Shown here: positions 1 to 64,000 of the stretch, one piece after another
Layout: every line of letters begins with the position of its first letter
How positions within the stretch are numbered: position 1 is the first letter of the stretch
Assembly: GCF_003846445.2 (NCBI RefSeq)
Contig: NZ_CP030139.2
Coordinates: 248,001 to 312,000, forward strand
Direction of reading: 5' to 3'
From: Synechococcus elongatus PCC 11801
GTDB taxonomy: Bacteria > Cyanobacteriota > Cyanobacteriia > Synechococcales > Synechococcaceae
DNA length: 64,000 nt
Notes under the pieces: model-generated
The model's database searches: none
Seen by the model: only the letters and a program-made list of their open reading frames with translations
Told to the model about the DNA's origin: nothing
Program-made: the position numbers and the translations under genes

Positions 1-62
1 CCGGTAGCAGTCCCGAGATAGCGGCTATCACCGTGAAGGGGGATGAACCAAAAAAGCTGCAT
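1..62 (-). CDS. ssuD: FMNH2-dependent alkanesulfonate monooxygenase, N-terminal fragment cut by window edge
   Basis: The minus strand from the ATG at 62-60 to the left edge reads MQLFWFIPLHGDSRYLGT, which is the typical N-terminus of SsuD (usually MQxFWFIPxHGDxRYLGT). SsuD is a flavin-dependent monooxygenase that releases sulfite from alkanesulfonates in the cytoplasm. Only about 20 codons are visible. It lies 73 bp downstream of ssuA on the same strand, the usual operon neighbour, which supports the call. The fragment is short, so the family rests on the conserved start and context. Confidence 0.75.
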   Translation of the reverse strand, partial: MQLFWFIPLHGDSRYLGTAT

Positions 63-135
63 GGCAGGAGACGCGGAAGGACAAAAAGCAGTGTTGCGAT
101 CGGCAGAGAGTGGCGTTGTTGGGGGGCACCCGTCA

Positions 136-1137
136 CTATTTCCAAATCCAAACGGCGTCTTTGACCTTGATCGATTTAGGGATGAGATTTAGCGCGCGGA
201 AGGTGTCTGCAATTTCTTGCTGTTTTTGAATGACGGGGTTGGTGATGGGTAAGACATCGTGGGTGCGACGGTTTTCAGCGATGAGCAAGGTCTTAGGACT
301 GATACCCGTGGCTGAGGAAAGAAGATTGGCCGCCTTCGTTTTGTCTTTGTTGAGCAGTTGGGCTTCCTGCTTGAATTCCTTGAGGACGGTCTTGAGAGTC
401 TCTGGATATTTCTTGATGAACGAGGCAGAAGCGAGATAGTAGCCGCGGTTGGGCGCTAGCCCTTGGGCATTGGTCAGTAGACGACCACCGGCTTCCACTT
501 CGCCAGCGGCGAGGAAAGGATCCCAGACGACCCACGCATCGACATCCCGACGCTCGAAGGCAGCTCGGCCATCAGAGGGCTTGAGGTAAGAGATTTTGAC
601 GTCGCTGGGTTTGAGATTGGCCGATTTCAGCGCACTGATTAATAGGTAGTGGGTGTTGGAGCCTTTTTGGACCGCAATCCGCTTCCCTTTCAGGTCTGAC
701 AGTTTTTTGATGGGAGAGTTGCGATGAACAAGGATGCCTTCGGCCTTCGGCCCAAAGGGATCGTAGGCAACATAGCGAGTCACAGAGCCAGAGGCAGCTT
801 GCGCAAAGATGGGCGGGGCTTCGCCAACGTAGGCAATATCGATCGCGCCAGCATTCAGAGCCTCGACCATCGGCAGACCGGCAGTAAATTCTGACCAAGT
901 GGCAGAACTACCGGTTTTTTTGAGGGTTTTCTCTAGCGTTTTCTTGGCATTGACAGAGATAAGAACAGGGCCGGCTTTTTGGAAGCCGATGCGCACCTGG
1001 ACTTTTTCTTCTGGCTTGGCTGTAACGGGGGCGGAGTTCCCAAAAACTGTCACGGCTGTCGTCGCGGTGGCAGCAACGGCAACGCCCGCTAGCAAGGCTT
1101 TGACTTTGCGGCGGCCTAGAGCAGTTTTGAGAGCCAC
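136..1137 (-). CDS. ssuA: Aliphatic sulfonate ABC transporter substrate-binding protein
   Basis: 333 residues, the usual length for SsuA-type periplasmic binding proteins. The N-terminus has basic residues (RRKVKA) and a hydrophobic alanine/valine segment (about residues 14-33), a signal peptide. The mature part has typical family patterns: VRIGFQKAGP, MVEALNAGAIDIAYVGEAPP, LKGKRIAVQKGSNTHYLL, VDAWVVWDPF. It captures organic sulfonates in the periplasm for an SsuBC-type permease; those genes are not visible here, but ssuD follows directly. The start is GTG at 1137, with an AGAGGA stretch about 10 nt upstream. The exact ligand (sulfonate, taurine or other) cannot be read from sequence. Confidence 0.9.
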   Translation of the reverse strand: MALKTALGRRKVKALLAGVAVAATATTAVTVFGNSAPVTAKPEEKVQVRIGFQKAGPVLISVNAKKTLEKTLKKTGSSATWSEFTAGLPMVEALNAGAIDIAYVGEAPPIFAQAASGSVTRYVAYDPFGPKAEGILVHRNSPIKKLSDLKGKRIAVQKGSNTHYLLISALKSANLKPSDVKISYLKPSDGRAAFERRDVDAWVVWDPFLAAGEVEAGGRLLTNAQGLAPNRGYYLASASFIKKYPETLKTVLKEFKQEAQLLNKDKTKAANLLSSATGISPKTLLIAENRRTHDVLPITNPVIQKQQEIADTFRALNLIPKSIKVKDAVWIWK

Positions 1138-1369
1138 AGGTACTCGATCCTCTTATCTACAAAATCTCCATGTAATTACCGTATTTTTGAAAAATAATGC
1201 CATCAAGTCTCTAGGAAGCTTGACAAAGTTCTGGTTTTAGCCTGTAGCTTTCCAATACTGCTTTCAGCCTTAGGAGTTGACGGTCAATTGCTACTAAGAC
1301 TGGCTTTCAGGAAGACAACGAGCTTGGAAGGATAAACGCGATCGCCTGCACTAGAGGATCGCGGGAGTA

Positions 1370-1528
1370 GGAACCGCTCCGCAGTTTGACTATGAACCAG
1401 CCAATGGACAGTGGTGCTGTCGATTGGTTTGGCAGGAGCAAGCGTTTGAGGCGATCGCTTCCTCAAAAGTGAGGGCAAGGGAGCTGGCTGCGCTGATGGT
1501 GCTGAAGGGAATTTGTTTGGTTAAGTGA
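1370..1528 (+). repeat. R1: partial copy of the 3' end of the RNB exoribonuclease gene
   Basis: The stretch aligns with 21667-21827, the end of the intact RNB gene, and the reading frame is preserved for about 50 codons: GCT CCG CAG TTT GAC onward gives APQFDYEPANGQWCCRLVWQ, then EAIASSKVRARELAALMVLK. The final Trp codon of the parent is TGA here, so the copy stops one codon early. Similarity begins abruptly at 1370; upstream DNA does not match. It is a dispersed gene fragment (dsRNA-binding-domain tail), not a gene. Confidence 0.85.
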
Positions 1529-1544
1529 TCGGGCGATCACTTAA
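1521..1544. other. Perfect palindrome at the end of R1
   Basis: TTAAGTGATCG and CGATCACTTAA are 11-bp complementary arms around a central GG. They start inside the last codons of R1. No T-run follows, so this is not a classic intrinsic terminator on either strand. It could be a protein-binding site or recombination end. Confidence 0.5.
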
Positions 1545-1684
1545 CTCTAATATTTAGTCTTTAACATTAAGGTTTGAGAATATAAATCAGCCGTAGTTAT
1601 TTTCTATGACTAGAATTTATTTGACTGTCTTGACTGCTCAAAAAACAAATACTCTAGTGCTAACCCAATAACGAGGATCATGAA

Positions 1685-2356
1685 GTGGCCAAATGCACGG
1701 CTCCTCGAGAGGGCCATCGCTCAGCGAGCGCTGCTGCGAACTGCCCTGTATGCGGTGGTCGCTATAGACGCAATCAAGGCTACGGAACGTCTTTGTCCTA
1801 CTCTTCTTTGGGGAGCATCGAGGGCAGTCAGGGCAACAGTACAAGGCCCCATTGGTCTCCGGCCAGATCCTCTGTCGTCTACACTCCTACAGAAATACGA
1901 GCACTGACACCGATTTACAACAGTGTTGAGAAGCTAGCGACACTACCAAGCCTTTGGGATGTTTTCCTTTGCCACGCATGGGACGACCGTCAGGGCGCAG
2001 CCAAGAAGCTCCATGATCGATTGGAAGAACGTGGCCTGCAAGTCTGGTCCAGCAAGAAAGACGTTGGTTTCGGCGTGCCATTGCTATTATCTATTGACGA
2101 AGGTTTGGCGAACGCACGAGTCGGGATTGTGTTGGTGACCCCTGCGCTGCTGCACCGATTACCAACAGAGGGCATTACTGATAAAGACTTTTCAGAACTG
2201 CTTGCACGTGATCAGATCATTATCATCGTGCACGAAACAACGTATGAGGCTCTCCGTAACGTCAGCCCCCTACTGGCATCTCGTAGCGGACTGAGCACCG
2301 CAGAAGATTCAATGTCAACTGTTGCAGCCAAAATTGCTGAGCTTTTCGGCTTTTAG
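1685..2356 (+). CDS. TIR-domain protein with N-terminal zinc-ribbon-like segment
   Basis: 223 residues. The N-terminus carries two cysteines as CPVCGGRY (residues 20-27) plus Cys4, a possible small zinc site. Residues about 90-220 form a TIR domain: WDVFLCHAWDDR (beta1 and the A loop), GLQVWSSKKDVGFGVPLL (BB-loop region), SIDEGLANARVGIVLVTPALL, and DKDFSELL, where Glu171 sits at the position of the NADase catalytic glutamate. TIR domains in bacteria act as NAD-consuming effectors or nucleotide-signal producers in anti-phage defence. No partner gene is adjacent, so a complete defence system is not visible. Start: GTG with GAGG 8 nt upstream. It lies between RNB-tail copies R1 and R2. Confidence 0.8.
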   Translation: MAKCTAPREGHRSASAAANCPVCGGRYRRNQGYGTSLSYSSLGSIEGSQGNSTRPHWSPARSSVVYTPTEIRALTPIYNSVEKLATLPSLWDVFLCHAWDDRQGAAKKLHDRLEERGLQVWSSKKDVGFGVPLLLSIDEGLANARVGIVLVTPALLHRLPTEGITDKDFSELLARDQIIIIVHETTYEALRNVSPLLASRSGLSTAEDSMSTVAAKIAELFGF

Positions 2357-2449
2357 ATCAGAATGGGCGCACTGCCTTGGCAGATTGCAGCGGACGAAGG
2401 TAAGCCGCTGCTTTTTGCTGAGAAAAGACATCTTTTATTTAGCCAAACA

Positions 2450-2580
2450 ACTCCATGCCGCAGGGAACTGTGGTTGAAAACGCGGTGATTTAGGGGATGT
2501 CGAGGGCGATCGCTTCTTCAAAAGTGAGGGCGCGTGAACTCGCAGCACTGCTTCTGAAGGGAATCTGTTTATCAGAGTGA
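2450..2580 (+). repeat. R2: repeat with shared 45-bp leader plus RNB-gene 3' tail copy
   Basis: From about 2505, GCGATCGCTTCTTCAAAAGT onward matches the parent end at about 21747; in frame it reads AIASSKVRARELAALLLKGI, with one codon deleted relative to the parent. The preceding 45 bp (CTCCATGCCGCAGGGAACTG to TTTAGGGG) are not in the parent gene but recur in R3 and R4. The copy therefore belongs to a secondary family derived after the tail was fused to this leader. Confidence 0.75.
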
Positions 2581-2641
2581 TCGAACTCTCTCCTCTCACT
2601 TGGGCGCGGCTTGTTGGATGCGCTGCGAGCCTATTTTAGCT

Positions 2642-2662
2642 ACTTAAATTTTGAATTTAAGT
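2642..2662 (-). terminator. AT-rich hairpin after the outer-membrane-protein gene
   Basis: ACTTAAATT and AATTTAAGT are perfect 9-bp arms with a 3-nt loop, immediately downstream of the stop codon of the minus-strand gene at 2666. The stem is AT-only apart from one pair, so termination strength is doubtful. Confidence 0.35.
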
Positions 2663-2665
2663 CAC

Positions 2666-3661
2666 TTAAAAACGAATTTGAAGCCCAAGCTGCAGCCCTG
2701 TTTGAGTGATATCAAAGCTATTAGGGCTCGCATCCGTATTGCTTAAGTTTAGGCGGAGCGTTCGATAGGCCAGATTGAGGTTCGTCGAGTTTCCTATCTT
2801 AATTGCGGCACCCACAATGCCGTTAGCGCTGAGGTTTTCTCCACCGCCTAGACCAAGTCCACCAATATCTCCTCTGGCAAAGAGTGAAAATTCGGGCGTG
2901 ACGATCAGCTTCAGTTCACTGCCTAGCAAGGGCTGAACTTTGGTTTGCGATGAACTCAAAAAGCGCTGACTGCTGATCTCTCGTCGTCCTGTCCGTGAGG
3001 TACTTGAAACCTGTAGATCAAGGGATGTTGCAACATCGACCACCCGAACCCCCACATAGGGCGAGACAGATAGGACTAATCCCCCATTTGGATCAGGGCG
3101 ATCGCTACCAAAGCGATATTGAGCAGCGAAATCATAGATCCCTTGACTTGTGTTGACAGTTGTCGCTGCATCGATCGCACGAGTCCGTCCTCTTGGCCCT
3201 TCTAACACATTGATTGAACGTAGACCGCTGCCTTTTAAATCCACATAGTACAAGTCTGTAAAGAGTGCAAATTGATCCTTTTCAAGTCGAGCTCTTGCTG
3301 CTGCTGCAAAGGAGAGTGCTTCTAAAACTTGTCCCAGACCTGCATCAATATTGGCGGTTACTCCACGAACAGTAATCGGTCCTTGGACTCGGAGGGGAGC
3401 AAAAACATAGGGCTCGATACTAAATTTCCAGGCCTCTGATGACTCTGAGTCATTAGTTACTGACTGAGGGGATTCTGTCTGAGGGGATTCTTGGACTTCC
3501 GTGGAGATCAGCTTAGGCTGAGCATCACTCGATTCTAGGAGTGTATCGGCACGACTCTCTGGGGCTGTAGCTAATGTGAGGAGGCTCAGGCTAGCAACAG
3601 GTAGTAAAAAATATTTAAAGCCCACAATCCTCGGGTGATAGCTAGGTTGGTTCTTCATCAT
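2666..3661 (-). CDS. Secreted outer-membrane beta-barrel-like protein
   Basis: 331 residues. It has a signal peptide (hydrophobic FLLPVASLSLLTLATAPESRA, cleavage near residue 39). A Ser/Glu/Gln-rich linker follows (about 40-78), then alternating amphipathic strands such as WKFSIEPYVFAPLRV, FALFTDLYYVDLKG, YDFAAQYRFG, LSVSPYVGVRVVDV, FSLFARGDIGGLGLGG, and a C-terminus ending in LQLGLQIRF. A terminal aromatic residue after alternating strands is typical of outer-membrane barrels. It probably forms a small barrel in the outer membrane. It is divergent from the formylglycine-generating-enzyme/sulfatase pair; it could deliver their substrate, but that is inference. Two ATGs (3661, 3658) are possible starts. 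Confidence 0.65.
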   Translation of the reverse strand: MMKNQPSYHPRIVGFKYFLLPVASLSLLTLATAPESRADTLLESSDAQPKLISTEVQESPQTESPQSVTNDSESSEAWKFSIEPYVFAPLRVQGPITVRGVTANIDAGLGQVLEALSFAAAARARLEKDQFALFTDLYYVDLKGSGLRSINVLEGPRGRTRAIDAATTVNTSQGIYDFAAQYRFGSDRPDPNGGLVLSVSPYVGVRVVDVATSLDLQVSSTSRTGRREISSQRFLSSSQTKVQPLLGSELKLIVTPEFSLFARGDIGGLGLGGGENLSANGIVGAAIKIGNSTNLNLAYRTLRLNLSNTDASPNSFDITQTGLQLGLQIRF

Positions 3662-3900
3662 AAAGAGTGAGAAAGCTCTCGTAAAGCTCTTTCAAAAATC
3701 CTTCCGCGAACACTCAAACTGCCGAATTTTTGATGCTGGTGTATAGAAATAAAGGCTGTGATCGCAATGCATACTTAGTTTGAATTAAGAGATTTTCATT
3801 TGAATTGCACTTTAGTTACATAAACACTATTTCTGGGTCGCCGTGTCAGTCTGTGAAGGCTATTTGACCATCGTTTTGAACCGATGAATTGGCAGCCTGG
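3662..3900. promoter_or_regulatory. Divergent promoter region between the outer-membrane protein and the sulfatase-maturation gene
   Basis: 239 bp, AT-rich in the middle (about 3720-3840), the only space for promoters of both divergent transcripts. No individual -10/-35 boxes or operators can be fixed with confidence. Confidence 0.35.
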
Positions 3901-4932
3901 ATGGGTAGATTGAAGCTTCCTGACCCTTGGTATCAAAGGCTTGGGTTCTTTTGGCTATGGAGTCTTTGCTTGGCCGGACTTCTGCTGTGGGCTCAGCCTG
4001 CTTGGGCTTGTCCCCCTGAGATGGTTGCTATTTCGGGCGGCACGTTTCGCTTGGGCGCTGCCGCACAATTACCTGAAGAGCAGGCCGTTGACGATGTTCG
4101 CCTCTCTACGTTTTGTATCGATCGCCACGAAGTAACCAACGATCAATTTCTCGCCTTTGTGAGCGCGACTGGCTACGTCACTGTGGCAGAGCGGCCGCTG
4201 CTATCTGACCAGTTTCCCGAGCTGAGTCCAGCAGAGCGAGCCCCAGGCTCAGTGGTTTTTCAAGCTCCAGAAGCCAATCAAGCGGTTCCAGAATTGAGTT
4301 GGTGGCATTGGGTTCCCGGTGCCAACTGGCGACACCCGACGGGACCCAACAGTGACCTCGTGGGCAAAGGGGATCATCCTGTTGTCCATATGGCTTTTGA
4401 AGATGCCCAAGCCTATGCTGATTGGGCAGGCAAAACCCTCCCCACCGAAGCCCAATGGGAGTTTGCGGCACGGGGCGGGCTCAAAGATCAAATTTTTAGT
4501 TGGGGCAACACCTACTCACCCCGCAAAGCCAACACTTGGCAAGGGCATTTCCCTAAGGACAATAGCGGTGCGGATGGCTATCTTGGGACTGCTCCAGTCG
4601 AGTCATTTCCGCCGAATGGCTATGGCCTCTACGACATGACCGGCAACGTCTGGGAGTGGACAAAAGACTGGTACCAAGTAGGACATCCCCAGAAGGCACA
4701 CCAACATAATCCTTGGGTTAGTCAAGTTCAGGACAGTCTAGATCCCCGCGATCCCGGCATCGCCAAACACGTCATTAAAGGGGGGTCGTTTCTCTGTGCC
4801 CAGAACTATTGCAGTCGTTATCGGCCAGCCGCCCGCGAAGCCCAATCCCCTGATACGGGCACCTCTCACATTGGCTTCCGCTTGGTCGCGCCCCTAGAAG
4901 ACTTCTCACCATTACTGTCTGCTCATTCCTAA
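3901..4932 (+). CDS. Formylglycine-generating enzyme (sulfatase-modifying factor)
   Basis: 343 residues from the ATG at 3901; a TTG 12 nt upstream would add four residues. It has a hydrophobic N-terminal signal (LGFFWLWSLCLAGLLLWAQPAWA) followed by the SUMF1/FGE fold: MVAISGGTFRLGA, FCIDRHEVTNDQFLAFV, HPVVHMAFEDAQAYADWAGK, LPTEAQWEFAARGG, GNVWEWTKDWY. Near the C-terminus GGSFLCAQNYCSRYRPAARE holds the two catalytic cysteines (about Cys299 and Cys304), and IGFRLV closes the domain. FGE oxidises the Cys of a CxPxR motif in sulfatases to formylglycine; this one appears exported. Its presumed client starts 6 bp after its stop, so the two form an operon. Confidence 0.9.
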   Translation: MGRLKLPDPWYQRLGFFWLWSLCLAGLLLWAQPAWACPPEMVAISGGTFRLGAAAQLPEEQAVDDVRLSTFCIDRHEVTNDQFLAFVSATGYVTVAERPLLSDQFPELSPAERAPGSVVFQAPEANQAVPELSWWHWVPGANWRHPTGPNSDLVGKGDHPVVHMAFEDAQAYADWAGKTLPTEAQWEFAARGGLKDQIFSWGNTYSPRKANTWQGHFPKDNSGADGYLGTAPVESFPPNGYGLYDMTGNVWEWTKDWYQVGHPQKAHQHNPWVSQVQDSLDPRDPGIAKHVIKGGSFLCAQNYCSRYRPAAREAQSPDTGTSHIGFRLVAPLEDFSPLLSAHS

Positions 4933-4938
4933 GCTGCC

Positions 4939-7506
4939 ATGCCTAGCCTGTTCTCTCGACTTTGCTCGCGCCTGTCTCTCCGTCCGCTGCAGTCGGTTCT
5001 GGCTGGTTTTTTGGCGCTGATCCTGGTGATCTCAACCGGGTTTTGGTGGACTCCCGCGATCGCTCAAAAAATCACTGGAACCCCTGGAGCACCGGATGCC
5101 ACGACGACTATCCTCGGCAATCAGCTCCCAGCTCCCCCCTCGCCCTTTGGCGGTGTCATCAAGAATGGAGCCTTGCAGTCGAAGCCTTGGTGGGCACCCA
5201 GGATCGTTCCTCCGCAGCAAGCGCCTAATGTGCTGTTGATCATCACCGATGATGCTGGTTTTGGGGTGCCCAGTACCTTCGGTGGTGTGATTCCTACTCC
5301 AGCGATGGATCGTGTCGCCAAGGCCGGGCTGCGATACAACCGCATGTTCTCCACGGCGCTGTGTTCTCCCACGCGTGCCGCCCTGATCACCGGCCGCAAT
5401 CACCACTCCGCCGGTTTTGGAGTGATCTCGGAGCAGGCTACCGGTTTCCCTGGCTACAACAGCATCATCGAGCGCGACAAGGCCACGATCGGCCGCCTGC
5501 TCAAGGACAATGGCTATGCCACCGCCTGGTTCGGCAAGAACCACAACACGCCCGCCTTCCAGGCCAGCCAGAGCGGGCCCTTCGATCAGTGGCCCACGGG
5601 GATGGGCTTCGAGTACTTCTACGGCTTCGTGGGTGGGGACGCCAACCAGTGGCAGCCGAACCTGTTCCGCAATACCACCCAGATCTATCCCTTCGAGGGT
5701 AAGACTCCCGGCAGCTGGAACCTGGTGACCGCGATGGCGGATGACGCCATTGACTACATGACGCGGATGCACCAGATCAACCCCAGCAAGCCGCTGTTCA
5801 TCAAGTACGCCCCCGGAGCTACCCATGCTCCCCACCACCCCACCCAGGAGTGGGTGGACAGGATCCACGCCATGCATCTCTTTGATGATGGCTACGAGAA
5901 ACTGAGGGAACGAATCTTCGCGAACCAGAAGAAGCTCGGCGTGATTCCCAAGGACGCCAAGCTCGATCCTTGGCCTGCTGATCTGATTACGCCTTGGGAC
6001 CAGCTGAGCCCGGAGGCCCAGAAACTTTTCATCCGCCAGGTGGAGGTGTTCGCTGCTTACGCCGCCTACAGCGACTATGAGATCGGCCGGGTGATCCAGC
6101 AGTTCGAAGACCTCGGTAAGCTCGACAACACGCTGATCATCTACATCAACGGCGACAACGGCACCAGCGCCGAAGGCGGCCCGCTAGGTACCCCTAATGA
6201 GGTGGCCTGGTTCAACGGCCTCAACATGCTGCCCGTCGATGTTCAGATGAAGTTCTTCGACGTGTGGGGCACCGACCAGACCTACAACCACATGTCGGCG
6301 GGTTGGTCGTGGGCTTTCGACACCCCTTTCAGCTGGTTCAAGCAGAACGCCTCCCGCCTCGGCGGCGTGAATCAGAACATGGTTGTGTCGTGGCCAGCGC
6401 GGATCAAGGACAAGGGCGCTTTGCGTGAGCAGTTCGTGCACGTGATCGACGTGGTGCCGACCATCCTAGAGGCTGCGGGTCTACGGGCGCCAAATCTGGT
6501 GGACGGCATCCCCCAGAAGCCAATTGAGGGCACGAGCTTCGTTTATACCTTCGATGGCAAGAATGCCAAGGCGCCCTCAAGGCACGAGCGGCAGTATTTC
6601 GAGATGTTTGGGCAATGGGCTCTCTATGACAAGGGCTGGCTGCTGAGCACAAAGGTGAACCGTGCTCCTTGGGAGTCCTTTGGCCCGGCTAACCCCGATC
6701 CGCTCAACAACCAGACGCTGGAGCTCTACGACCTCAAGCGTGACTTCAGCCAGACCACCGACTTGGCAGCCCAGAATCCGCAGAAACTGAAGGAGATGAA
6801 GGAGGCGTTCATTGCCGAGGCGAAGAAGTATCAGGTGTTCCCGCTTGATGCCTCGGTAGCGGCGCGGATCGTGGCGCCACGGCCAAACATCACCGCCGGA
6901 CGCCGTGAGTTCGTCTACACCCGGCCGATGGTGGGGCTGCCCCAGGGCGATTCACCCCTGCTGCTCAACACCTCCTACAGCGTCACTGCCGACATCGAGG
7001 TGCCGGCTGGCGGCGCCGAGGGCATGCTGCTGACCTCTGGCGGCCGCTTCGGTGGCTATGGCTTCTACCTCAAGAATGGCAGGCCCGTTTGGGTGTGGAA
7101 CATGGTGGATCTGGAGCGCCTGAAGTGGGAGGGAACCGAGCCGCTCTCGCCTGGCAAGCACAAGGTCGCGTTCGATTTTGTCTACGACGGCAAGGGGACC
7201 GGCACCCTGGCCTTCAACGACTTCAGTGGCGTTGGCCGCCCCGGCACCGGCACCCTCAAGGTGGATGGTCAAGTGGTTGCGACCAAAACTATGCCCAAAA
7301 CCCTGCCGATGATCCTGCAGTGGGATGAAAGCTTTGATATCGGCTCTGATACGCTCACCGGTGTTAATGACGCTGACTACCAGCCTCCATTCCGCTTTAC
7401 TGGCAAGCTCAATAAGCTGACTGTGACGGTCAATCGACCTCAGCTGTCACCCGCAGATATCAAGGAGTTGGAGGCAACGATGCGCACCAAGGCTATTAGT
7501 GACTAG
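4939..7506 (+). CDS. Exported arylsulfatase (formylglycine-dependent)
   Basis: 855 residues. Signal peptide at residues 1-34 (LAGFLALILVISTGFWWTPAIA). The sulfatase domain starts at APNVLLIITDDAGFG (metal-binding Asp pair) and holds the signature LCSPTRAALITGR, with Cys142 as the residue converted to formylglycine. Further conserved pieces are WFGKNHNTP, IIYINGDNGTSAEG and FVHVIDVVPTILEAAG. The C-terminal 200 residues look like a beta-sandwich. It hydrolyses sulfate esters outside the cytoplasm; the substrate is unknown. The 5' end carries a HIP1 site (5056-5063). The body from about 5330 to 7270 uses strongly C/G-ending codons and no HIP1, unlike the flanks, suggesting an imported or recombined core. 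Confidence 0.92.
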   Translation: MPSLFSRLCSRLSLRPLQSVLAGFLALILVISTGFWWTPAIAQKITGTPGAPDATTTILGNQLPAPPSPFGGVIKNGALQSKPWWAPRIVPPQQAPNVLLIITDDAGFGVPSTFGGVIPTPAMDRVAKAGLRYNRMFSTALCSPTRAALITGRNHHSAGFGVISEQATGFPGYNSIIERDKATIGRLLKDNGYATAWFGKNHNTPAFQASQSGPFDQWPTGMGFEYFYGFVGGDANQWQPNLFRNTTQIYPFEGKTPGSWNLVTAMADDAIDYMTRMHQINPSKPLFIKYAPGATHAPHHPTQEWVDRIHAMHLFDDGYEKLRERIFANQKKLGVIPKDAKLDPWPADLITPWDQLSPEAQKLFIRQVEVFAAYAAYSDYEIGRVIQQFEDLGKLDNTLIIYINGDNGTSAEGGPLGTPNEVAWFNGLNMLPVDVQMKFFDVWGTDQTYNHMSAGWSWAFDTPFSWFKQNASRLGGVNQNMVVSWPARIKDKGALREQFVHVIDVVPTILEAAGLRAPNLVDGIPQKPIEGTSFVYTFDGKNAKAPSRHERQYFEMFGQWALYDKGWLLSTKVNRAPWESFGPANPDPLNNQTLELYDLKRDFSQTTDLAAQNPQKLKEMKEAFIAEAKKYQVFPLDASVAARIVAPRPNITAGRREFVYTRPMVGLPQGDSPLLLNTSYSVTADIEVPAGGAEGMLLTSGGRFGGYGFYLKNGRPVWVWNMVDLERLKWEGTEPLSPGKHKVAFDFVYDGKGTGTLAFNDFSGVGRPGTGTLKVDGQVVATKTMPKTLPMILQWDESFDIGSDTLTGVNDADYQPPFRFTGKLNKLTVTVNRPQLSPADIKELEATMRTKAISD

Positions 7507-7600
7507 ATCACCGGATTCTTGACTGATGAAATTGGATCAACGCCCATCGCAAGCTATGGGGCTGGTATTTGGAAATAGAAGGAAATCTTTTTAAGTAAAC

Positions 7601-7714
7601 AGCTCCACGCTGCTGGGCTCTGTGGTTAAGAAAGCAGATATTTAGGGGCGATCCGCTCCCTCGAAAGTGAGGGCAAGGGAATTGGCAGCGCTGATAGTGA
7701 TGAAGGGAGTTAGC
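7601..7714 (+). repeat. R3: shared leader plus RNB-gene 3' tail copy
   Basis: Leader AGCTCCACGCTGCTGGGCTC to TTTAGGGG resembles the R2 leader. Then GCGATC plus CGCTCCCTCGAAAGTGAGGG continues along the parent 3' end (about 21747-21815), including AATTGGCAGCGCTGATAG. One inserted base after GCGATC breaks the parent frame, so this copy is non-coding. It is followed by the palindrome GCTCTCTA-AGGGGA-TAGAGAGC at 7718-7739. Confidence 0.7.
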
Positions 7715-7810
7715 TTGGCTCTCTAAGGGGATAGAGAGCAAGCGGGTGATGAGTAGTTTTTAGTGAGAATTTACAGACTGATAATTACTGTTCTAACTGA
7801 GTTAACTCAA

Positions 7811-7847
7811 ACAAAAGAGCTGCTCAATCTTAAAGACAGAACAGCTC
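7811..7847 (-). terminator. Intrinsic terminator of the cation-efflux/MBL operon
   Basis: On the minus strand GAGCTG and CAGCTC form a stem, with further pairing inside the loop, followed by TTTTGT. It lies 26 bp beyond the stop at 7873. Confidence 0.6.
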
Positions 7848-7872
7848 CTTAAAGGTGGATAGCCTTATGAGG

Positions 7873-8868
7873 CTATGCTGAGAATTTAAATTGTGATCCT
7901 AGGCCACCATAGAGATAGTTATCCTTGTAAAAGTCCTTGAAAATTTTAAAGCCAAGATGTCCTGTGCAATGGGCTGGTGAAACAATCCGAACTCCCAGAT
8001 CATTCTTGACTTTGTTAGCAAGAGCTGTGATGTATGTCGCATCATAGGGGAAAAGATGAAACCCACCCAATGCAGCATAAGTAGACTTCCCAGTCGCTTT
8101 TTGAGTCGCTTCAATAATGGCTTCGATGCCAGTATGAGAGCAACCCGAAATGAGAACTTCTCCTCGGGAAGTATCGAGGGCAAGGGAGAGTTCTGGTAAG
8201 CCGACAAGTGCGGGCTCTGTTGGGGTTTTGGGGGGATAGCCGTTAAAGCCTCCGAGGTAGGGCGATCGCGTTGAAATAATGGTGATTCCCGGAGCAACTG
8301 TTAAGTTGTCACGAAGATATTCAACATTTTTGGCTTTGTAGTACCGTCCACTCGGCTTGAGTTGAACTTCTGTTGCACCTGTATCGAAGTAACGTTCTTC
8401 CGGTGGGAGTGCAGCGGCGGCATTGGGATCAGGGCCACCAAACTTGAAGAGGGATGGTGCTCCAAGGTTATGAAGGTCAGCAGGGAGATAGAGTTTGACG
8501 TTGGGATTGACTTCAACAAGATAGTCAAAACCACTCAAGTGATCGGCATGGGGATGCGAGAGAACCGCAAAATCAATCGTCCTTAGGTCAAGTCCTAGCT
8601 TCTTAACATTGCGCTTAAAAATATCGGCATTATTACCAGCATCAAACAAGATGCGTTTACCGTTGTACTCAACAAGTGCACTGTAACCCCAATCTTTTTC
8701 GAGTGTCTGACTAGAGCTAATTGCATCGTACAGACTAGTAATACGGTTTTGACCAGCCGGTGGTGATGCTGCTAGAACACGAGAGGGCTGAAGAAAACTG
8801 GTTACTCCGAAGACAAGAAAAGTTCCCAGAATAAACAGCAAACTCATTGATAGGAGTCGTTTTTTCAT
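7873..8868 (-). CDS. Secreted metallo-beta-lactamase-fold hydrolase
   Basis: 331 residues from the ATG at 8868. This start is chosen because it is preceded by AGAGGA, overlaps the stop of the upstream gene as ATGA, and begins a good signal peptide (MKKRLLSMSLLFILGTFLVFGVTSFL). The metallo-beta-lactamase fold shows SHPHADHLSG (HxHxDH metal site), SGCSHTGIEA and SPAHCTGHLGF as later metal-ligand motifs. It resembles the COG1237-type hydrolases (related to ribofuranosyl-aminobenzene phosphate synthase) rather than beta-lactamases proper. Activity is probably on a phosphate or ester outside the cytoplasm; the substrate is unknown. It is translationally coupled to the cation-efflux gene. Confidence 0.82.
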   Translation of the reverse strand: MKKRLLSMSLLFILGTFLVFGVTSFLQPSRVLAASPPAGQNRITSLYDAISSSQTLEKDWGYSALVEYNGKRILFDAGNNADIFKRNVKKLGLDLRTIDFAVLSHPHADHLSGFDYLVEVNPNVKLYLPADLHNLGAPSLFKFGGPDPNAAAALPPEERYFDTGATEVQLKPSGRYYKAKNVEYLRDNLTVAPGITIISTRSPYLGGFNGYPPKTPTEPALVGLPELSLALDTSRGEVLISGCSHTGIEAIIEATQKATGKSTYAALGGFHLFPYDATYITALANKVKNDLGVRIVSPAHCTGHLGFKIFKDFYKDNYLYGGLGSQFKFSA

Positions 8869-9719
8869 CGGATTAGATCCTCTAGAGATGGAGAGAGCAA
8901 AGGATTCAAGGTACGCGGGGAATGGTTCACAGAGCAGTTGCAATAGTCTGCAAGACAAGATTGCAAGGCTGTTATTGGCTTTTGGAATGATTTCGCTACT
9001 TGAATTGTTGGAAGACTAAAGAGTTGTTGGCTAACCTTAAGCAGGAGTAGCAAAGCAAAAATTAGAATCATTAAAGAGACTAATAAGCTTGTTAGACCGT
9101 CTGCCCAGCTCCAATTCCAATACGTTACTGCGATCGCACCAAGAACAACGCCAACAGAGCTAACAACATCTGCAATGACATGGAAGAAAGCACTTTTAAG
9201 GTTGAGATTATGGTGACTGCAGCTTTTGAGACAGATAGCATTAATGAGATTAATTAATAAGCCTGCAACTGCAGCCCCCAGCATGGGGAGCCCTAGAATT
9301 TCTATTTCTCCGAGCTGCAATCGTTGAATTGCTTCAATCGCGATTGTGACTGCAACAATTAGTAAGCTACAGGTATTGATAAAAGCAGATTGAATTTCGA
9401 GACGCTCTGGACTCGGAAGCCAGCGATACCGGTGTGGTGATTGAGCTAAGTAATTTGAAATAAGCGTTGTAAGCAGTGCGGCAATATCAATGCTGACATG
9501 ACCAGCATCAGCTATTAGAGCCAGGCTGTGACTCCAGTAGCCAATTCCTAGCTCTACTAGAAATAACCCAAATAAAAGACAGATTGAAATACTGAGGTGA
9601 AGCTGTAGGGAAACTCTTTTAGGCTCAGGTCTCGATTGAGAATTAACAAGAGGTTTTCCTCGTATTTGCAGCAAAAAACGAGGCAGATCAGATGGAGAAT
9701 AAGCAACCTGCATTAGCAA
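8865..9719 (-). CDS. Cation diffusion facilitator family transporter
   Basis: 284 residues with about six membrane segments. The two metal-site motifs of the family are present: ALIADAGHVSID in the second and AFFHVIADVVSSVGV in the fifth transmembrane helix (HxxxD in each). A hydrophilic loop CLKSCSHHNLNLKSA lies between helices 4 and 5. The family exports Zn2+, Co2+, Fe2+ or Mn2+ by proton antiport. The cytoplasmic C-terminal metal-sensing domain, common in longer members, is short or missing here. Its TGA stop overlaps the ATG of the secreted MBL-fold gene by 4 bp (ATGA), so the two are co-translated. Exact metal unknown. Confidence 0.85.
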   Translation of the reverse strand: MLMQVAYSPSDLPRFLLQIRGKPLVNSQSRPEPKRVSLQLHLSISICLLFGLFLVELGIGYWSHSLALIADAGHVSIDIAALLTTLISNYLAQSPHRYRWLPSPERLEIQSAFINTCSLLIVAVTIAIEAIQRLQLGEIEILGLPMLGAAVAGLLINLINAICLKSCSHHNLNLKSAFFHVIADVVSSVGVVLGAIAVTYWNWSWADGLTSLLVSLMILIFALLLLLKVSQQLFSLPTIQVAKSFQKPITALQSCLADYCNCSVNHSPRTLNPLLSPSLEDLIR

Positions 9720-9850
9720 TCTGCGGTAAACCGGTAGAGCTTTAGATGTTTGGCAATTGAATCATTTCATAGTTGTTAGAAAATGACAAGACTTAGCTCT
9801 GGCGATTGGCCAGTAGCTTTTGTGAACCATGCAGCTAGAGATGTTGAAGC

Positions 9851-9901
9851 ATATGGATCCATGCCGCAGAAAGCTGCGGTTGAGAAAGCGGGTGTTTAGG
9901 G
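9851..9901 (+). repeat. R4: leader part of the repeat family
   Basis: ATGGATCCATGCCGCAGAAA through GGTGTTTAGGG is clearly similar to the leader of R2 and R3. After 9901 only GGCGATCGC of the RNB tail is recognisable before the sequence diverges, so R4 is the most eroded copy. It lies between the cation-efflux gene and the CyRepA1-like remnant. Confidence 0.55.
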
Positions 9902-9947
9902 TAAGGCTCAGGCGATCGCGTTTCGCTTCCTGCCCTGCTGCCGTGGT

Positions 9948-10539
9948 TTAGGACGCTTCTTGGAGGCGATTTAGGGAGTGATTTAGGGGATGGGCCTCTA
10001 GGATTTGCGGCTGGGGAGTCGAGATCGGCTCGTTGTCGGCCACACCTTCTAATAGGAGGAGAGTTAGGGGGTGTGGCCGTAGTCGGAAGCCCTGCTCCTG
10101 GTAGTGCTTTGCCCTTGTCTGCAACAGGGTTTTGAGCTGTTTGAGGCTCGATTGCTCAAGCCGGTAGTAGCGGGTTCTGAGACGGGTCTGGCAGTTGCCA
10201 CCGTCGCGCTGCATGACGGTACTGAGGCCAAACTGTTTGAGCACCATGCCGACGATCGCGGTGGGTTGCATGCTGGGGCGAATCGTCAGGTTGAGGCAGA
10301 GCTTCAGCACGGGCGATTGCTTCTGCATCGGCTTGGCAAACTTGCTGCTGAGCTGCTTTCCAGAGTTCGAGGGCGGTTTGCAAACTGGGGCAATCGAGAT
10401 CCCGTAGGGCTTCGCAAGCAACAAAGTTTCCTGCTAGTTCCAAACGTAGTTGCAGAGACAAACCGAACTCGGCCATGGCTGCATTGCGCTCGGCAGAGCT
10501 GGCAGCGTGATAGCGAGCACTGGGCGAATGGAAATTCAC
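9948..10539 (-). pseudogene. Frameshifted C-terminal fragment, probably CyRepA1-family plasmid replication protein
   Basis: Two overlapping minus-strand frames join into one plausible protein. The first (from 10539) reads AERNAAMAEFGLSLQLRLEL and DCPSLQTALELWKAAQQQ. After a shift near 10285-10305 the second continues LNLTIRPSMQPTAIVGMVLK and RTRYYRLEQSSLKQLKTLLQ to the stop at 9948. Each frame becomes low-quality sequence where the other is good, the pattern of a frameshift. The content recalls the C-terminal part of cyanobacterial CyRepA1/DUF3854 primase-helicases, and a second fragment of that family lies at 39.7 kb. Family identity is moderate; the broken frame is clear. Confidence 0.5.
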
Positions 10540-10663
10540 CTTTTCAAGCAGGGAGCGATCGCCCTATCTCATCGTTGTGTATTGGTGACACGCAATTAAA
10601 GAGCTTGAGTAGGGTTGTAAGGCCATAACGATTCAATCCTTTTAAGATATGGTCTCGCCACTT

Positions 10664-11293
10664 TTAGTCAGGAGCGACAGGGGTCTTGGTAGCGGTTCCC
10701 TTGTAGTAGATCTGGCCCATGAACCGCATGGATTCATCCGCGAAACGTTCCAGCGTAACCTGCTCAAAGTGAGCTTCGATGAGCTGTTGAATGTTGCGGT
10801 TTTGATGGCAGCCATCTGCCAACAGCTTATTGAGAGGAGTCAGACGATGCTGCCAACGCTGGACGTTTGGGCGATCGCTCAATCCATGCTCCAGAAAGAC
10901 AAACTGCCCTCCTGGCTTGAGCACTCGGGCGATCTCACTCAAGGCTTCGTGCACTTGGGCAATGCTGCATAGCGTGTAGGTGCTGACCACATAGTCAAAG
11001 CCGGCTGTGGCCATCGGAAGGCTCTCGCCATTGAGGACCTGATTGCTGACCGTCAGGGGCGAAGCGGCAATTCGATGCTGGGCGATCGCATTCAACCCTG
11101 GATTGATATCGACGGTAGTGAGTTGAGTGACTGCCTCGGGGTAATAGGGCAAGTTAATTCCGCTGCCAAAACCAACTTCCAGCACATTGCCTGAGACGTT
11201 GGCCAAAATTTCCCGCCGATGGGGGACTAGGGCCGGGTCAGCCATGCTGCGATCCATCAACCATGGCAACAGCACATTGGAATAGAAGCCCAT
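10664..11293 (-). CDS. Class I SAM-dependent methyltransferase
   Basis: 209 residues, a full methyltransferase domain. NVLEVGFGSGINLPYYP is the SAM-binding motif I, LTTVDINPGLNAIA motif II with its acidic residue, FDYVVSTYTLCSI motif III/IV, and ARVLKPGGQFVFLEHGL the UbiE-like motif VI region. The overall pattern resembles the METTL7-like small-molecule methyltransferases found in cyanobacteria. Cytoplasmic; substrate unknown. The ATG at 11293 gives a normal family start (MGFYSNVLLPWLMDRSM). It stands alone, with a plasmid-gene remnant downstream. Confidence 0.85.
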   Translation of the reverse strand: MGFYSNVLLPWLMDRSMADPALVPHRREILANVSGNVLEVGFGSGINLPYYPEAVTQLTTVDINPGLNAIAQHRIAASPLTVSNQVLNGESLPMATAGFDYVVSTYTLCSIAQVHEALSEIARVLKPGGQFVFLEHGLSDRPNVQRWQHRLTPLNKLLADGCHQNRNIQQLIEAHFEQVTLERFADESMRFMGQIYYKGTATKTPVAPD

Positions 11294-11756
11294 GCCAACC
11301 TCTCGACTTCAGCAGATGCTCAGATTATTGGGCTAACGACAGCATTTTGTAGGCGTTTTCTGCCTTGCTTTCCTGATGGACCTAGAAAGTGGACCCTGAT
11401 GGGATTGGGTGATCACCTTTTCTCTCTCCAATCAGCCTCAATCTAGTGTTTAGATTGCATTTTTCTATCAGCTGGCGAGTTAAACTCGCGCTACGCTGCG
11501 GAACAATCTCGATCCAAACATCTACTTAAGCTGAGGGGTCAATATCAGGCGATCGCTACGTCAATGAGTCATAAACTTCAAAGGAAGCTCTATCCCTCAG
11601 GATCTGTATCTGTTGTCAGCCTCTCTTAAACAGAACCAAAATTCTGTTCCAGAATCCTTCCTCCTTTCCCTTGTCAGAGCCCTAAGCCTCGCGATCGCTC
11701 GACTACTAGGGGGTTTTGTCACAAGGCGCAGATCACGCTCAGCACTCCTTTTCCCT
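11294..11756. other. 463-bp divergent intergenic region
   Basis: Space between the methyltransferase and the glycosyl-hydrolase-like gene, with one HIP1 site near 11550. An in-frame TTG at 11613 could extend the downstream protein by 48 residues, but that extension (SLKQNQNSVPESFLLSLVRA) reads less like a protein start than the ATG at 11757. No RNA or small gene is recognised. Confidence 0.4.
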
Positions 11757-12992
11757 ATGCCCCCCCAGCTCAAACCCAAACTGATACGCCGAATTCTGCT
11801 GTTTTGGACCACGCTGCTGGCAGTGGTGATGATGGGTAGGACTGCGATCGCCTTTCTACCGCTCCCGTTTGCGCCCTCGGAGCCTGAGTTAAGGCAGATT
11901 GCGCAGATGCCCCAGAGCTCCCAGCCAATCCGGGGGGTATGGCTGACCACCAACGATATCCCTGTCCTGCGGGATTCGTCGCGGGTACAGAGCGCCATGA
12001 CTGAGCTATCTCAGCTCAACTTCAATACGGTCTATCCCGTGGTTTGGAATTCGGGCTATGCCCTCTATCCCAGCGCCATTGCTCAGCGAGCTGGAATTCC
12101 TTACATCCACCAAGGTGCTGCGGGGCAGGACATTCTGGCAGATGTGATTGACCAAGCTCACCGCCAGGGCTTGTTGGCCATTCCTTGGTTTGAGTTTGGC
12201 TTTATGGCTCCGCCATCATCGGAGTTGGCTGTAGCCCACCCAGACTGGCTCACCCAGCGACGGGACGGTAGCCAGACTTCGGGCAGTGCAGCAGGGGAAG
12301 TGGTGTGGCTCAACCCGTTTAAGCCGGAGGTTCAGCAATTCATTAATGGCCTAGTGGCTGAAATCGCTTCTCGCTACGACATCGACGGCATTCAGTTTGA
12401 TGACCACACGGCCTTGCCCGTCGACTTTGGCTACGACCCCTATACCGTGGCGCAATACCAGAAGGAAACCAAGCGATCGGTACCGAGTAACCCCCGAGAT
12501 CCAGCTTGGATGCGCTGGCGGGCGGACAAAATTACAGACTTTGTGGGTCAGCTAAATCGGACTTTGAAACAGCAGCGCCCCCAAGCCATCCTGTCCGTGT
12601 CGCCCAATCCCTACGAGACGGCCTACAACTCGTTTTTGCAGGATTGGGTGGGCTGGATTAACCGTGGTTTGGTGGATGAGCTGCTGGTGCAGGTCTACCG
12701 CTGGGATATGAACAGTTTTACAACTCAAATTCTGCGGCCCGAAATTCAGACAGCCCAAACGAAAATCCCCGTGGCCATTGCCATTCTGACGGGGTTACGC
12801 AATCGCCCCATGCCAATGTCGATGATTCAATCCAAGGTGCTGCAATCGACGGGTCAGGGACTAGGGGTAGCTTTTTTCTACTACGAAAGCCTCTGGTACG
12901 ATGCGCCGGAGCCTGTAGCCGAGCGCCAGGCCCTCTTTCGGGATTTGTTTGGCGTGCCAGCGTCCCGGTTTAGCCTGCGGCGCCAGGTTTAA
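11757..12992 (+). CDS. Secreted GHL10/family-10-like glycosyl hydrolase (DUF187 type)
   Basis: 411 residues from the ATG at 11757. A positively charged start (LKPKLIRR) and hydrophobic segment (ILLFWTTLLAVVMMGRTAIAF) form a signal peptide. The domain shows IRGVWLTTNDIPVL, LNFNTVYPVVWNSGYALYPS, QAHRQGLLAIPWFEFGFM, HPDWL, DIDGIQFDDHTALP and LVDELLVQVYRWD, matching the TIM-barrel DUF187/GHL10 family of putative glycoside hydrolases widespread in cyanobacteria. DGIQFDDH and the preceding PWFEFG hold the likely acidic catalytic residues. It likely acts on cell-envelope or exported polysaccharide. An upstream TTG start (11613) is possible but would bury the signal peptide. Confidence 0.85.
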   Translation: MPPQLKPKLIRRILLFWTTLLAVVMMGRTAIAFLPLPFAPSEPELRQIAQMPQSSQPIRGVWLTTNDIPVLRDSSRVQSAMTELSQLNFNTVYPVVWNSGYALYPSAIAQRAGIPYIHQGAAGQDILADVIDQAHRQGLLAIPWFEFGFMAPPSSELAVAHPDWLTQRRDGSQTSGSAAGEVVWLNPFKPEVQQFINGLVAEIASRYDIDGIQFDDHTALPVDFGYDPYTVAQYQKETKRSVPSNPRDPAWMRWRADKITDFVGQLNRTLKQQRPQAILSVSPNPYETAYNSFLQDWVGWINRGLVDELLVQVYRWDMNSFTTQILRPEIQTAQTKIPVAIAILTGLRNRPMPMSMIQSKVLQSTGQGLGVAFFYYESLWYDAPEPVAERQALFRDLFGVPASRFSLRRQV

Positions 12993-13326
12993 AGGCGCAG
13001 GTCCACTGAGCGTAGGCCAGTCGAAGGGAGATCGAGGCAAGCGCAGCAACCAGCAATCGCTCTGCTCTGATGACACCTGAATTTTTAGGGAATGTCTCAT
13101 CACCTAGACCTGCGATCGCAGGGAGCAAGTCAAACGAGCGACTACCGCTTGACTCCGTCTAGGGATGAAAAGAAGCACCTCATTGATTTCTGTAGATTGA
13201 GTCGATCATTTGATGAACTCTGAGGCAACCGGAGTCAGAGTAGCTAACAAGCACGTGCATATGGAACAGCGTGTTTAACCTGTCGGGTGATACCCGCGAT
13301 GTGCCTGTTGAACTGGAGGCCAAATG
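12993..13326. other. 334-bp intergenic region upstream of the cupin gene
   Basis: Contains one HIP1 site near 13110 and, at its end, GGAGG at 13315-13319, which lies 7 nt before the ATG at 13327 and decides the cupin start. No gene, RNA or repeat is recognised in the rest. Confidence 0.4.
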
Positions 13327-13770
13327 ATGAATCCGAAACCGCTTGTCCTGAAACCGGGCGATCGCAGTGCTGCCCTCCATGTCGTCGGCACAAAAGTCAC
13401 TGTTCTCGTATCAGAAGCGGACTCAGCAAGTCAGCAGATCACGCTGCAGTCGGGGGATGAGGGATCAGGTCCACCACCCCATAGCCACGACTGGGACGAG
13501 TCATTTTACGTGACCAAGGGTCAAGTTCAGTTCACCTGCAGCGACAGAACGACGATGTGCCCTGCTGGCACCTTAGTCCATGTCCCTGCTGGGACTGTTC
13601 ATGCTTTTAGCTACGGTCCTGGTGGTGGCGAAATATTAGAGGTTACTGGGGCAAGCAGTCGGGCCGTTCAAATGTTCTCGGCGTTAAATCGTGAGGTTGT
13701 TCCTGGTCCACCAGATGTCCCAGAGGTAATCAGAGTTGCCAACAAGTATGGCGTTCGGTTTGATCTCTGA
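13327..13770 (+). CDS. Single-domain cupin protein
   Basis: 147 residues forming one cupin barrel. PPHSHDWDESFYVTKGQVQF holds motif 1 (HxH...E) and HVPAGTVHAFSYG motif 2 (P...H), so the metal ligands (two His, Glu, final His) are present. This resembles quercetin-dioxygenase-like small cupins, whose activities vary; no substrate can be assigned. Of two adjacent ATGs (13324, 13327), the second has better spacing (7 nt) from GGAGG. A strong hairpin directly overlaps the stop codon (13769-13785). Confidence 0.85.
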   Translation: MNPKPLVLKPGDRSAALHVVGTKVTVLVSEADSASQQITLQSGDEGSGPPPHSHDWDESFYVTKGQVQFTCSDRTTMCPAGTLVHVPAGTVHAFSYGPGGGEILEVTGASSRAVQMFSALNREVVPGPPDVPEVIRVANKYGVRFDL

Positions 13771-13785
13771 GGCTGCCGCAGCCTC
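13769..13785 (+). terminator. Hairpin at the end of the cupin gene
   Basis: GAGGCTG and CAGCCTC form a perfect 7-bp stem with a 3-nt loop, beginning within the TGA stop. The following sequence is only weakly T-rich, so it may be an imperfect terminator. Confidence 0.4.
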
Positions 13786-13861
13786 TACATGGGTTGTCTT
13801 TCGATAGCCGTCTCCACCCGATCAATGACTCCATAGCATTGAGGACTTGAATGAGGTTCAA

Positions 13862-14127
13862 CTATTCGAAGACGCTCTCTTGCGCGCTCTGCGCCTCCAT
13901 CTGCACGAGCACCCACGTTTCTTTGCCAGCTTTCGTCCAAGCTTTTACCAGCTTGTCGGCGTAGCGGCGACCCACCTTGGCGTCAGCCGTGATCTGTTGC
14001 AGTTCCTTATCTGGGAATTCGTAGCCGCGCTCTCAAGCAATTTTGGAATCGGCAGAAAGAAGCCGATAATCTCGTCGGAAAGAAGGCTTCAATCAGTTCT
14101 TTCCAGGGTGAGTCGCTCTCAGTGTTG
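13862..14127 (-). pseudogene. Remnant of an Rpn-family (DUF4351-type) putative transposase/nuclease
   Basis: Reading the minus strand from 14127, SDSPWKELIEAFFP is followed after a frame change by EIIGFFLPIPKLLES, and after another by GYEFPDKELQQITADAKVGR, RYADKLVKAWTKAGKETWVL and VQMEAQSAQESVFE, then a stop at 13862-13864. These pieces, in order, match the N-terminal PD-(D/E)XK region of cyanobacterial Rpn/DUF4351 proteins (SPWKE..., GYEFLDKELQQ..., WVLVHIEIQ...). Frameshifts and a missing C-terminal half make it a dead gene. Confidence 0.7.
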
Positions 14128-14168
14128 GGCAAGTCTGGGGTTGGCCTGTTATTAGCTTAGGAGGTCAC

Positions 14169-14226
14169 ATCCAGCAGAATCGGGAGATGAAACCTGTTCT
14201 GACGATTGATAGACTGAGCAGCCTTA
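14169..14226 (+). repeat. Copy of the 5' end of the RNB exoribonuclease gene
   Basis: Matches 20418-20475, including about 18 bp upstream of the start codon (ATCCAGCAGAATCGGGAG against ATCCGGCAGAATCAGGGG) and the coding start ATG AAA CCT GTT CTG ACG ATT GAT. It translates MKPVLTIDRLSSLIESE against MQPVLTIDGPTSLDLDD, so the catalytic aspartates beyond the first are lost. Similarity then fades and a stop follows. It is the only 5' fragment seen; all other copies are 3' tails. Confidence 0.75.
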
Positions 14227-14627
14227 TTGAGAGCGAGTGCCTGACGAGTTTTCGGAGGTATTGCTGAAGCGCTCAAGTCTGCAGTACAGAACCCTGGTTG
14301 TTGGGAATCGGATATCGCCACCGCTCAGGCCAAGATTGCCTCAGCTCGGCCATCCATATATTTTTGCTGAAGCTTTCAAGCATTCACGTTTACAGGCAGT
14401 TATTGGGCGTCTAGACTGAGGCCGTAAATGTAACCACTCGAGAGTGCAATCAATCCAAAAGATTGAGTGGAACTATGTAGGGTTACAATCACTCGACCAT
14501 TTCAATGACCTATTGGCCAATGATTTCGGCCTAGAAGTAGGGTGCAGGGTATCCCTGAACCCAAGGGATAGACCCGAACCACGGAAGAGAGTCCAGTGAA
14601 CTGCAGCAAGCTCATTGAACAGCAGAC

Positions 14628-15710
14628 ATGACAACTCTCAGCAGCGATCGCCCTGAGCAACCGAGCTTGGAGATCAGCGCCTCACGGCAATTCACCGCTT
14701 GGCTGTATGAACAGCATTTGAGTCTGACCTTTTCCACCTATCAAGCGGGCAAGCTGTTCTTCATTGGCCTGCAGCCCGATGGCAACCTGTCCGTTTTTGA
14801 GCGCACCTTTGAGCGCTGCATGGGCCTCTATGCCCAGGGGTCCAGTCTTTATCTCAGTACCCTCTATCAACTCTGGCGCTTTGAGAATGTCTTGAATGCG
14901 GGAGAACTGCATAACGGCTATGACGCGCTTTATATTCCCCAACTGAGCTATGTCACGGGTGACCTTGACCTGCATGACCTTGTCATTCGGGAAGGCAACT
15001 TCCACAGCAGTGCGGAGCAGATCGTAGGGGTCAATACCCTATTCAGCTGCCTGAGTGTGATGAGTGAGAGCCATAGCTTTCAACCGCTCTGGCAGCCACC
15101 GTTTATCTCCAAGCTTGCTGCTGAAGACCGCTGTCACTTGAATGGTCTTGCCCTGCGGGATGGACAACCCCGCTATGTCACAGTGGTTAGTCAATCCGAT
15201 GTCGCTGATGGTTGGCGAGAGCATCGACTGGATGGCGGTTGTGTCTTGGATGTTTCCAATAACGAAATAGTGGCAACGGGCTTGACCATGCCCCATTCGC
15301 CGCGCTGGTATCGCGACCAGCTCTGGCTGTTGAACTCCGGCACGGGCGAGTTTGGCTATGTCGATTTAGAGCAAGGGAAGTTTGAGCCCGTTGCCTTCTG
15401 TGCAGGCTATCTACGCGGTTTAGCTTTCCGTGGTGACTTTGCGATTGTGGGGCTTTCCCAAGCGCGGCATAACAAGACTTTCAGTGATTTGCCGCTGACT
15501 GAGACTCTAACTCAGAAGCAAGCGCAGCCCCGCTGTGGATTAGCGGTGATTGATCTTCGCTCTGGCGATGTGGTCCATCAATTGCGGATTGAGGGGGTGG
15601 TTAAAGAGCTCTATGACGTGCAGGTCTTGCCCCAGATCCGTCGGCCCATGGCGATTGGATTCAAGACCGATGAAATCCGGCGTGTGATTCGGATCCAAGA
15701 GTCGGGATAA
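14628..15710 (+). CDS. TIGR03032-family protein
   Basis: 360 residues, full length for TIGR03032. Typical stretches are FTAWLYEQHLSLTFSTYQAGKLFFIG, GLYAQGSSLYLSTLYQLWRF, VNTLFSCLSVMSESHSFQPLWQPPFISKL, DRCHLNGLALRDGQPRYVT, MPHSPRWYRDQLWLLNSGTG, GYLRGLAFRGDFAIVGLS. The repeats suggest a beta-propeller. No signal peptide is apparent. The function of this family is not established; members often sit near secreted repeat proteins or glycosyl-related genes. Here it precedes the FG-GAP/RTX gene by 65 bp on the same strand, so the two may be cotranscribed. Confidence 0.85.
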   Translation: MTTLSSDRPEQPSLEISASRQFTAWLYEQHLSLTFSTYQAGKLFFIGLQPDGNLSVFERTFERCMGLYAQGSSLYLSTLYQLWRFENVLNAGELHNGYDALYIPQLSYVTGDLDLHDLVIREGNFHSSAEQIVGVNTLFSCLSVMSESHSFQPLWQPPFISKLAAEDRCHLNGLALRDGQPRYVTVVSQSDVADGWREHRLDGGCVLDVSNNEIVATGLTMPHSPRWYRDQLWLLNSGTGEFGYVDLEQGKFEPVAFCAGYLRGLAFRGDFAIVGLSQARHNKTFSDLPLTETLTQKQAQPRCGLAVIDLRSGDVVHQLRIEGVVKELYDVQVLPQIRRPMAIGFKTDEIRRVIRIQESG

Positions 15711-15775
15711 GCCGGTCTGAATTCCTCATAAACCCAACCTGTTGTCGTTTCTGTTCTTTCCCCGTTGGTGTGGTC

Positions 15776-18700
15776 ATGGCGAATGCATCCTTGAATCTCT
15801 CTGCTCTCAATGGCAGTAATGGCTTCCGCATTAACGGCATTAATGAATTTGACTTCTCTGGCCGTTCTGTTAGTAATGCAGGGGATGTGAACGGGGATGG
15901 CATTGATGACCTCATCATCGGGGCTTTTGGTGCCGATAACTTTACTGGTCAGAGCTATGTGGTCTTTGGCTCTCGCAATAGCTTTGGTAGCAACCTAAAT
16001 CTCTCAGCTCTTAATGGCATTAATGGTTTCCGTATTGATGGCATTAATGCATTTGACTACTCTGGCTGGTCTGTGAGTAGTGCTGGAGATATCAATGGGG
16101 ATGGCATTGATGACCTTATTATCGGAACTAATCGCGCCGGCCTTAACGGTAACGCTGGTGCTGGTCAAAGCTATGTGATTTTTGGTAAGGATGTAGCGCG
16201 GCAGGGAAGCTTTGATCCCGTTTTAGCACTGTCGAGCTTGAATGGTAGCAATGGTTTTCGTATCAATGGCAACGGCATTGATCCCTCTTATTCTTCTGGA
16301 TTTTCTGTGAGTAATGCCGGGGACATCAATGGAGATGGCATTGATGACCTCATCATTGGAGATCCATTTCCCAGCAACAACACTGGTCAGAGCTATGTGA
16401 TTTTTGGCAAGAAGGGGGCAACTCGAGCTGACATCAATCTCGTGACTTTTGCTCCCGAGGATGGCTTCCGCATTAATAGTTCTCTCGCTAATAGCTTCTT
16501 CAGCTTCTCCGTCAGTAATGCAGGGGATGTGAACGGGGATGGCATTGATGACCTCATTATTGGGGCTTATCGTGATCTCGTTGATGACAGACCTGAATCT
16601 GGTCAGAGCTATGTGATTTTTGGCAAGAAGGAGTCTCGGGCTGATATCAATCTTGCCACCCTCAATGCTAGCGATGGCTTCCGCATCACTGGCATGAAAT
16701 CAGGGGATCGTTCTGGCTTTTCTGTCAGTAATACAGGGGATGTGAACGGGGATGGTATTGATGACCTCATCATTGGGGCTCCGTTTGCCAGCCCTGATGG
16801 CAAGTTATATTCCGGTCAGAGCTATGTGGTGTATGGAAAGCTAGGGGCAACTCGAGCTGACATCGATCTCTTAACTTTCGCTCCCGATGATGGTTTCCGC
16901 ATCAATGGAATAAAATCAGATGACCGCTCCGGCCGTTCTGTCAGTAATGCAGGGGATGTGAACGGGGATGGCATTGATGACCTGATCATCGGGGCTCCGT
17001 TTGCTGACCCAAACGGCGACTCTTCTGGTCAGAGCTATGTGATTTTTGGCAAATTAGGGGCGACGCGGGCTGACATCAATCTGGCTACCCTTGATGGCAG
17101 CGATGGCTTCCGCATCAATGGCATTAGTGATATTAACTACTCCGGCTTCTCTGTCAGTAGTGCTGGGGATGTTAATGGGGATGGCGTTGATGACCTCATT
17201 ATTGGGGCTTATGCTGCCAACAACACTGCTGGCCAGAGCTACGTAGTCTTTGGCAATGCCGCACCCGTTCTTGACCTCGATGGTGCTGCGACGCCATCAC
17301 AGAACTTCAGCACTGTCTTCACCGGCACATCAGTCTCGGTCGTGGGTTCAGGACTCACCATCAAAGACCTCAACTCTCCAACGCTGGCTGCGGCGACGGT
17401 GACCTTGGTCAACCGGCCGGATGGAACAGCAGAATCGCTGAGTGCAATCACCACCGGCACCTCGATCACTGCGAGCTATGACAGCAATACCGGCGTGCTG
17501 TTGCTCTCGGGTATTGCTTCTGTGGCGGACTATCAGCAAGTCCTGCGCACTGTCACCTACAGCAATAGCTCGAGTGCCGCAGACCTAGATTTAAGCCGCC
17601 GCCGGATTGAGTTCGTGCTCGATGATGGCTCTGACTTTGCCAACACCAGTGCCGTTGTCACGACAACCGTGACGGTCCTCAAGCTCCCCTTGGCTAGCAA
17701 AACGAGCGTTAGTCTCTCCGCTCTCGATGGCATCAATGGCTTCCGCGTCAATGGCATTGTCGCTTCTGACTTCTCCGGCTATTCCGTAAGCGGTGCGGGG
17801 GATGTGAATGGAGATGGCATCGATGACCTGATCATTGGGGCTTTTGGTGCCGATCCCAACGGCATTGATAGAGCCGGTCAGAGCTATGTAGTCTTTGGCA
17901 AGAAAGGGGGCTTTAGTGCTGACATCGATCTAGACTCTCTCACTTCCAGCGATGGCTTCCGCATCAATGGCATTGCGGCAGGTGATGAGTCCGGCCGTTC
18001 AGTGAGTAATGCGGGGGATGTGAATGGCGATGGACTCGATGACCTGATCATTGGGGCTCTTGGCGCTAACCCCAATGGCAACACTAATAATTCTGGCCAG
18101 AGCTATGTAGTCTTTGGCAAGAAAGGGGCGACGCGGGCTGATATTAATCTCTCTACCCTCGCCCCTAGCGATGGTTTTCGTATCAACGGCATTGCGGCAT
18201 ATGACCAATCCGGTATTGCGGTAAGCAATGCGGGGGATGTGAATGGCGATGGCATTGATGACCTGATCATTGGAGCGAATCGTGCTGACCCCAATGGCGA
18301 TATTGATGCTGGTCAGAGCTATGTGGTGTACGGGAAGGAAGGAGCGACGCGGGCTGACATCGATCTCTCCTCTTTCGCCCCTAGCGATGGCTTCCGCATC
18401 AATGGCATTAATGCAGATGACCGCTCCGGCTTTTCAGTGAGCAATGCGGGGGATGTGAATGGCGATGGACTCGATGACCTCATCATTGGGGCTCAATTTG
18501 CCGACCCTAATATGAACTTGAGTTCCGGTCAGAGCTATGTAGTCTTTGGCAAAAAAGGGGCGACGCGGGCTGATATCGATCTCTCCACTTTCGCGCCCAG
18601 CGATGGCTTCCGCATCAATGGCATTGCGGCATTTGATAACTTCGGCCGTTCAGTGAGCAGTGCGGGGGATGTGAACGGCGATGGACTCGATGACCTGATC

Positions 18701-20350
18701 ATTGGGGCCTCATATGCTGACCCCAATGGCATTAATGGTTCTGGTCAGAGCTATGTAGTCTTTGGCAAGAAAGGGGCGACGCGGGCTGATATTAATCTCT
18801 CCACCCTTGCCCCTAGTGATGGCTTCCGCATCAATGGCATTGCGGCAAATGACCTCTCCGGTTTTTCGGTGAGTAATGCGGGGGATGTCAATGGCGATGG
18901 CATCGATGACCTGATCATTGGAGCCATTGGTGCCAATCCCAATGGCATTAATGGTTCTGGTCAGAGCTATGTAGTCTTTGGCAAGAAAGGGGCGACGCGG
19001 GCTGATATTAATCTCTCCACCCTTGCCCCTGGTGATGGCTTTGCCATCAACGGCATTGCGGCAAATGACCTCTCCGGCCGTTCTGTGAGCGGTGCGGGGG
19101 ATGTCAATGGCGATAGCATCGATGACCTGATCATTGGAGCGAATGGTGCCGACCCTAATGGCAGTCAGTCCGGCCAGAGCTATGTGGTCTTTGGTAATGC
19201 CGCACCCATTCTTGACCTCGATGGCTCTGCCACGCTATCCCAGGACTTTGGTGCGGTCTTCACTGGCACACCCGTCTTGGTGGTAGGAGCAGACCTCACT
19301 ATTGAAGACCTCAATTCTCCGACCCTGGCTGCAGCGACCGTGACCTTGGTCAATCGACCCGATGGCACGGCAGAGTCGCTGAGTGCCATCACCGATGGCA
19401 CCTCCATCTCTGCTCGCTACGACAGTAATACCGGTGTGCTGTTGCTCTCAGGGCTGGCTTCCGTGGCGGACTATGAACAAGTCCTGCGCACCGTCACCTA
19501 CACCAATAGCTCGAATCTGGATCGCAGTGCCCGCACGATTGAGTTCGTGCTTGATGATGGCTCTGACTTCGCCAACACCAGTGCACTGGTCTCCACAACG
19601 CTGAGCTTCAATCGCGCACCCACGGATCTGGCGCTGAGCAATACCGCGATCACTGAGAACGCGGTCGTGGGCGACGGTATTAAAGTTGCCGATATCACCA
19701 TCACTGACCCTGACACCACGGGCAATAACAACGTCCTGTCCCTCGCAGGAGATGATGCTGCTTCCTTCGAAATCCGCGGAACTGAACTCTTCTTTGTCGG
19801 CTCCAGTCCTGATTTCGAAACCAAGCCCAGTTACGCCATCACCATCACGAGTACTGATGGCAGCTTGGTCTATAGCGAACCCTTCACCATCAATGTCACG
19901 AACCTAAATGAAATCACTGGATCGCAACGATCGAACTTCCTCGTTGGATCGAAGGGCAATGACTTTATCACAGGACTCGGAGGCAATGACTTCCTGTTTG
20001 GGGGGGGTGGAAATGACATCTTGATAGGCGGTTCTGGTCAAGACTTCCTGTCTGGTGGTGCTGGCAATGACCGCTTCGTCTACACCGCTGTTTCTGACGC
20101 TCGAGACTTGATCGTCGACTTCAATGTCAAGCAAGACAGTCTGGATTTGAGTGTGCTGTTGGATAGTCTGGGGTACAAAGGCTCTAATCCCCTCGCCGAT
20201 CAAGTCCTGCGCTTCAGTACTCAACTGTTCTTAGGAACCACGGTATCTGTCAATGCGGGTCTGGGTGGAGTGCCGGACTTTGTCCCACTGGTGACCTTGT
20301 TGGGGGTCTCCTCCTCTGACTTGCTCTTGGGTGACAACATCTTGATTTGA
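15776..20350 (+). CDS. FG-GAP double-propeller protein with cadherin-like and RTX calcium-binding C-terminus
   Basis: 1,524 residues from the ATG at 15776 (a GTG lies 6 nt upstream). It contains 14 FG-GAP repeats, each with SVSNAGDVNGDGIDDLIIGA-like calcium loops and QSYVVFGK. They fall in two blocks of seven (about residues 1-495 and 640-1143), each followed by a near-identical ~140-residue domain starting APVLDLDG or APILDLDG. Then comes a cadherin-like domain (about 1280-1380, NRAPTDLALSNTAITENAV). Last is an RTX tail (GGNDFLFGGGGNDILIGG, GGAGNDRFVY), the signal class for type I secretion. Seven FG-GAP repeats make one complete integrin-alpha-like propeller, so two propellers are inferred. 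It is probably an extracellular or surface adhesin. No secretion genes are adjacent. I see no HIP1 site in the gene. Confidence 0.88.
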   Translation: MANASLNLSALNGSNGFRINGINEFDFSGRSVSNAGDVNGDGIDDLIIGAFGADNFTGQSYVVFGSRNSFGSNLNLSALNGINGFRIDGINAFDYSGWSVSSAGDINGDGIDDLIIGTNRAGLNGNAGAGQSYVIFGKDVARQGSFDPVLALSSLNGSNGFRINGNGIDPSYSSGFSVSNAGDINGDGIDDLIIGDPFPSNNTGQSYVIFGKKGATRADINLVTFAPEDGFRINSSLANSFFSFSVSNAGDVNGDGIDDLIIGAYRDLVDDRPESGQSYVIFGKKESRADINLATLNASDGFRITGMKSGDRSGFSVSNTGDVNGDGIDDLIIGAPFASPDGKLYSGQSYVVYGKLGATRADIDLLTFAPDDGFRINGIKSDDRSGRSVSNAGDVNGDGIDDLIIGAPFADPNGDSSGQSYVIFGKLGATRADINLATLDGSDGFRINGISDINYSGFSVSSAGDVNGDGVDDLIIGAYAANNTAGQSYVVFGNAAPVLDLDGAATPSQNFSTVFTGTSVSVVGSGLTIKDLNSPTLAAATVTLVNRPDGTAESLSAITTGTSITASYDSNTGVLLLSGIASVADYQQVLRTVTYSNSSSAADLDLSRRRIEFVLDDGSDFANTSAVVTTTVTVLKLPLASKTSVSLSALDGINGFRVNGIVASDFSGYSVSGAGDVNGDGIDDLIIGAFGADPNGIDRAGQSYVVFGKKGGFSADIDLDSLTSSDGFRINGIAAGDESGRSVSNAGDVNGDGLDDLIIGALGANPNGNTNNSGQSYVVFGKKGATRADINLSTLAPSDGFRINGIAAYDQSGIAVSNAGDVNGDGIDDLIIGANRADPNGDIDAGQSYVVYGKEGATRADIDLSSFAPSDGFRINGINADDRSGFSVSNAGDVNGDGLDDLIIGAQFADPNMNLSSGQSYVVFGKKGATRADIDLSTFAPSDGFRINGIAAFDNFGRSVSSAGDVNGDGLDDLIIGASYADPNGINGSGQSYVVFGKKGATRADINLSTLAPSDGFRINGIAANDLSGFSVSNAGDVNGDGIDDLIIGAIGANPNGINGSGQSYVVFGKKGATRADINLSTLAPGDGFAINGIAANDLSGRSVSGAGDVNGDSIDDLIIGANGADPNGSQSGQSYVVFGNAAPILDLDGSATLSQDFGAVFTGTPVLVVGADLTIEDLNSPTLAAATVTLVNRPDGTAESLSAITDGTSISARYDSNTGVLLLSGLASVADYEQVLRTVTYTNSSNLDRSARTIEFVLDDGSDFANTSALVSTTLSFNRAPTDLALSNTAITENAVVGDGIKVADITITDPDTTGNNNVLSLAGDDAASFEIRGTELFFVGSSPDFETKPSYAITITSTDGSLVYSEPFTINVTNLNEITGSQRSNFLVGSKGNDFITGLGGNDFLFGGGGNDILIGGSGQDFLSGGAGNDRFVYTAVSDARDLIVDFNVKQDSLDLSVLLDSLGYKGSNPLADQVLRFSTQLFLGTTVSVNAGLGGVPDFVPLVTLLGVSSSDLLLGDNILI

Positions 20351-20435
20351 TCTAACGGCGGCGATCAGGTTCTTCTCCTGCGGTCGAGGTGATGTTAGCT
20401 GCCGCTGCTGAACTGGTATCCGGCAGAATCAGGGG

Positions 20436-21827
20436 ATGCAACCTGTTCTGACGATTGATGGACCGACTAGCCTTGACCTTGATGATGGGGTCTGGGCAGA
20501 ACCGGAGGGCGATCGCATTCGACTGACCATCGCGATCGCGGGAGTCGCTACAGCTTTGCCGCATCTCGGGATTGAGGAATGTGTGGCGCTGGCTCGGCTG
20601 CAGACGGTCTATCACGGCACTCAGATGACTCGCGCCATGCTCTCGCCAGAGCGAACCGAGGCTTTATCTCTGTTGCCTGCGGGTCCCCGTCCAGTGGTCT
20701 GTTTACAGGCGGCGATCTCGCGGCGGGGGGAGGTGCTGTCGTTTGAGTTTTCGGAAACCGTTGTGGAGTCGGCAGCGAAGCTCAGCTATGAGCAGGTCAA
20801 TCAGATCCTGGCTGGACAGGAAGATCATGGTCTGAAGGAAGTGCTGCGCTGTCTTGCGGTGGTGGCAACTCGCTTGGATAAGAACCGGCGTGGTCTCTGG
20901 GGGCGATCGCGGCAGGGGGAGTTTCGCGATGACCTGGGCTCTGTGGTTACGGGCAAGGCGGAGCAGTTGATTGCTTCCACGGCGATTCTCTACAACCAAC
21001 TGGTAGGAGAAGTGCTGAAGCAGGCAGGACTACCAGCGCTATTTCGGGTGCAAGACCCCCGACAGGATGAGGCGATCGCGCCACTTTTTGAGCAACATGA
21101 CGGCGATCCGGTGGTGCTGGCTCCCTTGATTAGTCACTGTCTACCGAGGGCACAGCATCGCGTTAAGGCTGGTCTTCACTGGGCGTTGCAGCTGCCTGCC
21201 TATGCGCGATCATCTAGTCCACTACGGCGCTATGAGGATTTGGTCAATCAGCGACAGTTGCTAGCGGTCTTGAATCAGTCGCCGTCTTTCTATCCGCCGG
21301 AGTTATTGCTGGGCGTTTGCGATCGCCTTCAGGATCGAGCGATAGCTGAGGTGGAGCGGCAGAAACAGAAGTCGGAGGAGAAGTGGCTGAGGGCGGCGTC
21401 TTCGGTCAAGCAATTGGAAACGGTGACTGAGGGGCAGTTTTCAGCGGTGTTGCGGCAAGTCTCGGTGATTGGTGCGATTCCGCCTAAGTTGGAGCAACAG
21501 CTACGGGAGCGATTGAAAAAGGGGAGTCTGACGCCCAAACATGCAGCCCAGATCCTCTCGGAGGAGTTTCCAGCCGATTTGAAGCAGGCGCTGATTGCCA
21601 AGCTCAGTCAGGGTGATCCGCTGCTGAATGGCTTGATGGTGCTCAATACCTTGGGGCAGTTGATTGGCACCGCTCCGCAGTTTGACTATGAACCAGCCAA
21701 TGGGCAGTGGTGCTGTCGCTTGGTCTGGCAGGAGCAATCCGTTGAGGCGATCGCTTCCTCGAAAGTTAGGGTGCGAGAATTGGCTGCGCTGATGGTACTT
21801 AAGGGAATTAGTTTGGTTGAGTGGTAA
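20436..21827 (+). CDS. RNB-domain exoribonuclease (RNase II/R family) with dsRNA-binding-like tail
   Basis: 463 residues. The protein begins directly with the RNB catalytic motif: TIDGPTSLDLDDGVW places Asp8, Asp14, Asp16 and Asp17 with the same spacing as the metal-binding aspartates of RNase II. The domain continues through ISHCLPRAQHRVKAGLHWAL and AYARSSSPLRRYEDLVNQRQLLAVL, the conserved C-terminal RNB motif with its arginines. There are no N-terminal cold-shock domains and no standard S1 domain. The last ~95 residues (GQWCCRLVW to SSKVRVRELAALMVLKGI) look like a dsRNA-binding domain end (SKK..AK..AA...L pattern). It degrades RNA 3' to 5' in the cytoplasm. Fragments of its two ends occur at 1.4, 2.5, 7.6 and 14.2 kb; a related leader lies at 9.9 kb. 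Confidence 0.85.
   Translation: MQPVLTIDGPTSLDLDDGVWAEPEGDRIRLTIAIAGVATALPHLGIEECVALARLQTVYHGTQMTRAMLSPERTEALSLLPAGPRPVVCLQAAISRRGEVLSFEFSETVVESAAKLSYEQVNQILAGQEDHGLKEVLRCLAVVATRLDKNRRGLWGRSRQGEFRDDLGSVVTGKAEQLIASTAILYNQLVGEVLKQAGLPALFRVQDPRQDEAIAPLFEQHDGDPVVLAPLISHCLPRAQHRVKAGLHWALQLPAYARSSSPLRRYEDLVNQRQLLAVLNQSPSFYPPELLLGVCDRLQDRAIAEVERQKQKSEEKWLRAASSVKQLETVTEGQFSAVLRQVSVIGAIPPKLEQQLRERLKKGSLTPKHAAQILSEEFPADLKQALIAKLSQGDPLLNGLMVLNTLGQLIGTAPQFDYEPANGQWCCRLVWQEQSVEAIASSKVRVRELAALMVLKGISLVEW
21667..21827 (+). repeat. R0: parent copy of the RNB-gene 3' tail repeat
   Basis: The coding end of the intact RNB gene that is duplicated at R1 (1370-1528) and, in shorter form, at R2 and R3. It encodes the dsRNA-binding-like tail. 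Confidence 0.75.
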
Positions 21828-22743
21828 AGCGATCGCGGCCTCAGAATTTTCGAGACAGACTGTATTGCAAGATCCGAGGCAGCACTATAGTATTGTGGGA
21901 TACATAGCTAATGTCTTGCTCACTGATGAAGCCTAAAACTATCCAGTTTTAACCTTCTAAATCATGTTTTTATTTAAACGAGCTTGCACAGTCGAAATTT
22001 GAGCGGAATTTCTCCCATCGTGCGATGAGTTCATCATCACCTCTAGGCGTAGTTGTAGAAAGTCACGACACGTATTGGACAAGAGTGATTGACAGAGCAA
22101 TTTAAGCAACTGCTCTAAATTTTGCGACTGAAGCCATAGGTAAGGCTGACGTTGCTTTTTCAGCCACTACTTTTACGGCTGCTAGACCTTTCTTTTTCTG
22201 GTCATTGCTGTGAAGTACTGACAGCTCGAGCTGCCAAACTCTTCCATATTATCTTTTCCTACCTCGCTACCACTTGGAGAGGAACAAGAGCTGAATCTAG
22301 AGGGGATCTCTCTGAAAGGCTGGACGTCCTAATGCCAGGGGAGAAGCTTCTCTGGTGATGGCTTGATCGTTAACTTTAATTCTAATTTTAAGCTCTTAAG
22401 CTGACAGCCATAATGAGGCGACAGCAGTCTTAGATGAGTGCGAAATCATCATTCCTCCCAAGCAGTCTGTCACTATATTTTTCATATTTTTAATTCCTTT
22501 TATCCCAGACTGGGACTGGGTTAAGGGCTTGGATAGCGTGAGGTTTAATCACTAGTTTCCAACTACTGGTTAAACATGATTGTTCCGGCAACTCATGTCT
22601 AAAGATGAAGGAATTTGAGAAATTTTTCCCGAAAACTTGGGTAAGGTAATTAAAGTGCCTCTGTCCATTTGGCCAGCCTTCCCAAGGATAGATTCTTGAT
22701 GGGGGGTAATTGTCGTGTCAACTATTAGCTAGGTAGTTTTGTG
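21828..22743. other. About 915-bp gene-free region between the RNB gene and the giant repeat protein
   Basis: Mostly AT-rich. On the minus strand 22150-21957 there is an open stretch reading WLKKQRQPYLWLQSQNLEQL then LKLLCQSLLSNTCRDFLQLR to a stop. It looks protein-like but has no ATG and has stops just upstream, so it is probably a gene remnant. The rest (22360-22740) has no recognisable gene and likely carries the long promoter/leader of the giant gene. A 68-residue plus-strand ORF (22152-22358) has no protein-like features. Confidence 0.45.
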
Positions 22744-25700
22744 ATGGGATTGTCTCCTTCCAACTCTGATTTAAACAACAACACTGGGATCTTGAGCACA
22801 GCAGTTTCGTTGTTTACCTATGAGGAGTTATCGAGCACCCAAGTAGAACTTCTGACGCCTCTCCAATTGTTGGTTCAAGAGCAACTATCAACTTGGTTTA
22901 ATCAAGAGGACTACTTAACACAGCTTGCAATTCCTTTTAGTGCGACAGCAGGAACCGAGAGCTGGATAGCTAATGCTGAGGTCTTGCGCCAGTCGATCTT
23001 GGATGGCAGCTATTCAATTCGTCTAGAGGTGCGATCGGGCGCAGATCTCAATGGGGCATTAGGGGCATATAGTGCCACGGATACCACAGGGCAACCTACA
23101 GTTTATTTGAATGGAGATTGGTTAGCTTCAGCCAGTGCTGCGCAGATTCAAGCAGTCTTGCTCGAAGAGATTGGCCATGACTTTGACAATCGACTTAACA
23201 ATGGAGTTGATAGCCTTGGTGACGAAGGCGAAATCTTCGCAAATCTTGTGCAGGGCAATGAATTTAATCTTGCTGCTTTGCAGCAGAGTGCTGATCAAGC
23301 GCAAATTAATCTTGATGGTCAAGCTATTTCTATTGAGCAATCAGCACCAACAATTGATGTTGGTGGCGTTTTTCTTAACTTCAATGGTCCTCAGTTGCAA
23401 AGTGGTACTGCTTTGCAAGCTGGCGCAGTCTATAAATATACAAATATTGCCACTGTCGGTGGAGTTCAGATTAACGCCTTGATCACAGTTGCCAGTATTA
23501 GCGCTGGTACAACACTAACAAATATTGATACAGACGCAGGTGTTAATTATACAGTTGGCTCGCAAACATTCAACGGTACAAATTTTTGGAGCCCAACAAT
23601 TACAACAACAGGAGCAGGCGGAAACGTTAGTTTCAGAGTTGAGTTTCAGAACAATGCCGACAATAGTCCTATTATCCTAACAAACCTATACAACAATTCT
23701 ATCGACTTAGATGGTAGTGAGTTTGTTGAATATGGAGGTTTTTCACAATACCAAGTATCCAATATCACAGGGCTTCCAAGGACTCGTACAGCAGGGACTA
23801 CTAGTACATCGAGCGGTACAAATACAAACTTAACAACTCCCACTGAAATAGCTGCTGCTGCCGGTACAGGGGGGCAAGTTCGGTTTGTTAATACACCTCA
23901 AACAACTTATTCAAATAGTGCTACAGGACTAATTCTTAATGATGAAGGAAGAGTCCAAACACTCTTCGATAGCGCTAGTTCTTTTACCATCACGTTAGGT
24001 ATTAATGGAGCAGCAACCAATAGACAGTTTGGCTCAGTCTTTGCATTTATTCCGTTTGCAAGTACTCCCACGACTGTCACTACACCCACTGTCAACTCCC
24101 AAATCACTAACGACACTACCCCAACAATTACGGGTACGGTTGGCAATACAGTGCTGGGTGGATCAGAGCCTTTTACTGTTGTTGTTAATGGTGTTACATA
24201 CGACAGAAATAATGCCAGCTTAACAATTAACGGACTGACTTGGAGCCTAACTATTCCCAATGGAAATGCTCTAGTCCAAAACACTTACAACGTTACTGTT
24301 ACTCGAAATAACGTCCTCGTCGATCAAACTGCCGGCGAATTAATCATTGATACCACTGCTCCGACTGTCACGATTACGGATGACGAGCCAGGAACAGGAA
24401 ATATTGCTGGCGGGGATATTGTCTATACCTTTACCTTCAACGAAGCCGTTACAGGGTTCACTGCTGATGACATCACAGTAGCCAATGGCACGAAAGGAAC
24501 ATTTACCGCTGTCAGCCCAACAGAATACACCCTTGTTGTTACTCCTGATGCTGGCTTTGAAGGCAACATCACAGTCGATGTAGCAGCTGGTGTTGCCATT
24601 GATGCTGCAGGTAATCCCAATACTGCCGCAACTCAATCAGTTCAGCCGGTTGATACCGATGTCCCTGTTCCCACGATTACGGTTGATGCGGTAACAGCGG
24701 ATAACGTGATTAATGCGGCTGAAGCCGGTGGCACTGTTGCGATTACGGGCACTGTTGGTGGTGAATTCAATACTGGTGATACCGTCACGTTGACCATCAA
24801 CGGCAAGACCTTCACGGGTAATGTCGATGCCAATGGTGACTTCAGTATCGATGTTCCTGGTAGTGATTTAGTTGATGACCCTGACCTGACCATTGCTGCC
24901 AGTGTTGCCACGACCGATGCAGCGGGTAATCCAGGCAGTGCTTCCGACAATCAAACCTATACCGTTGATGCCGATGTCCCTGTTGTAACGATTGACAGCA
25001 TTAGTGAGGATAGCGGTGCTGCGGGAGACTTTGTCACTAATGACAACACTCTCGTCTTCAACGGCACTACAGAAGCGAATAGCACCGTTGTCATCAGCTT
25101 GGATGGCGTCGAAATCGGCACTGTGACTGCTAATGGCGCTGGCGAGTGGACGTTAGATTACACCGGCACTCCCTTAGTCGATGGTGACTATCAACTAAGT
25201 GTGACGGCAACCAATCCCGCTGGGAATAGTGCCAGCGCGACGCAAGCTATCACTGTTGATACTGATGTCCCTGTTCCCACGATTACGGTTGATGCGGTAA
25301 CAGCGGATAACGTGATTAATGCGGCTGAAGCCGGTGGCACTGTTGCGATTACGGGCACTGTTGGTGGTGAATTCAATACTGGTGATACCGTCACGTTGAC
25401 CATCAACGGCAAGACCTTCACGGGTAATGTCGATGCCAATGGTGACTTCAGTATCGATGTTCCTGGTAGTGATTTAGTTGATGACCCTGACCTGACCATT
25501 GCTGCCAGTGTTGCCACGACCGATGCAGCGGGTAATCCAGGCAGTGCTTCCGACAATCAAACCTATACCGTTGATGCCGATGTCCCTGTTCCCACGATTA
25601 CGGTTGATGCGGTAACAGCGGATAACGTGATTAATGCGGCTGAAGCCGGTGGCACTGTTGCGATTACGGGCACTGTTGGCGGTGAATTCAATACTGGTGA

Positions 25701-28700
25701 TACCGTCACGTTGACCATCAACGGCAAGACCTTCACGGGTAATGTCGATGCCAATGGTGACTTCAGTATCGATGTTCCTGGTAGTGATTTAGTTGATGAC
25801 CCTGACCTGACCATTGCTGCCAGTGTTGCCACGACCGATGCAGCGGGTAATCCAGGCAGTGCTTCCGACAATCAAACCTATACCGTTGATGCCGATGTCC
25901 CTGTTCCCACGATTACGGTTGATGCGGTAACAGCGGATAACGTGATTAATGCGGCTGAAGCCGGTGGCACTGTTGCGATTACGGGCACTGTTGGCGGTGA
26001 ATTCAATACTGGTGATACCGTCACGTTGACCATCAACGGCAAGACCTTCACGGGTAATGTCGATGCCAATGGTGACTTCAGTATCGATGTTCCTGGTAGT
26101 GATTTAGTTAATGACCCTGACCTGACCATTGCTGCCAGTGTTGCCACGACCGATGCAGCGGGTAATCCAGGCAGTGCTTCCGACAATCAAACCTATACCG
26201 TTGATGCCGATGTCCCTGTTGTAACGATTGACAGCATTAGTGAGGATAGCGGTGCTGCGGGAGACTTTGTCACTAATGACAACACTCTCGTCTTCAACGG
26301 CACTACAGAAGCGAATAGCACCGTTGTCATCAGCTTGGATGGCGTCGAAATCGGCACTGTGACTGCTAATGGCGCTGGCGAGTGGACGTTAGATTACACC
26401 GGCACTCCCTTAGTCGATGGTGACTATCAACTAAGTGTGACGGCAACCAATCCCGCTGGGAATAGTGCCAGCGCGACGCAAGCTATCACTGTTGATACTG
26501 ATGTCCCTGTTCCCACGATTACGGTTGATGCGGTAACAGCGGATAACGTGATTAATGCGGCTGAAGCCGGTGGCACTGTTGCGATTACGGGCACTGTTGG
26601 CGGTGAATTCAATACTGGTGATACCGTCACGTTGACCATCAACGGCAAGACCTTCACGGGTAATGTCGATGCCAATGGTGACTTCAGTATCGATGTTCCT
26701 GGTAGTGATTTAGTTGATGACCCTGACCTGACCATTGCTGCCAGTGTTGCCACGACCGATGCAGCGGGTAATCCAGGCAGTGCTTCCGACAATCAAACCT
26801 ATACCGTTGATGCCGATGTCCCTGTTCCCACGATTACGGTTGATGCGGTAACAGCGGATAACGTGATTAATGCGGCTGAAGCCGGTGGCACTGTTGCGAT
26901 TACGGGCACTGTTGGCGGTGAATTCAATACTGGTGATACCGTCACGTTGACCATCAACGGCAAGACCTTCACGGGTAATGTCGATGCCAATGGTGACTTC
27001 AGTATCGATGTTCCTGGTAGTGATTTAGTTGATGACCCTGACCTGACCATTGCTGCCAGTGTTGCCACGACCGATGCAGCGGGTAATCCAGGCAGTGCTT
27101 CCGACAATCAAACCTATACCGTTGATGCCGATGTCCCTGTTCCCACGATTACGGTTGATGCGGTAACAGCGGATAACGTGATTAATGCGGCTGAAGCCGG
27201 TGGCACTGTTGCGATTACGGGCACTGTTGGTGGTGAATTCAATACTGGTGATACCGTCACGTTGACCATCAACGGCAAGACCTTCACGGGTAATGTCGAT
27301 GCCAATGGTGACTTCAGTATCGATGTTCCTGGTAGTGATTTAGTTAATGACCCTGACCTGACCATTGCTGCCAGTGTTGCCACGACCGATGCAGCGGGTA
27401 ATCCAGGCAGTGCTTCCGACAATCAAACCTATACCGTTGATGCCGATGTCCCTGTTGTAACGATTGACAGCATTAGTGAGGATAGCGGTGCTGCGGGAGA
27501 CTTTGTCACTAATGACAACACTCTCGTCTTCAACGGCACTACAGAAGCGAATAGCACCGTTGTCATCAGCTTGGATGGCGTCGAAATCGGCACTGTGACT
27601 GCTAATGGCGCTGGCGAGTGGACGTTAGATTACACCGGCACTCCCTTAGTCGATGGTGACTATCAACTAAGTGTGACGGCAACCAATCCCGCTGGGAATA
27701 GTGCCAGCGCGACGCAAGCTATCACTGTTGATACTGATGTCCCTGTTCCCACGATTACGGTTGATGCGGTAACAGCGGATAACGTGATTAATGCGGCTGA
27801 AGCCGGTGGCACTGTTGCGATTACGGGCACTGTTGGCGGTGAATTCAATACTGGTGATACCGTCACGTTGACCATCAACGGCAAGACCTTCACGGGTAAT
27901 GTCGATGCCAATGGTGACTTCAGTATCGATGTTCCTGGTAGTGATTTAGTTGATGACCCTGACCTGACCATTGCTGCCAGTGTTGCCACGACCGATGCAG
28001 CGGGTAATCCAGGCAGTGCTTCCGACAATCAAACCTATACCGTTGATGCCGATGTCCCTGTTCCCACGATTACGGTTGATGCGGTAACAGCGGATAACGT
28101 GATTAATGCGGCTGAAGCCGGTGGCACTGTTGCGATTACGGGCACTGTTGGCGGTGAATTCAATACTGGTGATACCGTCACGTTGACCATCAACGGCAAG
28201 ACCTTCACGGGTAATGTCGATGCCAATGGTGACTTCAGTATCGATGTTCCTGGTAGTGATTTAGTTGATGACCCTGACCTGACCATTGCTGCCAGTGTTG
28301 CCACGACCGATGCAGCGGGTAATCCAGGCAGTGCTTCCGACAATCAAACCTATACCGTTGATGCCGATGTCCCTGTTCCCACGATTACGGTTGATGCGGT
28401 AACAGCGGATAACGTGATTAATGCGGCTGAAGCCGGTGGCACTGTTGCGATTACGGGCACTGTTGGTGGTGAATTCAATACTGGTGATACCGTCACGTTG
28501 ACCATCAACGGCAAGACCTTCACGGGTAATGTCGATGCCAATGGTGACTTCAGTATCGATGTTCCTGGTAGTGATTTAGTTAATGACCCTGACCTGACCA
28601 TTGCTGCCAGTGTTGCCACGACCGATGCAGCGGGTAATCCAGGCAGTGCTTCCGACAATCAAACCTATACCGTTGATGCCGATGTCCCTGTTGTAACGAT

Positions 28701-31700
28701 TGACAGCATTAGTGAGGATAGCGGTGCTGCGGGAGACTTTGTCACTAATGACAACACTCTCGTCTTCAACGGCACTACAGAAGCGAATAGCACCGTTGTC
28801 ATCAGCTTGGATGGCGTCGAAATCGGCACTGTGACTGCTAATGGCGCTGGCGAGTGGACGTTAGATTACACCGGCACTCCCTTAGTCGATGGTGACTATC
28901 AACTAAGTGTGACGGCAACCAATCCCGCTGGGAATAGTGCCAGCGCGACGCAAGCTATCACTGTTGATACTGATGTCCCTGTTCCCACGATTACGGTTGA
29001 TGCGGTAACAGCGGATAACGTGATTAATGCGGCTGAAGCCGGTGGCACTGTTGCGATTACGGGCACTGTTGGTGGTGAATTCAATACTGGTGATACCGTC
29101 ACGTTGACCATCAACGGCAAGACCTTCACGGGTAATGTCGATGCCAATGGTGACTTCAGTATCGATGTTCCTGGTAGTGATTTAGTTAATGACCCTGACC
29201 TGACCATTGCTGCCAGTGTTGCCACGACCGATGCAGCGGGTAATCCAAGCAGTGCTTCCGACAATCAAACCTATACCGTTGATGCGACAGCGCCAGGTGC
29301 TCCTGTTGTCAGCATCACCGAAGATGCCAATGACGATGGGTTCATCAGTGCGGCTGAACTCACAGGCAACGTGGATGTTGAAGTTGCTCTACCGAAGGAT
29401 GCAGTTGCTGGCGATACTCTCACGGTTCGAGATGGGGTTAATCCAGACCAAGTCATCACCCTAGATGCCGATGACATTACGGCAGGGAGTGTCACTGTCA
29501 GCTTCCCGACTCCGAATGATGGTGAGACTATTGCGGTCACAGCTTTCATCACCGATGCAGCTGCTAACCAAGGAGCTGATGGAACTGATAGCGCTCAACT
29601 CAATCTGGATGCTCCCCAGGTAGGAGCGCTGGATATCACGACACCGACAGACACGGGTGCAGATGATCTGATTACTGGCAATGGCAATCCTGTTCTGACC
29701 TTCACGGGTGAACCTGACCTGACCATCACCCTCGAAGGGCCGGATGGCCAGATGGTGGATAGTGCTGCCTACACCGTTATCGAAACACCGGGTACCAATC
29801 CTGGTGACCCATCGACCTACAGGGTCACCTTATTAGATGCTGACCCGAGCACCAATGGAGTACAGCCCTTTGGTGATTTCTTGAATGGCAGTCCAACCAA
29901 CAATCCAGACAATACTGGCGACGGTATCTACACCCTCGTTGCCACCGATCAAGCGGGTAATAGCACCAACGTTGATGAGTTTGTCATTGATACGACTGCT
30001 CCTAACATCGCTATCACTGCTATCACCAACGACAGTGGCACCCCCGGTGACTTCATTACCAACGATCAAACTCTGATCTATGTCGGGACAGCTGACGCCA
30101 ATGCACGGGTAACACTGACTCTTACAGATAGCAACAGCAACACTGTCTTCATTACCACCACCACCGCAGATGGCAATGGCAACTGGACAATAGATCGCAC
30201 TGCCAACGAAACCTTGGCTGGAGGCACTTACACCCTAACAGCCAGCACAACAGACTTGGTTGGTAACACAACCACCGATACGCAGTCCATCACCGTTGAA
30301 ACTACGGCACCAGGGATTGCCATCACTGGCATTAGTACTGATAGTGGTGTCCCGAGCGACTTTATCACCAACGACCAAACCCTAGTTATTGCCGGGACTT
30401 GGACCAACCTGCCCACCAATACTTTGGCAGTGACCTTCAACGGTACTACCTACACCTTGGGGCAAAGTCCTCAGCTAACAGTCAATGGCAACAACTGGAC
30501 CCTAAACCTCAGCAGTATCACCACCCCTCCAGGGAATTACACCATCACTGCTGTCACCACCGATTTGGCTAGCAACACCAGCCAAGCCACTCAAAACGTC
30601 ACGATCGACACCACGGCACCCAGTGCCAGCATCACGCTGACATCCAACATCACAGCAGATGATGTCATCAACGCCGTCGAAGCGGGACAGTTGATTCCGA
30701 TCACCGGAACCGTCGGTGGGGATGTCAAAGCTGGTGACATCGTCACTCTCACGATCAACGACCAAACCTTCACGGGAGCAGTCGCCAATGGTGGCTTTAG
30801 CATTAACGTCTTAGGTAGCGCCTTAGTCGCTGACGCTGATCGTACGATTCAGGCCAGCGTCACCACCACTGACCTCGCTGGTAACAGCACCACCGCTACC
30901 GATACAGAAAGCTACATCCTTGATACGGTCATTCCGACTCTGAACATCTCCGCAGCCGATACAAACCTATCGGCAGGGGGAAGCACCACCCTCACCTTCA
31001 CTTTCAGTGAAATCCCTGTGGGCTTCACCAGTGCTGATGTCGTTGTGGCGGGTGGTACCCTCTCCAACTTCTCACCGACTGCCAATCCGCTGATCTTCAC
31101 AGCGACCTTCACTCAGTCGGGTAATGCCACCCCCAGCATCTCTGTCGCTAATAACAGCTACACCGATGCGGCGGGGAATGGCGGTACTGGCGACAGCCTG
31201 AGTCTGGGGGCTGATACTGCCGCACCAGAACTTGGGGATGACCTAGATGTTACGGATCCGACGGATAGCGCTGCCGATGACCTGCTGACCAACAATAGTA
31301 ACCCTGTCCTTACCTTTACTGGCGAGCCGGGGCTGGTTATCACTCTTATAGGACCAGCCGGAACCGTATTACTAGGCGGTTCCTACCGCGTCACAGAAAA
31401 ACCAGGCGCTAATCCTGGCGACCCTTCCCTCTATACGGTGACGCTGCTCGATGCTGATCTAACCACTGTCGGCAACCAACCCTTTGGTGATTTCTTTAAC
31501 GGCGTAGCAACGGGTAATCCCGACAACACCAGCGACGGTCTTTACACGATCGTGGCGACTGATGCAGTGGGGAGCAGTACAGCAGTGGGCCAATTTGAGA
31601 TTGATACGCTGGCGCCAGAATCGGCTACAGGACTCGATCTTATTGACTCCTCGGATACGGGGGTCAGCAATACTGACAACATTACCCAAGACACTACTCC

Positions 31701-33750
31701 CACCTTTGATGTCTTCCTGCCTAATACTGCTAAGACCGGAGACATTGTCAACCTCTTGGACGGGCTGGGCAATGTGATTGGAACAGGCATTGTCAGCAGT
31801 AATGGCCAACCCTCCATTCGGATCACGACCCAAGAGCTACAGGAAGGGGTTTACAACATTGAGGCTCAAATCACCGATCAAGCTGGCAATGTAGGGCTGG
31901 TTGGAGCAGCTCAGCTGACGATTACTGTCAATCTCTCAGCTGAGGATGATTTAGCTTCCGTTCCGCCTGGAGAAGCTATCGTCATTGATGTGCTTGCGAA
32001 TGATCGAGGCTCTGGTATTCGAATCACCAGTTTTACTCAGCCTCAAAATGGCACGGTAGCGATTGACGATAATGGCACTCCAAATGATTTCAGTGATGAT
32101 CAACTCATCTATACGGCTAATCCCAATGCCACTCCCTTTGCGCTTGGGTCTCCTCAGCAAGGTCTCCTGCAAATTGCAGGACAGGGGCTAACTGATAGCT
32201 TTACTTACACCGTGATAGATGTAAATGGAGAGACTCGAACTGCAACGGTTAATGTTGCTCTAACGCCTGAACAACCTCGTCTCAAATTCACCCTCAATCA
32301 AGCTCGTGGAGAGTTCAATAATGAAGTCGTAGCTTTCCGAGTCGATGATTCCCAGGGTGCTATCAACGGTGTCTTGCCAGGAACTCCTGGTTACCTGCAA
32401 GCCATTTTGGACCAAGTTAATCGTGGGGCAGGTGAAGTTATCTTCTCCGGTCTTGGAGAACTGACTCGGCTTGAAGGTGGAGCACTCCTGTTTGGCGAAC
32501 CTCTCACCCGCATCTCAGACACCTTTAGACCCGATCAGCCCCTTGGCTTCCTGTTGGTGCAAAACAACACCCTCGATGTTGTTGCCGAAGAGTTGCGGGC
32601 AGGGAATCTCACCACCAAAGTCTTCTTTGGTCAGAACGCTGCCAACGGTGGCAACGCTTATGTCCTAGATCAGATGCAAAGCAACAAAATTCTGCTGCGT
32701 TGGGAAGACGGTGGCACAGCCAACATTGAAGACTTTGATTTCAATGATCTTGAGTTCACCGTTGAACTCACGAATGACCCTGTTCCTTTAGGAGCACGGA
32801 CTCAAGGGGCTTTGCAGGCTGAGATTATTGATTTCCGTTCGGAGTCAGCCAACCTTGCAGCAGTCGTCGATGGCAAAATTCAAATCGGCTTCCAAATTCA
32901 ATCCGAGGCCGCTAACCTCAATCGCTTTGCCTTCTACGAAGTGATTGACGAAGCCGGTACTATCCGCATTCAAGGCACTAACCAGACTGTCCGACCGGGA
33001 GATGCCAACTATGCAGAGGTAGCACTAGCACAGCAGATCGAGTTGATCTCAGATGGTCAACGATTAGCGGCAGAAGTAGATGCTGGCAAGATGTATGCCC
33101 CATTCCTGATCAGTGAATCAGATAATGGTGTGGAATACTACTTTGCCTATGCAAACGCAAACCCCGACAAGATCGACCATGTACGGCTCTTGGCAGACAA
33201 TACCTTTGCTTTTGAAGACCAACTCAATGGTGGCGATCGTGACTTTGATGACTTCATTATTAAAGTTGAGCAACCTTCGAGATTCAATGAGTTCATTGAT
33301 CTCACTGGCTTTGATGGTCAACAAGTCCGCGTAGATTTCAGCGAGATTGTTAGTGATGCTGGTTTCAGTAACTCTGTTGGCTTCTATGCCGTAGCTGACA
33401 GATTGGGTCGCATCCGTGATCCGCTGAGTGGAGAGTTGATCAGCCCCAATGATCCTGGTTATGCAGCGCTAGCACAGCAGAATGCAGTGTCTGGTCTCAT
33501 CATCGACAACAGCAGTGGTAGTCAAAGCATTACGCTGTCGGGTGGCGAGCTGTATGCTCCCTTCCTGAATGTTGTGGAATCGCCTGAGCTGTCTCGTACC
33601 TATTTCTCCTTCTTAGGTGCTAATCCTGACAAAGCCGATCATATTCTCGTCTCGGAAAGCGATCGCCTTTTCCGCTTTGAGGATACGTTTGGTAGCGGTG
33701 ATGCTGATTTTAATGATCTGCAGTTCCGCATTAGTCTCACTGCTATTTAG
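22744..33750 (+). CDS. Giant Ig-like repeat surface protein with DUF4114-like C-terminus
   Basis: 3,668 residues from the ATG at 22744 (GTG at 22741 also possible). The N-terminal ~200 residues hold [20 protein letters not shown] and [11 protein letters not shown], a metallopeptidase-like signature. After transition domains comes an array (residues ~640-2182) of 11 A units (105 aa, [20 protein letters not shown]...) and 4 B units (97 aa, [20 protein letters not shown]...), all Ig-like (Bap/BIG type). About 1,000 residues of more divergent Ig-like domains follow ([39 protein letters not shown]) and a VCBS-like segment. Three DUF4114-like modules end the protein, each with acidic loops: [27 protein letters not shown]. 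It is probably a surface or secreted adhesin or biofilm/grazing-resistance protein; the export route is not visible. One HIP1 site only, at 33659. Confidence 0.85.
24661..29289 (+). repeat. Nested tandem array: 11 A units (315 bp) and 4 B units (291 bp), 1,236-bp higher-order period
   Basis: Order A1 24661, B1 24976, A2-A4 25267/25582/25897, B2 26212, A5-A7 26503/26818/27133, B3 27448, A8-A10 27739/28054/28369, B4 28684, A11 28975-29289. B-to-B distance is exactly 1,236 bp three times. Units are almost identical at nucleotide level. Variants are GGTGGTGAATTC or GGCGGTGAATTC, GTTGATGACC or GTTAATGACC, and a single GGC-to-AGC change in A11. In each complete AAA block the third A carries GTTAATGACC. 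The array is in frame and keeps the protein open. Confidence 0.95.
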
Positions 33751-33798
33751 ATCTCAGCATCAGAGAGCAGTGTTGCCATATAGCTGAAGCAATGGTTT

Positions 33799-33834
33799 AA
33801 CCCCGAGTCTCTGATGAGATTAGGGGTTTTTTTG
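33799..33834 (+). terminator. Intrinsic terminator of the giant repeat-protein gene
   Basis: AACCCC pairs with GGGGTT, with an inner TCTC/GAGA stem around TGAT, followed by a run of T. It starts 48 bp after the stop codon. Confidence 0.8.
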
Positions 33835-33853
33835 AACAATTTTGAGGTTGTCT

Positions 33854-35035
33854 GTGTCTGTCTCTGCGAAGGAATCAATTTCTTTTATTAACTCAATTAA
33901 ATGGCTTATAGCCACTTTTCTTTTGTGGCGTCTAGCATTATTTATTGTCGCATTTACAGGGTTAAGCTTATCGATAGAGTATCCAGGAACCTATGATCAC
34001 AACTCTCATTGGGTGTACTTTGAGAACAACTATATTCTTAATGGCTTCTTTCGCTGGGATGCAGACTGGTATGACTTGATTGCGAGAGAGGGATATTTTA
34101 ATGGTCAGGATGAAAGAAAGGGGAATACAACTGCTTTTTTTCCTCTTTTTCCACTTCTTTCAAGGTGGCTGTCTCATGTTTTTAGCTCTCATCTAATTGC
34201 AGGATTAGTGATATCTAATGTCTCACTACTCCTTGCTCTAGGTATTTGCTATAGAATTGGAGTAAAGTTCTATAAGGAACAGATTGTTCAAAGATCAATA
34301 ATTTTAATTTTGTCATTTCCCGGTTCTTTTTTCTTCAGCACATACTACACTGAAGGCCTTTACTTTTTTCTAACTTCTGCAAGTTTACTTTACTATTTTA
34401 GAGATAATTATCTAGCCTCTGGCTGCTTTGGATTTCTTGCATCTCTCACACGTCCTACTGGAGTTTCACTAATTATCGCTATGGCTATCTCTAGCGCATT
34501 TCAGAAAATTCTGGGTAAAAAAACAATCAAACCATCTATTTCTTTTTTACTTTTAATACCACTGGGACTACTTACTTATATGGCTTTTCTCTATATTTAT
34601 ACAGGCAATGCATTTATATTTAGTACTTCTCAAGTTTATTGGGGGCGCAGTTTTAATTTTCCTCTTTTATCACTCATTCAATCAATAAAAGAAATCAATT
34701 TCTCCTTGCCAAGAGATATGAATAATACGCAAATACTGGTTAATTCTTTTTGTGCATTTTTGTTTTTAGGGAGTGGGGCATGGATGCTTATTAAAAACTT
34801 AAAATCTCAAGAAAACATAACACTTCCACTTTGGGTTTTAATTGGTGTTCTTTTCCCTTTATCAACAGGAAGCACAGATTCTATGGTTCGGTTTTGTTCG
34901 GTTTTGTTTCCTGTATTTTTTATGCTTGCAGCTTCTCTTAAAAAAGAGGTTCATTATGCATGGTTGATCAGTTTTTTCTCTGCATTACAGGCTGTCTATC
35001 TTCTGGGATTTATGAATAAGTTTTGGGTTGTATAA
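33854..35035 (+). CDS. Membrane protein of the PIG-V/GT-C mannosyltransferase-like family
   Basis: 393 residues from GTG 33854, chosen because GAGG (33844-33847) lies 6 nt before it; TTG codons at 33842 and 33848 are alternatives. No ATG is available near the N-terminus. There are about nine or ten hydrophobic helices. The first luminal loop has FFRWDADWYDLIAREGYF and TTAFFPLFPLL (acidic GT-C motif), then LSFPGSFFFSTYYTEGLYFF and LTRPTG, as in PIG-V-like glycosyltransferases that use polyprenyl-phosphate sugars at membranes. The gene is distinctly AT-rich and without HIP1, unlike the chromosome around it, which suggests transfer. It could glycosylate an exported neighbour such as the giant protein upstream; that is speculative. 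Confidence 0.75.
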   Translation: MSVSAKESISFINSIKWLIATFLLWRLALFIVAFTGLSLSIEYPGTYDHNSHWVYFENNYILNGFFRWDADWYDLIAREGYFNGQDERKGNTTAFFPLFPLLSRWLSHVFSSHLIAGLVISNVSLLLALGICYRIGVKFYKEQIVQRSIILILSFPGSFFFSTYYTEGLYFFLTSASLLYYFRDNYLASGCFGFLASLTRPTGVSLIIAMAISSAFQKILGKKTIKPSISFLLLIPLGLLTYMAFLYIYTGNAFIFSTSQVYWGRSFNFPLLSLIQSIKEINFSLPRDMNNTQILVNSFCAFLFLGSGAWMLIKNLKSQENITLPLWVLIGVLFPLSTGSTDSMVRFCSVLFPVFFMLAASLKKEVHYAWLISFFSALQAVYLLGFMNKFWVV

Positions 35036-35036
35036 C

Positions 35037-35300
35037 TATTTATTTCAGTTGAAGTCCCGCTTAGTGGATCCAGACATGGAAGTACGCTGCTGGATTGCCA
35101 ATACTCTGAAACGGATTGGCACTGAAGCTGCAGTGGACGCTCTCTTCCAAGCACTGCATGAGCTACCGGCAGAGGAATTAGAGAGAAGATACCTGAGTCG
35201 TCCCACCTATGCACTTCTGCTGGACGGATTGAATCAGCCCTTTGCCTCGGCAGGGGAGAAGCTGGTGTCGGTGTTTCTGTCTGAGGGCGATCGCGCTTTT
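35037..35300 (+). pseudogene. HEAT-repeat protein fragment fused to an unknown fragment
   Basis: The stretch reads FQLKSRLVDPDMEVRCWIAN, TLKRIGTEAAVDALFQALHE (a HEAT-type helix pair), then NQPFASAGEKLVSVFLSEGD. There is no good start and it ends abruptly near 35300, where the antisense recombinase fragment begins. The last 70 bp have a near-identical copy at about 39590-39660 on the opposite strand. It appears to be debris from one or two larger genes. Confidence 0.5.
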
Positions 35301-35842
35301 AGATCCTGCCAGCGGAGGCTACAGAGTTCAGAAACCCTCACCCCTGCTCCATAGAGCACTTGCAGAATCAAGCGATCGCGGTCATTGCCCGCCGCTGCAA
35401 TCAGGCTTTGAATGATGCTTTCAGGCAAGATCCGTTCAGCCAACGTGTCTTTGACTTTGGGGGCATGAATGGCAGCTGCTACATTCACGGGCACCACACC
35501 CAAGCGCTTCGACAAGAAGCTAAACAGCGACTTCAGCACAGCCACAGTCCGCCGCCGACTCGAAGCCTGCAAACACTCAGGCGAATGACGAAGAAGGACA
35601 GCGCGATCGCCCCGAGGTAGTTGATCGAGCCGATCGAGATAGATTTGCAAATCCGCCAGCGTCACTTGGGGCAAAGGCTTCTGAACCCAGTGCCGAAACA
35701 CCCGTGCCTCTTGCAAGTAGTAACGCTGAGTATGTGGCGATCGCCCATGGACCCACAGTGCTAAGGCTGGTTCCCAAGTATCTGCTGAGGAGGATGGAAC
35801 AAGCTCAGTCGGACTGGATCGCGCGATCGCCCTTGATGTCAT
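35234..35842 (-). pseudogene. Truncated tyrosine recombinase (XerC/XerD/phage-integrase type)
   Basis: The first ~178 codons give a SAM-like core-binding domain (SPHTQRYYLQEARVFRHWVQ, RRRTVAVLKSLFSFLSKRLG, NVAAAIHAPKVKDTLAERIL) and the start of the catalytic domain: RDRLILQVLYGAGVRVSELC SLRWQDL, which holds the first catalytic Arg. Homology then stops at about 35300; the remaining Lys, HxxR and Tyr nucleophile are missing. Strand exchange is therefore impossible. The last codons overlap the unknown fragment on the other strand. The start ATG at 35842 looks normal. Confidence 0.75.
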
Positions 35843-35861
35843 GAGCAGGAACTCCAGCGCT

Positions 35862-35879
35862 AGCGATCGCTGTACTGAT
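35862..35879 (+). repeat. Left 18-bp direct repeat flanking the DUF3800 gene
   Basis: AGCGATCGCTGTACTGAT, identical to 36880-36897 and in the same orientation. It includes a HIP1 octamer, but the ten other bases also match. Confidence 0.8.
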
Positions 35880-35922
35880 TCCCATCCAGCTTAATGCAAG
35901 AGTAGAAGACTAATCTTGCATT

Positions 35923-36768
35923 GTGAGTATGGACGGAGCCCCTCGATCGCCAACCTGCTATTTCGTCGATGAAGCAGGCGATGGCACGGTCTTTAATGCC
36001 AAGGGCAAAGTCATCATTGGGACACAAGGCTGTTCTCGTTTTTTCATGCTCGGCCTCTTGCAAGTCGAAGACCCCGATCGCATTGGCCAAGAACTAGAGG
36101 ACTTACGGAAAGAAATCCTCGCAGATCCAAACCTCGCCCATATTCCCTCTCTCCAACCCGATCGCCGCAAGACTGCGATCGCCTTTCATGCCAAGGATGA
36201 TCATCCTTTAGTCAGGGAACGAGTTTTCCACCTGATTGAGAAGCACCAGTCGCAGCTCAAGTTCTTCGCGGTGATTCGCTGCAAAACGGCGCTACTCCAA
36301 TACATTTACGAGCGCCAGCGCCAATCCGAAGACTACCGCTACCGAGACAACGAGCTCTATGACTACCTCGTGCGCAGGCTCTTCCGCGATCGCCTGCATA
36401 CTCAAGAGGCCTATCGCATCTTCTTTGCCAAGCGTGGCAATTCCGATCGCACCAAGGCTTTGAAAGCTGCTCTCCAAGGCGCGATCGCTAATCTGGAATC
36501 AGCCAAGGGCATCCGTTCTACAGCGGCGATCGAAGTTGAGTCCGTTCTATCGAGAGAGCAGCCCTGCCTACAGCTGGCGGATTACTTTCTCTGGGTCGTG
36601 CAACGGCTTTTCGAGAAGCAGGAAGATCAGTACCTGCAGCAAGTCCTACCGGCTCTCAGTCTGATTGTCGATATTGATGATGCGACTCGCCAGCCCTTTG
36701 GTCGCTACTACTCACGTCAGAAGCCGATTAGCCTAGCTGAGATTCAAAAAGCTAGACCCGAGATATAG
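35923..36768 (+). CDS. DUF3800 domain-containing protein
   Basis: 281 residues. CYFVDEAGDGT near the N-terminus is the DUF3800 signature (an RNase H-like acidic site), followed by FFMLGLLQVEDPD, IAFHAKDDHPLVRERVFHLI, and a late REQPCLQLADYFLWVVQRLFE, typical of the family's conserved D-Y-x-x-W end. The family has a nuclease-like fold and often occurs in mobile or defence contexts, with no settled function. Start GTG 35923; ATG 35929 is equally possible. The gene lies alone between 18-bp direct repeats in a region of gene debris, with several HIP1 sites inside, so it is not a recent arrival by that measure. Confidence 0.8.
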   Translation: MSMDGAPRSPTCYFVDEAGDGTVFNAKGKVIIGTQGCSRFFMLGLLQVEDPDRIGQELEDLRKEILADPNLAHIPSLQPDRRKTAIAFHAKDDHPLVRERVFHLIEKHQSQLKFFAVIRCKTALLQYIYERQRQSEDYRYRDNELYDYLVRRLFRDRLHTQEAYRIFFAKRGNSDRTKALKAALQGAIANLESAKGIRSTAAIEVESVLSREQPCLQLADYFLWVVQRLFEKQEDQYLQQVLPALSLIVDIDDATRQPFGRYYSRQKPISLAEIQKARPEI

Positions 36769-36989
36769 GATTACCGACTCAGGGAAGGTAATCACACGGC
36801 GTGGAGCCGAATTTTGTCTCGGGTCACCTATAGTCTATCCCACTCAGCAGGAAAACGCTCTAGGGGCAACGTGAGGAGCAGCGATCGCTGTACTGATGCA
36901 AGGTTTTAAGAGATCCAGCACTACTCAACAGTAATGGGATGAGTCTTATCTGTTTTTCGGTATACTCATACAGAAATTCAAGTCAAAAT
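36769..36989. other. Intergenic region with right direct repeat
   Basis: 221 bp between the DUF3800 gene and the lipoprotein gene. Contains the second 18-bp repeat (36880-36897). An in-frame ATG at 36939 could extend the lipoprotein by 17 residues, but this would precede the signal peptide. Confidence 0.5.
36880..36897 (+). repeat. Right 18-bp direct repeat flanking the DUF3800 gene
   Basis: AGCGATCGCTGTACTGAT, identical to 35862-35879, 1,018 bp apart. The bases immediately outside differ. Confidence 0.8.
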
Positions 36990-38270
36990 ATGAAATTCAG
37001 TTTTTACAAGATGTTCTCTATTTCAGTTCTTAGTCTTCTCTCACTTTCATCACTTACTGGTTGTAATCAAGAAAAAGATAATAATCACTCTGAAGGAACT
37101 ACAGTACAAAAGAGTACTCGGCTAGCTTCAGTTAAAGAATGGATAGTAGAGCCGGGGTGGGTCACGATTGGTAGTGATCCACAAGGAACTAGAGCTCAAA
37201 TCAGACAAACACAGCAGATTTCTCCTGAAAAACCAATCTTTAGAACAGAGTTTCGATATCTAGATCGACTTAACCCACTCTCAGGTATTAGAGAAGATAA
37301 TTGTCTTCAGGAGAATACAAAATTTACACAAGACCCTCGTTATTTAGCGCAAGAGGATTCAGCCTTTCTAAGATCTGCCAAAAGAGCAAACTATAATGAT
37401 ATGGTCTTCGCCTATATTTGTCAGACGAGTAGTGGTAAGCTTACGCCTGGCTCCAGCGCCCAAAACGCTATTAAGTATCTTCAAAGTCTTGGCTATATTT
37501 TCTTTTACAAAAAAAGCCCTGAGTCTGATGGAAAAATGCGTGATTTTAACTCTAGATATCTGACTGAATGTCAGTTTAATGTATCTAGTTGTGAATTCCT
37601 ATTTCAGCATCCATCTTTGATTCAGTTTTCCACAATTCTAAAAACAGATGGAAGAAATTTAATAGCAGTAGAGAAAGACTATTTATTTTTGAAAGATTGT
37701 GGTGCTCTGAGGCCAGAGATAGATGAAAAATGTATAGTTTTTAGAGATTACTTCTCCTATCGAGATCAGAATCTTGATTTTGCAATTCTTGACAATGCAC
37801 AAGAAATGAGTAAACTCGTTGGGTGTAATGCACGTGCAATAACTGATGAGTGGTGTTCAAGCGTTGCAGAATATCGATTTAAAGATGGTTTTTTATATGT
37901 TTATAAATCTGCTACTGAACTAGGCTTAGATTACTCTTGGCTTCCTAATGCTCAATCTTCAACAGAAAATGATGGAGGTTATGAGCATTTTTCTCCTGCA
38001 TATAATCAAGATTTTTTCACTCTTGAAGGTTCTACTTATACACAAGGATCAAATGATAATAGAAAGCCTATTGCTGCACGTTTTCAGCCTGTCAAAAAGT
38101 ATATTTACAAAGATAAAAAAACTGGCAAACTGTACTGTAATGCCAGGCTAGATAAGTTGCCGCGACCCAACTATCATGAGGGAATTATTCGATACCGACC
38201 TAATTCTATTGTTCCCGAAAATGGCTATATCTGTACTGAATCTGGCTGGCGCTATGTCGATCGCCGCTAG
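36990..38270 (+). CDS. Putative lipoprotein of unknown function
   Basis: 426 residues from the ATG at 36990. This start is preferred because MKFSFYKMFSISVLSLLSLS followed by SLTGC is a complete lipoprotein signal peptide with lipobox. The mature part has many cysteines (about twelve) and aromatic residues, such as NCLQENTKF, FAYICQTSSG, LTECQFNVSSCEF and NGYICTESGWRYVDRR, implying an exported, disulfide-containing globular protein. I do not recognise a family. The gene is AT-rich and lacks a full HIP1 site, as expected for a transferred gene. Confidence 0.65.
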   Translation: MKFSFYKMFSISVLSLLSLSSLTGCNQEKDNNHSEGTTVQKSTRLASVKEWIVEPGWVTIGSDPQGTRAQIRQTQQISPEKPIFRTEFRYLDRLNPLSGIREDNCLQENTKFTQDPRYLAQEDSAFLRSAKRANYNDMVFAYICQTSSGKLTPGSSAQNAIKYLQSLGYIFFYKKSPESDGKMRDFNSRYLTECQFNVSSCEFLFQHPSLIQFSTILKTDGRNLIAVEKDYLFLKDCGALRPEIDEKCIVFRDYFSYRDQNLDFAILDNAQEMSKLVGCNARAITDEWCSSVAEYRFKDGFLYVYKSATELGLDYSWLPNAQSSTENDGGYEHFSPAYNQDFFTLEGSTYTQGSNDNRKPIAARFQPVKKYIYKDKKTGKLYCNARLDKLPRPNYHEGIIRYRPNSIVPENGYICTESGWRYVDRR

Positions 38271-38293
38271 ATAAATCTGTCCATGACAATCTG

Positions 38294-39478
38294 TTAAACA
38301 GCAGTCTCGGCACGGGCAGACACCAGATCGATGATGTCGCAAAGCTGATCGATACTGTCATCCTCAAACAGCTCCTCTGGCCCCGTTGCACAGTAATTCG
38401 TAAACGGTGGCTCATAGAGTAGAGCCTTATCCATTACGCCATGAGTCGTCAGATAGTTGATGATTTCATTGACAAACTGAATCTGCGCAGCGCTATACAG
38501 CCGATCGCTTAAAAACTCACTAAACGCCTCTTTTGCTGCGTTGCGATCGAGACCGACCAAGCTGCGGACAAACCGCCAAAATCCCTGACTCTCCTGCTTC
38601 GCCCGATCGATCGCCGCCTGACTGCCAATCTTGTTCGACAGCAAAAAAGTTTCGAGCTCCTCTAGATCGGTAGGTGTGAGCGGTTGATTGCGGCGGAGAC
38701 GTTGAATCGCCAGATGGCTATCGTGTTCCAGTAAAAACTTTTTGGCCTGCAAACGAAAGCGCGTAAAGTCATCGCTGGTAATTAGGGCAAAGGGATCCAG
38801 CTCCTGCGCTTCTCCGAGCTGATCCTCAAAATTGGTGTAGAGCGGTTGCCGTGCCGTCTTTTCAATCAGCCCCACCAAGCCCCGCAGGGTGCGCCGCACT
38901 TTCTCCAGCAACGGCAGAGTCACATCCTCCCACCAGTCTTGGGTTTGCAAGTCCTGAATCAAGCTGAGTTCTGCCCCCACCATCGGGATGGCGCAACGGC
39001 CTTCCAGTAACTGCGCAACGGTCTGTACCCGCGATCGCAATTTGGGATAGTCAGATGCCTGTTTCAGCAGGGCAATTTGCAGCTTGTAAAGCAACAGGTC
39101 AAACTCACGGGCGGCCTTATCATCACTGGGTAGTTGCGAGGGCAGCGTGGCGAGTTGATCTGCCAGCAAGGTTCCGGCAGTGTCATCCAGTTTCCGCCAG
39201 CGATCGCCGTCACTCCATTGCTGCACAGCCTCGCGGAAAGGCTTCACCAAAAAGTTATTGGGGTTCATCGCCTGAATTGTCTGCCGCAGCTGACCCGCCA
39301 GTTGGGCCCGATAGTCCGCCTCATCACGGGGTAAATCGGTCTGATCATCCTGGAGGCCGATTGCCTCAGGGGGTAGCGATCGATCGAGGGCTTGAATCAA
39401 GGCAAGGCGACTGCGGAACAGCTTGGTCGAGAGGGTTTCGCTGGGGCTGCTCTGTTCCTTGGCCATCTCCCAAAGCAT
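38294..39478 (-). pseudogene. hsdR: C-terminal remnant of type I restriction enzyme HsdR
   Basis: 394 open codons matching only the C-terminal region of HsdR: NPNNFLVKPFREAVQQW, WWEDVTLPLLEKVRRTLRGL, VGLIEKTARQPLYTNFEDQL, EHDSHLAIQRLRRNQPLTPT, DLEELETFLL, FVRSLVGLDRNAAKEAFSEF, GVMDKALLYEPPF. The PD-(D/E)XK nuclease and both RecA-like motor domains (some 550 residues) are absent. No hsdM or hsdS is present in the window. It cannot restrict DNA by itself. It directly abuts an unknown fragment in another frame upstream. Confidence 0.8.
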
Positions 39479-39674
39479 AGTACTCCGCTTGGCTCACTAG
39501 CAACTCTGGTACCTGCAACGAGATCCGGTAGCACTCTAAAAACTTGCCCAAGACTCCCATTACATAAGCCTTGATCGGATCAGAAAAGCGATCCCCCTCA
39601 GAAAGGAATACAGACACCAGCTTCTCCCCTGCCGAGCCAAAGGGCTGATTATGGCGGCTGAGTGCTCGGTCCAT
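39475..39674 (-). pseudogene. Unknown gene fragment sharing a 70-bp repeat with 35.2 kb
   Basis: Reads NQPFGSAGEKLVSVFLSEGD, then RFSDPIKAYVMGVLGKFLEC, YRISLQVPELLVSQAEYYAL in one frame, ending where the HsdR remnant starts in another frame. The first ~23 residues and their DNA match the plus-strand fragment at 35230-35300. No family recognised and no credible start. Confidence 0.45.
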
Positions 39675-39955
39675 GTTGCCCAGTGGAACCCCAAATTAGG
39701 CCAAGGCCTCGATGACCTCATCGCCGCTCACGAGGCTGAGAAATGGCATCAGATTCTAGATGCCACCCCATCCTTTGAAGCTTGGTAGCGGCGATGGATT
39801 GAAGGTGCGATGCTGCAACGGCTGCGCTTTCCGCTCAGTCACTATCAACCCTCACTTCAGGTTTCAGAACCAGACCTATCCAAAGCGATCGCCCTCGATG
39901 CGATTCCCCAGAGCAGTATCGTGGCGCTGCCTTCCGGCAAAGGCACCCAAGCGCA
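39666..39955 (+). pseudogene. Fragment of a CyRepA1/DUF3854-type plasmid replication protein
   Basis: The plus strand reads VAQWNPKLGQGLDDLIAAHE, AEKWHQILDATPSFEAW, then an in-frame TAG at 39786, RRWIEGAMLQRLRFPLSHYQ, and SIVALPSGKGT. The pattern W-P-x-G-K/Q-G-x-DDLI followed by a P-loop-like SGKGT is that of cyanobacterial plasmid primase-helicases where the toprim part meets the helicase. Nonsense mutation plus missing ends show it is dead. It ends at a junction with the BrnA remnant. Confidence 0.55.
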
Positions 39956-40133
39956 AGACATCCGGCTTTAAGCGCAGGCTAATGGCCACTTTGGGAGATT
40001 GCGATCGGGGTCTGCTGTTGCGCTTGCCGCCTTGCTTGAGCACCACTCGACTGAGCATTTCATCTGTCAACTCGGGCAAATCGTCATCAGGTTCGCTGGA
40101 AGTATGGCGTGTAGCGGCGGATTTCTCGGGCAT
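39932..40133 (-). pseudogene. BrnA antitoxin remnant
   Basis: MPEKSAATRHTSSEPDDDLP, ELTDEMLSRVVLKQGGKRNS, then SPKVAISLRLKPDVL match the BrnA antitoxin family (DEMxxRA... then PKVxVSLRLDxDVL). The final helix (GWQTRMNxxL) is lost at the junction near 39,950 with the CyRepA1 fragment. The ATG at 40133 overlaps the end of the BrnT remnant, the normal arrangement. Confidence 0.65.
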
Positions 40134-40279
40134 TGCATTTCCTCATAGAGAAGATGTGACGCGATCGCCCGCGAGGTGTAGCCAACCATGACCATGTGGT
40201 CATCGAGGAAGCTAACGGAGAGCACTCGCTTTTCGCCATAGTCGCGCCGGTTATCTTTGACCGCGAGATGATGACTCAC
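40076..40279 (-). pseudogene. BrnT toxin remnant
   Basis: KDNRRDYGEKRVLSVSFLDD and HMVMVGYTSR, then after a one-base frame change RGRSRHIFSMRKCNAREIRR YTPYFQRT to a stop inside brnA. This is the C-terminal half of BrnT (DYGEER..., HTxRGxxxRIISMRKANxRE). The N-terminal half with the catalytic region is missing and the frame is broken, so the toxin is inactive. Confidence 0.65.
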
Positions 40280-41621
40280 TTTTCAACTGCCACAGTTTGA
40301 TGGGTCCTTCATGGGTATAAGTTGCCAGAAGTTGACCATCTGGACTTAACACTACTGGTTTAGAAGCAATTCCCAATGTTCCACTTAGTCGCCACTGCGC
40401 GAGGCGATCGCCCGTTTTCAGCTGCCAGAGCATTAGTTCAGAACGATTTTCGCTGAGCAGTTGATCCTCTCGCTGATCAACCATCAGATTGAGGACACTG
40501 TAGGCATTAGCCTTTTGGATGATCTTGCCACTCGATAAACTTAAAAACAGTAGAGAATTATGCTGAGCAAGGATCACAGTCTGATCGTCAGGTGTTAGAG
40601 CGAGAGTCGTAATTTGTCCTTGTTGGTCACTAGCCCACGTCTGTTGAATTTTCCCAGTATTTAGGTCCCACTTTTCAATACGATTACCGTAGTCAGGGGC
40701 AACAATTAGACTGTCTCCTTTAGAAGAAATATCGAAGATTGGAAAGGGTCGGTCAATATCGCTCCGTTTGAGTGGAATCGTTTGCAGAATTTTGCCACTT
40801 TTAACGTCCCAGGCTCGTAGTGATGCTTGGGCATTTTCTGCTGCTGGCTTAATAAAACCAACAAGGGTACGACCATTCGGTGTGAACTGAACATCACCGC
40901 CACCATCCCATTGGTGCAGGAGCTGTCCAGTTTTAGAATCAATCACTTTAATGATTTGAGCTGTTGCAGTTGCTAGCGTTGTATTGTCAGGAGAAAAAGC
41001 GATCGCCTCAATTTGTTCTCGCTCAATATTCATTTTTGTATGTGGAGTCCCTTTCAGACTGATCAGCACCTTACCTGAATCAATCTGCCAGATTCGAACA
41101 TCAGCAGAATTAGCGACTGCTAAGCGCCGACCATCTGGACTAAAGGCCATACAGCAGACAAAGGGCGACTCGTTGGGAACTGTACTGACTAATGGCAATG
41201 ATTCAGCGAGGAGAGGCGGCTCTGGCGCTCGTAAATCCTTGAGATAAAACCCAGCAAATAAGAAGAGGTAAATTCCCACAAATGAAATCCATCCCTGCTT
41301 CAGACTGAGTCGATTCGAAAAGAGCAAACCAAATACACTGCCAATAATGCCCCCGAGGATAGATCCCAGAGGAATCAATATCACTAGAATAAAGTTCAGA
41401 ATAATAGCAGCGTAAGCATCACCACTCAGCACAGGTTGGCCAATCATGGGCAAAATAGCAACGAGGAATACTCCTAAGAAAGAGCCCAAAATGGCTGGAA
41501 GGGATTGCACTTCTCGACGTCTGAAGAGTGCTCTAACGATTGAGTTGAGAATGCTGCCAACGATTGCCCCAATGATCAAGGCAAGGATATTACCGGCGAT
41601 AAATTGTAATAACAAAGCCAC
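40251..41621 (-). CDS. Membrane-anchored WD40-repeat protein
   Basis: 456 residues. The N-terminal ~130 residues have four hydrophobic segments (FIAGNILALIIGAIVGSIL, ILGSFLGVFLVAILPMIG, IILNFILVILIPLGSILGGI, SFVGIYLFLFAGFYL). Residues ~150-456 are WD40-type blades: CCMAFSPDGRRLAVANSADV RIWQ, IEAIAFSPDNTTLATATAQI IKV, ITTLALTPDDQTVILAQ, VVLSPDGQLLATYTHEGPIK LWQL. It is a membrane protein presenting a propeller, likely a protein-interaction scaffold; on which side is unclear. No partner gene is evident. The start ATG at 41621 begins a clean membrane segment. The 3' end overlaps the BrnT remnant by about 30 bp. Confidence 0.75.
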   Translation of the reverse strand: MALLLQFIAGNILALIIGAIVGSILNSIVRALFRRREVQSLPAILGSFLGVFLVAILPMIGQPVLSGDAYAAIILNFILVILIPLGSILGGIIGSVFGLLFSNRLSLKQGWISFVGIYLFLFAGFYLKDLRAPEPPLLAESLPLVSTVPNESPFVCCMAFSPDGRRLAVANSADVRIWQIDSGKVLISLKGTPHTKMNIEREQIEAIAFSPDNTTLATATAQIIKVIDSKTGQLLHQWDGGGDVQFTPNGRTLVGFIKPAAENAQASLRAWDVKSGKILQTIPLKRSDIDRPFPIFDISSKGDSLIVAPDYGNRIEKWDLNTGKIQQTWASDQQGQITTLALTPDDQTVILAQHNSLLFLSLSSGKIIQKANAYSVLNLMVDQREDQLLSENRSELMLWQLKTGDRLAQWRLSGTLGIASKPVVLSPDGQLLATYTHEGPIKLWQLKSESSSRGQR

Positions 41622-41784
41622 TCTAATCTATGACTCCAGTCATTCGCAGTAATCGTAACGTCCCACTCAACTCCAGTCAGGCCTTAGGACGCGGTAGAAA
41701 CCTACAAGACAAGCTTTATTTCAATTTATCCCCCCACTTGTCCTAGCTGATTAAGATGAAGATATTGAATTCCGTACAGTATTC

Positions 41785-42345
41785 ATGCGCGGTGGAGCTA
41801 GATCTGGAGCCGGCCGACCGAGAGGGAGTGGGAAGTATGGCGAACCCACCAAGTCTGTCCGTCTACCACTGAGTGTGATTGAGCAACTGCCCCAGATCCT
41901 CGATCAGCAGCAGTCCAGGACAACCCTGAGCGAGGTGTATCGCCCGCAGCGCGGAGCTGTTTTAGCCCTACCGCTTTACCAAATGCCAGTTTCAGCAGGG
42001 TTCCCTTCACCCGCTGATGACTACATCGAGCAGAGACTAGACCTCAATCGGCACTTGATTAAGAATCCGGCCGCTACCTTCATGGCGCGAGTCTCTGGCG
42101 ACTCAATGATTGGGGTAGGAATTCACAACGGGGACATGATTATCGTCGACCGTTCCCTTGAACCCCGTGACGGACAAATTGTGATTGCAGTCTTGAACGG
42201 CGAACTGACCGTGAAGCGCCTGCGCCAAGACCGCCAACGGCTATTCCTACAAGCCGAGAACCCGAACTATCCCGACCTTGAGATTACTGACGCCAGTGCC
42301 TTCCAAATTTGGGGAGTCGTGACCAATGTTATTCATACGCTCTGA
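41785..42345 (+). CDS. umuD: UmuD-type self-cleaving subunit of DNA polymerase V
   Basis: 186 residues, longer than E. coli UmuD (139) because of an N-terminal extension RGGARSGAGRPRGSGKYGEP, rich in Gly/Arg and common in cyanobacterial versions. The cleavage site is Ala71-Gly72 in PVSAGFPSPADDY; catalytic Ser107 lies in VSGDSMIG and Lys144 in LTVKRL. RecA-stimulated self-cleavage would give UmuD', which pairs with UmuC for translesion synthesis. umuC starts 24 bp downstream. No convincing LexA box was found upstream. Confidence 0.9.
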   Translation: MRGGARSGAGRPRGSGKYGEPTKSVRLPLSVIEQLPQILDQQQSRTTLSEVYRPQRGAVLALPLYQMPVSAGFPSPADDYIEQRLDLNRHLIKNPAATFMARVSGDSMIGVGIHNGDMIIVDRSLEPRDGQIVIAVLNGELTVKRLRQDRQRLFLQAENPNYPDLEITDASAFQIWGVVTNVIHTL

Positions 42346-42369
42346 GTTCTCAATTATTGGGACTCTGAA

Positions 42370-43617
42370 ATGTTTGCTCTTGTAGATTGCAACAACTTCT
42401 ACGTCTCCTGTGAACGGGTCTTTAATCCCAAACTCCACGGTCAGCCTGTGGTTGTTCTCTCCAACAACGACGGCTGTGTGATCGCCCGCTCCGCCGAGGT
42501 GAAAGCCCTGGGAATTCCTATGGGGATCCCATTCTTCAAAGTCAAAGACCTAGTGACGCAACATCAGATTCAGGTCTTCTCCAGCAACTACGCCCTCTAC
42601 GGCGACATGAGCCAGCGGGTGATGCAAACCCTAGCAACGCTCTGTCCAGAGCTGGAAGTCTATTCAATTGACGAAGCCTTCTTAGACTTTTCTGGGTTTC
42701 AATCCCAACCGCTGCAGCAAGGTCAATTAATTCGTCAGACCGTGGGTCAGTGGACAGGCATCCCTGTCTCGATTGGGATTGCTGCCACGAAGGTCCTAGC
42801 AAAAGTGGCAAACAAACTGGCCAAGCAGAACGGCGGTGTATTTGTCCTATCGCCCTCAAAGGTTTCCGAAGTCCTCGCCACGCTGCCGGTTGAAGATGTT
42901 TGGGGCATCTCTGGTCGTTGGGGTCAGAGATTACGAGCATTGAAGATCAACACTGCTGCTGAACTACAGTCGGCCAACCTTGCTCTAATTCGTCAGCAGT
43001 TCAACGTGGTGCTGGAACGGATTGTGCGAGAACTGCGGGGCGAATCCTGCTTACCCCTCGAATCCATCGTTAATCCGCAGCAGAGCTTAGTCGTTTCCCG
43101 TTCCTTCGGGCAGCCGATTACAACCTTGCCGGAACTGAAACAAGCTGTGGCCACCTACGTGAGTCGAGCAGCGGAGAAGCTACGGAGTCGGCAGCTGACG
43201 ACTAGTTATCTGACCGTCTTTGCGCGGACGAATCGGTTTCAAGAGAACTACGAAGCGCCGAGTGCCAGTCAAGGCTTACTCACATCTACCAGCCATACGG
43301 GAAAGCTATTGGAAGTCGCCCTGCGTTGTACGGAGTCCATCTATCAAACTGGGCGAGCTTACAAGAAAGCAGGAGTGCTACTCCAAGGGTTGAGCTCAGA
43401 CCAGTTAGTTCAGCAGAGTCTGTTTGAGGAAACCGGCGACGGCAAAGGTGAAGTGCTGATGGCGACCATTGACCGGATTAATCGGAAGTTTGGGCGGCAG
43501 TCCCTGAAGTATGGAGCCGTGGGAACGACTCAAGCTTGGGCGATGCAATCAAATCATCGAACGCCGCAGTACACGACGCGATGGCAGGATTTGCCCTTGG
43601 TCTTGGCAAGGTCCTGA
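42370..43617 (+). CDS. umuC: UmuC, Y-family DNA polymerase V catalytic subunit
   Basis: 415 residues, close to the usual 420. [20 protein letters not shown] gives Asp6; [11 protein letters not shown] gives Asp101/Glu102, so all three metal-binding carboxylates are present. [20 protein letters not shown] is the fingers region; [20 protein letters not shown] and [12 protein letters not shown] follow; the little-finger domain and C-terminal DUF4113-like segment are complete. Error-prone translesion polymerase with UmuD'. Operon with umuD. Chromosomal or plasmid-borne origin cannot be decided, but the flanks are mobile-element debris on the left. Confidence 0.93.
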
Positions 43618-43676
43618 TAGGGCTTAGACACACCTAGCGATTATCTGCAGTCTGGTCTTTTGAAAAGGTGAAGGAA

Positions 43677-44441
43677 ATGTCAAACCAGCGAGTACTGCCA
43701 GTTGACCAGCGTTTTTTCAATGATGGGGCTTGGTACGTTTTAAGCTCTACCAGCTTAGGGAATAGCGGTTTAGAACCTGGCCAAATTGTTGGTCAACTGC
43801 AAGGTGGCGTGGAAGCTATTCAGCAACTCATTGCAGAGGGGATTTGCTTACCTTTGTTCTTCCCTGGTGATTGTGCCTTAGATCAGGTTGTGGTTGTGTT
43901 GGGTGACTTAACCCCTGGGCAGGAACATGAATGGCTGGGTCGTATACAAAGTTATTTACACATTCCCTGCGGTGAGTTGATGTTGTTGGGTGGTGGTGGT
44001 TGCGAAGAGGATTGGGAGGTTGCGATTCATCATGCTGATCCACCTAATCCGCATCTGTTTAACTTCCAGAAGTTTACTATTCCTCCTGGGGACTATCTAG
44101 TTGAAGTTTATGCCTTTTTAGGAAGTATGAACTTCAACTTCCATCTGGAGGAGATTCCTCGAAAGCAGTGGCAGCAATGGTTTCATCTACAAGATAAAAC
44201 TAAAGCAGAACAGCCAGATTGGTTCAAGTTTTTATTAGAAAATGACTATATCGATAGTGAAGAGTTTGATTTGCAAGAGTACATTATCCGTTTAAGTCCA
44301 TTGCAGGAAATACCTCCGTTGCCGGTATTAGACGAAGAAAATGCTTGGTGTGGCTATTACCAGTTTCGTCAGCCAGAACATTGTCCGAGAGGTATTTCTC
44401 GTACTCAGCTATTGGTGCAGTCTTCTGCAGCAGATCTCTAA
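43677..44441 (+). CDS. Hypothetical protein
   Basis: 254 residues from ATG 43677; a GTG 9 nt upstream is an alternative. AAGG sequences lie just before both. The protein is acidic and aromatic-rich with GAWYVLSSTSLGNSGLEPGQ, QQLIAEGICLPLFFPGDCAL DQVVVVLGDL, LMLLGGGGCEEDWEVAIHH and IPPGDYLVEVYAFLGSMNFN. No signal peptide or membrane helices; probably a soluble cytoplasmic protein. I do not recognise the family, though the IPPGDYLVEVYAF stretch resembles small DUF families with a beta-sandwich. It follows umuC by 59 bp. Confidence 0.65.
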   Translation: MSNQRVLPVDQRFFNDGAWYVLSSTSLGNSGLEPGQIVGQLQGGVEAIQQLIAEGICLPLFFPGDCALDQVVVVLGDLTPGQEHEWLGRIQSYLHIPCGELMLLGGGGCEEDWEVAIHHADPPNPHLFNFQKFTIPPGDYLVEVYAFLGSMNFNFHLEEIPRKQWQQWFHLQDKTKAEQPDWFKFLLENDYIDSEEFDLQEYIIRLSPLQEIPPLPVLDEENAWCGYYQFRQPEHCPRGISRTQLLVQSSAADL

Positions 44442-44477
44442 CTCTTTGAAACTAAATCCATCACCGAGATGGATGGC

Positions 44478-45239
44478 TTAAAGACTGCTGGTGATTTGCA
44501 AAGAGATCTCTACTTTTACTTGCCCACCGACTTGCTCCAGCCAGCGCACACGCCTGACCCGTCCTGAGTAGGGTGCTTTGACCACCAGAGCATCGAGTTG
44601 AGCTTGGACTGAGTTGAGTTCCATCTGTCGTTGCTGGGCTTGCCACTGATTGAGCTTGTCTTGGCGCTGCGCTTGAGCGATCGCATTGAGGAGTCGTTGC
44701 TCTGAAGCTTTGAGTTGCTGTTGAGCGACTTGGACTTGCAGGGCTTGTTGATCACGGGCGATCGCGGCGAGGTCTGCTTCCCGCTGGGGTCGAAGTCCTT
44801 GATCTGCGAGGGATTGAGATCGCTCCGCTTCGGCTTGCGCTGTTGTGAGGCGCGACTGGGCTTGCAAGAGAACTAACTGCGCTTGTTCCCGAGCGGCGGC
44901 GGCTTCTTGAGGCTGAGTGCTGGGCAAAGCGGGTGGCTGGGATAGCTCGAATTGGAGCTGTGCCAACCGTGCTTGCAGCGTGGCTCGACCGGGCCGGAGA
45001 GCGATCATCTGTCCCGCTTGGAGGCGATCGCCCTCAACGACTTGCAAATCCTCGGGCTTTTCAACCTCGAACTTGAGCTTGAGTTGTCGCGGTTGATTGG
45101 GTGCAGCTGGATCGGGTTCTGTGGGAGTTTCCACAGGAGCGATCGCGGTTTGCGCGGGATTGGGAGCTTCAGCAGTGGCGGAGCTGCAGGCGGCGATCGC
45201 CACCATCATCAGGATTAAAACAAGGGCTTGCTGGATCAT
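44478..45239 (-). CDS. Lipoprotein resembling an HlyD/membrane-fusion-type efflux adaptor
   Basis: 253 residues. MIQQALVLILMMVAIAACSS is a lipoprotein signal (lipobox AIAAC). A Pro/Glu-rich linker follows, then LQVVEGDRLQAGQMIALRPG (half of a biotinyl-lipoyl-like domain), a long Gln/Ala-rich coiled coil (about 85-215), and VKAPYSGRVRRVRWLEQVGG (second lipoyl-like half). This is the layout of periplasmic adaptor proteins, but the usual beta-barrel and membrane-proximal domains are missing at the C-terminus, so it is short. Its ATG overlaps the TGA of a small upstream ORF (ATGA). No ABC or RND pump is adjacent. Confidence 0.75.
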   Translation of the reverse strand: MIQQALVLILMMVAIAACSSATAEAPNPAQTAIAPVETPTEPDPAAPNQPRQLKLKFEVEKPEDLQVVEGDRLQAGQMIALRPGRATLQARLAQLQFELSQPPALPSTQPQEAAAAREQAQLVLLQAQSRLTTAQAEAERSQSLADQGLRPQREADLAAIARDQQALQVQVAQQQLKASEQRLLNAIAQAQRQDKLNQWQAQQRQMELNSVQAQLDALVVKAPYSGRVRRVRWLEQVGGQVKVEISLQITSSL

Positions 45240-45514
45240 GACTCTGCTCCTTGACGCTGCCAGTAGGGATGGATTTGGACATGGCGCAGCTGCACCCCAA
45301 AGCGGCAGAGGGCTTCGAGGGGCTGGAGCTTGGCGAGGCGGTCTTCACTGAGCCGAAAGCGTCGGGCAACAGTCCGCACCTCGGTCTGATCGATGGGGAG
45401 GACAACCTTCGTCGCACTGTTGTGGAGGACTTCAGCTGTCAGGCTAATGTCCTGGGGGACATGGGTTGGGACCCAATGACGAGCAGCCGCAAGAATTCAC
45501 TCTTGAGTAGACAT
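45236..45514 (-). pseudogene. Small ORF upstream of the adaptor gene, interrupted by a TGA codon
   Basis: From ATG 45514 the frame reads MSTQE, then TGA (45499-45497), then 86 well-formed residues: ILAAARHWVPTHVPQDISLT, AEVLHNSATKVVLPIDQTEV, RTVARRFRLSEDRLAKLQPL, ALCRFGVQLRHVQIHPYWQR. The stop at 45238-45236 overlaps the adaptor start as ATGA, as in coupled operon genes. A TGG-to-TGA change would explain the break; a non-ATG start after the stop is the alternative. No family recognised. Confidence 0.5.
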
Positions 45515-45675
45515 GGCCAATAGACTGATGTGGCTTCACAGTATGTCGCTCAGGTCTAACCCGCGATAGTCTCTCGAAACCATCGGTTGCTCCCGAGAGG
45601 GGTTAACAACTTCAGATTCATTGGCCTACTGGAAGCCAAGGCCGTCCGCTCTCCCCTTGATTTTGAAGAGATGCC

Positions 45676-46809
45676 CTAGTAATCGACGCCGCGTTTCAGC
45701 TCAATGCCACGCTCTGCATAGTGCTTGTGGCAAACCATTTCGGAGTGGACGCTAGCGAGGTGGAAGTAGGCTGGCGTTTGCTTGCAGCGCCCCGTGATAA
45801 TCACTTCTGTGTCCCGGGGTTTACGTAGCAGGGCTTGCAGAATTGGTTCCTCGGGCAACAACTCTAAATCAACTGTTGGGTTGAGTTCATCCAAGATGAT
45901 CGTTTTATAGAGCCCTGAAGCGATCGCGGCTCGTGCAATTTCCCATGCCCGCTCTGCTTCGATGTAGTCAATTTCCTGTTGCTGGCCACGCCAAACGATC
46001 GCATCTCGACCCGATCGCTGGTGGTCAACCAGATGCGGATAGCTTTGGCGGAGCGCTTGAATGGCGGCATCTTCCGTATAGCCGCTACCGCCTTTGAGCC
46101 ATTGCAGAATCAAGACGCGATGTGAGAGATCCTGCCCAATACCCCGCCCGATCGCCTGTAGTGCTTTGCCAAGGGCGCTGGTGGACTTCCCTTTACCGTC
46201 GCCGGTGTAGATCTCAATCCCTTCCATGCCAACTGGTGTCATGGCTGGATTGGCATGGGCAATCATCTCCGAGTGCAAGTCGGCAATTTCCAGCAGTTGC
46301 GGAGGTGCCCCGCGGCCAGTAGCAATGATCTCAACTTCAGGGGGCTTTTGGCGCAGGGTTTGCACTACCTCTTCCACGGGCAGGAGGCCCAAGTCCAAAA
46401 TCGGATTGAGCTCATCCAGCACAATCACGGAATAGAGACCCGAAACGATCGCCCCTTTGGCAATATCCCAGCCCCGGCGTGCCTCTTGACGATCGAAGCG
46501 GCTGATAGCGTCGGGACCAAAAAATTCAGCACGACCCGTGCGGACTTGGTCAATCAGATGAGGAAATCCCTGCTGGAGGGCTTCGATCGCAGCATCTTCG
46601 TCATAGGTGCGACCCGGCCCTTTCAAAAAGCGCAGCAACAGGACGCGGGACTGCCATTGATCGCGAATGCCTAGGCCAATTGAGCGCAGCACCACTCCCA
46701 ACGCCGCCTGGGACTTGCCCTTGCCTGCCCCGTCATAGACATGGATTTGACCGGTTAAGCGCCCCGACTGCTGCTGAGCGGTACGGATGCCAATGCCTGA
46801 GCGCGCCAT
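45676..46809 (-). CDS. Tandem CobO/BtuR-type corrinoid adenosyltransferase-like protein
   Basis: 377 residues, about twice the usual length of CobO/BtuR. Two homologous halves each have a P-loop: GAGKGKS (27-33) and GDGKGKS (203-209). Each is followed by matching pieces: VLLLRFLKGPGRTYDEDAAI and VLILQWLKGGSGYTEDAAIQ; SVIVLDELNPILDLGLLPVE and KTIILDELNPTVDLELLPEE; and EVEIIATGR and DTEVIITGR. The family transfers adenosyl from ATP to cob(I)alamin-type corrinoids in cobalamin synthesis or salvage. Both P-loops look intact. Whether both halves are active is unknown. No other cobalamin genes are adjacent. Confidence 0.82.
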   Translation of the reverse strand: MARSGIGIRTAQQQSGRLTGQIHVYDGAGKGKSQAALGVVLRSIGLGIRDQWQSRVLLLRFLKGPGRTYDEDAAIEALQQGFPHLIDQVRTGRAEFFGPDAISRFDRQEARRGWDIAKGAIVSGLYSVIVLDELNPILDLGLLPVEEVVQTLRQKPPEVEIIATGRGAPPQLLEIADLHSEMIAHANPAMTPVGMEGIEIYTGDGKGKSTSALGKALQAIGRGIGQDLSHRVLILQWLKGGSGYTEDAAIQALRQSYPHLVDHQRSGRDAIVWRGQQQEIDYIEAERAWEIARAAIASGLYKTIILDELNPTVDLELLPEEPILQALLRKPRDTEVIITGRCKQTPAYFHLASVHSEMVCHKHYAERGIELKRGVDY

Positions 46810-46902
46810 GCTGATCTGAGTCTGCGACAGCCCTGATCTTATCGATCTGCTGCAATCGCTGCGAGTTCGATAGGCTAGAGGGCGTTGCTGGGTTCGACAT
46901 TC

Positions 46903-47730
46903 ATGCTTCAGGCCAAACTAGAGCAGGTGCGATCGCAACTCCGATCGTGGCCTTCAGCAGTGGTGGCCTACTCGGGCGGCATCGACAGCAGCTTGGTGGC
47001 CTACCTTGCGTTTCAAGAGTTAGGCGATCGCGCCCTAGCTGTTACTGCGGTCTCGGCTTCTCTTCTGCCGGAAGACCTTGCCGCTGCGCGATCGCAGGCA
47101 GACTGGATCGGCATTGCCCATGAGCAAATTCATACTGATGAGCTAGCCAATCCCAACTACGCCAGCAACCCCAGCAATCGTTGCTACTTCTGCAAAAGCG
47201 AGCTGCACGATCGCCTCCAACCTCTCGCCCAAGCGCGGGGCTTTGCGGTGGTCTTGGATGGTGTCAACGCAGATGATCTCGGCGATCACCGTCCGGGACT
47301 GCAAGCCGCTCGGGAGCGGGGTGTGCGATCGCCGTTAGCAGAAGCGGGTATTGGCAAGCTGGAAGTTCGTCAACTGGCGCAGGAGCTGGGGATTCCCTGG
47401 TGGAATAAACCCGCCATGCCCTGTCTCTCCTCGCGTTTTCCCTATGGTGAAGCGATTAGTGCGGAGAAACTGGCACGCGTCGGGGCCGCAGAGCGCTATC
47501 TGCGCCAACTGGGCTGGCAGTCGCTACGGGTGCGATCCCAGCAGGATACGGCTCGTATTGAATTGCCGCACGAGGACTTACAGCGGTTTGTAGTAGAAAC
47601 TGACTTACCCGCTCTGGTCAGCCATTTCCAATCCTTGGGATTCCGCTACGTCAGCCTTGATCTGGAAGGCTTGGTCAGTGGCAAACTCAATCGTGTGTTA
47701 GCGACACCATGCGCCGGCGATCGCTCCTAG
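46903..47730 (+). CDS. larE: LarE-type ATP-dependent sacrificial sulfur transferase
   Basis: 275 residues from the ATG at 46903 (a TTG 18 nt upstream is less likely). VVAYSGGIDSSLVAYLAF is the PP-loop; NRCYFCKSELHDRL and MPCLSSRFPYGEAI are LarE signatures. Three cysteines (CxxC plus the C of PCLSSR) match the LarE type proposed to bind a [4Fe-4S] cluster rather than the single-Cys sacrificial type. LarE adds sulfur to the pyridinium precursor of the nickel-pincer nucleotide cofactor. larB and larC are not adjacent. Its end overlaps the carbonic anhydrase start by 22 bp. Confidence 0.88.
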   Translation: MLQAKLEQVRSQLRSWPSAVVAYSGGIDSSLVAYLAFQELGDRALAVTAVSASLLPEDLAAARSQADWIGIAHEQIHTDELANPNYASNPSNRCYFCKSELHDRLQPLAQARGFAVVLDGVNADDLGDHRPGLQAARERGVRSPLAEAGIGKLEVRQLAQELGIPWWNKPAMPCLSSRFPYGEAISAEKLARVGAAERYLRQLGWQSLRVRSQQDTARIELPHEDLQRFVVETDLPALVSHFQSLGFRYVSLDLEGLVSGKLNRVLATPCAGDRS

Positions 47731-48422
47731 CCGCTTTAGGGGGAAGCTGCGTTGGTTGGCTGGGCAGCAGTCAGCCCGTCTGGGCGAGTGCTGAGTGGGA
47801 CTACGGCCGTCGCCGTGGGCCGCGTCGCTGGGCTCAGCTCGATCCGGCTTATGGGCTGTGTAAGCAAGGTCGTCAACAATCGCCGATCAACCTGCAAGGA
47901 CAACCCTCGACCGTTGCCTTGGACTATCGCGATCGCCCCTTCAAGGGCATCCTGCAATCGGCACCGCATTCCCTCCGCATCGACTGCCCTAGCGGTTGTG
48001 GCTGTTGGGAAGACGGTGTCTTCTACGAATTGCTGCAATTTCATTTCCACACACCCAGCGAACACTATCGCCAAGGTCGGCGTTTCCCTGCGGAAATTCA
48101 CTTGGTTCATCGCAGCGATCGCGGCCAATTAGCGGTTATTGCGGTCTTTCTAGCGCCAGGCGATCGCCTGCACCCTGAACTGCAAGCCATTCTGGCCATG
48201 CCCAAGCGCTCGAGCAGTCAGCAGCTCACGACCGATTTACAACCCTCAGTCTTCCTGCCCCGCGATCGCACGGTCTGGCGCTACTCCGGTTCCCTAACGA
48301 CCCCACCTTGCTCTGAGCCGGTGCTGTGGCGAGTTTGCGATCGACCCCTCTTGATTGCTCGGTCACAACTGCGGCAGCTCCGACAACGCCTCGGTGTCAA
48401 TGCTCGGCCGCTACCAGCCTGA
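47709..48422 (+). CDS. ecaA: Periplasmic alpha-class carbonic anhydrase
   Basis: 237 residues. The N-terminus MRRRSLLAALGGSCVGWLG with consecutive arginines before a hydrophobic stretch is a Tat-like signal; ASA marks the cleavage site. The domain shows QSPINL, LLQFHFHTPSEHYRQGRRFP AEIHLVH (the three zinc-ligand histidines: two in FHFH, one in EIHLVH) and YSGSLTTPPCSEPVLWRV, the alpha-CA signature. It interconverts CO2 and bicarbonate outside the cytoplasm, which is the EcaA role in cyanobacteria. It overlaps larE by 22 bp, so is probably co-transcribed with it. Confidence 0.9.
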   Translation: MRRRSLLAALGGSCVGWLGSSQPVWASAEWDYGRRRGPRRWAQLDPAYGLCKQGRQQSPINLQGQPSTVALDYRDRPFKGILQSAPHSLRIDCPSGCGCWEDGVFYELLQFHFHTPSEHYRQGRRFPAEIHLVHRSDRGQLAVIAVFLAPGDRLHPELQAILAMPKRSSSQQLTTDLQPSVFLPRDRTVWRYSGSLTTPPCSEPVLWRVCDRPLLIARSQLRQLRQRLGVNARPLPA

Positions 48423-48551
48423 AGACTCCTGACGTTGTGCCATGACTGCTCACAATGCCCCCCGAGCCAGCAACGCCCTCCCAGCGATTGATTGGGTTGC
48501 TGCAGGTATCGCTCTCATCGAATGACAGTCCCTCACAAGCTGTAGCGTTTC

Positions 48552-50435
48552 TTAGGGCACCACTTCACTAGCACTAATTTTCCAGACACCATTTTCGCGA
48601 ATCAGCTGATATCGAATCACAAGCCCCACATCTTGGCGAGTGTCAATGAGTCGGTTGTCCCGGTAAACCAGCTCAATTTCATCAACTTTGGCTTGAACTG
48701 TCGCCCGGCGATCGCCGTCACTGAGCTCCACGGATTCAACCGCGACTTTGTGGTCAAACTGCGATGTCGACTGCGTATCGGCTTGCTGGATTGCCAAACC
48801 CTGCCATCGCCGTAGGATGTCACCCGTCAGCACCGTCGCGAGGCGATCGCGATCGTATTGAGGGCCCAATGCTGCTGCTTTGGCGGCTAACCAGTTCTGC
48901 ACAACGGTCTGCGCCTGAGCACGATCGAGGGCAACCGGTGCTGGAGTTGGGACTGGTGCGGGGGCCGGTTGGGGCGGAGTCTGAGTCGTCTGAGGTGGCT
49001 GAGTAGGAGGGGATTGTGAACGCGATCGCCAAGCCCAAACACTGCCACCCACAAGGAGTGCCACACCTCCGATCGCTAGCCAGCGGATGGGCAGCCGTTG
49101 AGAGGGACGTGCCGAGCGATCGCGACGGCGACGACGAGCAGGTGGAGCAGCCGAGGGAGTAGTTAAGGTCGGTAATTCGGTTGCCACCAGCGGCGATCGC
49201 GTTTCCAGCAGCTCTGTAGGCAGTGGCTCCGGAATGAGATCCGGTGGCAGCTCAACAATCGCATCCAGATAGGTCTGGACATCGGGATTGTCGAAGTAGG
49301 GCTGGAGCGGGGCAGCGGCGCCTTTGAGGTCGCGGAAGCCCGGAAAGACGGTGGTGGCTAACCAGTTTTCCGTAAAGCGACACAAGCCGACGATCAGAGC
49401 CTCGCCCTGGGCTAGAGTGCGGATTTGACTCAGGGTCTCCTCATCTTTGCTCTGGACCAGCAGCGTCTCTGCCTCCGCCGGTTGCCCCAGCAACAAACTG
49501 ACAATCGCTTGCTCGAGGTGCACGTCCATGCGGCTTTGCAGTTCCCGCAGCAGCAAACTGGCGCGATGGATGAGGGCTGGCTGATGGTCGCGAAAACCGC
49601 GGGCAATCAATGCATAGCAGGCAAAAAAACTGGCGGCGGGTGAGGGTCGGCGGGCTTCGGATTCAAACAAGAGCTGCTGCTCAGCCAGCGTTAAATAGCC
49701 ACGAATTTGCTGAAGAAACAGCAAGAAGTTATCGAGTGTCAGTCCCGATCCATCATCCCCGGGGCCTTCAATCCCTTGCCGGTCATCCAGCATCGCTTGC
49801 AACAGCAGTAGTCCCTGCTGGCGATCGCTATCGGCAGTCAAAGACTGGGCGAGGCGGTCCAGAATGCGATAGGGGCGCAGCTGGGCTTGCTCTTGCTCTA
49901 GGGTTCGGCTGAGTTCTAGAAAACGAGGGTGATCGGCGATCGCGGCTTGACTGCGACTGAAATTCTGCGCCGCTCGCTCGTAAAGGTTTTGTTGTCGGCA
50001 TTCCCGTCCCAACGCTTGCTGGGAAAGGGCGATCGCCAGTGCCACATCGCTGCTGGCAAACTGGTCGCGCACTTCCGTGCTGGCTTCATACTCTGGCAGC
50101 AGGTCTTCCGCCAGCTGCGAAACGCGATCGTATTCCCCAAGCTCCAGCAGAATGAGCAAAGCCCCAATGCGCTGCCAGTCCTCAAGCTCCAGGGTGGGTT
50201 CAATCGCTTCCGCACCCCCCTGAAAAAAGCGGCGATCGTAGCGATCGCGCTGCTCAGAATCACTGAGCTCAGTAATCGCAGCCTCCAGCAGTTGTCGTCG
50301 TGCCTGCAGGGCCAGTTCCGAAAACTCGTGTGAGGGAACTTGGTTGAGGCGATCGCGGTAACTCTCGGCAATCGCATCCGCTGATGCCTGTACCCCAACG
50401 CAGAGAATTCGGTAGTAATCGAGAGGAATACGCAC
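48552..50435 (-). CDS. ftn2: Cell division protein Ftn2/ZipN (ARC6 family)
   Basis: 627 residues. The N-terminus MRIPLDYYRILCVGVQASAD followed by SEQRDRYDRRFF is the divergent J-domain of Ftn2/ARC6. A helical repeat region (100-400) follows, then a basic stretch RRRRRDRSARPSQRLPIRW and one transmembrane helix (WLAIGGVALLVGGSVWAW, about 450-470). A Pro/Gln/Thr-rich linker leads to the C-terminal IMS domain (LDRAQAQTVVQNWLAAKAAA ... NGVWKISASEVVP). Ftn2 anchors FtsZ rings at the cytoplasmic membrane and recruits other divisome proteins in cyanobacteria. Divergent from pdhA. Confidence 0.93.
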   Translation of the reverse strand: MRIPLDYYRILCVGVQASADAIAESYRDRLNQVPSHEFSELALQARRQLLEAAITELSDSEQRDRYDRRFFQGGAEAIEPTLELEDWQRIGALLILLELGEYDRVSQLAEDLLPEYEASTEVRDQFASSDVALAIALSQQALGRECRQQNLYERAAQNFSRSQAAIADHPRFLELSRTLEQEQAQLRPYRILDRLAQSLTADSDRQQGLLLLQAMLDDRQGIEGPGDDGSGLTLDNFLLFLQQIRGYLTLAEQQLLFESEARRPSPAASFFACYALIARGFRDHQPALIHRASLLLRELQSRMDVHLEQAIVSLLLGQPAEAETLLVQSKDEETLSQIRTLAQGEALIVGLCRFTENWLATTVFPGFRDLKGAAAPLQPYFDNPDVQTYLDAIVELPPDLIPEPLPTELLETRSPLVATELPTLTTPSAAPPARRRRRDRSARPSQRLPIRWLAIGGVALLVGGSVWAWRSRSQSPPTQPPQTTQTPPQPAPAPVPTPAPVALDRAQAQTVVQNWLAAKAAALGPQYDRDRLATVLTGDILRRWQGLAIQQADTQSTSQFDHKVAVESVELSDGDRRATVQAKVDEIELVYRDNRLIDTRQDVGLVIRYQLIRENGVWKISASEVVP

Positions 50436-50736
50436 AGAACACCCACCAGAGCCGAACTGCCGGCTTAAGCCGACCTCATCATCCCAACTTGACCGTCAAC
50501 TTACCAAGTTTGTTGAGCGATCAACGTTGTCTCTGTAGCAGACACTGGAATGGATCATTGCCAGTATCCACCAATCCGTCTGCAGTCATTCGCGATGGTT
50601 GGGCAGAGGCACCGAGCGCTAGCCCGCGACGGTGTCAAGGGTCACAGCGCTCCCGACAGACTGCTTTAATCTAATGAATGGCGATGCTTAGCCCCCTATT
50701 GGCAAGCTCGTGCTCAATCACTGGAACGCCGCCGCT
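50436..50736. promoter_or_regulatory. Divergent promoter region of ftn2 and pdhA
   Basis: 301 bp without a gene, between the two divergent starts. TAATCT near 50669 fits a -10 element for pdhA, but no matching -35 is obvious. An in-frame GTG at 50710 would extend PdhA by nine residues. Confidence 0.35.
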
Positions 50737-51765
50737 ATGGTTCAGGAACGTACACTGCCTAGTTTTCAGGCTTCTCAGGCGCAAATCAGCCGTGAAGAAG
50801 GCCTCCGCGTGTATGAGGACATGGTCCTGGGTCGCACCTTCGAAGACAAGTGTGCGGAGATGTACTACCGCGGCAAAATGTTTGGCTTTGTCCACCTCTA
50901 CAACGGACAGGAAGCCGTCGCCAGCGGCATTATCAAGGCGATGCGATCGGACGATTACGTCTGCAGTACCTATCGCGACCACGTGCATGCCCTGAGTGCT
51001 GGTGTTCCGGCTCGTCAGGTAATGGCGGAACTCTTTGGTAAAGAGACCGGCTGCAGCCGCGGTCGCGGTGGCTCGATGCACTTGTTCTCATCCGAACATA
51101 ATCTGCTGGGCGGCTTTGCGTTTGTGGCTGAGGGCATTCCGATCGCAACAGGTGCTGCATTTACCACGGCCTACCGGCGTAATGCCTTGGGCGATACCAG
51201 TGCCGACCAAGTGACGGCTTGCTTCTTCGGGGATGGTGCCGCCAACAACGGCCAGTTCTTCGAATGCCTGAACATGGCGACGCTCTGGAAGCTGCCGATC
51301 CTGTTTGTCGTCGAGAACAACAAATGGGCGATCGGGATGTCCCACGAGCGGGCGACTTCCGATCCAGAAATCTACAAGAAGGGTCCCGCTTTCGGCATGC
51401 CCGGCGTGGAAGTCGATGGCATGGATGTCTTGGCAGTCCGCGCTGTGGCTCAAGAAGCGATCGCACGGGCACGGGCTGGCGAAGGCCCGACGCTGATTGA
51501 GGCACTAACCTATCGCTTCCGGGGTCACTCGCTGGCGGATCCGGATGAACTGCGCTCGAAGGAAGAGAAAGAGTTCTGGTTGGCTCGCGATCCAATCAAA
51601 CGGTTTGCGGCTCACCTGACGGAGTTCAATCTGGCAACTCACGAAGAACTGAAGGCGATCGACAAGAAGATCGAAGCTTTGGTTGCAGAGGCGGTGGAAT
51701 TTGCGATCTCCAGCCCCGAACCGAAGCCCGAAGAACTGACCCGCTATATCTGGGCAGAAGACTAA
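50737..51765 (+). CDS. pdhA: Pyruvate dehydrogenase E1 component, alpha subunit
   Basis: 342 residues from ATG 50737 ([20 protein letters not shown]), the normal cyanobacterial start. It has [47 protein letters not shown] and the thiamine-diphosphate motif [33 protein letters not shown], then [20 protein letters not shown]. With the beta subunit it decarboxylates pyruvate in the first step to acetyl-CoA. The beta-subunit gene is not in the window, as is usual in cyanobacteria. Convergent with uvrC across a shared terminator. Confidence 0.95.
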
Positions 51766-51782
51766 AGCCAGTCTTGACTGAC

Positions 51783-51838
51783 AAAAAATAGGCGATCGCT
51801 ACAAACGCCTCGATGGGACTGAGTAGCGATCGCTTTTT
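51783..51838. terminator. Bidirectional intrinsic terminator built from HIP1 arms
   Basis: GCGATCGCTAC (51792-51802) and GTAGCGATCGC (51823-51833) form a perfect 11-bp stem with a 20-nt loop, followed by TTTTT on the plus strand. A-rich sequence (51783-51789) on the left gives a T-run on the minus strand. Convergent pdhA and uvrC end on either side. Each arm contains a full HIP1 octamer. Confidence 0.85.
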
Positions 51839-51847
51839 GTTGGACAA

Positions 51848-53779
51848 TCACACGGTTTCACTGGGATGAAAGTAGTCCCAAATTTGCTGGGCCAGAACTG
51901 CGCCAATGCCGGGGACCTCGGCAATCTGCTCTGGCGTTGCCAATCGCAGATAGTCGATCGAGCGGAAGTGTGCCAATAGCTCTTTCTGGCGCTTGTGGCC
52001 CAAACCAGGAATGTCATCCAAACGCGATCGCCGCATCCGTTCCGTCCGCTTTTGGCGATGGAAACTAACGGCAAAGCGGTGGGCTTCATCGCGCAACCGC
52101 CGTAGCAATTGGACGCCCGGTTGTTCGGCATCCGTTGGCAGTGGATCTGAAGCCCCCGGCAAGAAAATTTCCTCGCGCTTCTTAGCCAAGCTGCAGAGCT
52201 TGACATCCTCTAGGAGATTCAAATCGCGCAGGACTTCAACAACGGCTGAGAGTTGTCCTTTGCCGCCATCAATCATCACTAGATCAGGGAAATCCGCGAG
52301 GTCATCTGGTCGTAATAAACTACCCTGCCGTTGTTCACTCGGTGCTAAAGACTCCCCGCGGGCTTTTGCTTCAGCAAACTTGCGGAAACGACGCTGCAAA
52401 ACCTCCGCCAAGCTGGCAAAGTCATCGGAGTGACCCGCCCGAACTTCGGGGTTACGGATTTTGTAGCGGCGATAGTGTTGCTTGGCGGGCAAGCCATCAA
52501 TAAAAACCACTTGCGAAGCCACCGCATCCGAGCCTTGGATATGGGAAATGTCATAGCCTTCGATGCGGCGCGGCAGCTCGGGTAAGTCCAACAGATCAGC
52601 AAGATCAATCAAGGCTGCTGCGTGGCGTTCTGCCGATTGCTGAGTTCTGGCGAGTTCGTACTCTGCATTGCGCTCAACCATCGCAATCAAATCAGCTTTG
52701 ATCTGTCGCTGCGGCGATAGGATTTCAACCTTGCGCCCCCGTCGTTCTGATAGCCAAGCTTCCAGTAGTTCTGCTTCAGGTAGGTCGTGCTGGACAAGGA
52801 CTTCCTGCGGAATTTCCACCGAATCAACGCCCGCATAGTGCTCTTCCAACACCCGTTGTGCGATCGCGGCAGGCGTACCGGACTGGGCATCGGCGACAAA
52901 CCCTAGACGACCCACCAATTTGCCGGCACGAATCTGAAAGAGCTGAACGCAAGCGTGCTGTTCATCCATGGCCAGCGCGATCGCATCTCGTGAGATTCGG
53001 TCATCGGGGAGCTGGACTTTTTGCTCAGCCCCTAACCCTTCGAGTCCACGAATTTGATCGCGGATCTTGGCAGCCCTTTCAAACTCAAGATTTTCAGCGG
53101 CTTGCAGCATTTGCGACTCAAGCAGTTCGACCAACTCGCTACTGCGCCCTTGGAAGATCATTGCGACTTTCTGGAGCGTCTTGCGATAGTCATCTGGTCG
53201 AATTAAAGACTGGCAAACGCCGGGGCAACGACCGATGTCGTAGTTTAAGCAGGGTCGATCTTTGAAAAGGGGTTGAGGCCTTTGTCGCAGCGGAAATAAT
53301 CGCTTCACTAAAAAGAGGGTGTGACGTAGCAGTCGCGTATCAACGTAGGGGCCGTAGTAGCGATCGCGGCTATTTCCGAGTCGGCGCTTACGGGTGATAA
53401 AAATTCGGGGATAATCATCGCTCCAAGTAATGCAGAGATAGGGATATTTCTTGTCGTCCTTGAGTAGGACATTAAAGTGGGGTTGATGCTGTTTAATCAG
53501 GTTGGCTTCAAGAGCCAAGGCCTCAGCTTCCGTATCCGTAACGATGATCTCGATCTCACAGACTTGCCGCACCATTAAATTGATGCGGGGATTAAGGCGA
53601 TCGAGATCGCGGAAATAGGAGCGCACCCGCGATCGCAGCTTTTTGCTTTTGCCGATGTAGAGAATGCGATCGCTGGCATCGCGCATAAAGTACACGCCAG
53701 GTTCAGCAGGCAATTCCCGCAATCGCGCTTCAAGGCGATCGGGTTGCTTCAGCAGTGGCGTTGGCGTTGCAGCGATCAT
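51848..53779 (-). CDS. uvrC: UvrC, excinuclease ABC subunit C
   Basis: 643 residues, full length. The GIY-YIG domain is [30 protein letters not shown] (N-terminal 3' nuclease). The UVR/UvrB-binding motif is [25 protein letters not shown]. The RNase H-like 5' nuclease domain has [19 protein letters not shown] and [14 protein letters not shown]. The C-terminal helix-hairpin-helix pair is [23 protein letters not shown] and [19 protein letters not shown]. Makes both incisions in nucleotide-excision repair. Confidence 0.97.
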
Positions 53780-53843
53780 GGGGCAATCCCTTAACCGCCT
53801 TTTACTCTAGCGGTCCAGCTTCTCAGAGCTGAACGAGCCGAAT

Positions 53844-54323
53844 TTAGTCTGCAATCTGCCAGCGAACATAAGGACGGCCGCCCAGAATCGCTCGCTGACT
53901 AATCTGAGAAGGATTGGCTGGCGTGTTGGCTGGCAGCTCAACCCGAAAGGTTAAGCGACCGTCTTTCCAGATCAACCGATAGGGCAGATCTGCACTGGGG
54001 CGAACCTCGGCAACACAAGAGGTGAAGGCCGGTTTCAAGGGAGCTTGATACTCAGCCGTTTTTGCGGTGCCTTTGATGTAGCGAGCTCGGCCAGCCGTCG
54101 CGGTTGTTTCTGGAATCACGAGATGTTCGCCACCCCCCTCATACCAACGCCAGCTTGTGGTGAGCTGAACTTGAGCTGGGCAGTTTCCCCGTTGCTGCTG
54201 CACGGGGATCTGCTGTCGGAGGTTGCCAGTGCCATTCGCCGTCTCAGCGTTGACCGGCGGTCCTGCAAAGGAGATCAGCAGAAACAATAGAGACCAACGC
54301 AATGGCAGACAGCACGATGACAT
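53844..54323 (-). CDS. Secreted hypothetical protein
   Basis: 159 residues. LRWSLLFLLISFAGPPVNAE is a signal peptide with an AxA-like cleavage site. The mature part has two cysteines (GNCPAQVQLTTSWRWYEGGG, FTSCVAEVRPSADLPY) likely disulfide-bonded, and beta-rich segments (YRLIWKDGRLTFRVEL, GGRPYVRWQIAD). No family recognised. Same strand as uvrC (64 bp) and the propeller protein upstream (104 bp), so possibly one transcript. Confidence 0.65.
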   Translation of the reverse strand: MSSCCLPLRWSLLFLLISFAGPPVNAETANGTGNLRQQIPVQQQRGNCPAQVQLTTSWRWYEGGGEHLVIPETTATAGRARYIKGTAKTAEYQAPLKPAFTSCVAEVRPSADLPYRLIWKDGRLTFRVELPANTPANPSQISQRAILGGRPYVRWQIAD

Positions 54324-54427
54324 GGGATGACTGCACTAGATCGCCAATCCCAGTCTGGAGCGAAGGATCTCTAAAGCCGGATTCTTTAAGGCCGATTGCA
54401 GAGAACAGATTGAATTCCGATCGCCAG

Positions 54428-55966
54428 TTAGGGCACCCAGCGAGGACGAACTCCTTGCAGCGGTAGTGCTTCTGGTTGCGGCAGTTGCTCCTGGGCTTGC
54501 GCAAGAGTGCTGCTCGGCGGAGTCAGCGGGAGAACCCATAACTGGCTACGGGGACTAGCTGCTGTGGCGACATCGGTTGCAGTCGTTGGCGTTGCGATCG
54601 GTTGATCGAAGATCACCGCGAGGCCATCCGGTGCCAAGTCTAAGTTGACGGGGCCTTGGCGGGGGATTTTGAGGAGCAGGTTGCCTTGTGGTTTCGAAGT
54701 TTTCAGGTCAAAGGCAAAGAGGGAAAGGAACTCTGCATCATCTGTTTCGCTCAGCAAGCTGTAGAGAGCTTTGCGATTCGGTGCAAAATCAGCGCTGAGA
54801 ATTTCGCCTTCGACGGTGCGGAGCTCCTGTCGCTTACCGGCGCTATCAACCCAGAAGAGGGACTGGCGAAAGTCGGAATTAAAACGCACCGTTGCAGCTT
54901 GGGTGCCATCCCGACTGAAACCCAAGACCCGCCCAAATTGGGGGAGAAAGTCGAGGGGATCGCTGCCCGCTTCCAAGGGTAAGACCGCCAAGCCCTGACC
55001 TTGAGCAATGACGAGGGAGTTGTTATCGGGAGCAATCCGAAACTCGCCACCTGGGTCGCGTTGAATGACAGTGGGATCGCCTGTGGCGGGTACCTTCCAC
55101 AGCTCTAGGGCGGCATTGGGAATTTTTTGATTGCTCCGCAGCACGATGATCGTCTGCCCGTCAGCCGAGAGATCAAAGGCGAGATTTTGGTAATCCTGAC
55201 TGCTCAGGATTTCTTGAACTTCACCGCCGCGCGATCGCAATTCACAAGGAGCGGGTTCGGGATTGCAGTAATTGAGGCCAGTGGTCACGCTGTAGAGTGC
55301 CGCTGAAGCGATTGTGGCGGTCTTTTGGCGAGGAATCGCGCTAAAGAGAATGCGATCGCCATGGGGATAGGGGAGAAAATCCAGCACGACCCAGTCCGGC
55401 GGCGTTAGCATCTGCTGCTGCTGTCGGGTCAGGTTGTAGAGCAGGAGTCGCCCTTCTTCTTCGCCGTCTACACCGAGGTAGGCGAAGGCGCGATCGTGGG
55501 TGCGAAAGGTGGATTGGAAAGGGACAAGCGGGCGTTGGGGCGATCGCTTCTCCTTGCCGGCCAAGAGCTGTACCGTGTATTCCAAGCCGTAGGGGAGCGG
55601 GAGCTCGGGCGTGAAAGCTAACCGGCGTCCTGCCCAACTAAAACGCCCGGGAAAGCTGGGGGTCAATTGAAAAGAGGACTCGATGGAGGCGGCATCCATC
55701 GGGCGGCTGAAGGTGAACAGCATCGCAGCGGCATCAGCACCCACCGATCGCTCAGACCAGTTGAACCAGCGCACCGTCGGTCGGCTGCGATCGCCTACGG
55801 AGACCAAGACGATGCTGCAAAAGACCAAAACTAGCAAGACTGCGATCGCCCGCCGTTCAAAGGGAAGTCGAAACCACACGCGCAAACGAAAGAAGAGCAG
55901 CACAGACCAGCCCACTCTAACAGTCTCGTTTCGCCTTCTCGAACAGACTACGAGTTGAGGGGTCAT
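54428..55966 (-). CDS. Membrane-anchored SbsA-Ig/beta-propeller protein
   Basis: 512 residues. A single N-terminal membrane helix (AIAVLLVLVFCSIVLVSVG, about 41-59) follows an arginine-rich start, giving an anchored exported protein. Residues ~80-145 form an SbsA-type Ig-like domain (AAMLFTFSRPMDAASIESSF QLTPSFPGRFSWAGRRLAFT PELPLPYG). The rest is TolB/WD40-like propeller sequence with blades such as LAFDLSADGQTIIVLRSNQ, FRIAPDNNSLVIAQGQGLA and LDLAPDGLAVIFDQPIA. Likely a cell-envelope protein of unknown function, conserved-looking in cyanobacteria. Confidence 0.75.
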   Translation of the reverse strand: MTPQLVVCSRRRNETVRVGWSVLLFFRLRVWFRLPFERRAIAVLLVLVFCSIVLVSVGDRSRPTVRWFNWSERSVGADAAAMLFTFSRPMDAASIESSFQLTPSFPGRFSWAGRRLAFTPELPLPYGLEYTVQLLAGKEKRSPQRPLVPFQSTFRTHDRAFAYLGVDGEEEGRLLLYNLTRQQQQMLTPPDWVVLDFLPYPHGDRILFSAIPRQKTATIASAALYSVTTGLNYCNPEPAPCELRSRGGEVQEILSSQDYQNLAFDLSADGQTIIVLRSNQKIPNAALELWKVPATGDPTVIQRDPGGEFRIAPDNNSLVIAQGQGLAVLPLEAGSDPLDFLPQFGRVLGFSRDGTQAATVRFNSDFRQSLFWVDSAGKRQELRTVEGEILSADFAPNRKALYSLLSETDDAEFLSLFAFDLKTSKPQGNLLLKIPRQGPVNLDLAPDGLAVIFDQPIATPTTATDVATAASPRSQLWVLPLTPPSSTLAQAQEQLPQPEALPLQGVRPRWVP

Positions 55967-56047
55967 GGCTAGGGGCTGACGTCTAGCAATTCAAAGACGA
56001 ATCCCAAGGTTCGTTAAGCTACGAAAAACACAGCGGATAGTCTTGCT

Positions 56048-56314
56048 ATGCCTCCTCGCTGGCCTCGGAAACCTGATCCCAACGACCCAGCCTATCGTCG
56101 GCTCGAAAATCGAATTAACTTTGCCTTCCACATCGCCCTGTTCTCAGCGGTGAACTCAGGGCTTTGGTTTTTCCAGCAACTCCGGCATCCTTTTGAGAAT
56201 CTTTCAACGGTGACCCTGCTTTGGCTGGCGGGGTTGGGTTTGCATGCCGTCTTTGTGCTGCGCGATCGCCCTGTAAATCTGAAGCCCAGTGAAGAAATCC
56301 GCGATCGCTCCTAG
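56048..56314 (+). CDS. Small 2TM-domain membrane protein
   Basis: 88 residues: a basic/proline start (PPRWPRKPDPNDPAYRRLEN), two hydrophobic helices (FAFHIALFSAVNSGLWFFQQ and LLWLAGLGLHAVFVL) and a charged tail. This fits the small 2TM-domain family. Function unknown. Divergent from the propeller gene by 81 bp and followed by the DUF3181 gene after 41 bp. Confidence 0.7.
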   Translation: MPPRWPRKPDPNDPAYRRLENRINFAFHIALFSAVNSGLWFFQQLRHPFENLSTVTLLWLAGLGLHAVFVLRDRPVNLKPSEEIRDRS

Positions 56315-56355
56315 GTGGGGGCTAGGGTAGGGGTGCCCCAGACTCTGACACTGCG

Positions 56356-56664
56356 ATGAGCTACGCCATCTCCACTGAGTTGCTCGAACAGCTCGCGGCC
56401 GAAATTGGTGATCAAATCTATCTGGATATTGCCCAATGGCACCTCTACTTGGATGATGCCAAGCTCAGTCGCCGTCTGGCTGAACTGCTAATCACCCCCC
56501 TCGAACACGGTCAGATTGACGAACATGCAGTGACGACCATCCTGAATCAATTCCCCGTCAAAGTAGGGGGTGGCAGGCGACAAATGGCGCTGTTGGATTT
56601 GATCCCAATGTCCTGCGTTACAGCGCTGATTGAGATTCTTGAAGAGTTTCAGAAACGACTGTGA
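56356..56664 (+). CDS. DUF3181 family protein
   Basis: 102 residues, full length for DUF3181, a family found in cyanobacteria: ELLEQLAAEIGDQIYLDIAQ WHLYLDDAKLSRRLAELL and NQFPVKVGGGRRQMALLDLI P. Soluble, helical, no known function. ATG 56356 gives the normal start. Confidence 0.85.
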   Translation: MSYAISTELLEQLAAEIGDQIYLDIAQWHLYLDDAKLSRRLAELLITPLEHGQIDEHAVTTILNQFPVKVGGGRRQMALLDLIPMSCVTALIEILEEFQKRL

Positions 56665-56738
56665 GCAGGGCCTAGAACCCTTTATATTGAGCGATCGCTG
56701 CCTGCTGTCTGTCCTGCCCTGATTGCTGTTCAACACTT

Positions 56739-56990
56739 ATGATTCTGATTGAAATCACCAATCCCCAAGACATCATCCGCCAGCGGGTCGGACGGCTAGC
56801 AGCCAAGTTGATCAATGTCGTTGCTGATGAACTGCCCCAAGTTGAAAAAGTGCTGATTGAAGAGTTGGCAAAAGAACTTGACCAGTTTGGAATTAAAGCG
56901 AATTTTTACAGTGTGAGTAATCTTGATATGCGCAATGGCGGACGATTGGAAGTCTCCATCCCCGTTCATCACGAGAAAATGATTTCCTAG
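56739..56990 (+). CDS. Conserved-looking small protein of unknown function
   Basis: 83 residues, soluble, with IRQRVGRLAAKLINVVADEL and FGIKANFYSVSNLDMRN. The alternating charged and hydrophobic residues and clean start (MILIEITNPQDI) suggest a genuine cyanobacterial small gene. I do not know a function. Confidence 0.7.
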   Translation: MILIEITNPQDIIRQRVGRLAAKLINVVADELPQVEKVLIEELAKELDQFGIKANFYSVSNLDMRNGGRLEVSIPVHHEKMIS

Positions 56991-57074
56991 CCTCAGCAGA
57001 TAGAGGGGACTTGTCTATTGCATGGCTAGTCTGTCTCCGCCTTCTTAATGGGATCGGTGACTGCTTCACTGCCT

Positions 57075-57103
57075 GCCCAGTACCTATAGGGTCTGGGCTT
57101 TTT
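57075..57103 (+). terminator. Intrinsic terminator
   Basis: GCCCAG and CTGGGC with inner ACC/GGT pairs (one bulged base) followed by TTTTT. It lies 85 bp after the 83-residue gene and before the next small gene. Confidence 0.75.
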
Positions 57104-57152
57104 GCGGGGGGATCAATCCGCTCTAGAATGGTCAGCAGCGTAGGCTCGGCCC

Positions 57153-57515
57153 ATGAAACTGACGGTGTCTCTAGAGGGTGAACCCGCCGCGATCGAGAGT
57201 GTGCTAGTGATGGTGCTGCGTCATTTGCGCAGTGGTCAGGAGATTCAGTTCTCGACGGCGATTCATCCAGAGAGCGGGCAAGGATTGGAAGGGCTGGTGG
57301 AGATGCAAGCCCCTGAAGAAGAGCTGGCCTTTTGGCGCGAAGCCCTCAAGTTGCTCGATCAAGCAGAGCGCCTGCGGTTGCAAGGCACGGAATTTGCGGA
57401 CTGGCTGCGCGATCGCCTCAAGCCGATGGATATTCCGCTGGAGCGGAAAGTCTCAACCTACGCGCAGCTTTGCACCTTAGAGCGGGAGCAGTCGCCGCTC
57501 AGCCCGCTGAGCTAG
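57153..57515 (+). CDS. Conserved-looking hypothetical protein
   Basis: 120 residues: KLTVSLEGEPAAIESVLVMV LRHLRSGQEIQFSTA, EEELAFWREALKLLDQAERL RLQGTEFADWLRDRL. Soluble, mostly helical C-terminal half. No family assigned. ATG 57153 is the first start after a terminator, so it has its own promoter; TAGAAT at 57124 may be a -10 box. Confidence 0.65.
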   Translation: MKLTVSLEGEPAAIESVLVMVLRHLRSGQEIQFSTAIHPESGQGLEGLVEMQAPEEELAFWREALKLLDQAERLRLQGTEFADWLRDRLKPMDIPLERKVSTYAQLCTLEREQSPLSPLS

Positions 57516-57606
57516 GCGATCGCGCTAGAGCAGCGCGCCGGAATTGAGTACAATCAGACAGCAAGCTCTCGGGACAGCGATCGCCCGCGATCGTAGTCAC
57601 AGGCTT

Positions 57607-57690
57607 GGAGAGGTGGCAGAGTGGTCGAATGCGCTCGACTTGAAATCGAGTGACCCAAAAGGTCCGTGGGTTCGAATCCCACCCTCTCCG
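57607..57690 (+). tRNA. tRNA-Ser (UGA anticodon)
   Basis: Acceptor stem GGAGAGG (57607-57613) pairs with CCTCTCC (57683-57689), discriminator G57690. The anticodon stem CTCGA/TCGAG encloses a loop with TGA at 57641-57643. A class II variable arm (GTGACCCAAAAGGTC region) and T-loop GGTTCGAATCC are present. CCA is not encoded. The long variable arm, UGA anticodon and G discriminator all agree with serine. Confidence 0.97.
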
Positions 57691-57723
57691 TTTTCTCACC
57701 ATCCCCTTACCGCTGCTATCCCG

Positions 57724-58050
57724 ATGCGCGCTTGGATTCAAGGGAATGTGCTCTATATCCATGAGGATGATGCCCCGACCTACCGCAAGACTGGGGGCAT
57801 GGTACGGAATTCCTACTTTTGGGCGCTGAAATCGATCGCAGCCCGAGCACGGCGCGATCGCCCTTGGGAGTTTGAAGCAGAGATTTGGCCAGCGCTCCAG
57901 CGCATGCTGATCTCTTTTTGGGAGTCCGGCTATCTAGGACTGTCAGAAGTCCAGCTCAGTTTTACGCCTGATCAGCCGATTCCGGAGAATCTCCGATCGA
58001 TCTCGACCTACTCCGCCGAGGCAACCGAATCAGAGGACGCAGGCAGCTAG
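57724..58050 (+). CDS. Hypothetical protein downstream of tRNA-Ser
   Basis: 108 residues from ATG 57724 (MRAWIQGNVLYIHEDDAPTY), chosen because an upstream in-frame start at 57544 would run through the tRNA gene. It contains RKTGGMVRNSYFWALKSIAA and FEAEIWPALQRMLISFWESG YLGLSEVQLSF. Soluble; no family recognised. Starts 33 bp after the tRNA. Confidence 0.7.
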   Translation: MRAWIQGNVLYIHEDDAPTYRKTGGMVRNSYFWALKSIAARARRDRPWEFEAEIWPALQRMLISFWESGYLGLSEVQLSFTPDQPIPENLRSISTYSAEATESEDAGS

Positions 58051-58090
58051 TTCGATTGCTGCTGAACTCAATCATGATTGCTAAAAGTGT

Positions 58091-58666
58091 TTAGACATCA
58101 ACACCGAACTGTCGGCACATGATCTCTAAACCGCCTGAATGACCCTGGCCAACGGCTCTAAATTTCCACTCGCCGCCATAGTGATAGACCTCGCCGAAGA
58201 TGAGTGATGTCTCGGTGGAATAATCTTCAGAAAGGTCGTAGCGCACAATCTCAGTGTTGGTCTCTTCATTCACAACCCGAATGAAGGCATTAGACACCTG
58301 GCCAAAGGATTGCTTTCGGGCTATGGCCTCATGAATGGTGACAACAATTGCGATCCTCTGTACTGCTGCAGGGACAAACTCTAAGTTAATTCTGATTTGC
58401 TCATCATCGCCCTCACCCTGACCGGTTCGATTGTCACCGGCAGCGACCACCGATCCACAACCTGACTGCAGTTGGTTATAGAAGACAAAGTCTTTCTCTG
58501 AGCGGACTTTACCGGTGTCAGCGAGCAGGAAAGCAGAAGCGTCCAAATCAAATTTCTCACCCTCAGTCCTTCGAGGGTCCCAGCCAAGACCGACAATGAT
58601 TTTCTTCAGACTCGGGTCTGTTTTAGAGAGTGAGAGGTTTTGGCCCTTGGATAGCGAGATCGGCAA
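58091..58666 (-). CDS. TerD-family calcium-binding stress protein
   Basis: 191 residues, the usual TerD length. Typical motifs are ISLSKGQNLSLSKTDP, IIVGLGWDPRRTEGEKFDLD ASAFLL, FVFYNQLQSGCGSVVAAGDN RTGQGEGDDEQIRINL (acidic Ca2+-binding loop), IVVTIHEAIARKQSFGQVSN AFIRVVN, and GEVYHYGGEWKFRAVGQG. The family is linked to tellurite, metal and other stress responses. The start is TTG at 58666: TGAGGA (58674-58679) sits 7 nt upstream and the sequence from TTG matches the family N-terminus. No ATG is available there. Confidence 0.88.
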   Translation of the reverse strand: MPISLSKGQNLSLSKTDPSLKKIIVGLGWDPRRTEGEKFDLDASAFLLADTGKVRSEKDFVFYNQLQSGCGSVVAAGDNRTGQGEGDDEQIRINLEFVPAAVQRIAIVVTIHEAIARKQSFGQVSNAFIRVVNEETNTEIVRYDLSEDYSTETSLIFGEVYHYGGEWKFRAVGQGHSGGLEIMCRQFGVDV

Positions 58667-58809
58667 AATACAGTCCTCATCCTGTGATCGGAGACACCAG
58701 CAACCCTGTCACCTGAGAGCAGATGACTGATCAATGCGCTGTCATCATACCCAACTCTATTTCTAAATAATCACAGCGTGGGCTACGCGATCGCCCTAGG
58801 ACATTACCT

Positions 58810-58825
58810 AGCCCGCAGTCGGGCT
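58810..58825. other. Short GC hairpin downstream of queD
   Basis: AGCCCG and CGGGCT with a 4-nt loop, 31 bp beyond the queD stop. On the minus strand no T-run follows, so its role as terminator is weak. Confidence 0.3.
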
Positions 58826-58855
58826 TTGCTGCCTGAAACGCACTACGCGATCGCT

Positions 58856-59242
58856 TCAGTCTTCGTAGGTCGCCCAAGAATTTGGCGTTTCAGAGACGGC
58901 AACCTTGAGCTGGGTACCTGCTGGCAGCATCGTTTTTGTTTTGTCGTGAATGTACTTCGCGATCATCTCTGCAGTCGTCTCATACTCAGGCGGCATGACT
59001 TCGTTGAGAACACAGTGATCGAGACCGCCTTTCGTGACATCTTTTTTGGCCCAGCGTAGCGTCCGAAAATCCGCCACCATAACAGGGTGTGGGCAGTATT
59101 CCGAAGCACTTAACTGCGCAGCGATCGCTTCAATCCGCACGTGATAGGTATGGCCATGCATCCGTCCACAGGGACCATCGTAGTCCCGAATGAAATGGGC
59201 ACTGCTGAAGCTAAATTCGGTACTTAGAGTCCAACGGGGCAT
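58856..59242 (-). CDS. queD: 6-carboxytetrahydropterin synthase / PTPS family protein
   Basis: 128 residues. FSFSSAHFIRDYDGPCGRMH GHTYHVRI holds the zinc-binding histidines (SSAHF and MHGHTYHV) and the catalytic Cys. VADFRTLRWAKKD and LDHCVLNEV follow, and SETPNSWATY ends the domain with its Glu. QueD converts dihydroneopterin triphosphate to carboxytetrahydropterin for queuosine; cyanobacterial PTPS can instead serve pterin synthesis, and sequence alone does not separate these. The ATG lies 3 bp after the pyrG stop, so the two genes are an operon. Confidence 0.85.
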   Translation of the reverse strand: MPRWTLSTEFSFSSAHFIRDYDGPCGRMHGHTYHVRIEAIAAQLSASEYCPHPVMVADFRTLRWAKKDVTKGGLDHCVLNEVMPPEYETTAEMIAKYIHDKTKTMLPAGTQLKVAVSETPNSWATYED

Positions 59243-59245
59243 GAA

Positions 59246-61135
<1,890 letters not shown>

Positions 61136-61258
61136 GTCGTTCAGCCTGCTGAGACCCTTGATGTAGTCTGGGCTGGCGCGATTGCTTAACCCTCTCACAC
61201 GCCGTTCCGCTTGGTAGCGTGAGTTACCATAAGAAGGCCGTTGAGTCGGGTTCAGACC

Positions 61259-62176
61259 ATGTCGCTCTTGGACTGGTTTGCCAATCGCCGTAAGACCGAA
61301 CCCGTCGTTCACGACTATCAGGAACGGGAAATTGCGGATGGTTTGTGGACTAAGTGTGAAGCCTGCGATGCCCTGACCTACACCAAGGATCTGCAGGCCA
61401 ATTTGATGGTCTGTTTGCAGTGCGGCCATCACATGCGCATCTACAGCGATGAGCGCATTCGCCAGCTGATTGACCCTGGCACCTGGCAGTTTTTAGATGA
61501 AGAAGTTTCACCCACCGATCCGCTTGGCTTCCGCGATCGCAAGTCCTACAGCGATCGCCTGCGGGAAACCCAAGCAAAAACAGGGTTGAGTGATGCCGTC
61601 CGGACTGGCTTAGGACTGATTGAAGGTCAGCCTGTGGCCTTGGGCGTGATGGACTTTCGCTTCATGGGCGGCAGCATGGGTTCTGTCGTCGGCGAAAAAC
61701 TGACCCGCCTGATCGAAAAAGGGACTGAGCAGCGATCGCCCGTGATCATCGTCTGCGCTTCCGGCGGTGCCCGCATGCAGGAAGGCATGCTCAGCCTGAT
61801 GCAGATGGCCAAAATTTCAGGGGCACTGGAACGGCACCGCGAAGCAGGCTTGCTCTATCTGCCGATTCTGACTCACCCCACGACTGGCGGCGTCACGGCC
61901 AGCTTCGCCATGCTGGGCGATCTGATCATTGCCGAACCCAAGGCGCTGATTGGCTTTGCTGGGCGGCGGGTGATTGAGCAGACGCTGCGCGAGAAATTGC
62001 CTGACGATTTCCAAACGGCGGAATATTTGCAGGCACACGGCTTTGTCGATGTGATTGTGCCGCGCACCCAAATGAAGAAAACCCTAGCGCAGTTAATTCG
62101 TCTGCACCAACCGCGATCGCTGGAAGTGAAGATCCCAGTCCTTGAGTCGTCGAGCCCTGCAGCTGCTTCCTTCTAG
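61259..62176 (+). CDS. accD: Acetyl-CoA carboxylase carboxyltransferase, beta subunit
   Basis: 305 residues from ATG 61259 ([16 protein letters not shown]). A zinc ribbon CEAC and CLQC (two CxxC pairs) is followed by the crotonase-fold carboxyltransferase: [108 protein letters not shown]. Transfers carboxyl from biotin to acetyl-CoA in fatty-acid synthesis. Convergent with dnaX, 40 bp apart. Confidence 0.96.
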
Positions 62177-62216
62177 CACCGCCGTAGTGAGCAGCCTCTC
62201 TCCCGTCGCAGTGTGG

Positions 62217-64000
62217 CTAGAAGTCTACGTCAGGGTCAGCAACAGTCTCGCTGTCGGACTCGCGATCGCTGACGACTTCGCCATTAAAAAATTGCGCCAG
62301 ACTCTTGGCGGCTTTCAACCCCGGATCAAGTTCCCAATCCGCTAGGGGGCGAGGCGCAGCAGGCGGCGTTTCAATCTTGGGAGCTGGAGCAATCTCAGTT
62401 GGTTGGGGTGAACGGGGTGCGATCGCGACTGGTTTTGATTGTTGAATCGGTGCAACTGGCCCAGGCGCTGGAGCCGGAGGTGCGATCGTGGCGATCGCCG
62501 GCTGATGCGAGGGTTCTGCGATCGCAGTCGGTTCTGAGGGTGGCGCTGGCCGAGGGCTGGGGGAAGGTGCAATGGGCGATCGCACCGACTCGGTGACGAC
62601 TGGAACCGTGGGCGGGGCCGGCAGACTCACAGGGTTGGGGGCTGCACCGCTGCTGGATTCTAATTCCACCGCGATCGCTTGGCCCAGAACGGTTTGAAAT
62701 GCTTCGGCCAGCAGATTGCGCTTACTCTGCACGGTCGAGAGCCATTGGGGCGGCAGGCTGATCACGGCTTGACCGGCTTGGCAGCGGAGCAAACGCCCTT
62801 GCTGCCGCAACAACATTTGCATCCCCCGCGAGGCAATATTGGCCAAGACGCGCTGCCACAACTCTTCTAAATCCAGCGGATCTGGTTGCGGCGCTGCGAT
62901 CGGCTCAGGTGCCGGGCTTACAGGAGCAGGCGTGGCAACTGCTGGCGGAGCAACAGGGGCAGCAGTGGGTGCTGTGGGTGGGGCCGGACTCGCCGCTACA
63001 GTCGGGCTGACGGGAGTCGGCAGACTGACAGGACGAACGGGGGTTGTGGCTACAGGTTCAACCGTTGCTTGGGCGCTGGGCAGCAACCCGAGCAAAGCAA
63101 CTTCTAGCCAGAGTCGCGGCTGAGTTGTGTTTTTGATCTGCAGTTCCGACTGCCGTAGGTGTTGTTGCAGCTGCAGAATCCGCTCAGGACTCCAGGCTTG
63201 GGCAAAGGTGCAGAGCGCCTGCCAAGTGGCCTCGGTAACTGTGGTTAAGTCGCGGCGTTGAGGTGCGGTACGAGCGATCAAGAGATCACGACTAAAGGCG
63301 GTCAGATTTTGCAGAACAGTGAGGGGTTCCCGACCGCGATCGAGCAGTTGGCGGATGAAGGTGAGTAATGCCTCAGGATCATTGGCGGCGATCGCTTCCA
63401 GTAGTTGCAGGAGCTGGCGTTCCGGCACAGCACCGAGCAGATCCCAGACCGCTTCTGGCGTCACCGGTGGTGGCAGAAGTCCTAACTGATCGAGCAGGCT
63501 CTCGGCATCGCGCAGGCCGCCCTGAGCCAGTTGCGCCACGAGGGCGATCGCTGTCGGCTCGATTTCAATGGATTCTTTCTGGGCAATGACTTGCAGGTGA
63601 TCGGTCATCGCCTGTAGGGGGATGCGGCGAAAATCGAAACGCTGGCAACGGGAAATAATCGTCGGCAAAACCCGCTGCGGATCGGTGGTCGCCAGCACAA
63701 AAACGACGCGATCGGGCGGTTCTTCCAAGGTTTTGAGCAGGGCATTAAACGCTGCCGTGCTCAGCATGTGACATTCGTCGATCACATAGACCTTGAAGCG
63801 ACATTGAACGGGGGCAAACTGTGCTCGTTCAATCAGCTCACGGATGTTATCGACGCCCGTGTTGGAAGCCGCGTCAATTTCAATGACATCGAGGGCGTTA
63901 CCCTGTGCGATCGCCCGACAAGCTTCGCAAGTCCCGCAGGGACTGGCCGTTGGCACAGGGCTGGCTTGGCAGTTGAGGGACTTGGCCAGAATGCGGGCGC
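62217..64000 (-). CDS. dnaX: DNA polymerase III subunit gamma/tau, cut by right edge
   Basis: The open frame continues from the visible part to the window end: ARILAKSLNCQ ... SPCGTCEACRAIAQGN (zinc module), DVIEIDAASNTGVDNIRELI ERAQFAPVQCRFKVYVIDEC HMLSTAAFNALLKTLEEPP (Walker B region DECH and sensor), VFVLATTDPQRVLPTIISRC QRFDFRRI. Domain III follows, then a long Pro/Ala-rich linker and a C-terminal segment. The N-terminus with Walker A lies beyond the edge. It is the clamp-loader ATPase of the replisome. No frameshift slippery site was recognised. Confidence 0.95.
   Translation of the reverse strand, partial: ARILAKSLNCQASPVPTASPCGTCEACRAIAQGNALDVIEIDAASNTGVDNIRELIERAQFAPVQCRFKVYVIDECHMLSTAAFNALLKTLEEPPDRVVFVLATTDPQRVLPTIISRCQRFDFRRIPLQAMTDHLQVIAQKESIEIEPTAIALVAQLAQGGLRDAESLLDQLGLLPPPVTPEAVWDLLGAVPERQLLQLLEAIAANDPEALLTFIRQLLDRGREPLTVLQNLTAFSRDLLIARTAPQRRDLTTVTEATWQALCTFAQAWSPERILQLQQHLRQSELQIKNTTQPRLWLEVALLGLLPSAQATVEPVATTPVRPVSLPTPVSPTVAASPAPPTAPTAAPVAPPAVATPAPVSPAPEPIAAPQPDPLDLEELWQRVLANIASRGMQMLLRQQGRLLRCQAGQAVISLPPQWLSTVQSKRNLLAEAFQTVLGQAIAVELESSSGAAPNPVSLPAPPTVPVVTESVRSPIAPSPSPRPAPPSEPTAIAEPSHQPAIATIAPPAPAPGPVAPIQQSKPVAIAPRSPQPTEIAPAPKIETPPAAPRPLADWELDPGLKAAKSLAQFFNGEVVSDRESDSETVADPDVDF

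Follow-up and report, generated by a model that had tools for sequence, protein, structure and literature searches.

The repeats scattered through the window, the 64,000-nucleotide stretch of the Synechococcus elongatus PCC 11801 chromosome analyzed here, appear to be the debris of plasmids: with a probability of roughly 0.78, we take the region to be a chromosomal mosaic of S. elongatus plasmids of the CyRepA1 family, built by repeated fusion via shared backbone genes and subsequent deletion. On our best reading, the tails of the RNB gene found in it are leftovers of plasmid backbone genes and not insertion signals, and the cargo modules were joined in series and then shortened, HIP1 being the site of this in at least one case. 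The strains compared were G000 and G001, together with plasmid records.

The four repeats (R1–R4) that the sequence-only reading had reported are present and far above chance (Table 1), the RNB matches in R2 and R3 being ~70 bp long each. What had been taken for a leader belonging to RNB is in fact the 3′ flank of CyRepA1, the plasmid rep gene, and its three copies resemble each other at 69–76%. R4, described as leader only, extends into a decayed CyRepA1 3′ end, a rep pseudogene reaching 10563, and the repetition is not confined to the 3′ end of RNB, whose 5′ end recurs at 14169–14225; beyond the window, there are more RNB pieces at G000:C1:235587-235695 and on the plasmid contig C2. Pairwise identities among the parent RNB and the tails range from 67 to 86% (14–33% divergence), and a common core is absent. 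In local matches, R1 is 90.1% identical to pIITB6_1 and 89.6% to pIITB3_1; in the full alignment, the figures are 87.0% and 84.3%, with 86.4% for the chromosomal parent. R1 is about equally close to the plasmid alleles of RNB and to the chromosomal one, and the tails therefore look like relics of the RNB genes of plasmid modules.

Table 1. Features of the window, with their positions, strands and the matches by which they were recognized
Feature	Position	Strand	Evidence
R1, RNB 3′ tail relic (169 bp)	1370..1538	+	86.4% over 169 bp to RNB 3′ end 21666-21834, E 4e-53; 90% to pIITB6_1 over 151 bp
R2 leader, flank beyond CyRepA1 3′ end	2438..2513	+	78% to pANL 27897-27973; 78% to UTEX 3055 76056-76127
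R2, RNB 3′ tail relic	2505..2581	+	75% to parent (2505-2570, E 2e-6); ~80% to R1
R3 leader	7590..7648	+	75% to R2 leader
R3, RNB 3′ tail relic with degenerate HIP1	7647..7718	+	81% to parent, E 7e-12; 85% to R1
R4 leader	9844..9919	+	88% over 56 bp to plasmid contig C2
HIP1 palindrome GCGATCGC, left edge of inserted R1–R3 block	1338..1345		homology to UTEX 3055 ssuA-MBL spacer
R2 junction GGCGATCGCTT (HIP1), common to leader and RNB tail	2505..2515		both alignments overlap exactly here
Cargo 1, TIR protein, ThsB-like (Thoeris)	1685..2356	+	Pfam TIR_2 E 1e-11; PADLOC ThsB E 1.4e-98
Cargo 2a, outer-membrane protein	2666..3661	-	2651-3741 80% identical to pANL 32713-31621
Cargo 2b, formylglycine-generating enzyme	3889..4932	+	Pfam FGE-sulfatase E 2e-80
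Cargo 2c, sulfatase	4939..7506	+	Pfam Sulfatase E 9e-51; GC ~60%
Cargo 3a, MBL-fold protein	7873..8958	-	Pfam Lactamase_B; collinear with UTEX 3055 pMAL
Cargo 3b, CDF transporter	8865..9719	-	Pfam Cation_efflux; adjoins rep in UTEX 3055 pMAL
Decayed remnant of the CyRepA1 rep 3′ part, with ~430 bp lost at 10301-10306	9912..10563	-	92% and 82% to pIITB6_1 25168-25563 and 25995-26254
RNB 5′ head relic, DUF4351 remnant before it (13862 onward)	14169..14225	+	86% to 20418-20474
Intact RNB gene, CyRepA1-plasmid backbone gene	20436..21827	+	Pfam RNB; 92.6% to pIITB6_1; dN/dS 0.06-0.08
Relic of HEAT-repeat gene (beyond rep on plasmids)	35067..35294	+	79-83% to five plasmids
Relic of plasmid tyrosine recombinase	35286..35922	+ (provisional)	81.5% to UTEX 3055 49831-50460
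Inverted HEAT and rep relics	39472..39946	-	75-81% to plasmids

RNB, the leader and the rep remnant are of plasmid origin. The leader and the rep 3′ end match CyRepA1 genes of 11 plasmid records, all of them from S. elongatus and from no other organism, and on these plasmids RNB, which may be intact or decayed, is followed by variable cargo and then by the leader and rep, so arranged that RNB and rep converge on the cargo slot (RNB > cargo > leader < rep). On pIITB6_1, on pIITB3_1 and on two near-identical plasmids, RNB is intact and adjoins the rep flank; at that edge of the slot, pIITB6_2 and C2 have a decayed RNB, and UTEX 3055 retains a 34-bp trace of the tail close to its second rep. On plasmids and chromosomes alike, the gene is under strong purifying selection (dN/dS 0.06–0.08). 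Fragments of its 5′ end stand ahead of cargo in the window, in the same-genus genome G001, on C2 and on pIITB6_1, the last carrying a decayed RNB head before its own intact RNB; the stretch 13862–14225, DUF4351 remnant and RNB head together, is collinear with pIITB6_1 22692–23060. The plasmid gene order, including HEAT beyond rep, is kept in the window, where the rep sequences at 9912–10563 and 39651–39946 match rep genes of several plasmids. The plasmids of the IITB strains, pIITB6_1 and pIITB3_1, resemble the window in having an intact RNB beside a small cargo gene and rep but differ from it in that there is a single slot per rep, with no array, and that rep is intact. Among the blastn and tblastx hits of the window against plasmids, no match to the partition genes ParA/ParB was found, and we therefore class the window as a partial plasmid relic rather than a whole integrated plasmid. 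A scan of GTDB genome contigs with the RNB protein and the tail pattern gave no match, near genomes being perhaps absent from that set; a phage origin of RNB was dropped, as the scan of viral contigs revealed no relative of the gene.

The units in the window follow one another as tail-TIR-leader, tail-OMP,FGE,sulfatase-leader and tail-MBL,CDF-leader-rep remnant, and the earlier view that the tails separate unrelated gene groups is borne out: they bound groups that were acquired separately, all three of which are absent from G001. A relative without the R1–R3 block, also in favor of that view, exists in the UTEX 3055 plasmid pMAL. Positions -12296..1238 and 7873..10304 of the window are collinear with pMAL 42292–28776 and 28570–26130 at 82–83% identity, spanning 13.5 kb and 2.4 kb, and the R1–R3 block of 6.5 kb is the sole large insertion relative to it; in pMAL, where the order of the flanking genes is the same, ssuA and the MBL gene lie ~0.3 kb apart, and the spacer between 28776 and 28570 is the empty site for the block. 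Like the window, pMAL has a CyRepA1 backbone, with two copies each of rep and HEAT, and its sulfonate cluster and MBL-CDF-leader-rep segment are collinear with the PCC 11801 chromosome; unlike it, pMAL is an autonomous plasmid that lacks both the R1–R3 block and an intact RNB. pMAL has itself been proposed to derive from the fusion of two plasmids, one of them pANL-like, HIP1 recombination being given as the precedent (PMC9239245).

HIP1 lies at two of the junctions. The homology to the UTEX 3055 spacer reaches through the HIP1 at 1338 and ends there (0 of 500 shuffles matched the score), and the crossover in R2 falls inside an 11-bp identity centered on HIP1, with GCGATCGC shared by both parents. 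The join in R3 is ~10 bp before the leader HIP1, and on the right flank of the block, homology to the spacer of UTEX 3055 is absent up to 7807. HIP1 is very common in the PCC 11801 genome and makes up 0.8% of the bases in the first 23 kb. For Synechococcus sp. PCC 7002, PMC9239245 cites a 1998 paper by Akiyama et al. as reporting, from experiment, that plasmids recombine at HIP1; the likeness to the window is recombination of plasmids at GCGATCGC, and the difference is that the PCC 7002 case comes from experiment, whereas the role of HIP1 in the window is deduced from the junction sequence alone.

Under the plasmid-fusion reading, two replicons, or a plasmid and the chromosomal copy, would recombine through the backbone DNA that they share, namely RNB and rep, to give a cointegrate in which the backbone is present twice; the redundant copy would then be deleted. 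A deletion ending inside the downstream RNB would leave a leader/tail scar, as in R2 and R3; one that began within the upstream RNB would leave a head scar, as at 14169 and in the heads of G001, C2 and pIITB6_1. HIP1 would be the site of some of the deletions or joins, and repeated rounds would give the pattern tail-cargo-leader / tail-cargo-leader. The events may have come in this order, with a cointegration behind each module and microhomology as the probable mechanism of deletion. The reading gives no base-by-base account of the left edge of R1 or of the right edge of the block. A difficulty for it is that independent deletions would have had to produce almost the same leader/tail join on two occasions, a coincidence unless one of the scars is a copy of the other or this site is a favored one.

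The same junctions could have been made by circles. The cargo slot would be excised as a rep-less circle by recombination between two HIP1 copies, giving a leader/HIP1/tail junction, and would re-enter another slot via the tail or leader arms, letting the array grow like one of cassettes. Such a circle would carry precisely the junction seen in the R2 scar, the inserted block starts and finishes with a tail, and UTEX 3055 has an empty site. We nevertheless find this unlikely: the UTEX 3055 spacer, the target of the insertion, contains neither a tail nor a leader arm, the R3 join is not at the leader HIP1, the RNB heads are duplicated too, which the circles do not predict, and neither a circle nor an empty slot without leader and tail was found. 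That slots between RNB and rep leave and re-enter as such circles in a plasmid-specific cassette exchange, a HIP1-based counterpart of the integron array without attC or integron integrase, seems to us quite improbable. An integron cassette array was rejected on the strength of the 11 leaders, which lack the attC cores (GTTRRRY / RYYYAAC) save for one GTTRRRY in the leader L017; no IntI integrase was seen among the 20 window proteins scanned.

The simpler idea of decayed copies came nearer the mark, in that the tails are indeed decayed RNB, but they look like the RNB of plasmid modules rather than tandem gene copies. Local tandem duplication of the chromosomal RNB, followed by decay and later insertions of unrelated genes, could explain why only fragments are left beside one intact copy under selection; it is very unlikely given that rep-flank leaders accompany the tails, that R1 is about as near to the plasmid alleles as to the parent and that the R1–R3 block is an insertion relative to the UTEX 3055 plasmid. 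The sequence-only reading had favored site-specific insertion at the 3′ end of RNB by elements that each supplied a new tail, and the tail copies do run in the same direction as the parent gene and are separated by unrelated genes; recombination through the RNB region, which it also proposed, is supported. Islands inserted at the 3′ end of a protein gene such as icd or guaA, which likewise have repeated gene 3′ ends around acquired genes, carry near-identical att repeats and an adjacent integrase, with the tail beyond the island; the window shows none of these features. Here, the tails (1370–7718) lie upstream and not downstream of the intact RNB, they are divergent and without a common att core, and Pfam detects no integrase among the main ORFs of 136–9719, which include those between R1 and R4, the only such trace being the recombinase relic at 35286–35922; the position and divergence of the tails and the missing integrase lead us to reject the integrase/att explanation as highly improbable, the more so as the leaders are flanks of rep and not of RNB, and the RNB heads are duplicated as well. 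Among the traits of a site-specific island, a relative with an empty site is the only one seen.

Read as the product of plasmid fusion and deletion, a puzzling repeat becomes a readable record of gene flow between plasmids and the chromosome in a model cyanobacterium, and RNB beside CyRepA1 emerges as a recurrent cargo slot on S. elongatus plasmids, a link on which a brief search of openly available papers turned up no report. With the scar sequences, leader/HIP1/tail and the RNB heads, such events can be tallied in further strains, and the role of HIP1 as a driver of recombination can be tested.

Alignment within the window bore out the RNB tail repeats described by the sequence-only reading: besides R1 (see the table), tail portions of about 70 bp lie in R2 (75% identical to the intact gene) and R3 (81%). 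The leader of about 60–75 bp common to R2, R3 and the leader-only copy R4 is also present, but its attribution to RNB did not hold. Queried against plasmid records, 9840–10660 matched solely Synechococcus elongatus plasmids, and nearly all matches fell on a gene annotated as CyRepA1-family replication protein (rep); R4 continues directly as a decayed CyRepA1 3' part, in which about 430 bp is absent at a 6-bp overlap. The leader is conserved DNA immediately past the rep end. Nor is only the 3' end of RNB repeated, as had been thought: its 5' head recurs in the window, followed by DUF4915 and RTX protein genes and then RNB. In the same-genus genome G001, a decayed head at 1602 is separated from intact RNB at 2446 by a putative antitoxin/PIN-toxin pair (C1:1602-2446, L005); on the plasmid pIITB6_1, a decayed head at 21890 precedes DUF4351 and RNB; and C2, the plasmid contig of the source assembly (G000), carries RNB pieces, with two head relics.

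Features in and beside the window
Feature	Position	Observation
RNB pieces	G000:C1:235587-235695	about 12 kb left of window, beside another leader
HIP1, GCGATCGC	1338-1345	end of homology to pMAL spacer
R1	1370-1538	ungapped to 21666-21834, 86%
Hairpin	1519-1546	perfect, 12 bp, immediately 3' of R1 tail
TIR gene	1685-2356	ThsB homologue (Thoeris defence), PADLOC E 1.4e-98
Hairpin	near 7719-7741	follows R3 tail, different from that at R1; 8-bp stem read by eye
Decayed rep	9912-10563	82-92% to pIITB6_1
PIN-toxin 3' end-like remnant	10554-10645	73% to G001 2350-2442, just before RNB
RNB 5' head	14169-14225	86%
FG-GAP/RTX protein	15770-20350	1526 aa, flanks RNB
Intact RNB	20436-21827	89-93% to pIITB6_1 and pIITB3_1
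Ig-like giant protein	22741-33750	3669 aa, flanks RNB
BrnT/BrnA-region relic	39953-40261	82-90% to plasmid copies
UmuD/UmuC-like genes	41785-44441	common to G001 (7099-9786, 78%); edged by plasmid-derived sequence in this genome
Plasmid-like segment	44478-45441	76-82% to a gene pair on several CyRepA1 plasmids

On pIITB6_1 and pIITB3_1, RNB stands close to rep on its 3' side, separated from it by a single small, unrelated gene, and a decayed RNB occupies the same slot edge on pIITB6_2 and C2; pMAL, from UTEX 3055, keeps a 34-bp RNB tail trace some 1.3 kb away from its second rep's leader. From sequence, the layout reads as a cargo slot with RNB as the left edge and leader-rep as the right. The window then comprises R1 tail, TIR gene and R2 leader, joined to the R2 tail; R2 tail, outer-membrane protein, FGE and sulfatase genes and R3 leader, joined to the R3 tail; and R3 tail, MBL and CDF genes, R4 leader and rep remnant. 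On pANL, 3.7 kb from that plasmid's own leader, lies a gene 80% identical to the outer-membrane gene, and pMAL carries MBL, CDF, leader and rep in the same order. Intact RNB copies show dN/dS of 0.05–0.08, and the gene is therefore maintained; in alignment, it is without the RNase II N-terminal domains and starts at the catalytic aspartate motif IDGPTSLDLDD. The ThsB homologue may be an orphan, since none of the neighbouring genes scanned resembles ThsA.

The sequence-only reading proposed insertion or recombination at the RNB 3' end, with replacement tails. The tails, however, are positioned upstream of intact RNB, 67–86% alike and tied to the rep flank, and Pfam showed no adjacent integrase among the main ORFs of 136–9719. 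R1 is roughly equally close to the plasmid alleles and to the parent gene (local matches, 90.1% to pIITB6_1 and 89.6% to pIITB3_1; full alignment, 87.0%, 84.3% and, for the parent, 86.4%). Relatives without some or all of the intervening groups do exist: pMAL lacks the R1–R3 block, and none of the three groups has a match in G001, where the spacing around RNB is only short. Two pMAL stretches are collinear with this chromosome, 42292–28776 with G000:C1:235704-249238 (window −12296 to 1238; 82.8%) and 28570–26130 with window 7873–10304 (82.3%); between them lie 206 bp in pMAL (ssuA/MBL) versus 6.6 kb in the window, the extra stretch being R1, TIR gene, R2, sulfatase group and R3. Because the pMAL spacer held neither RNB tail nor leader, insertion in the window's lineage is the simpler account, compared with precise loss. 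pIITB6_1, where DUF4351 directly precedes RNB without the 6-kb DUF4915/RTX insertion, provides a second empty site.

Homology to the pMAL spacer extends through a HIP1 palindrome and then ends. At R2, the leader alignment extends across GGCGATCGCTT, and from those same letters onward the tail too aligns strongly, so that the join falls within an 11-bp HIP1-centred identity; across the first 23 kb, HIP1 makes up 0.8% of bases. At R3 the leader breaks off about 10 bp sooner and the HIP1 is broken, so that this is either an independent join or the R2 join plus a small deletion.

A single crossover in the RNB of two replicons with this layout would produce the order RNB, cargo B, leader, rep B, ..., RNB, cargo A, leader, rep A. 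With the redundant middle lost, a deletion ending inside the second RNB would leave a leader-tail scar, and one starting inside the first RNB a head scar; both are found, oriented as predicted. pMAL was earlier proposed as a plasmid fusion in a paper (PMC9239245) that points to HIP1 recombination between plasmids as a precedent; reference 31 of that paper is Akiyama et al. 1998. For the window, we infer both the succession of events and a role for microhomology.

The likeness of the segment at the table's end to a gene pair of several plasmids indicates that plasmid-derived DNA reaches past the slot region studied. Overall, the underlying observation is sound and the mosaic instructive: it belongs with other cases of plasmid DNA that has been integrated and recombined, a known kind, while the accompaniment of CyRepA1 by RNB at a cargo slot and the head and leader-tail scar types may be new.

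What the first reader, a model, noticed from the sequence alone, without database searches (positions are those of the whole stretch)
5056..7620. Mosaic sulfatase: host-like ends, foreign-looking core
The signal-peptide region has a HIP1 site and mixed codon use. From about 5330 to 7270 codons are dominated by C/G endings and no HIP1 occurs; the last 230 bp return to host-like usage. This suggests import by recombination inside the gene, with the native export signal retained.
Basis: partly seen in the sequence, partly recalled or inferred. Interest (0 to 1): 0.5.

Follow-up and report, generated by a model that had tools for sequence, protein, structure and literature searches.

The report
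Sulfatase gene with imported middle
A freshwater cyanobacterium's sulfate-scavenging enzyme gene appears to have had its middle three quarters replaced with the matching piece from a related genus, keeping its own ends; this is a clear example of a known process rather than a new one.

Summary
The gene is 4939-7506 (855 aa, PF00884 sulfatase), behind an FGE-type activating gene (3889-4932). GC3 is 0.59/0.82/0.60 across 5' end/core/3' end; host median is 0.61. Of 113 host ORFs this is the only one with GC3 >= 0.75. Absence of HIP1 adds little: 10% of equal host stretches lack it.

The import reading is supported by an independent line. Against 19 freshwater picocyanobacterial (Cyanobium-like) homologues, synonymous divergence is saturated in both ends (pS 0.69-0.78; 0.60-0.73) but 0.35-0.47 in the core. 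Among those 19 it is uniform (0.30/0.31/0.32). The excess survives correction for shared codon bias. The ends, the FGE gene and recA all show the old, saturated distance. Core third-position departures from the donor-group consensus run 35 GC->AT to 0 AT->GC, so the tract has been ageing in this AT-richer host. Breakpoints lie at 5296-5380 and 7255-7348.

Best explanation: homologous replacement of the core of a resident gene by Cyanobium-like DNA. The first junction falls between the metal-binding Asp pair and the catalytic Cys, or on the Cys motif. Tree topologies alone do not settle it. A good example of a known kind; interest moderate.

The parts
4939..7506 (+). Sulfatase gene, 855 aa, apparently exported type-I (formylglycine) sulfatase, mosaic
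   Evidence: ORF; PF00884 E 9e-51 over residues 96-514; best PDB sequence match an arylsulfatase chain (7all) at E 3e-54; 1hdh and related arylsulfatase chains at 5e-51 to 2.3e-50
4939..5325 (+). Resident 5' part: signal peptide and first strand with the metal-binding Asp pair; junction uncertain 5296-5380
   Evidence: GC3 0.592; pS to 19 Cyanobium-like homologues 0.69-0.78 over residues 41-125; change point
5056..5063 (.). HIP1 site GCGATCGC, the only one in the gene
5248..5253 (+). Codons Asp104-Asp105, expected metal ligands, in the resident part
   Evidence: position; invariant in 26 sequences; role by homology to known sulfatases (recalled)
5326..7300 (+). Imported core (Cyanobium-like); 3' junction uncertain 7255-7348
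   Evidence: GC3 0.819; pS 0.35-0.47; change point residues 126-794, dlnL 26.9, 0 of 300 permutations; all identical runs >= 20 bp to 5 relatives lie in 5329-7325
5362..5376 (+). Sulfatase signature C142-S-P-T-R146, Cys for formylglycine; inside the 5' junction interval
   Evidence: invariant in 26 sequences; breakpoint interval codons 120-148
7301..7506 (+). Resident 3' part (last 60-80 codons)
   Evidence: GC3 0.603; pS 0.60-0.73 over residues 790-855
3889..4932 (+). FGE / sulfatase-modifying factor gene, resident, probable operon partner (start codon as listed mechanically)
   Evidence: PF03781 E 1.9e-80; GC3 0.536, synonymous identity to Cyanobium-like 0.33-0.43; an FGE match lies on 36 of 108 loci with the sulfatase
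136..1137 (-). SsuA-type sulfonate-binding protein, part of a sulfur-scavenging cluster that continues left of the window
   Evidence: TIGR01728 E 1.2e-69, above cut-off; luciferase-like monooxygenase, ABC permease, ATPase and a second sulfatase in L093

Best explanation
A resident FGE-sulfatase gene pair sat in an accessory sulfur-scavenging region of this Synechococcus elongatus-like chromosome. DNA of a freshwater Cyanobium-like cell was taken up and its sulfatase paired with the resident gene; homologous (homeologous) recombination replaced about 1.95 kb, from about codon 126 to about codon 780-794, in frame. The resident upstream side, FGE partner, signal peptide and last 60-80 codons were kept. 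The result is an exported sulfatase whose Asp104/Asp105 metal ligands are resident while most of the catalytic domain and C-terminal domain are donor-derived; it is expected to hydrolyse sulfate esters for sulfur supply after FGE converts Cys142 to formylglycine. Shown: the mosaic, the donor group, the junction intervals, the direction of later codon drift. Inferred: natural transformation as the route, RecA as the engine, the host's name, export, the enzyme's activity and substrate.
For: GC3 break. pS to 19 Cyanobium-like homologues: ends saturated, core 0.35-0.47; 171 Cyanobium-like pairs uniform on average (0.30/0.31/0.32); Cyanobium-like against 3 Synechocystis-type homologues 0.63/0.69/0.71; window against those 0.76/0.72/0.73. 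Of 210 pairs among 21 sequences, the 19 window-to-Cyanobium-like pairs are the 19 largest in core-minus-ends synonymous identity. Codon-bias-corrected agreement: window-Cyanobium-like ends 0.11, core 0.34 (Cyanobium-like pairs 0.46/0.42; Cyanobium-like to proteobacterial 0.15/0.13; window to proteobacterial 0.02/0.11). recA synonymous identity: window-Cyanobium-like 0.42-0.49, window-G001 0.56, below the core's 0.66-0.74 and like the ends' 0.38-0.49. FGE 0.33-0.43. Runs >= 20 bp identical to 5 of the relatives: 20-28 each, none wholly outside 5330-7300. Core third positions: 35 GC->AT, 0 AT->GC, 6 other. Core nt tree puts the window inside the Cyanobium-like clade, 100/100. ComEC and DprA families present; strain PCC 11801, a likely near relative or the host itself, is reported naturally transformable (PMC6226537, passages).
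Against: Topology is not decisive: in the ends the window still sits with or next to the Cyanobium-like group (aa, 96*), and AU tests reject neither window-with-group in the ends (p 0.519), nor group-without-window in the ends (p 0.323) or in the core (p 0.266). The pS ratio end/core overlaps between window pairs (minimum 1.47 and 1.29) and the most uneven Cyanobium-like pairs (maximum 1.71 and 1.94). No donor closer than 89% in nucleotides was found. The core is uneven (corrected agreement 0.22-0.39 in blocks), so it may be more than one tract. Only one genome carries this allele; no reads or sister strains were checked.
Confidence: 0.9

Rival explanations
1. Reverse polarity: the whole gene came from a Cyanobium-like donor and its two ends were later overwritten by an older, diverged allele.
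For: The outcome would look the same inside the gene; the region is absent from G001, so no ancestral allele is seen.
Against: FGE next door and both ends share host-like GC3 and the same old distance; one central replacement needs one event, this needs two end replacements after a gene-bounded import.
Confidence: 0.06
2. No recombination: codon choice differs along one inherited gene because of selection on expression, folding or mRNA.
For: Position-dependent codon use is a known phenomenon (recalled); a giant repeat ORF in the same window has a comparable GC3 contrast.
Against: 171 Cyanobium-like pairs and Synechocystis-type comparisons show no such step on average; the codon-bias-corrected agreement with one lineage triples in the core; identical runs are confined to the core.
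Confidence: 0.02
3. Assembly chimera or contamination joined a Cyanobium-like gene with the host gene.
For: Only one genome with this allele is held; reads were not available.
Against: Two in-frame switches at homologous positions; no source sequence above 89% nt in the core; core third positions have drifted towards AT 35 to 0, which a fresh chimera would not show; the contig is 2.7 Mb in a 7-contig assembly.
Confidence: 0.02

Closest known systems
Mosaic genes made by homologous recombination between species (for example hybrid genes of hot-spring Synechococcus, PMC12755884, passages seen; mosaic penA genes, recalled)
   Same: Sharp switches of divergence inside a gene, reading frame kept, donor a relative.
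   Different: Here donor and recipient are of different genera with saturated synonymous divergence, and only one allele is known.
Type-I formylglycine sulfatases, arylsulfatase-like (PF00884; arylsulfatase 1hdh)
   Same: Catalytic domain, Asp pair and C-x-P-x-R motif.
   Different: Extra C-terminal region (about residues 640-855) not covered by the best PDB matches.
Sulfatase plus FGE gene pair of freshwater picocyanobacteria
   Same: Same gene order; sulfatase 87-92% identical in protein.
   Different: Here the ends, signal peptide and FGE are of another, older lineage.

Membership tests
Mosaic gene by homologous recombination | Divergence from one lineage changes abruptly inside the gene | tested here: met
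Mosaic gene by homologous recombination | The step is not explained by base composition or regional constraint | tested here: met
   codon-bias-corrected agreement, and other-pair controls
Mosaic gene by homologous recombination | Statistically incongruent trees for the parts | tested here: inconclusive
   trees differ in distance and nesting, AU p 0.27-0.52
Mosaic gene by homologous recombination | Both parental alleles identified (confirming, not strictly defining) | tested here: inconclusive
   donor group found (89% nt at best); no resident parent found, best ends match 88% aa; few same-genus genomes are held
Type-I sulfatase (PF00884) | Family profile above cut-off | tested here: met
   173.4 bits against 25
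Type-I sulfatase (PF00884) | C/S-x-P-x-R signature and metal-binding Asp pair | tested here: met
   C142-S-P-T-R146, D104-D105, invariant in 26 sequences
Type-I sulfatase (PF00884) | Sulfate ester hydrolysis | not testable with these tools
   needs an assay
FGE (PF03781) | Family profile above cut-off | tested here: met
   270.6 bits against 23.3; the family also holds non-FGE enzymes, and catalytic residues were not checked

The most novel reading that the evidence does not exclude
Selection favoured swapping the specificity-bearing core of an exported sulfatase for another genus's version while keeping the resident export signal, FGE partner and C-terminal tip, so the enzyme is a natural two-genus chimera with its active site assembled across the junction and possibly a changed substrate range.
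Probability: 0.2. Interest if true: 0.55.

Novelty: new member of a known kind. Interest (0 to 1): 0.38.

Why it matters
It is a clean case of recombination between genera at a level of DNA divergence where homologous exchange is usually thought rare (recalled), with junction intervals narrow enough to test in a transformable host. It warns that whole-gene trees or composition scans would misdate such a gene, and it shows that a catalytic core can be exchanged while the export signal and maturation partner stay.

Tried and rejected
HIP1 as evidence: rejected as weak. Topology as proof: inconclusive. I considered that GFB01 (L067) is a second mosaic because its ends group with CACIAM 14 (L052) in the trees; the per-segment check supports this at most for its 3' end (89% aa, synonymous identity 0.77 to L052; 79% aa and 0.69-0.76 to L013 and L016), not the 5' end, so I do not claim it. 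A structure model was poor (mean pLDDT 52.4); I draw no fold conclusion and ran no fold search. Plasmid search gave no close parent (best 73.8% over 91%, a Synechocystis plasmid). Promoter/terminator scan found about as many sites as shuffles.

Rows used: one search kept 80 loci of 97 confirmed; the 19-row Cyanobium-like panel is the picocyanobacterial subset with an FGE gene and a full ORF. Left out of it: L026 (my ORF extraction gave 271 aa), L029 (short contig, no FGE match), L031 and L034 (divergent residues 41-90; L034 also without an FGE match), L091 (partial), L052 (82%, outside the group), and G-handle loci L101-L104 (L102 was used in the trees and change-point panel; L101, L103 and L104 give segment values nearly the same as L016, L027 and L031). 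The change-point panel had 22 rows (L029, L031, L034 and L102 in, L067 out); the trees had 53 protein and 38 DNA rows. L004 was dropped from the alignment after (27% identity). The identical-run count used 5 relatives.

Full report
What is there. The ORF is 4939-7506 (855 aa), not 5056-7620. It is a formylglycine-type sulfatase (PF00884, 173 bits; best PDB sequence matches are arylsulfatases, E 3e-54 for 7all and 1.5e-50 for 1hdh). It starts with a basic, hydrophobic, AxA-ending leader that reads as a signal peptide (sequence; no predictor was run). Six bases upstream ends an FGE-family gene (PF03781), also with a leader-like start. To the left, in and beyond the window, lie a sulfonate-binding protein (TIGR01728 above cut-off) and, in L093, a luciferase-like monooxygenase, ABC permease, ATPases and a second PF00884 sulfatase: a sulfur-scavenging cluster.

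The host. Its genus holds one other genome here, G001, which lacks the sulfatase and the FGE and shows only short matches to window 1-14 kb; a long match resumes near 14.4 kb. This fits Synechococcus elongatus of the PCC 11801 kind: that paper (PMC6226537, passages seen) lists arylsulfatases, FGE, alkanesulfonate monooxygenase and transporter permease among proteins present there and absent from PCC 7942, and reports natural transformability. The identification is an inference.

Is the contrast real? Segment GC3 is 0.592/0.819/0.603. Among 113 host ORFs of at least 250 aa the median is 0.614, the 95% point 0.68, and this gene (0.766) is the only one at 0.75 or more. The best internal split (codons 125-775) has z 6.8, first of 52 long ORFs, though a 3669-aa Ig-like repeat ORF comes close (6.77); 0 of 200 synonymous shuffles reach it. 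The HIP1 argument is weak: 10.1% of host stretches of this length have none, and 26 of 27 related genes have none.

Is it an import? A scan of one genome per species kept 80 loci, the nearest from freshwater-type Cyanobium, Synechococcus, Aphanothece and Vulcanococcus (87-92% aa; names from record titles, 'freshwater' partly from strain names and recall); I call these Cyanobium-like. With 19 of them, pS is 0.69-0.78 for residues 41-125, 0.35-0.47 for 150-770, and 0.60-0.73 for 790-855. Residues 91-131 are 90-97% identical in protein to these yet only 74-83% in DNA, while core segments are 84-98% in protein and 80-92% in DNA. Controls are flat on average: 171 Cyanobium-like pairs 0.30/0.31/0.32; Cyanobium-like to Synechocystis-type 0.63/0.69/0.71; window to Synechocystis-type 0.76/0.72/0.73 (the Synechocystis label is my inference for G064 and G230, and L107 belongs to another family). 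Single pairs vary more: the end/core pS ratio reaches 1.71 and 1.94 in the most uneven Cyanobium-like pairs, above the lowest window pairs (1.47 and 1.29; means 1.87 and 1.69 against 0.95 and 1.02). By the difference in synonymous identity, though, the 19 window pairs are the 19 most discordant of 210.

Shared high GC could mimic relatedness. Correcting codon agreement for each sequence's own codon use leaves 0.11 in the ends and 0.34 in the core; seven proteobacterial homologues of similarly high GC3 give 0.02 and 0.11, Cyanobium-like pairs 0.46 and 0.42. So the core carries genealogical signal that composition does not explain.

Which part is resident? recA gives a vertical yardstick: window to Cyanobium-like 0.42-0.49 synonymous identity, window to G001 0.56 (one gene only). 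The ends (0.38-0.49) and the FGE (0.33-0.43) sit at that old distance; the core (0.66-0.74) is closer to Cyanobium-like genes than recA is to the sister species. The core is therefore the newcomer, and arrived after the split from G001's lineage, if codon constraint is comparable. Third-position departures from the Cyanobium-like consensus are 35 GC->AT, 0 AT->GC and 6 other, as expected of GC-rich DNA ageing in this host, and not of a recent chimera.

Junctions. A two-breakpoint fit gives residues 126-794 (3-lnL intervals 5296-5380 and 7255-7348), dlnL 26.9 against at most 10.9 in 300 permutations. Identical runs of 20 bp or more to five tested relatives number 20-28 each; none lies wholly outside 5330-7300, the outermost reaching 5329 and 7325. 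Stretch 7295-7319 is also identical between Synechocystis-type and several Cyanobium-like genes, so it could have served as a crossover site. The 5' junction lies between Asp104-Asp105 and, or on, the C142-S-P-T-R146 motif.

Trees. Core DNA puts the window inside the Cyanobium-like clade (100/100) and within an 8-row subset (95/97); core protein pairs it with GFB01 (SH-aLRT 92). Ends protein puts it in a 23-row clade (96) on a long branch, outside a 19-row set (87); ends DNA is unresolved. AU tests reject none of the alternatives tried (p 0.27-0.52). In the DNA trees the window's path to the nearest relative is 0.42 in the ends and 0.16 in the core. The exact donor stays open.

How it works. 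The expected function is ordinary: export, FGE oxidation of Cys142, sulfate-ester hydrolysis for sulfur supply. A freshwater-picocyanobacteria study reports such sulfatases in freshwater and not in marine strains (PMC9361551, passages). Competence families ComEC and DprA are present, so uptake and homologous replacement is the natural route; this step is inferred. Activity, substrate and whether FGE acts before or after export were not tested.

Verdict. It is a mosaic gene made by homologous replacement: a known kind, with an unusually wide donor-recipient distance. The literature searches (listings only, except the papers named) show no report of this mosaic.

Noticed in passing
window 22741-33750: 3669-aa ORF of bacterial Ig-like repeats (Big_13, Big_12) with DUF4114, in an almost HIP1-free stretch (21.8-33.7 kb), with a strong internal GC3 contrast of its own (z 6.77).
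   Followed up: partly
window 15770-20350: 1526-aa ORF of FG-GAP repeats with RTX-type calcium-binding repeats; a 74% DNA match covers most of it in G001.
   Followed up: partly
window 2666-3661: Outer-membrane-like protein with a 73% identical DNA copy about 18 kb away at G000:C1:232627-233651.
   Followed up: no
window 1685-2356: TIR-domain protein (PF13676) beside the sulfur cluster.
   Followed up: no
L067 6001-8577: The 3' end of the GFB01 sulfatase is nearer to CACIAM 14 (L052) than the rest of the gene is; possibly a second mosaic.
   Followed up: partly
L031 and L034, start of the sulfatase: Residues 41-90 only 40-46% identical to the window although the rest is about 91%: another replaced 5' part or a frameshift.
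   Followed up: no

Follow-up and report, generated by a model that had tools for sequence, protein, structure and literature searches.

A composite array of nearly identical Ig-like domains as the probable stalk of a giant protein in Synechococcus elongatus PCC 11801

A giant gene of Synechococcus elongatus PCC 11801 carries, within a single open reading frame of 3,669 codons, an array of 15 in-frame, head-to-tail units that are almost identical in DNA. The array is very probably a rod-like stalk, recently grown by recombination, which belongs to a cell-surface protein exported, as is likely, by type I secretion. The reading frame begins with GTG followed by ATG and is free of internal stops and frameshifts. 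In the literature on giant proteins of the genus Synechococcus, nothing was found about this gene.

The units are of two kinds, termed A and B, and follow each other in the order A B (AAAB)x3 A. There are eleven A units, each 315 bp long (105 aa), and four B units, each 291 bp long (97 aa), which add up to 4,629 bp (11 x 315 + 4 x 291). A repeat finder permitting long periods returned a period of 1,236 bp, that is, three A and one B, with 3.8 copies, a match of 99% and a score of 9225, which is far above chance. A preliminary description of this DNA had reported a nested AAAB array with this period and with 11 A and 4 B units. This is confirmed, and the true span, 24655-29283, lies about 6 bp from the one first proposed. 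The AAAB layout holds for three full blocks, but the array starts with a block shortened to AB and ends in a lone A after the last block. In the window, meaning the whole stretch of 64,000 nucleotides that was analysed, the start sequences of the A and B units are absent elsewhere.

The gene is ordered as head, Big_12, array, further Ig-like domains present singly or in few copies (T, L, B-like and A-like), Big_9 and a DUF4114 tail (Table 1). The head-type domain is found in 123 of 390 cyanobacterial genomes. A tandem β-sandwich extender region of the kind known from RTX adhesins (LapA/SiiE/MpIBP) is present in the gene. The HemolysinCabind profile (PF00353) gave zero matches within it and C-terminal RTX nonapeptide repeats were not found, the tail being DUF4114; the protein is, therefore, no textbook RTX adhesin. 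The gene directly upstream, an FG-GAP gene, has RTX repeats. G001, the one further genome of the genus in the comparison, lacks the head and the A/B domains. The neighbouring genes are conserved there: a relative of the gene at 41785 comes around 3 kb after a gene with 81% similarity to 20436-21827. Thus, the array-bearing gene sits in a stretch of about 20 kb that differs between the two species. Also located there are a short ORF resembling a XerC recombinase and a fragment of EcoEI_R_C.

Table 1. Features of the array-bearing gene, in positions of the window
Feature	Position	Strand	Basis
ORF with array	22741..33750	+	ORF call, GTG start
N-terminal head core, 10-aa motif	22858..23256	+	76-78% identity to genus g44 homologues
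Big_12 Ig-like domain directly 5' of array	24349..24594	+	profile match
Whole array A B A A A B A A A B A A A B A	24655..29283	+	repeat and unit alignment
A1, haplotype T,G	24655..24969	+	unit alignment
B1, Big_13 domain	24970..25260	+	profile match
A2 (T,G), A3 (C,G), A4 (C,A)	25261..26205	+	unit alignment
B2 = B1	26206..26496	+	identical
A5 (C,G), A6 (C,G), A7 (T,A)	26497..27441	+	unit alignment
B3 = B1	27442..27732	+	identical
A8, A9, A10	27733..28677	+	exact copy of A5-A7
B4 = B1	28678..28968	+	identical
A11 (T,A; private change at position 264, diverged 3' edge)	28969..29283	+	unit alignment
Single T domain	29284..29619 (end approximate)	+	60% aa to domain occurring 23 times in G390
First of two L domains	29620..29991 (borders approximate)	+	65-67% aa to domain occurring 5-6 times in G217, G390
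Lone diverged A-type domain, beyond array (3')	30643..30936	+	60% aa to A
C-terminal tail, three DUF4114 domains	31888..33747	+	40-41% identity over ~600 aa in G217 and G064

All four B copies are identical, and the 11 A copies amount to five sequences. Within A, the two variable internal sites are position 89 (T/C, silent) and position 204 (G/A, Asp to Asn); the last copy alone also deviates at position 264 and along its 3' edge. The near lack of nucleotide divergence that had been reported is thus borne out, and the GGT/GGC switch mentioned with it is real and corresponds to position 89 of A. The marker GTTAATGACC, which had been assigned to the third A of each AAA block, is found there in every block and recurs in the lone A at the end. 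The median DNA identity of A-type copies is 99.4%, which lies within the very high DNA identity expected of the stalks of Periscope Proteins. The other domains of the gene are only 33-67% alike to their relatives in protein, and the DNA similarity among the FG-GAP repeats of the adjacent upstream gene is 73-80%; the uniformity is, therefore, specific to the array and not regional.

When read in order, with slashes for the B units, the A haplotypes are TG / TG CG CA / CG CG TA / CG CG TA / TA. Blocks 2 and 3 are exactly alike, and block 1 departs from both at two silent sites. Recent growth of the array by duplication of the 1,236-bp block, as the preliminary description had suggested, is thus well supported. 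The two marker sites were also observed in every possible combination (TG, CG, CA and TA), so that the units have recombined with each other, or one of the sites has mutated twice. Duplication of whole AAAB blocks, together with unequal crossovers inside the A units, explains the marker pattern. In such a scheme, A units would first have been amplified beside a B by unequal homologous recombination, the AAAB block would then have been duplicated as one unit, and crossovers within A units would have produced the mosaic copies.

The identity of the units was established through profile, database and model comparisons. A matches the RII tetra-tandemer of the Marinomonas ice adhesin (MpAFP_RII, PDB 4P99) with E=3.4e-87. 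The A-A-B-A segment scores 226.3 bits, in four stretches, against the NCBIfam profile Ca_tandemer (NF033510) and 255 bits against Ig_like_ice, each with a cut-off of 50. B scores 64 bits against Pfam Big_13 (PF19077; gathering cut-off 27), and its closest relative in the PDB is the SiiE fragment 2YN3 (E=1.6e-13). An AlphaFold2 model of A3-A4-B2-A5 has a mean pLDDT of 92.5 and a pTM of 0.65, the latter leaving the relative orientation of the domains uncertain. The best PDB match of this model is again 4P99 (E=4.3e-41), and the single domain matches 4KDV with a TM of 0.90 on the target, as an Ig-like β-sandwich of the RII fold. In RII, the Ca2+ ion between repeats is coordinated by the side chains of Asp104 in the first repeat and Asp191 (residue 87) in the repeat that follows (PMC4083281). 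A has Asp at both equivalent positions, and the equivalent of Asp191 is lost in B (TNPAGN vs TTDAAGN). Since B is without this residue, it may be guessed that the A-to-B joints are held differently from the A-to-A joints. Going by sequence and model, A is assigned as a putatively Ca2+-stabilised RII-type extender and B as a SiiE-type Big_13 domain, and the array is placed in the ordinary adhesin-stalk (Periscope-like) kind.

A broad protein search of named genomes with A returned relatives in proteobacteria and others, none of them from another strain of the same species. Within the class, A-type domains occur in 8 of 390 genomes, and they form an array elsewhere only in G217. The array of that genome consists of 22 A' units and 12 units of another partner domain, B'; A' is 77% alike to A in protein, and the A' array is 99.7% uniform internally.

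The exchange of arrays was studied in three species (G217, G258 and G390) of a single genus other than that of the window. Their upstream flanks share 82-90% DNA identity, and the similarity continues into the gene, whose first 1,010 bp are 84-95% identical. The tails of the genes are 76-87% identical, and the downstream flank is 83% identical between G217 and G390; the three genes are orthologues. Four genomes that share the head and not the tail (G352, G195, G325 and G144) were excluded from the array comparison; the gene of G325 is cut by a contig end, and G195 has a masked or unknown stretch.

Between the conserved ends, the arrays of the three species are mutually unrelated. In G390, the T domain occurs 23 times (copies 99.4% alike) and the L domain 6 times. 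The G258 gene enters a third type of repeat (336 bp), where the contig breaks, and another G258 contig ends within L repeats. A distant homologue, in G064, has 15 V domains along with one copy each of A, B', B, T and L; it was not accepted as an orthologue of the G217 gene, with which its flanks share nothing. Similarly, the gene of the window has T once and L twice (60-67%), domains that are amplified in other genomes. A common set of domains is thus shared, and a different one is amplified in each gene; the arrays have therefore been exchanged, and not merely lengthened or shortened. By the evidence of these sequences, stalk material turns over as well as stalk length, and the ends are retained. 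Whether the gene family is a chassis with an exchangeable stalk is an evenly balanced question. Under such a reading, head and tail would be fixed, and a lineage-specific seed domain would be amplified and would displace the previous array, while the shared seed domains would sit between the ends in single or low copy.

An old array of constant copy number, homogenised by gene conversion (concerted evolution) and with no recent expansion, is an unlikely source of the uniformity, even though exchange between units has probably happened, given the four marker combinations. The A units of the window and those of G217 are both arrayed and each homogeneous within the species, as would be expected of an inherited array under concerted evolution. 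However, the partner domain differs between the two, and the arrays of orthologues within a single genus are unrelated, which shows that arrays are gained and lost. Moreover, blocks 2 and 3 are the same across the full higher-order unit, B included, and the differences of block 1 track block position, as block duplication predicts. Gene conversion itself had been part of the first account of this array. Recombination between units is upheld by the marker combinations, but gene conversion, though possible, is needed for nothing beyond what unequal crossing-over provides, and two sites fit both processes equally well.

It is quite improbable that the real number of AAAB blocks is higher or lower than assembled and that the near identity is partly a consensus collapse. 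The longest exact repeat, of 1,841 bp (25996 and 27232), does exceed the span of short reads; the contigs of G258 break inside arrays of the related gene, and in several other relatives contigs end no more than a few hundred bases away from such an array. Yet the array sits in a chromosome-sized contig of 2.72 Mb and shows five A haplotypes in order instead of a smooth consensus. Comparable arrays, 99.4-99.7% alike, are present in other assemblies of few contigs (G217, G390), and identity at the DNA level has been published for MpIBP (PMC4083281, PMC7493085). The existence of the array is safe; the precise count of 1,236-bp blocks depends on how they were assembled and is not safe. Finally, it is scarcely credible that the likeness of the domains is due solely to selection at the protein level, in that a regular rod requires identical ones, for although such arrays do give regular rods, as in MpIBP (PMC4083281), just one silent site is polymorphic in the ~76 synonymous sites of the eleven A units and none in the 70 or so of the four B units, which places the identity at the DNA level and refutes such selection as the sole cause, and the other domains of the gene have diverged though they are presumably functional.

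In the proposed mechanism, the protein would be secreted and displayed on the cell, and the array would serve as a Ca2+-stiffened shaft that keeps one end of the protein off the surface. A and B, being Ig-like β-sandwiches with short Ca2+-binding linkers, would form a stiff rod between the N-terminal head and the DUF4114 tail. The length of one RII repeat is 46 angstrom (PMC7493085), at which 15 domains would give a rod of ~70 nm. The domain types, along with a HlyD-family type I secretion adaptor encoded in the genome (score above the cut-off), point to secretion and a surface location. The surface-stalk reading that had been offered earlier fits these data, as A and B are related to structurally solved extender domains of adhesins; a role in adhesion is likewise presumed. 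Identical DNA is a substrate for homologous recombination, and fast change of length is, therefore, possible; in the species of PCC 11801, such change may be continuing. The identity would leave the array open to further gain, loss or wholesale replacement, and a new seed domain could take over.

The array resembles several known systems. A is of the same domain type as RII of MpAFP/MpIBP of Marinomonas primoryensis (PDB 4KDV, 4P99), with 105 vs 104 aa, the inter-repeat Ca2+ site is conserved in its Asp residues, and in both cases the repeats are nearly identical in DNA, as is known of the MpIBP extender array (PMC4083281, PMC7493085). However, in MpIBP a single domain is repeated about 120 times and RTX repeats lie at the C-terminus, whereas here 11 A units stand in a composite AAAB array with a DUF4114 tail, and the likeness carries no implication of ice binding. 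Extender domains are also reported to differ greatly among species (PMC7493085). B, though a Big_13 domain by score with SiiE as its closest PDB relative (2YN3, PF19077), stands singly among A-type domains, whereas SiiE is a run of 53 BIg domains (PMC5466336). Variable-length stalks of identical domains have been named Periscope Proteins and are a predicted substrate for recombinational length change; the Pfam family Big_13 was among those set up in the same work (PMC8201768, PMC9704523). The present protein is, like these, a single chain of surface type with a stalk of highly identical tandem domains (PMC8201768, PMC9704523). Periscope Proteins are defined by variation of length from strain to strain; the comparison here covered one genome per species. 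Unlike them, the array in the related genus is swapped for a different domain, which goes beyond a change of length.

As far as was searched, two features are new: a composite AAAB unit that joins an RII-type with a SiiE-type domain, and the replacement of the stalk, demonstrated on syntenic orthologues, with both ends retained. Long stalk arrays of identical domains have been described in pathogens and in a single ice adhesin, for the most part as versions of different length built from the same domain. What the orthologues suggest is a general way for a bacterium to rebuild the shaft of such a giant surface protein, its ends unchanged, through the recombinational amplification of any available seed domain. 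If the chassis reading is true, both the length and the material of the stalk would be evolvable within the time that separates closely related species. The comparison of three species makes the origin and loss of identical tandem domains directly testable in free-living cyanobacteria.

The orthologue of the array gene in G390, a species of another cyanobacterial genus, holds three repeated domain types within a single gene: 23 near-identical T domains of 318 bp each, four K domains (378 bp) and six L domains (405 bp). Its array is longer than that of the window's gene. In the more distant homologue from G064, the V domain is repeated in 15 near-identical copies of 318 bp, repeats of 363 bp are also present, and A, B', B, T and L occur once each.

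The neighbour of the array gene, a 1,526-codon gene (window 15770-20350), carries 14 FG-GAP stretches and, at its C-terminus, RTX repeats. Its 213-216-bp repeats are just 73-80% alike, in contrast with the uniform array next to it.

Around the array gene, about 20 kb (window 22000-41780) is swapped for about 3 kb in another species of the genus (G001, C1:1-20000). The borders, a ribonuclease-like gene (20436-21827) and a LexA-like gene (41785), are common to both, and the shorter counterpart carries an acetamidase/formamidase-like gene, so named by eye.

Features of the window and of the compared genomes
Feature	Location	Remark
Short XerC-like recombinase ORF	window 35234-35842	within the ~20-kb stretch
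DUF3800 gene	window 35923-36768	within the ~20-kb stretch
EcoEI_R_C fragment	window 38294-39478	within the ~20-kb stretch
G390 orthologue	C1:409961-426410	
G064 homologue	C1:2345828-2365123	6,432 codons
16S rRNA copy 1	G000:C1:1778642-1780130	
16S rRNA copy 2	G000:C1:2401363-2402520	

The two 16S rRNA copies in the assembly of the window's own genome (G000) differ by about 0.7% over 1,423 bp, the remainder of the operons being masked; the difference may be real or an assembly fault.

In G258 (C28, the gene's first 888 aa), the domain following the head (AVYKFTNI...) resembles, by eye, the second domain of the window's gene (AVYKYTNI..., at about 23400-24050), whereas G217 and G390, judged likewise, have different domains at this position. 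Thus, the head-adjacent region, too, may be exchanged between these genes.
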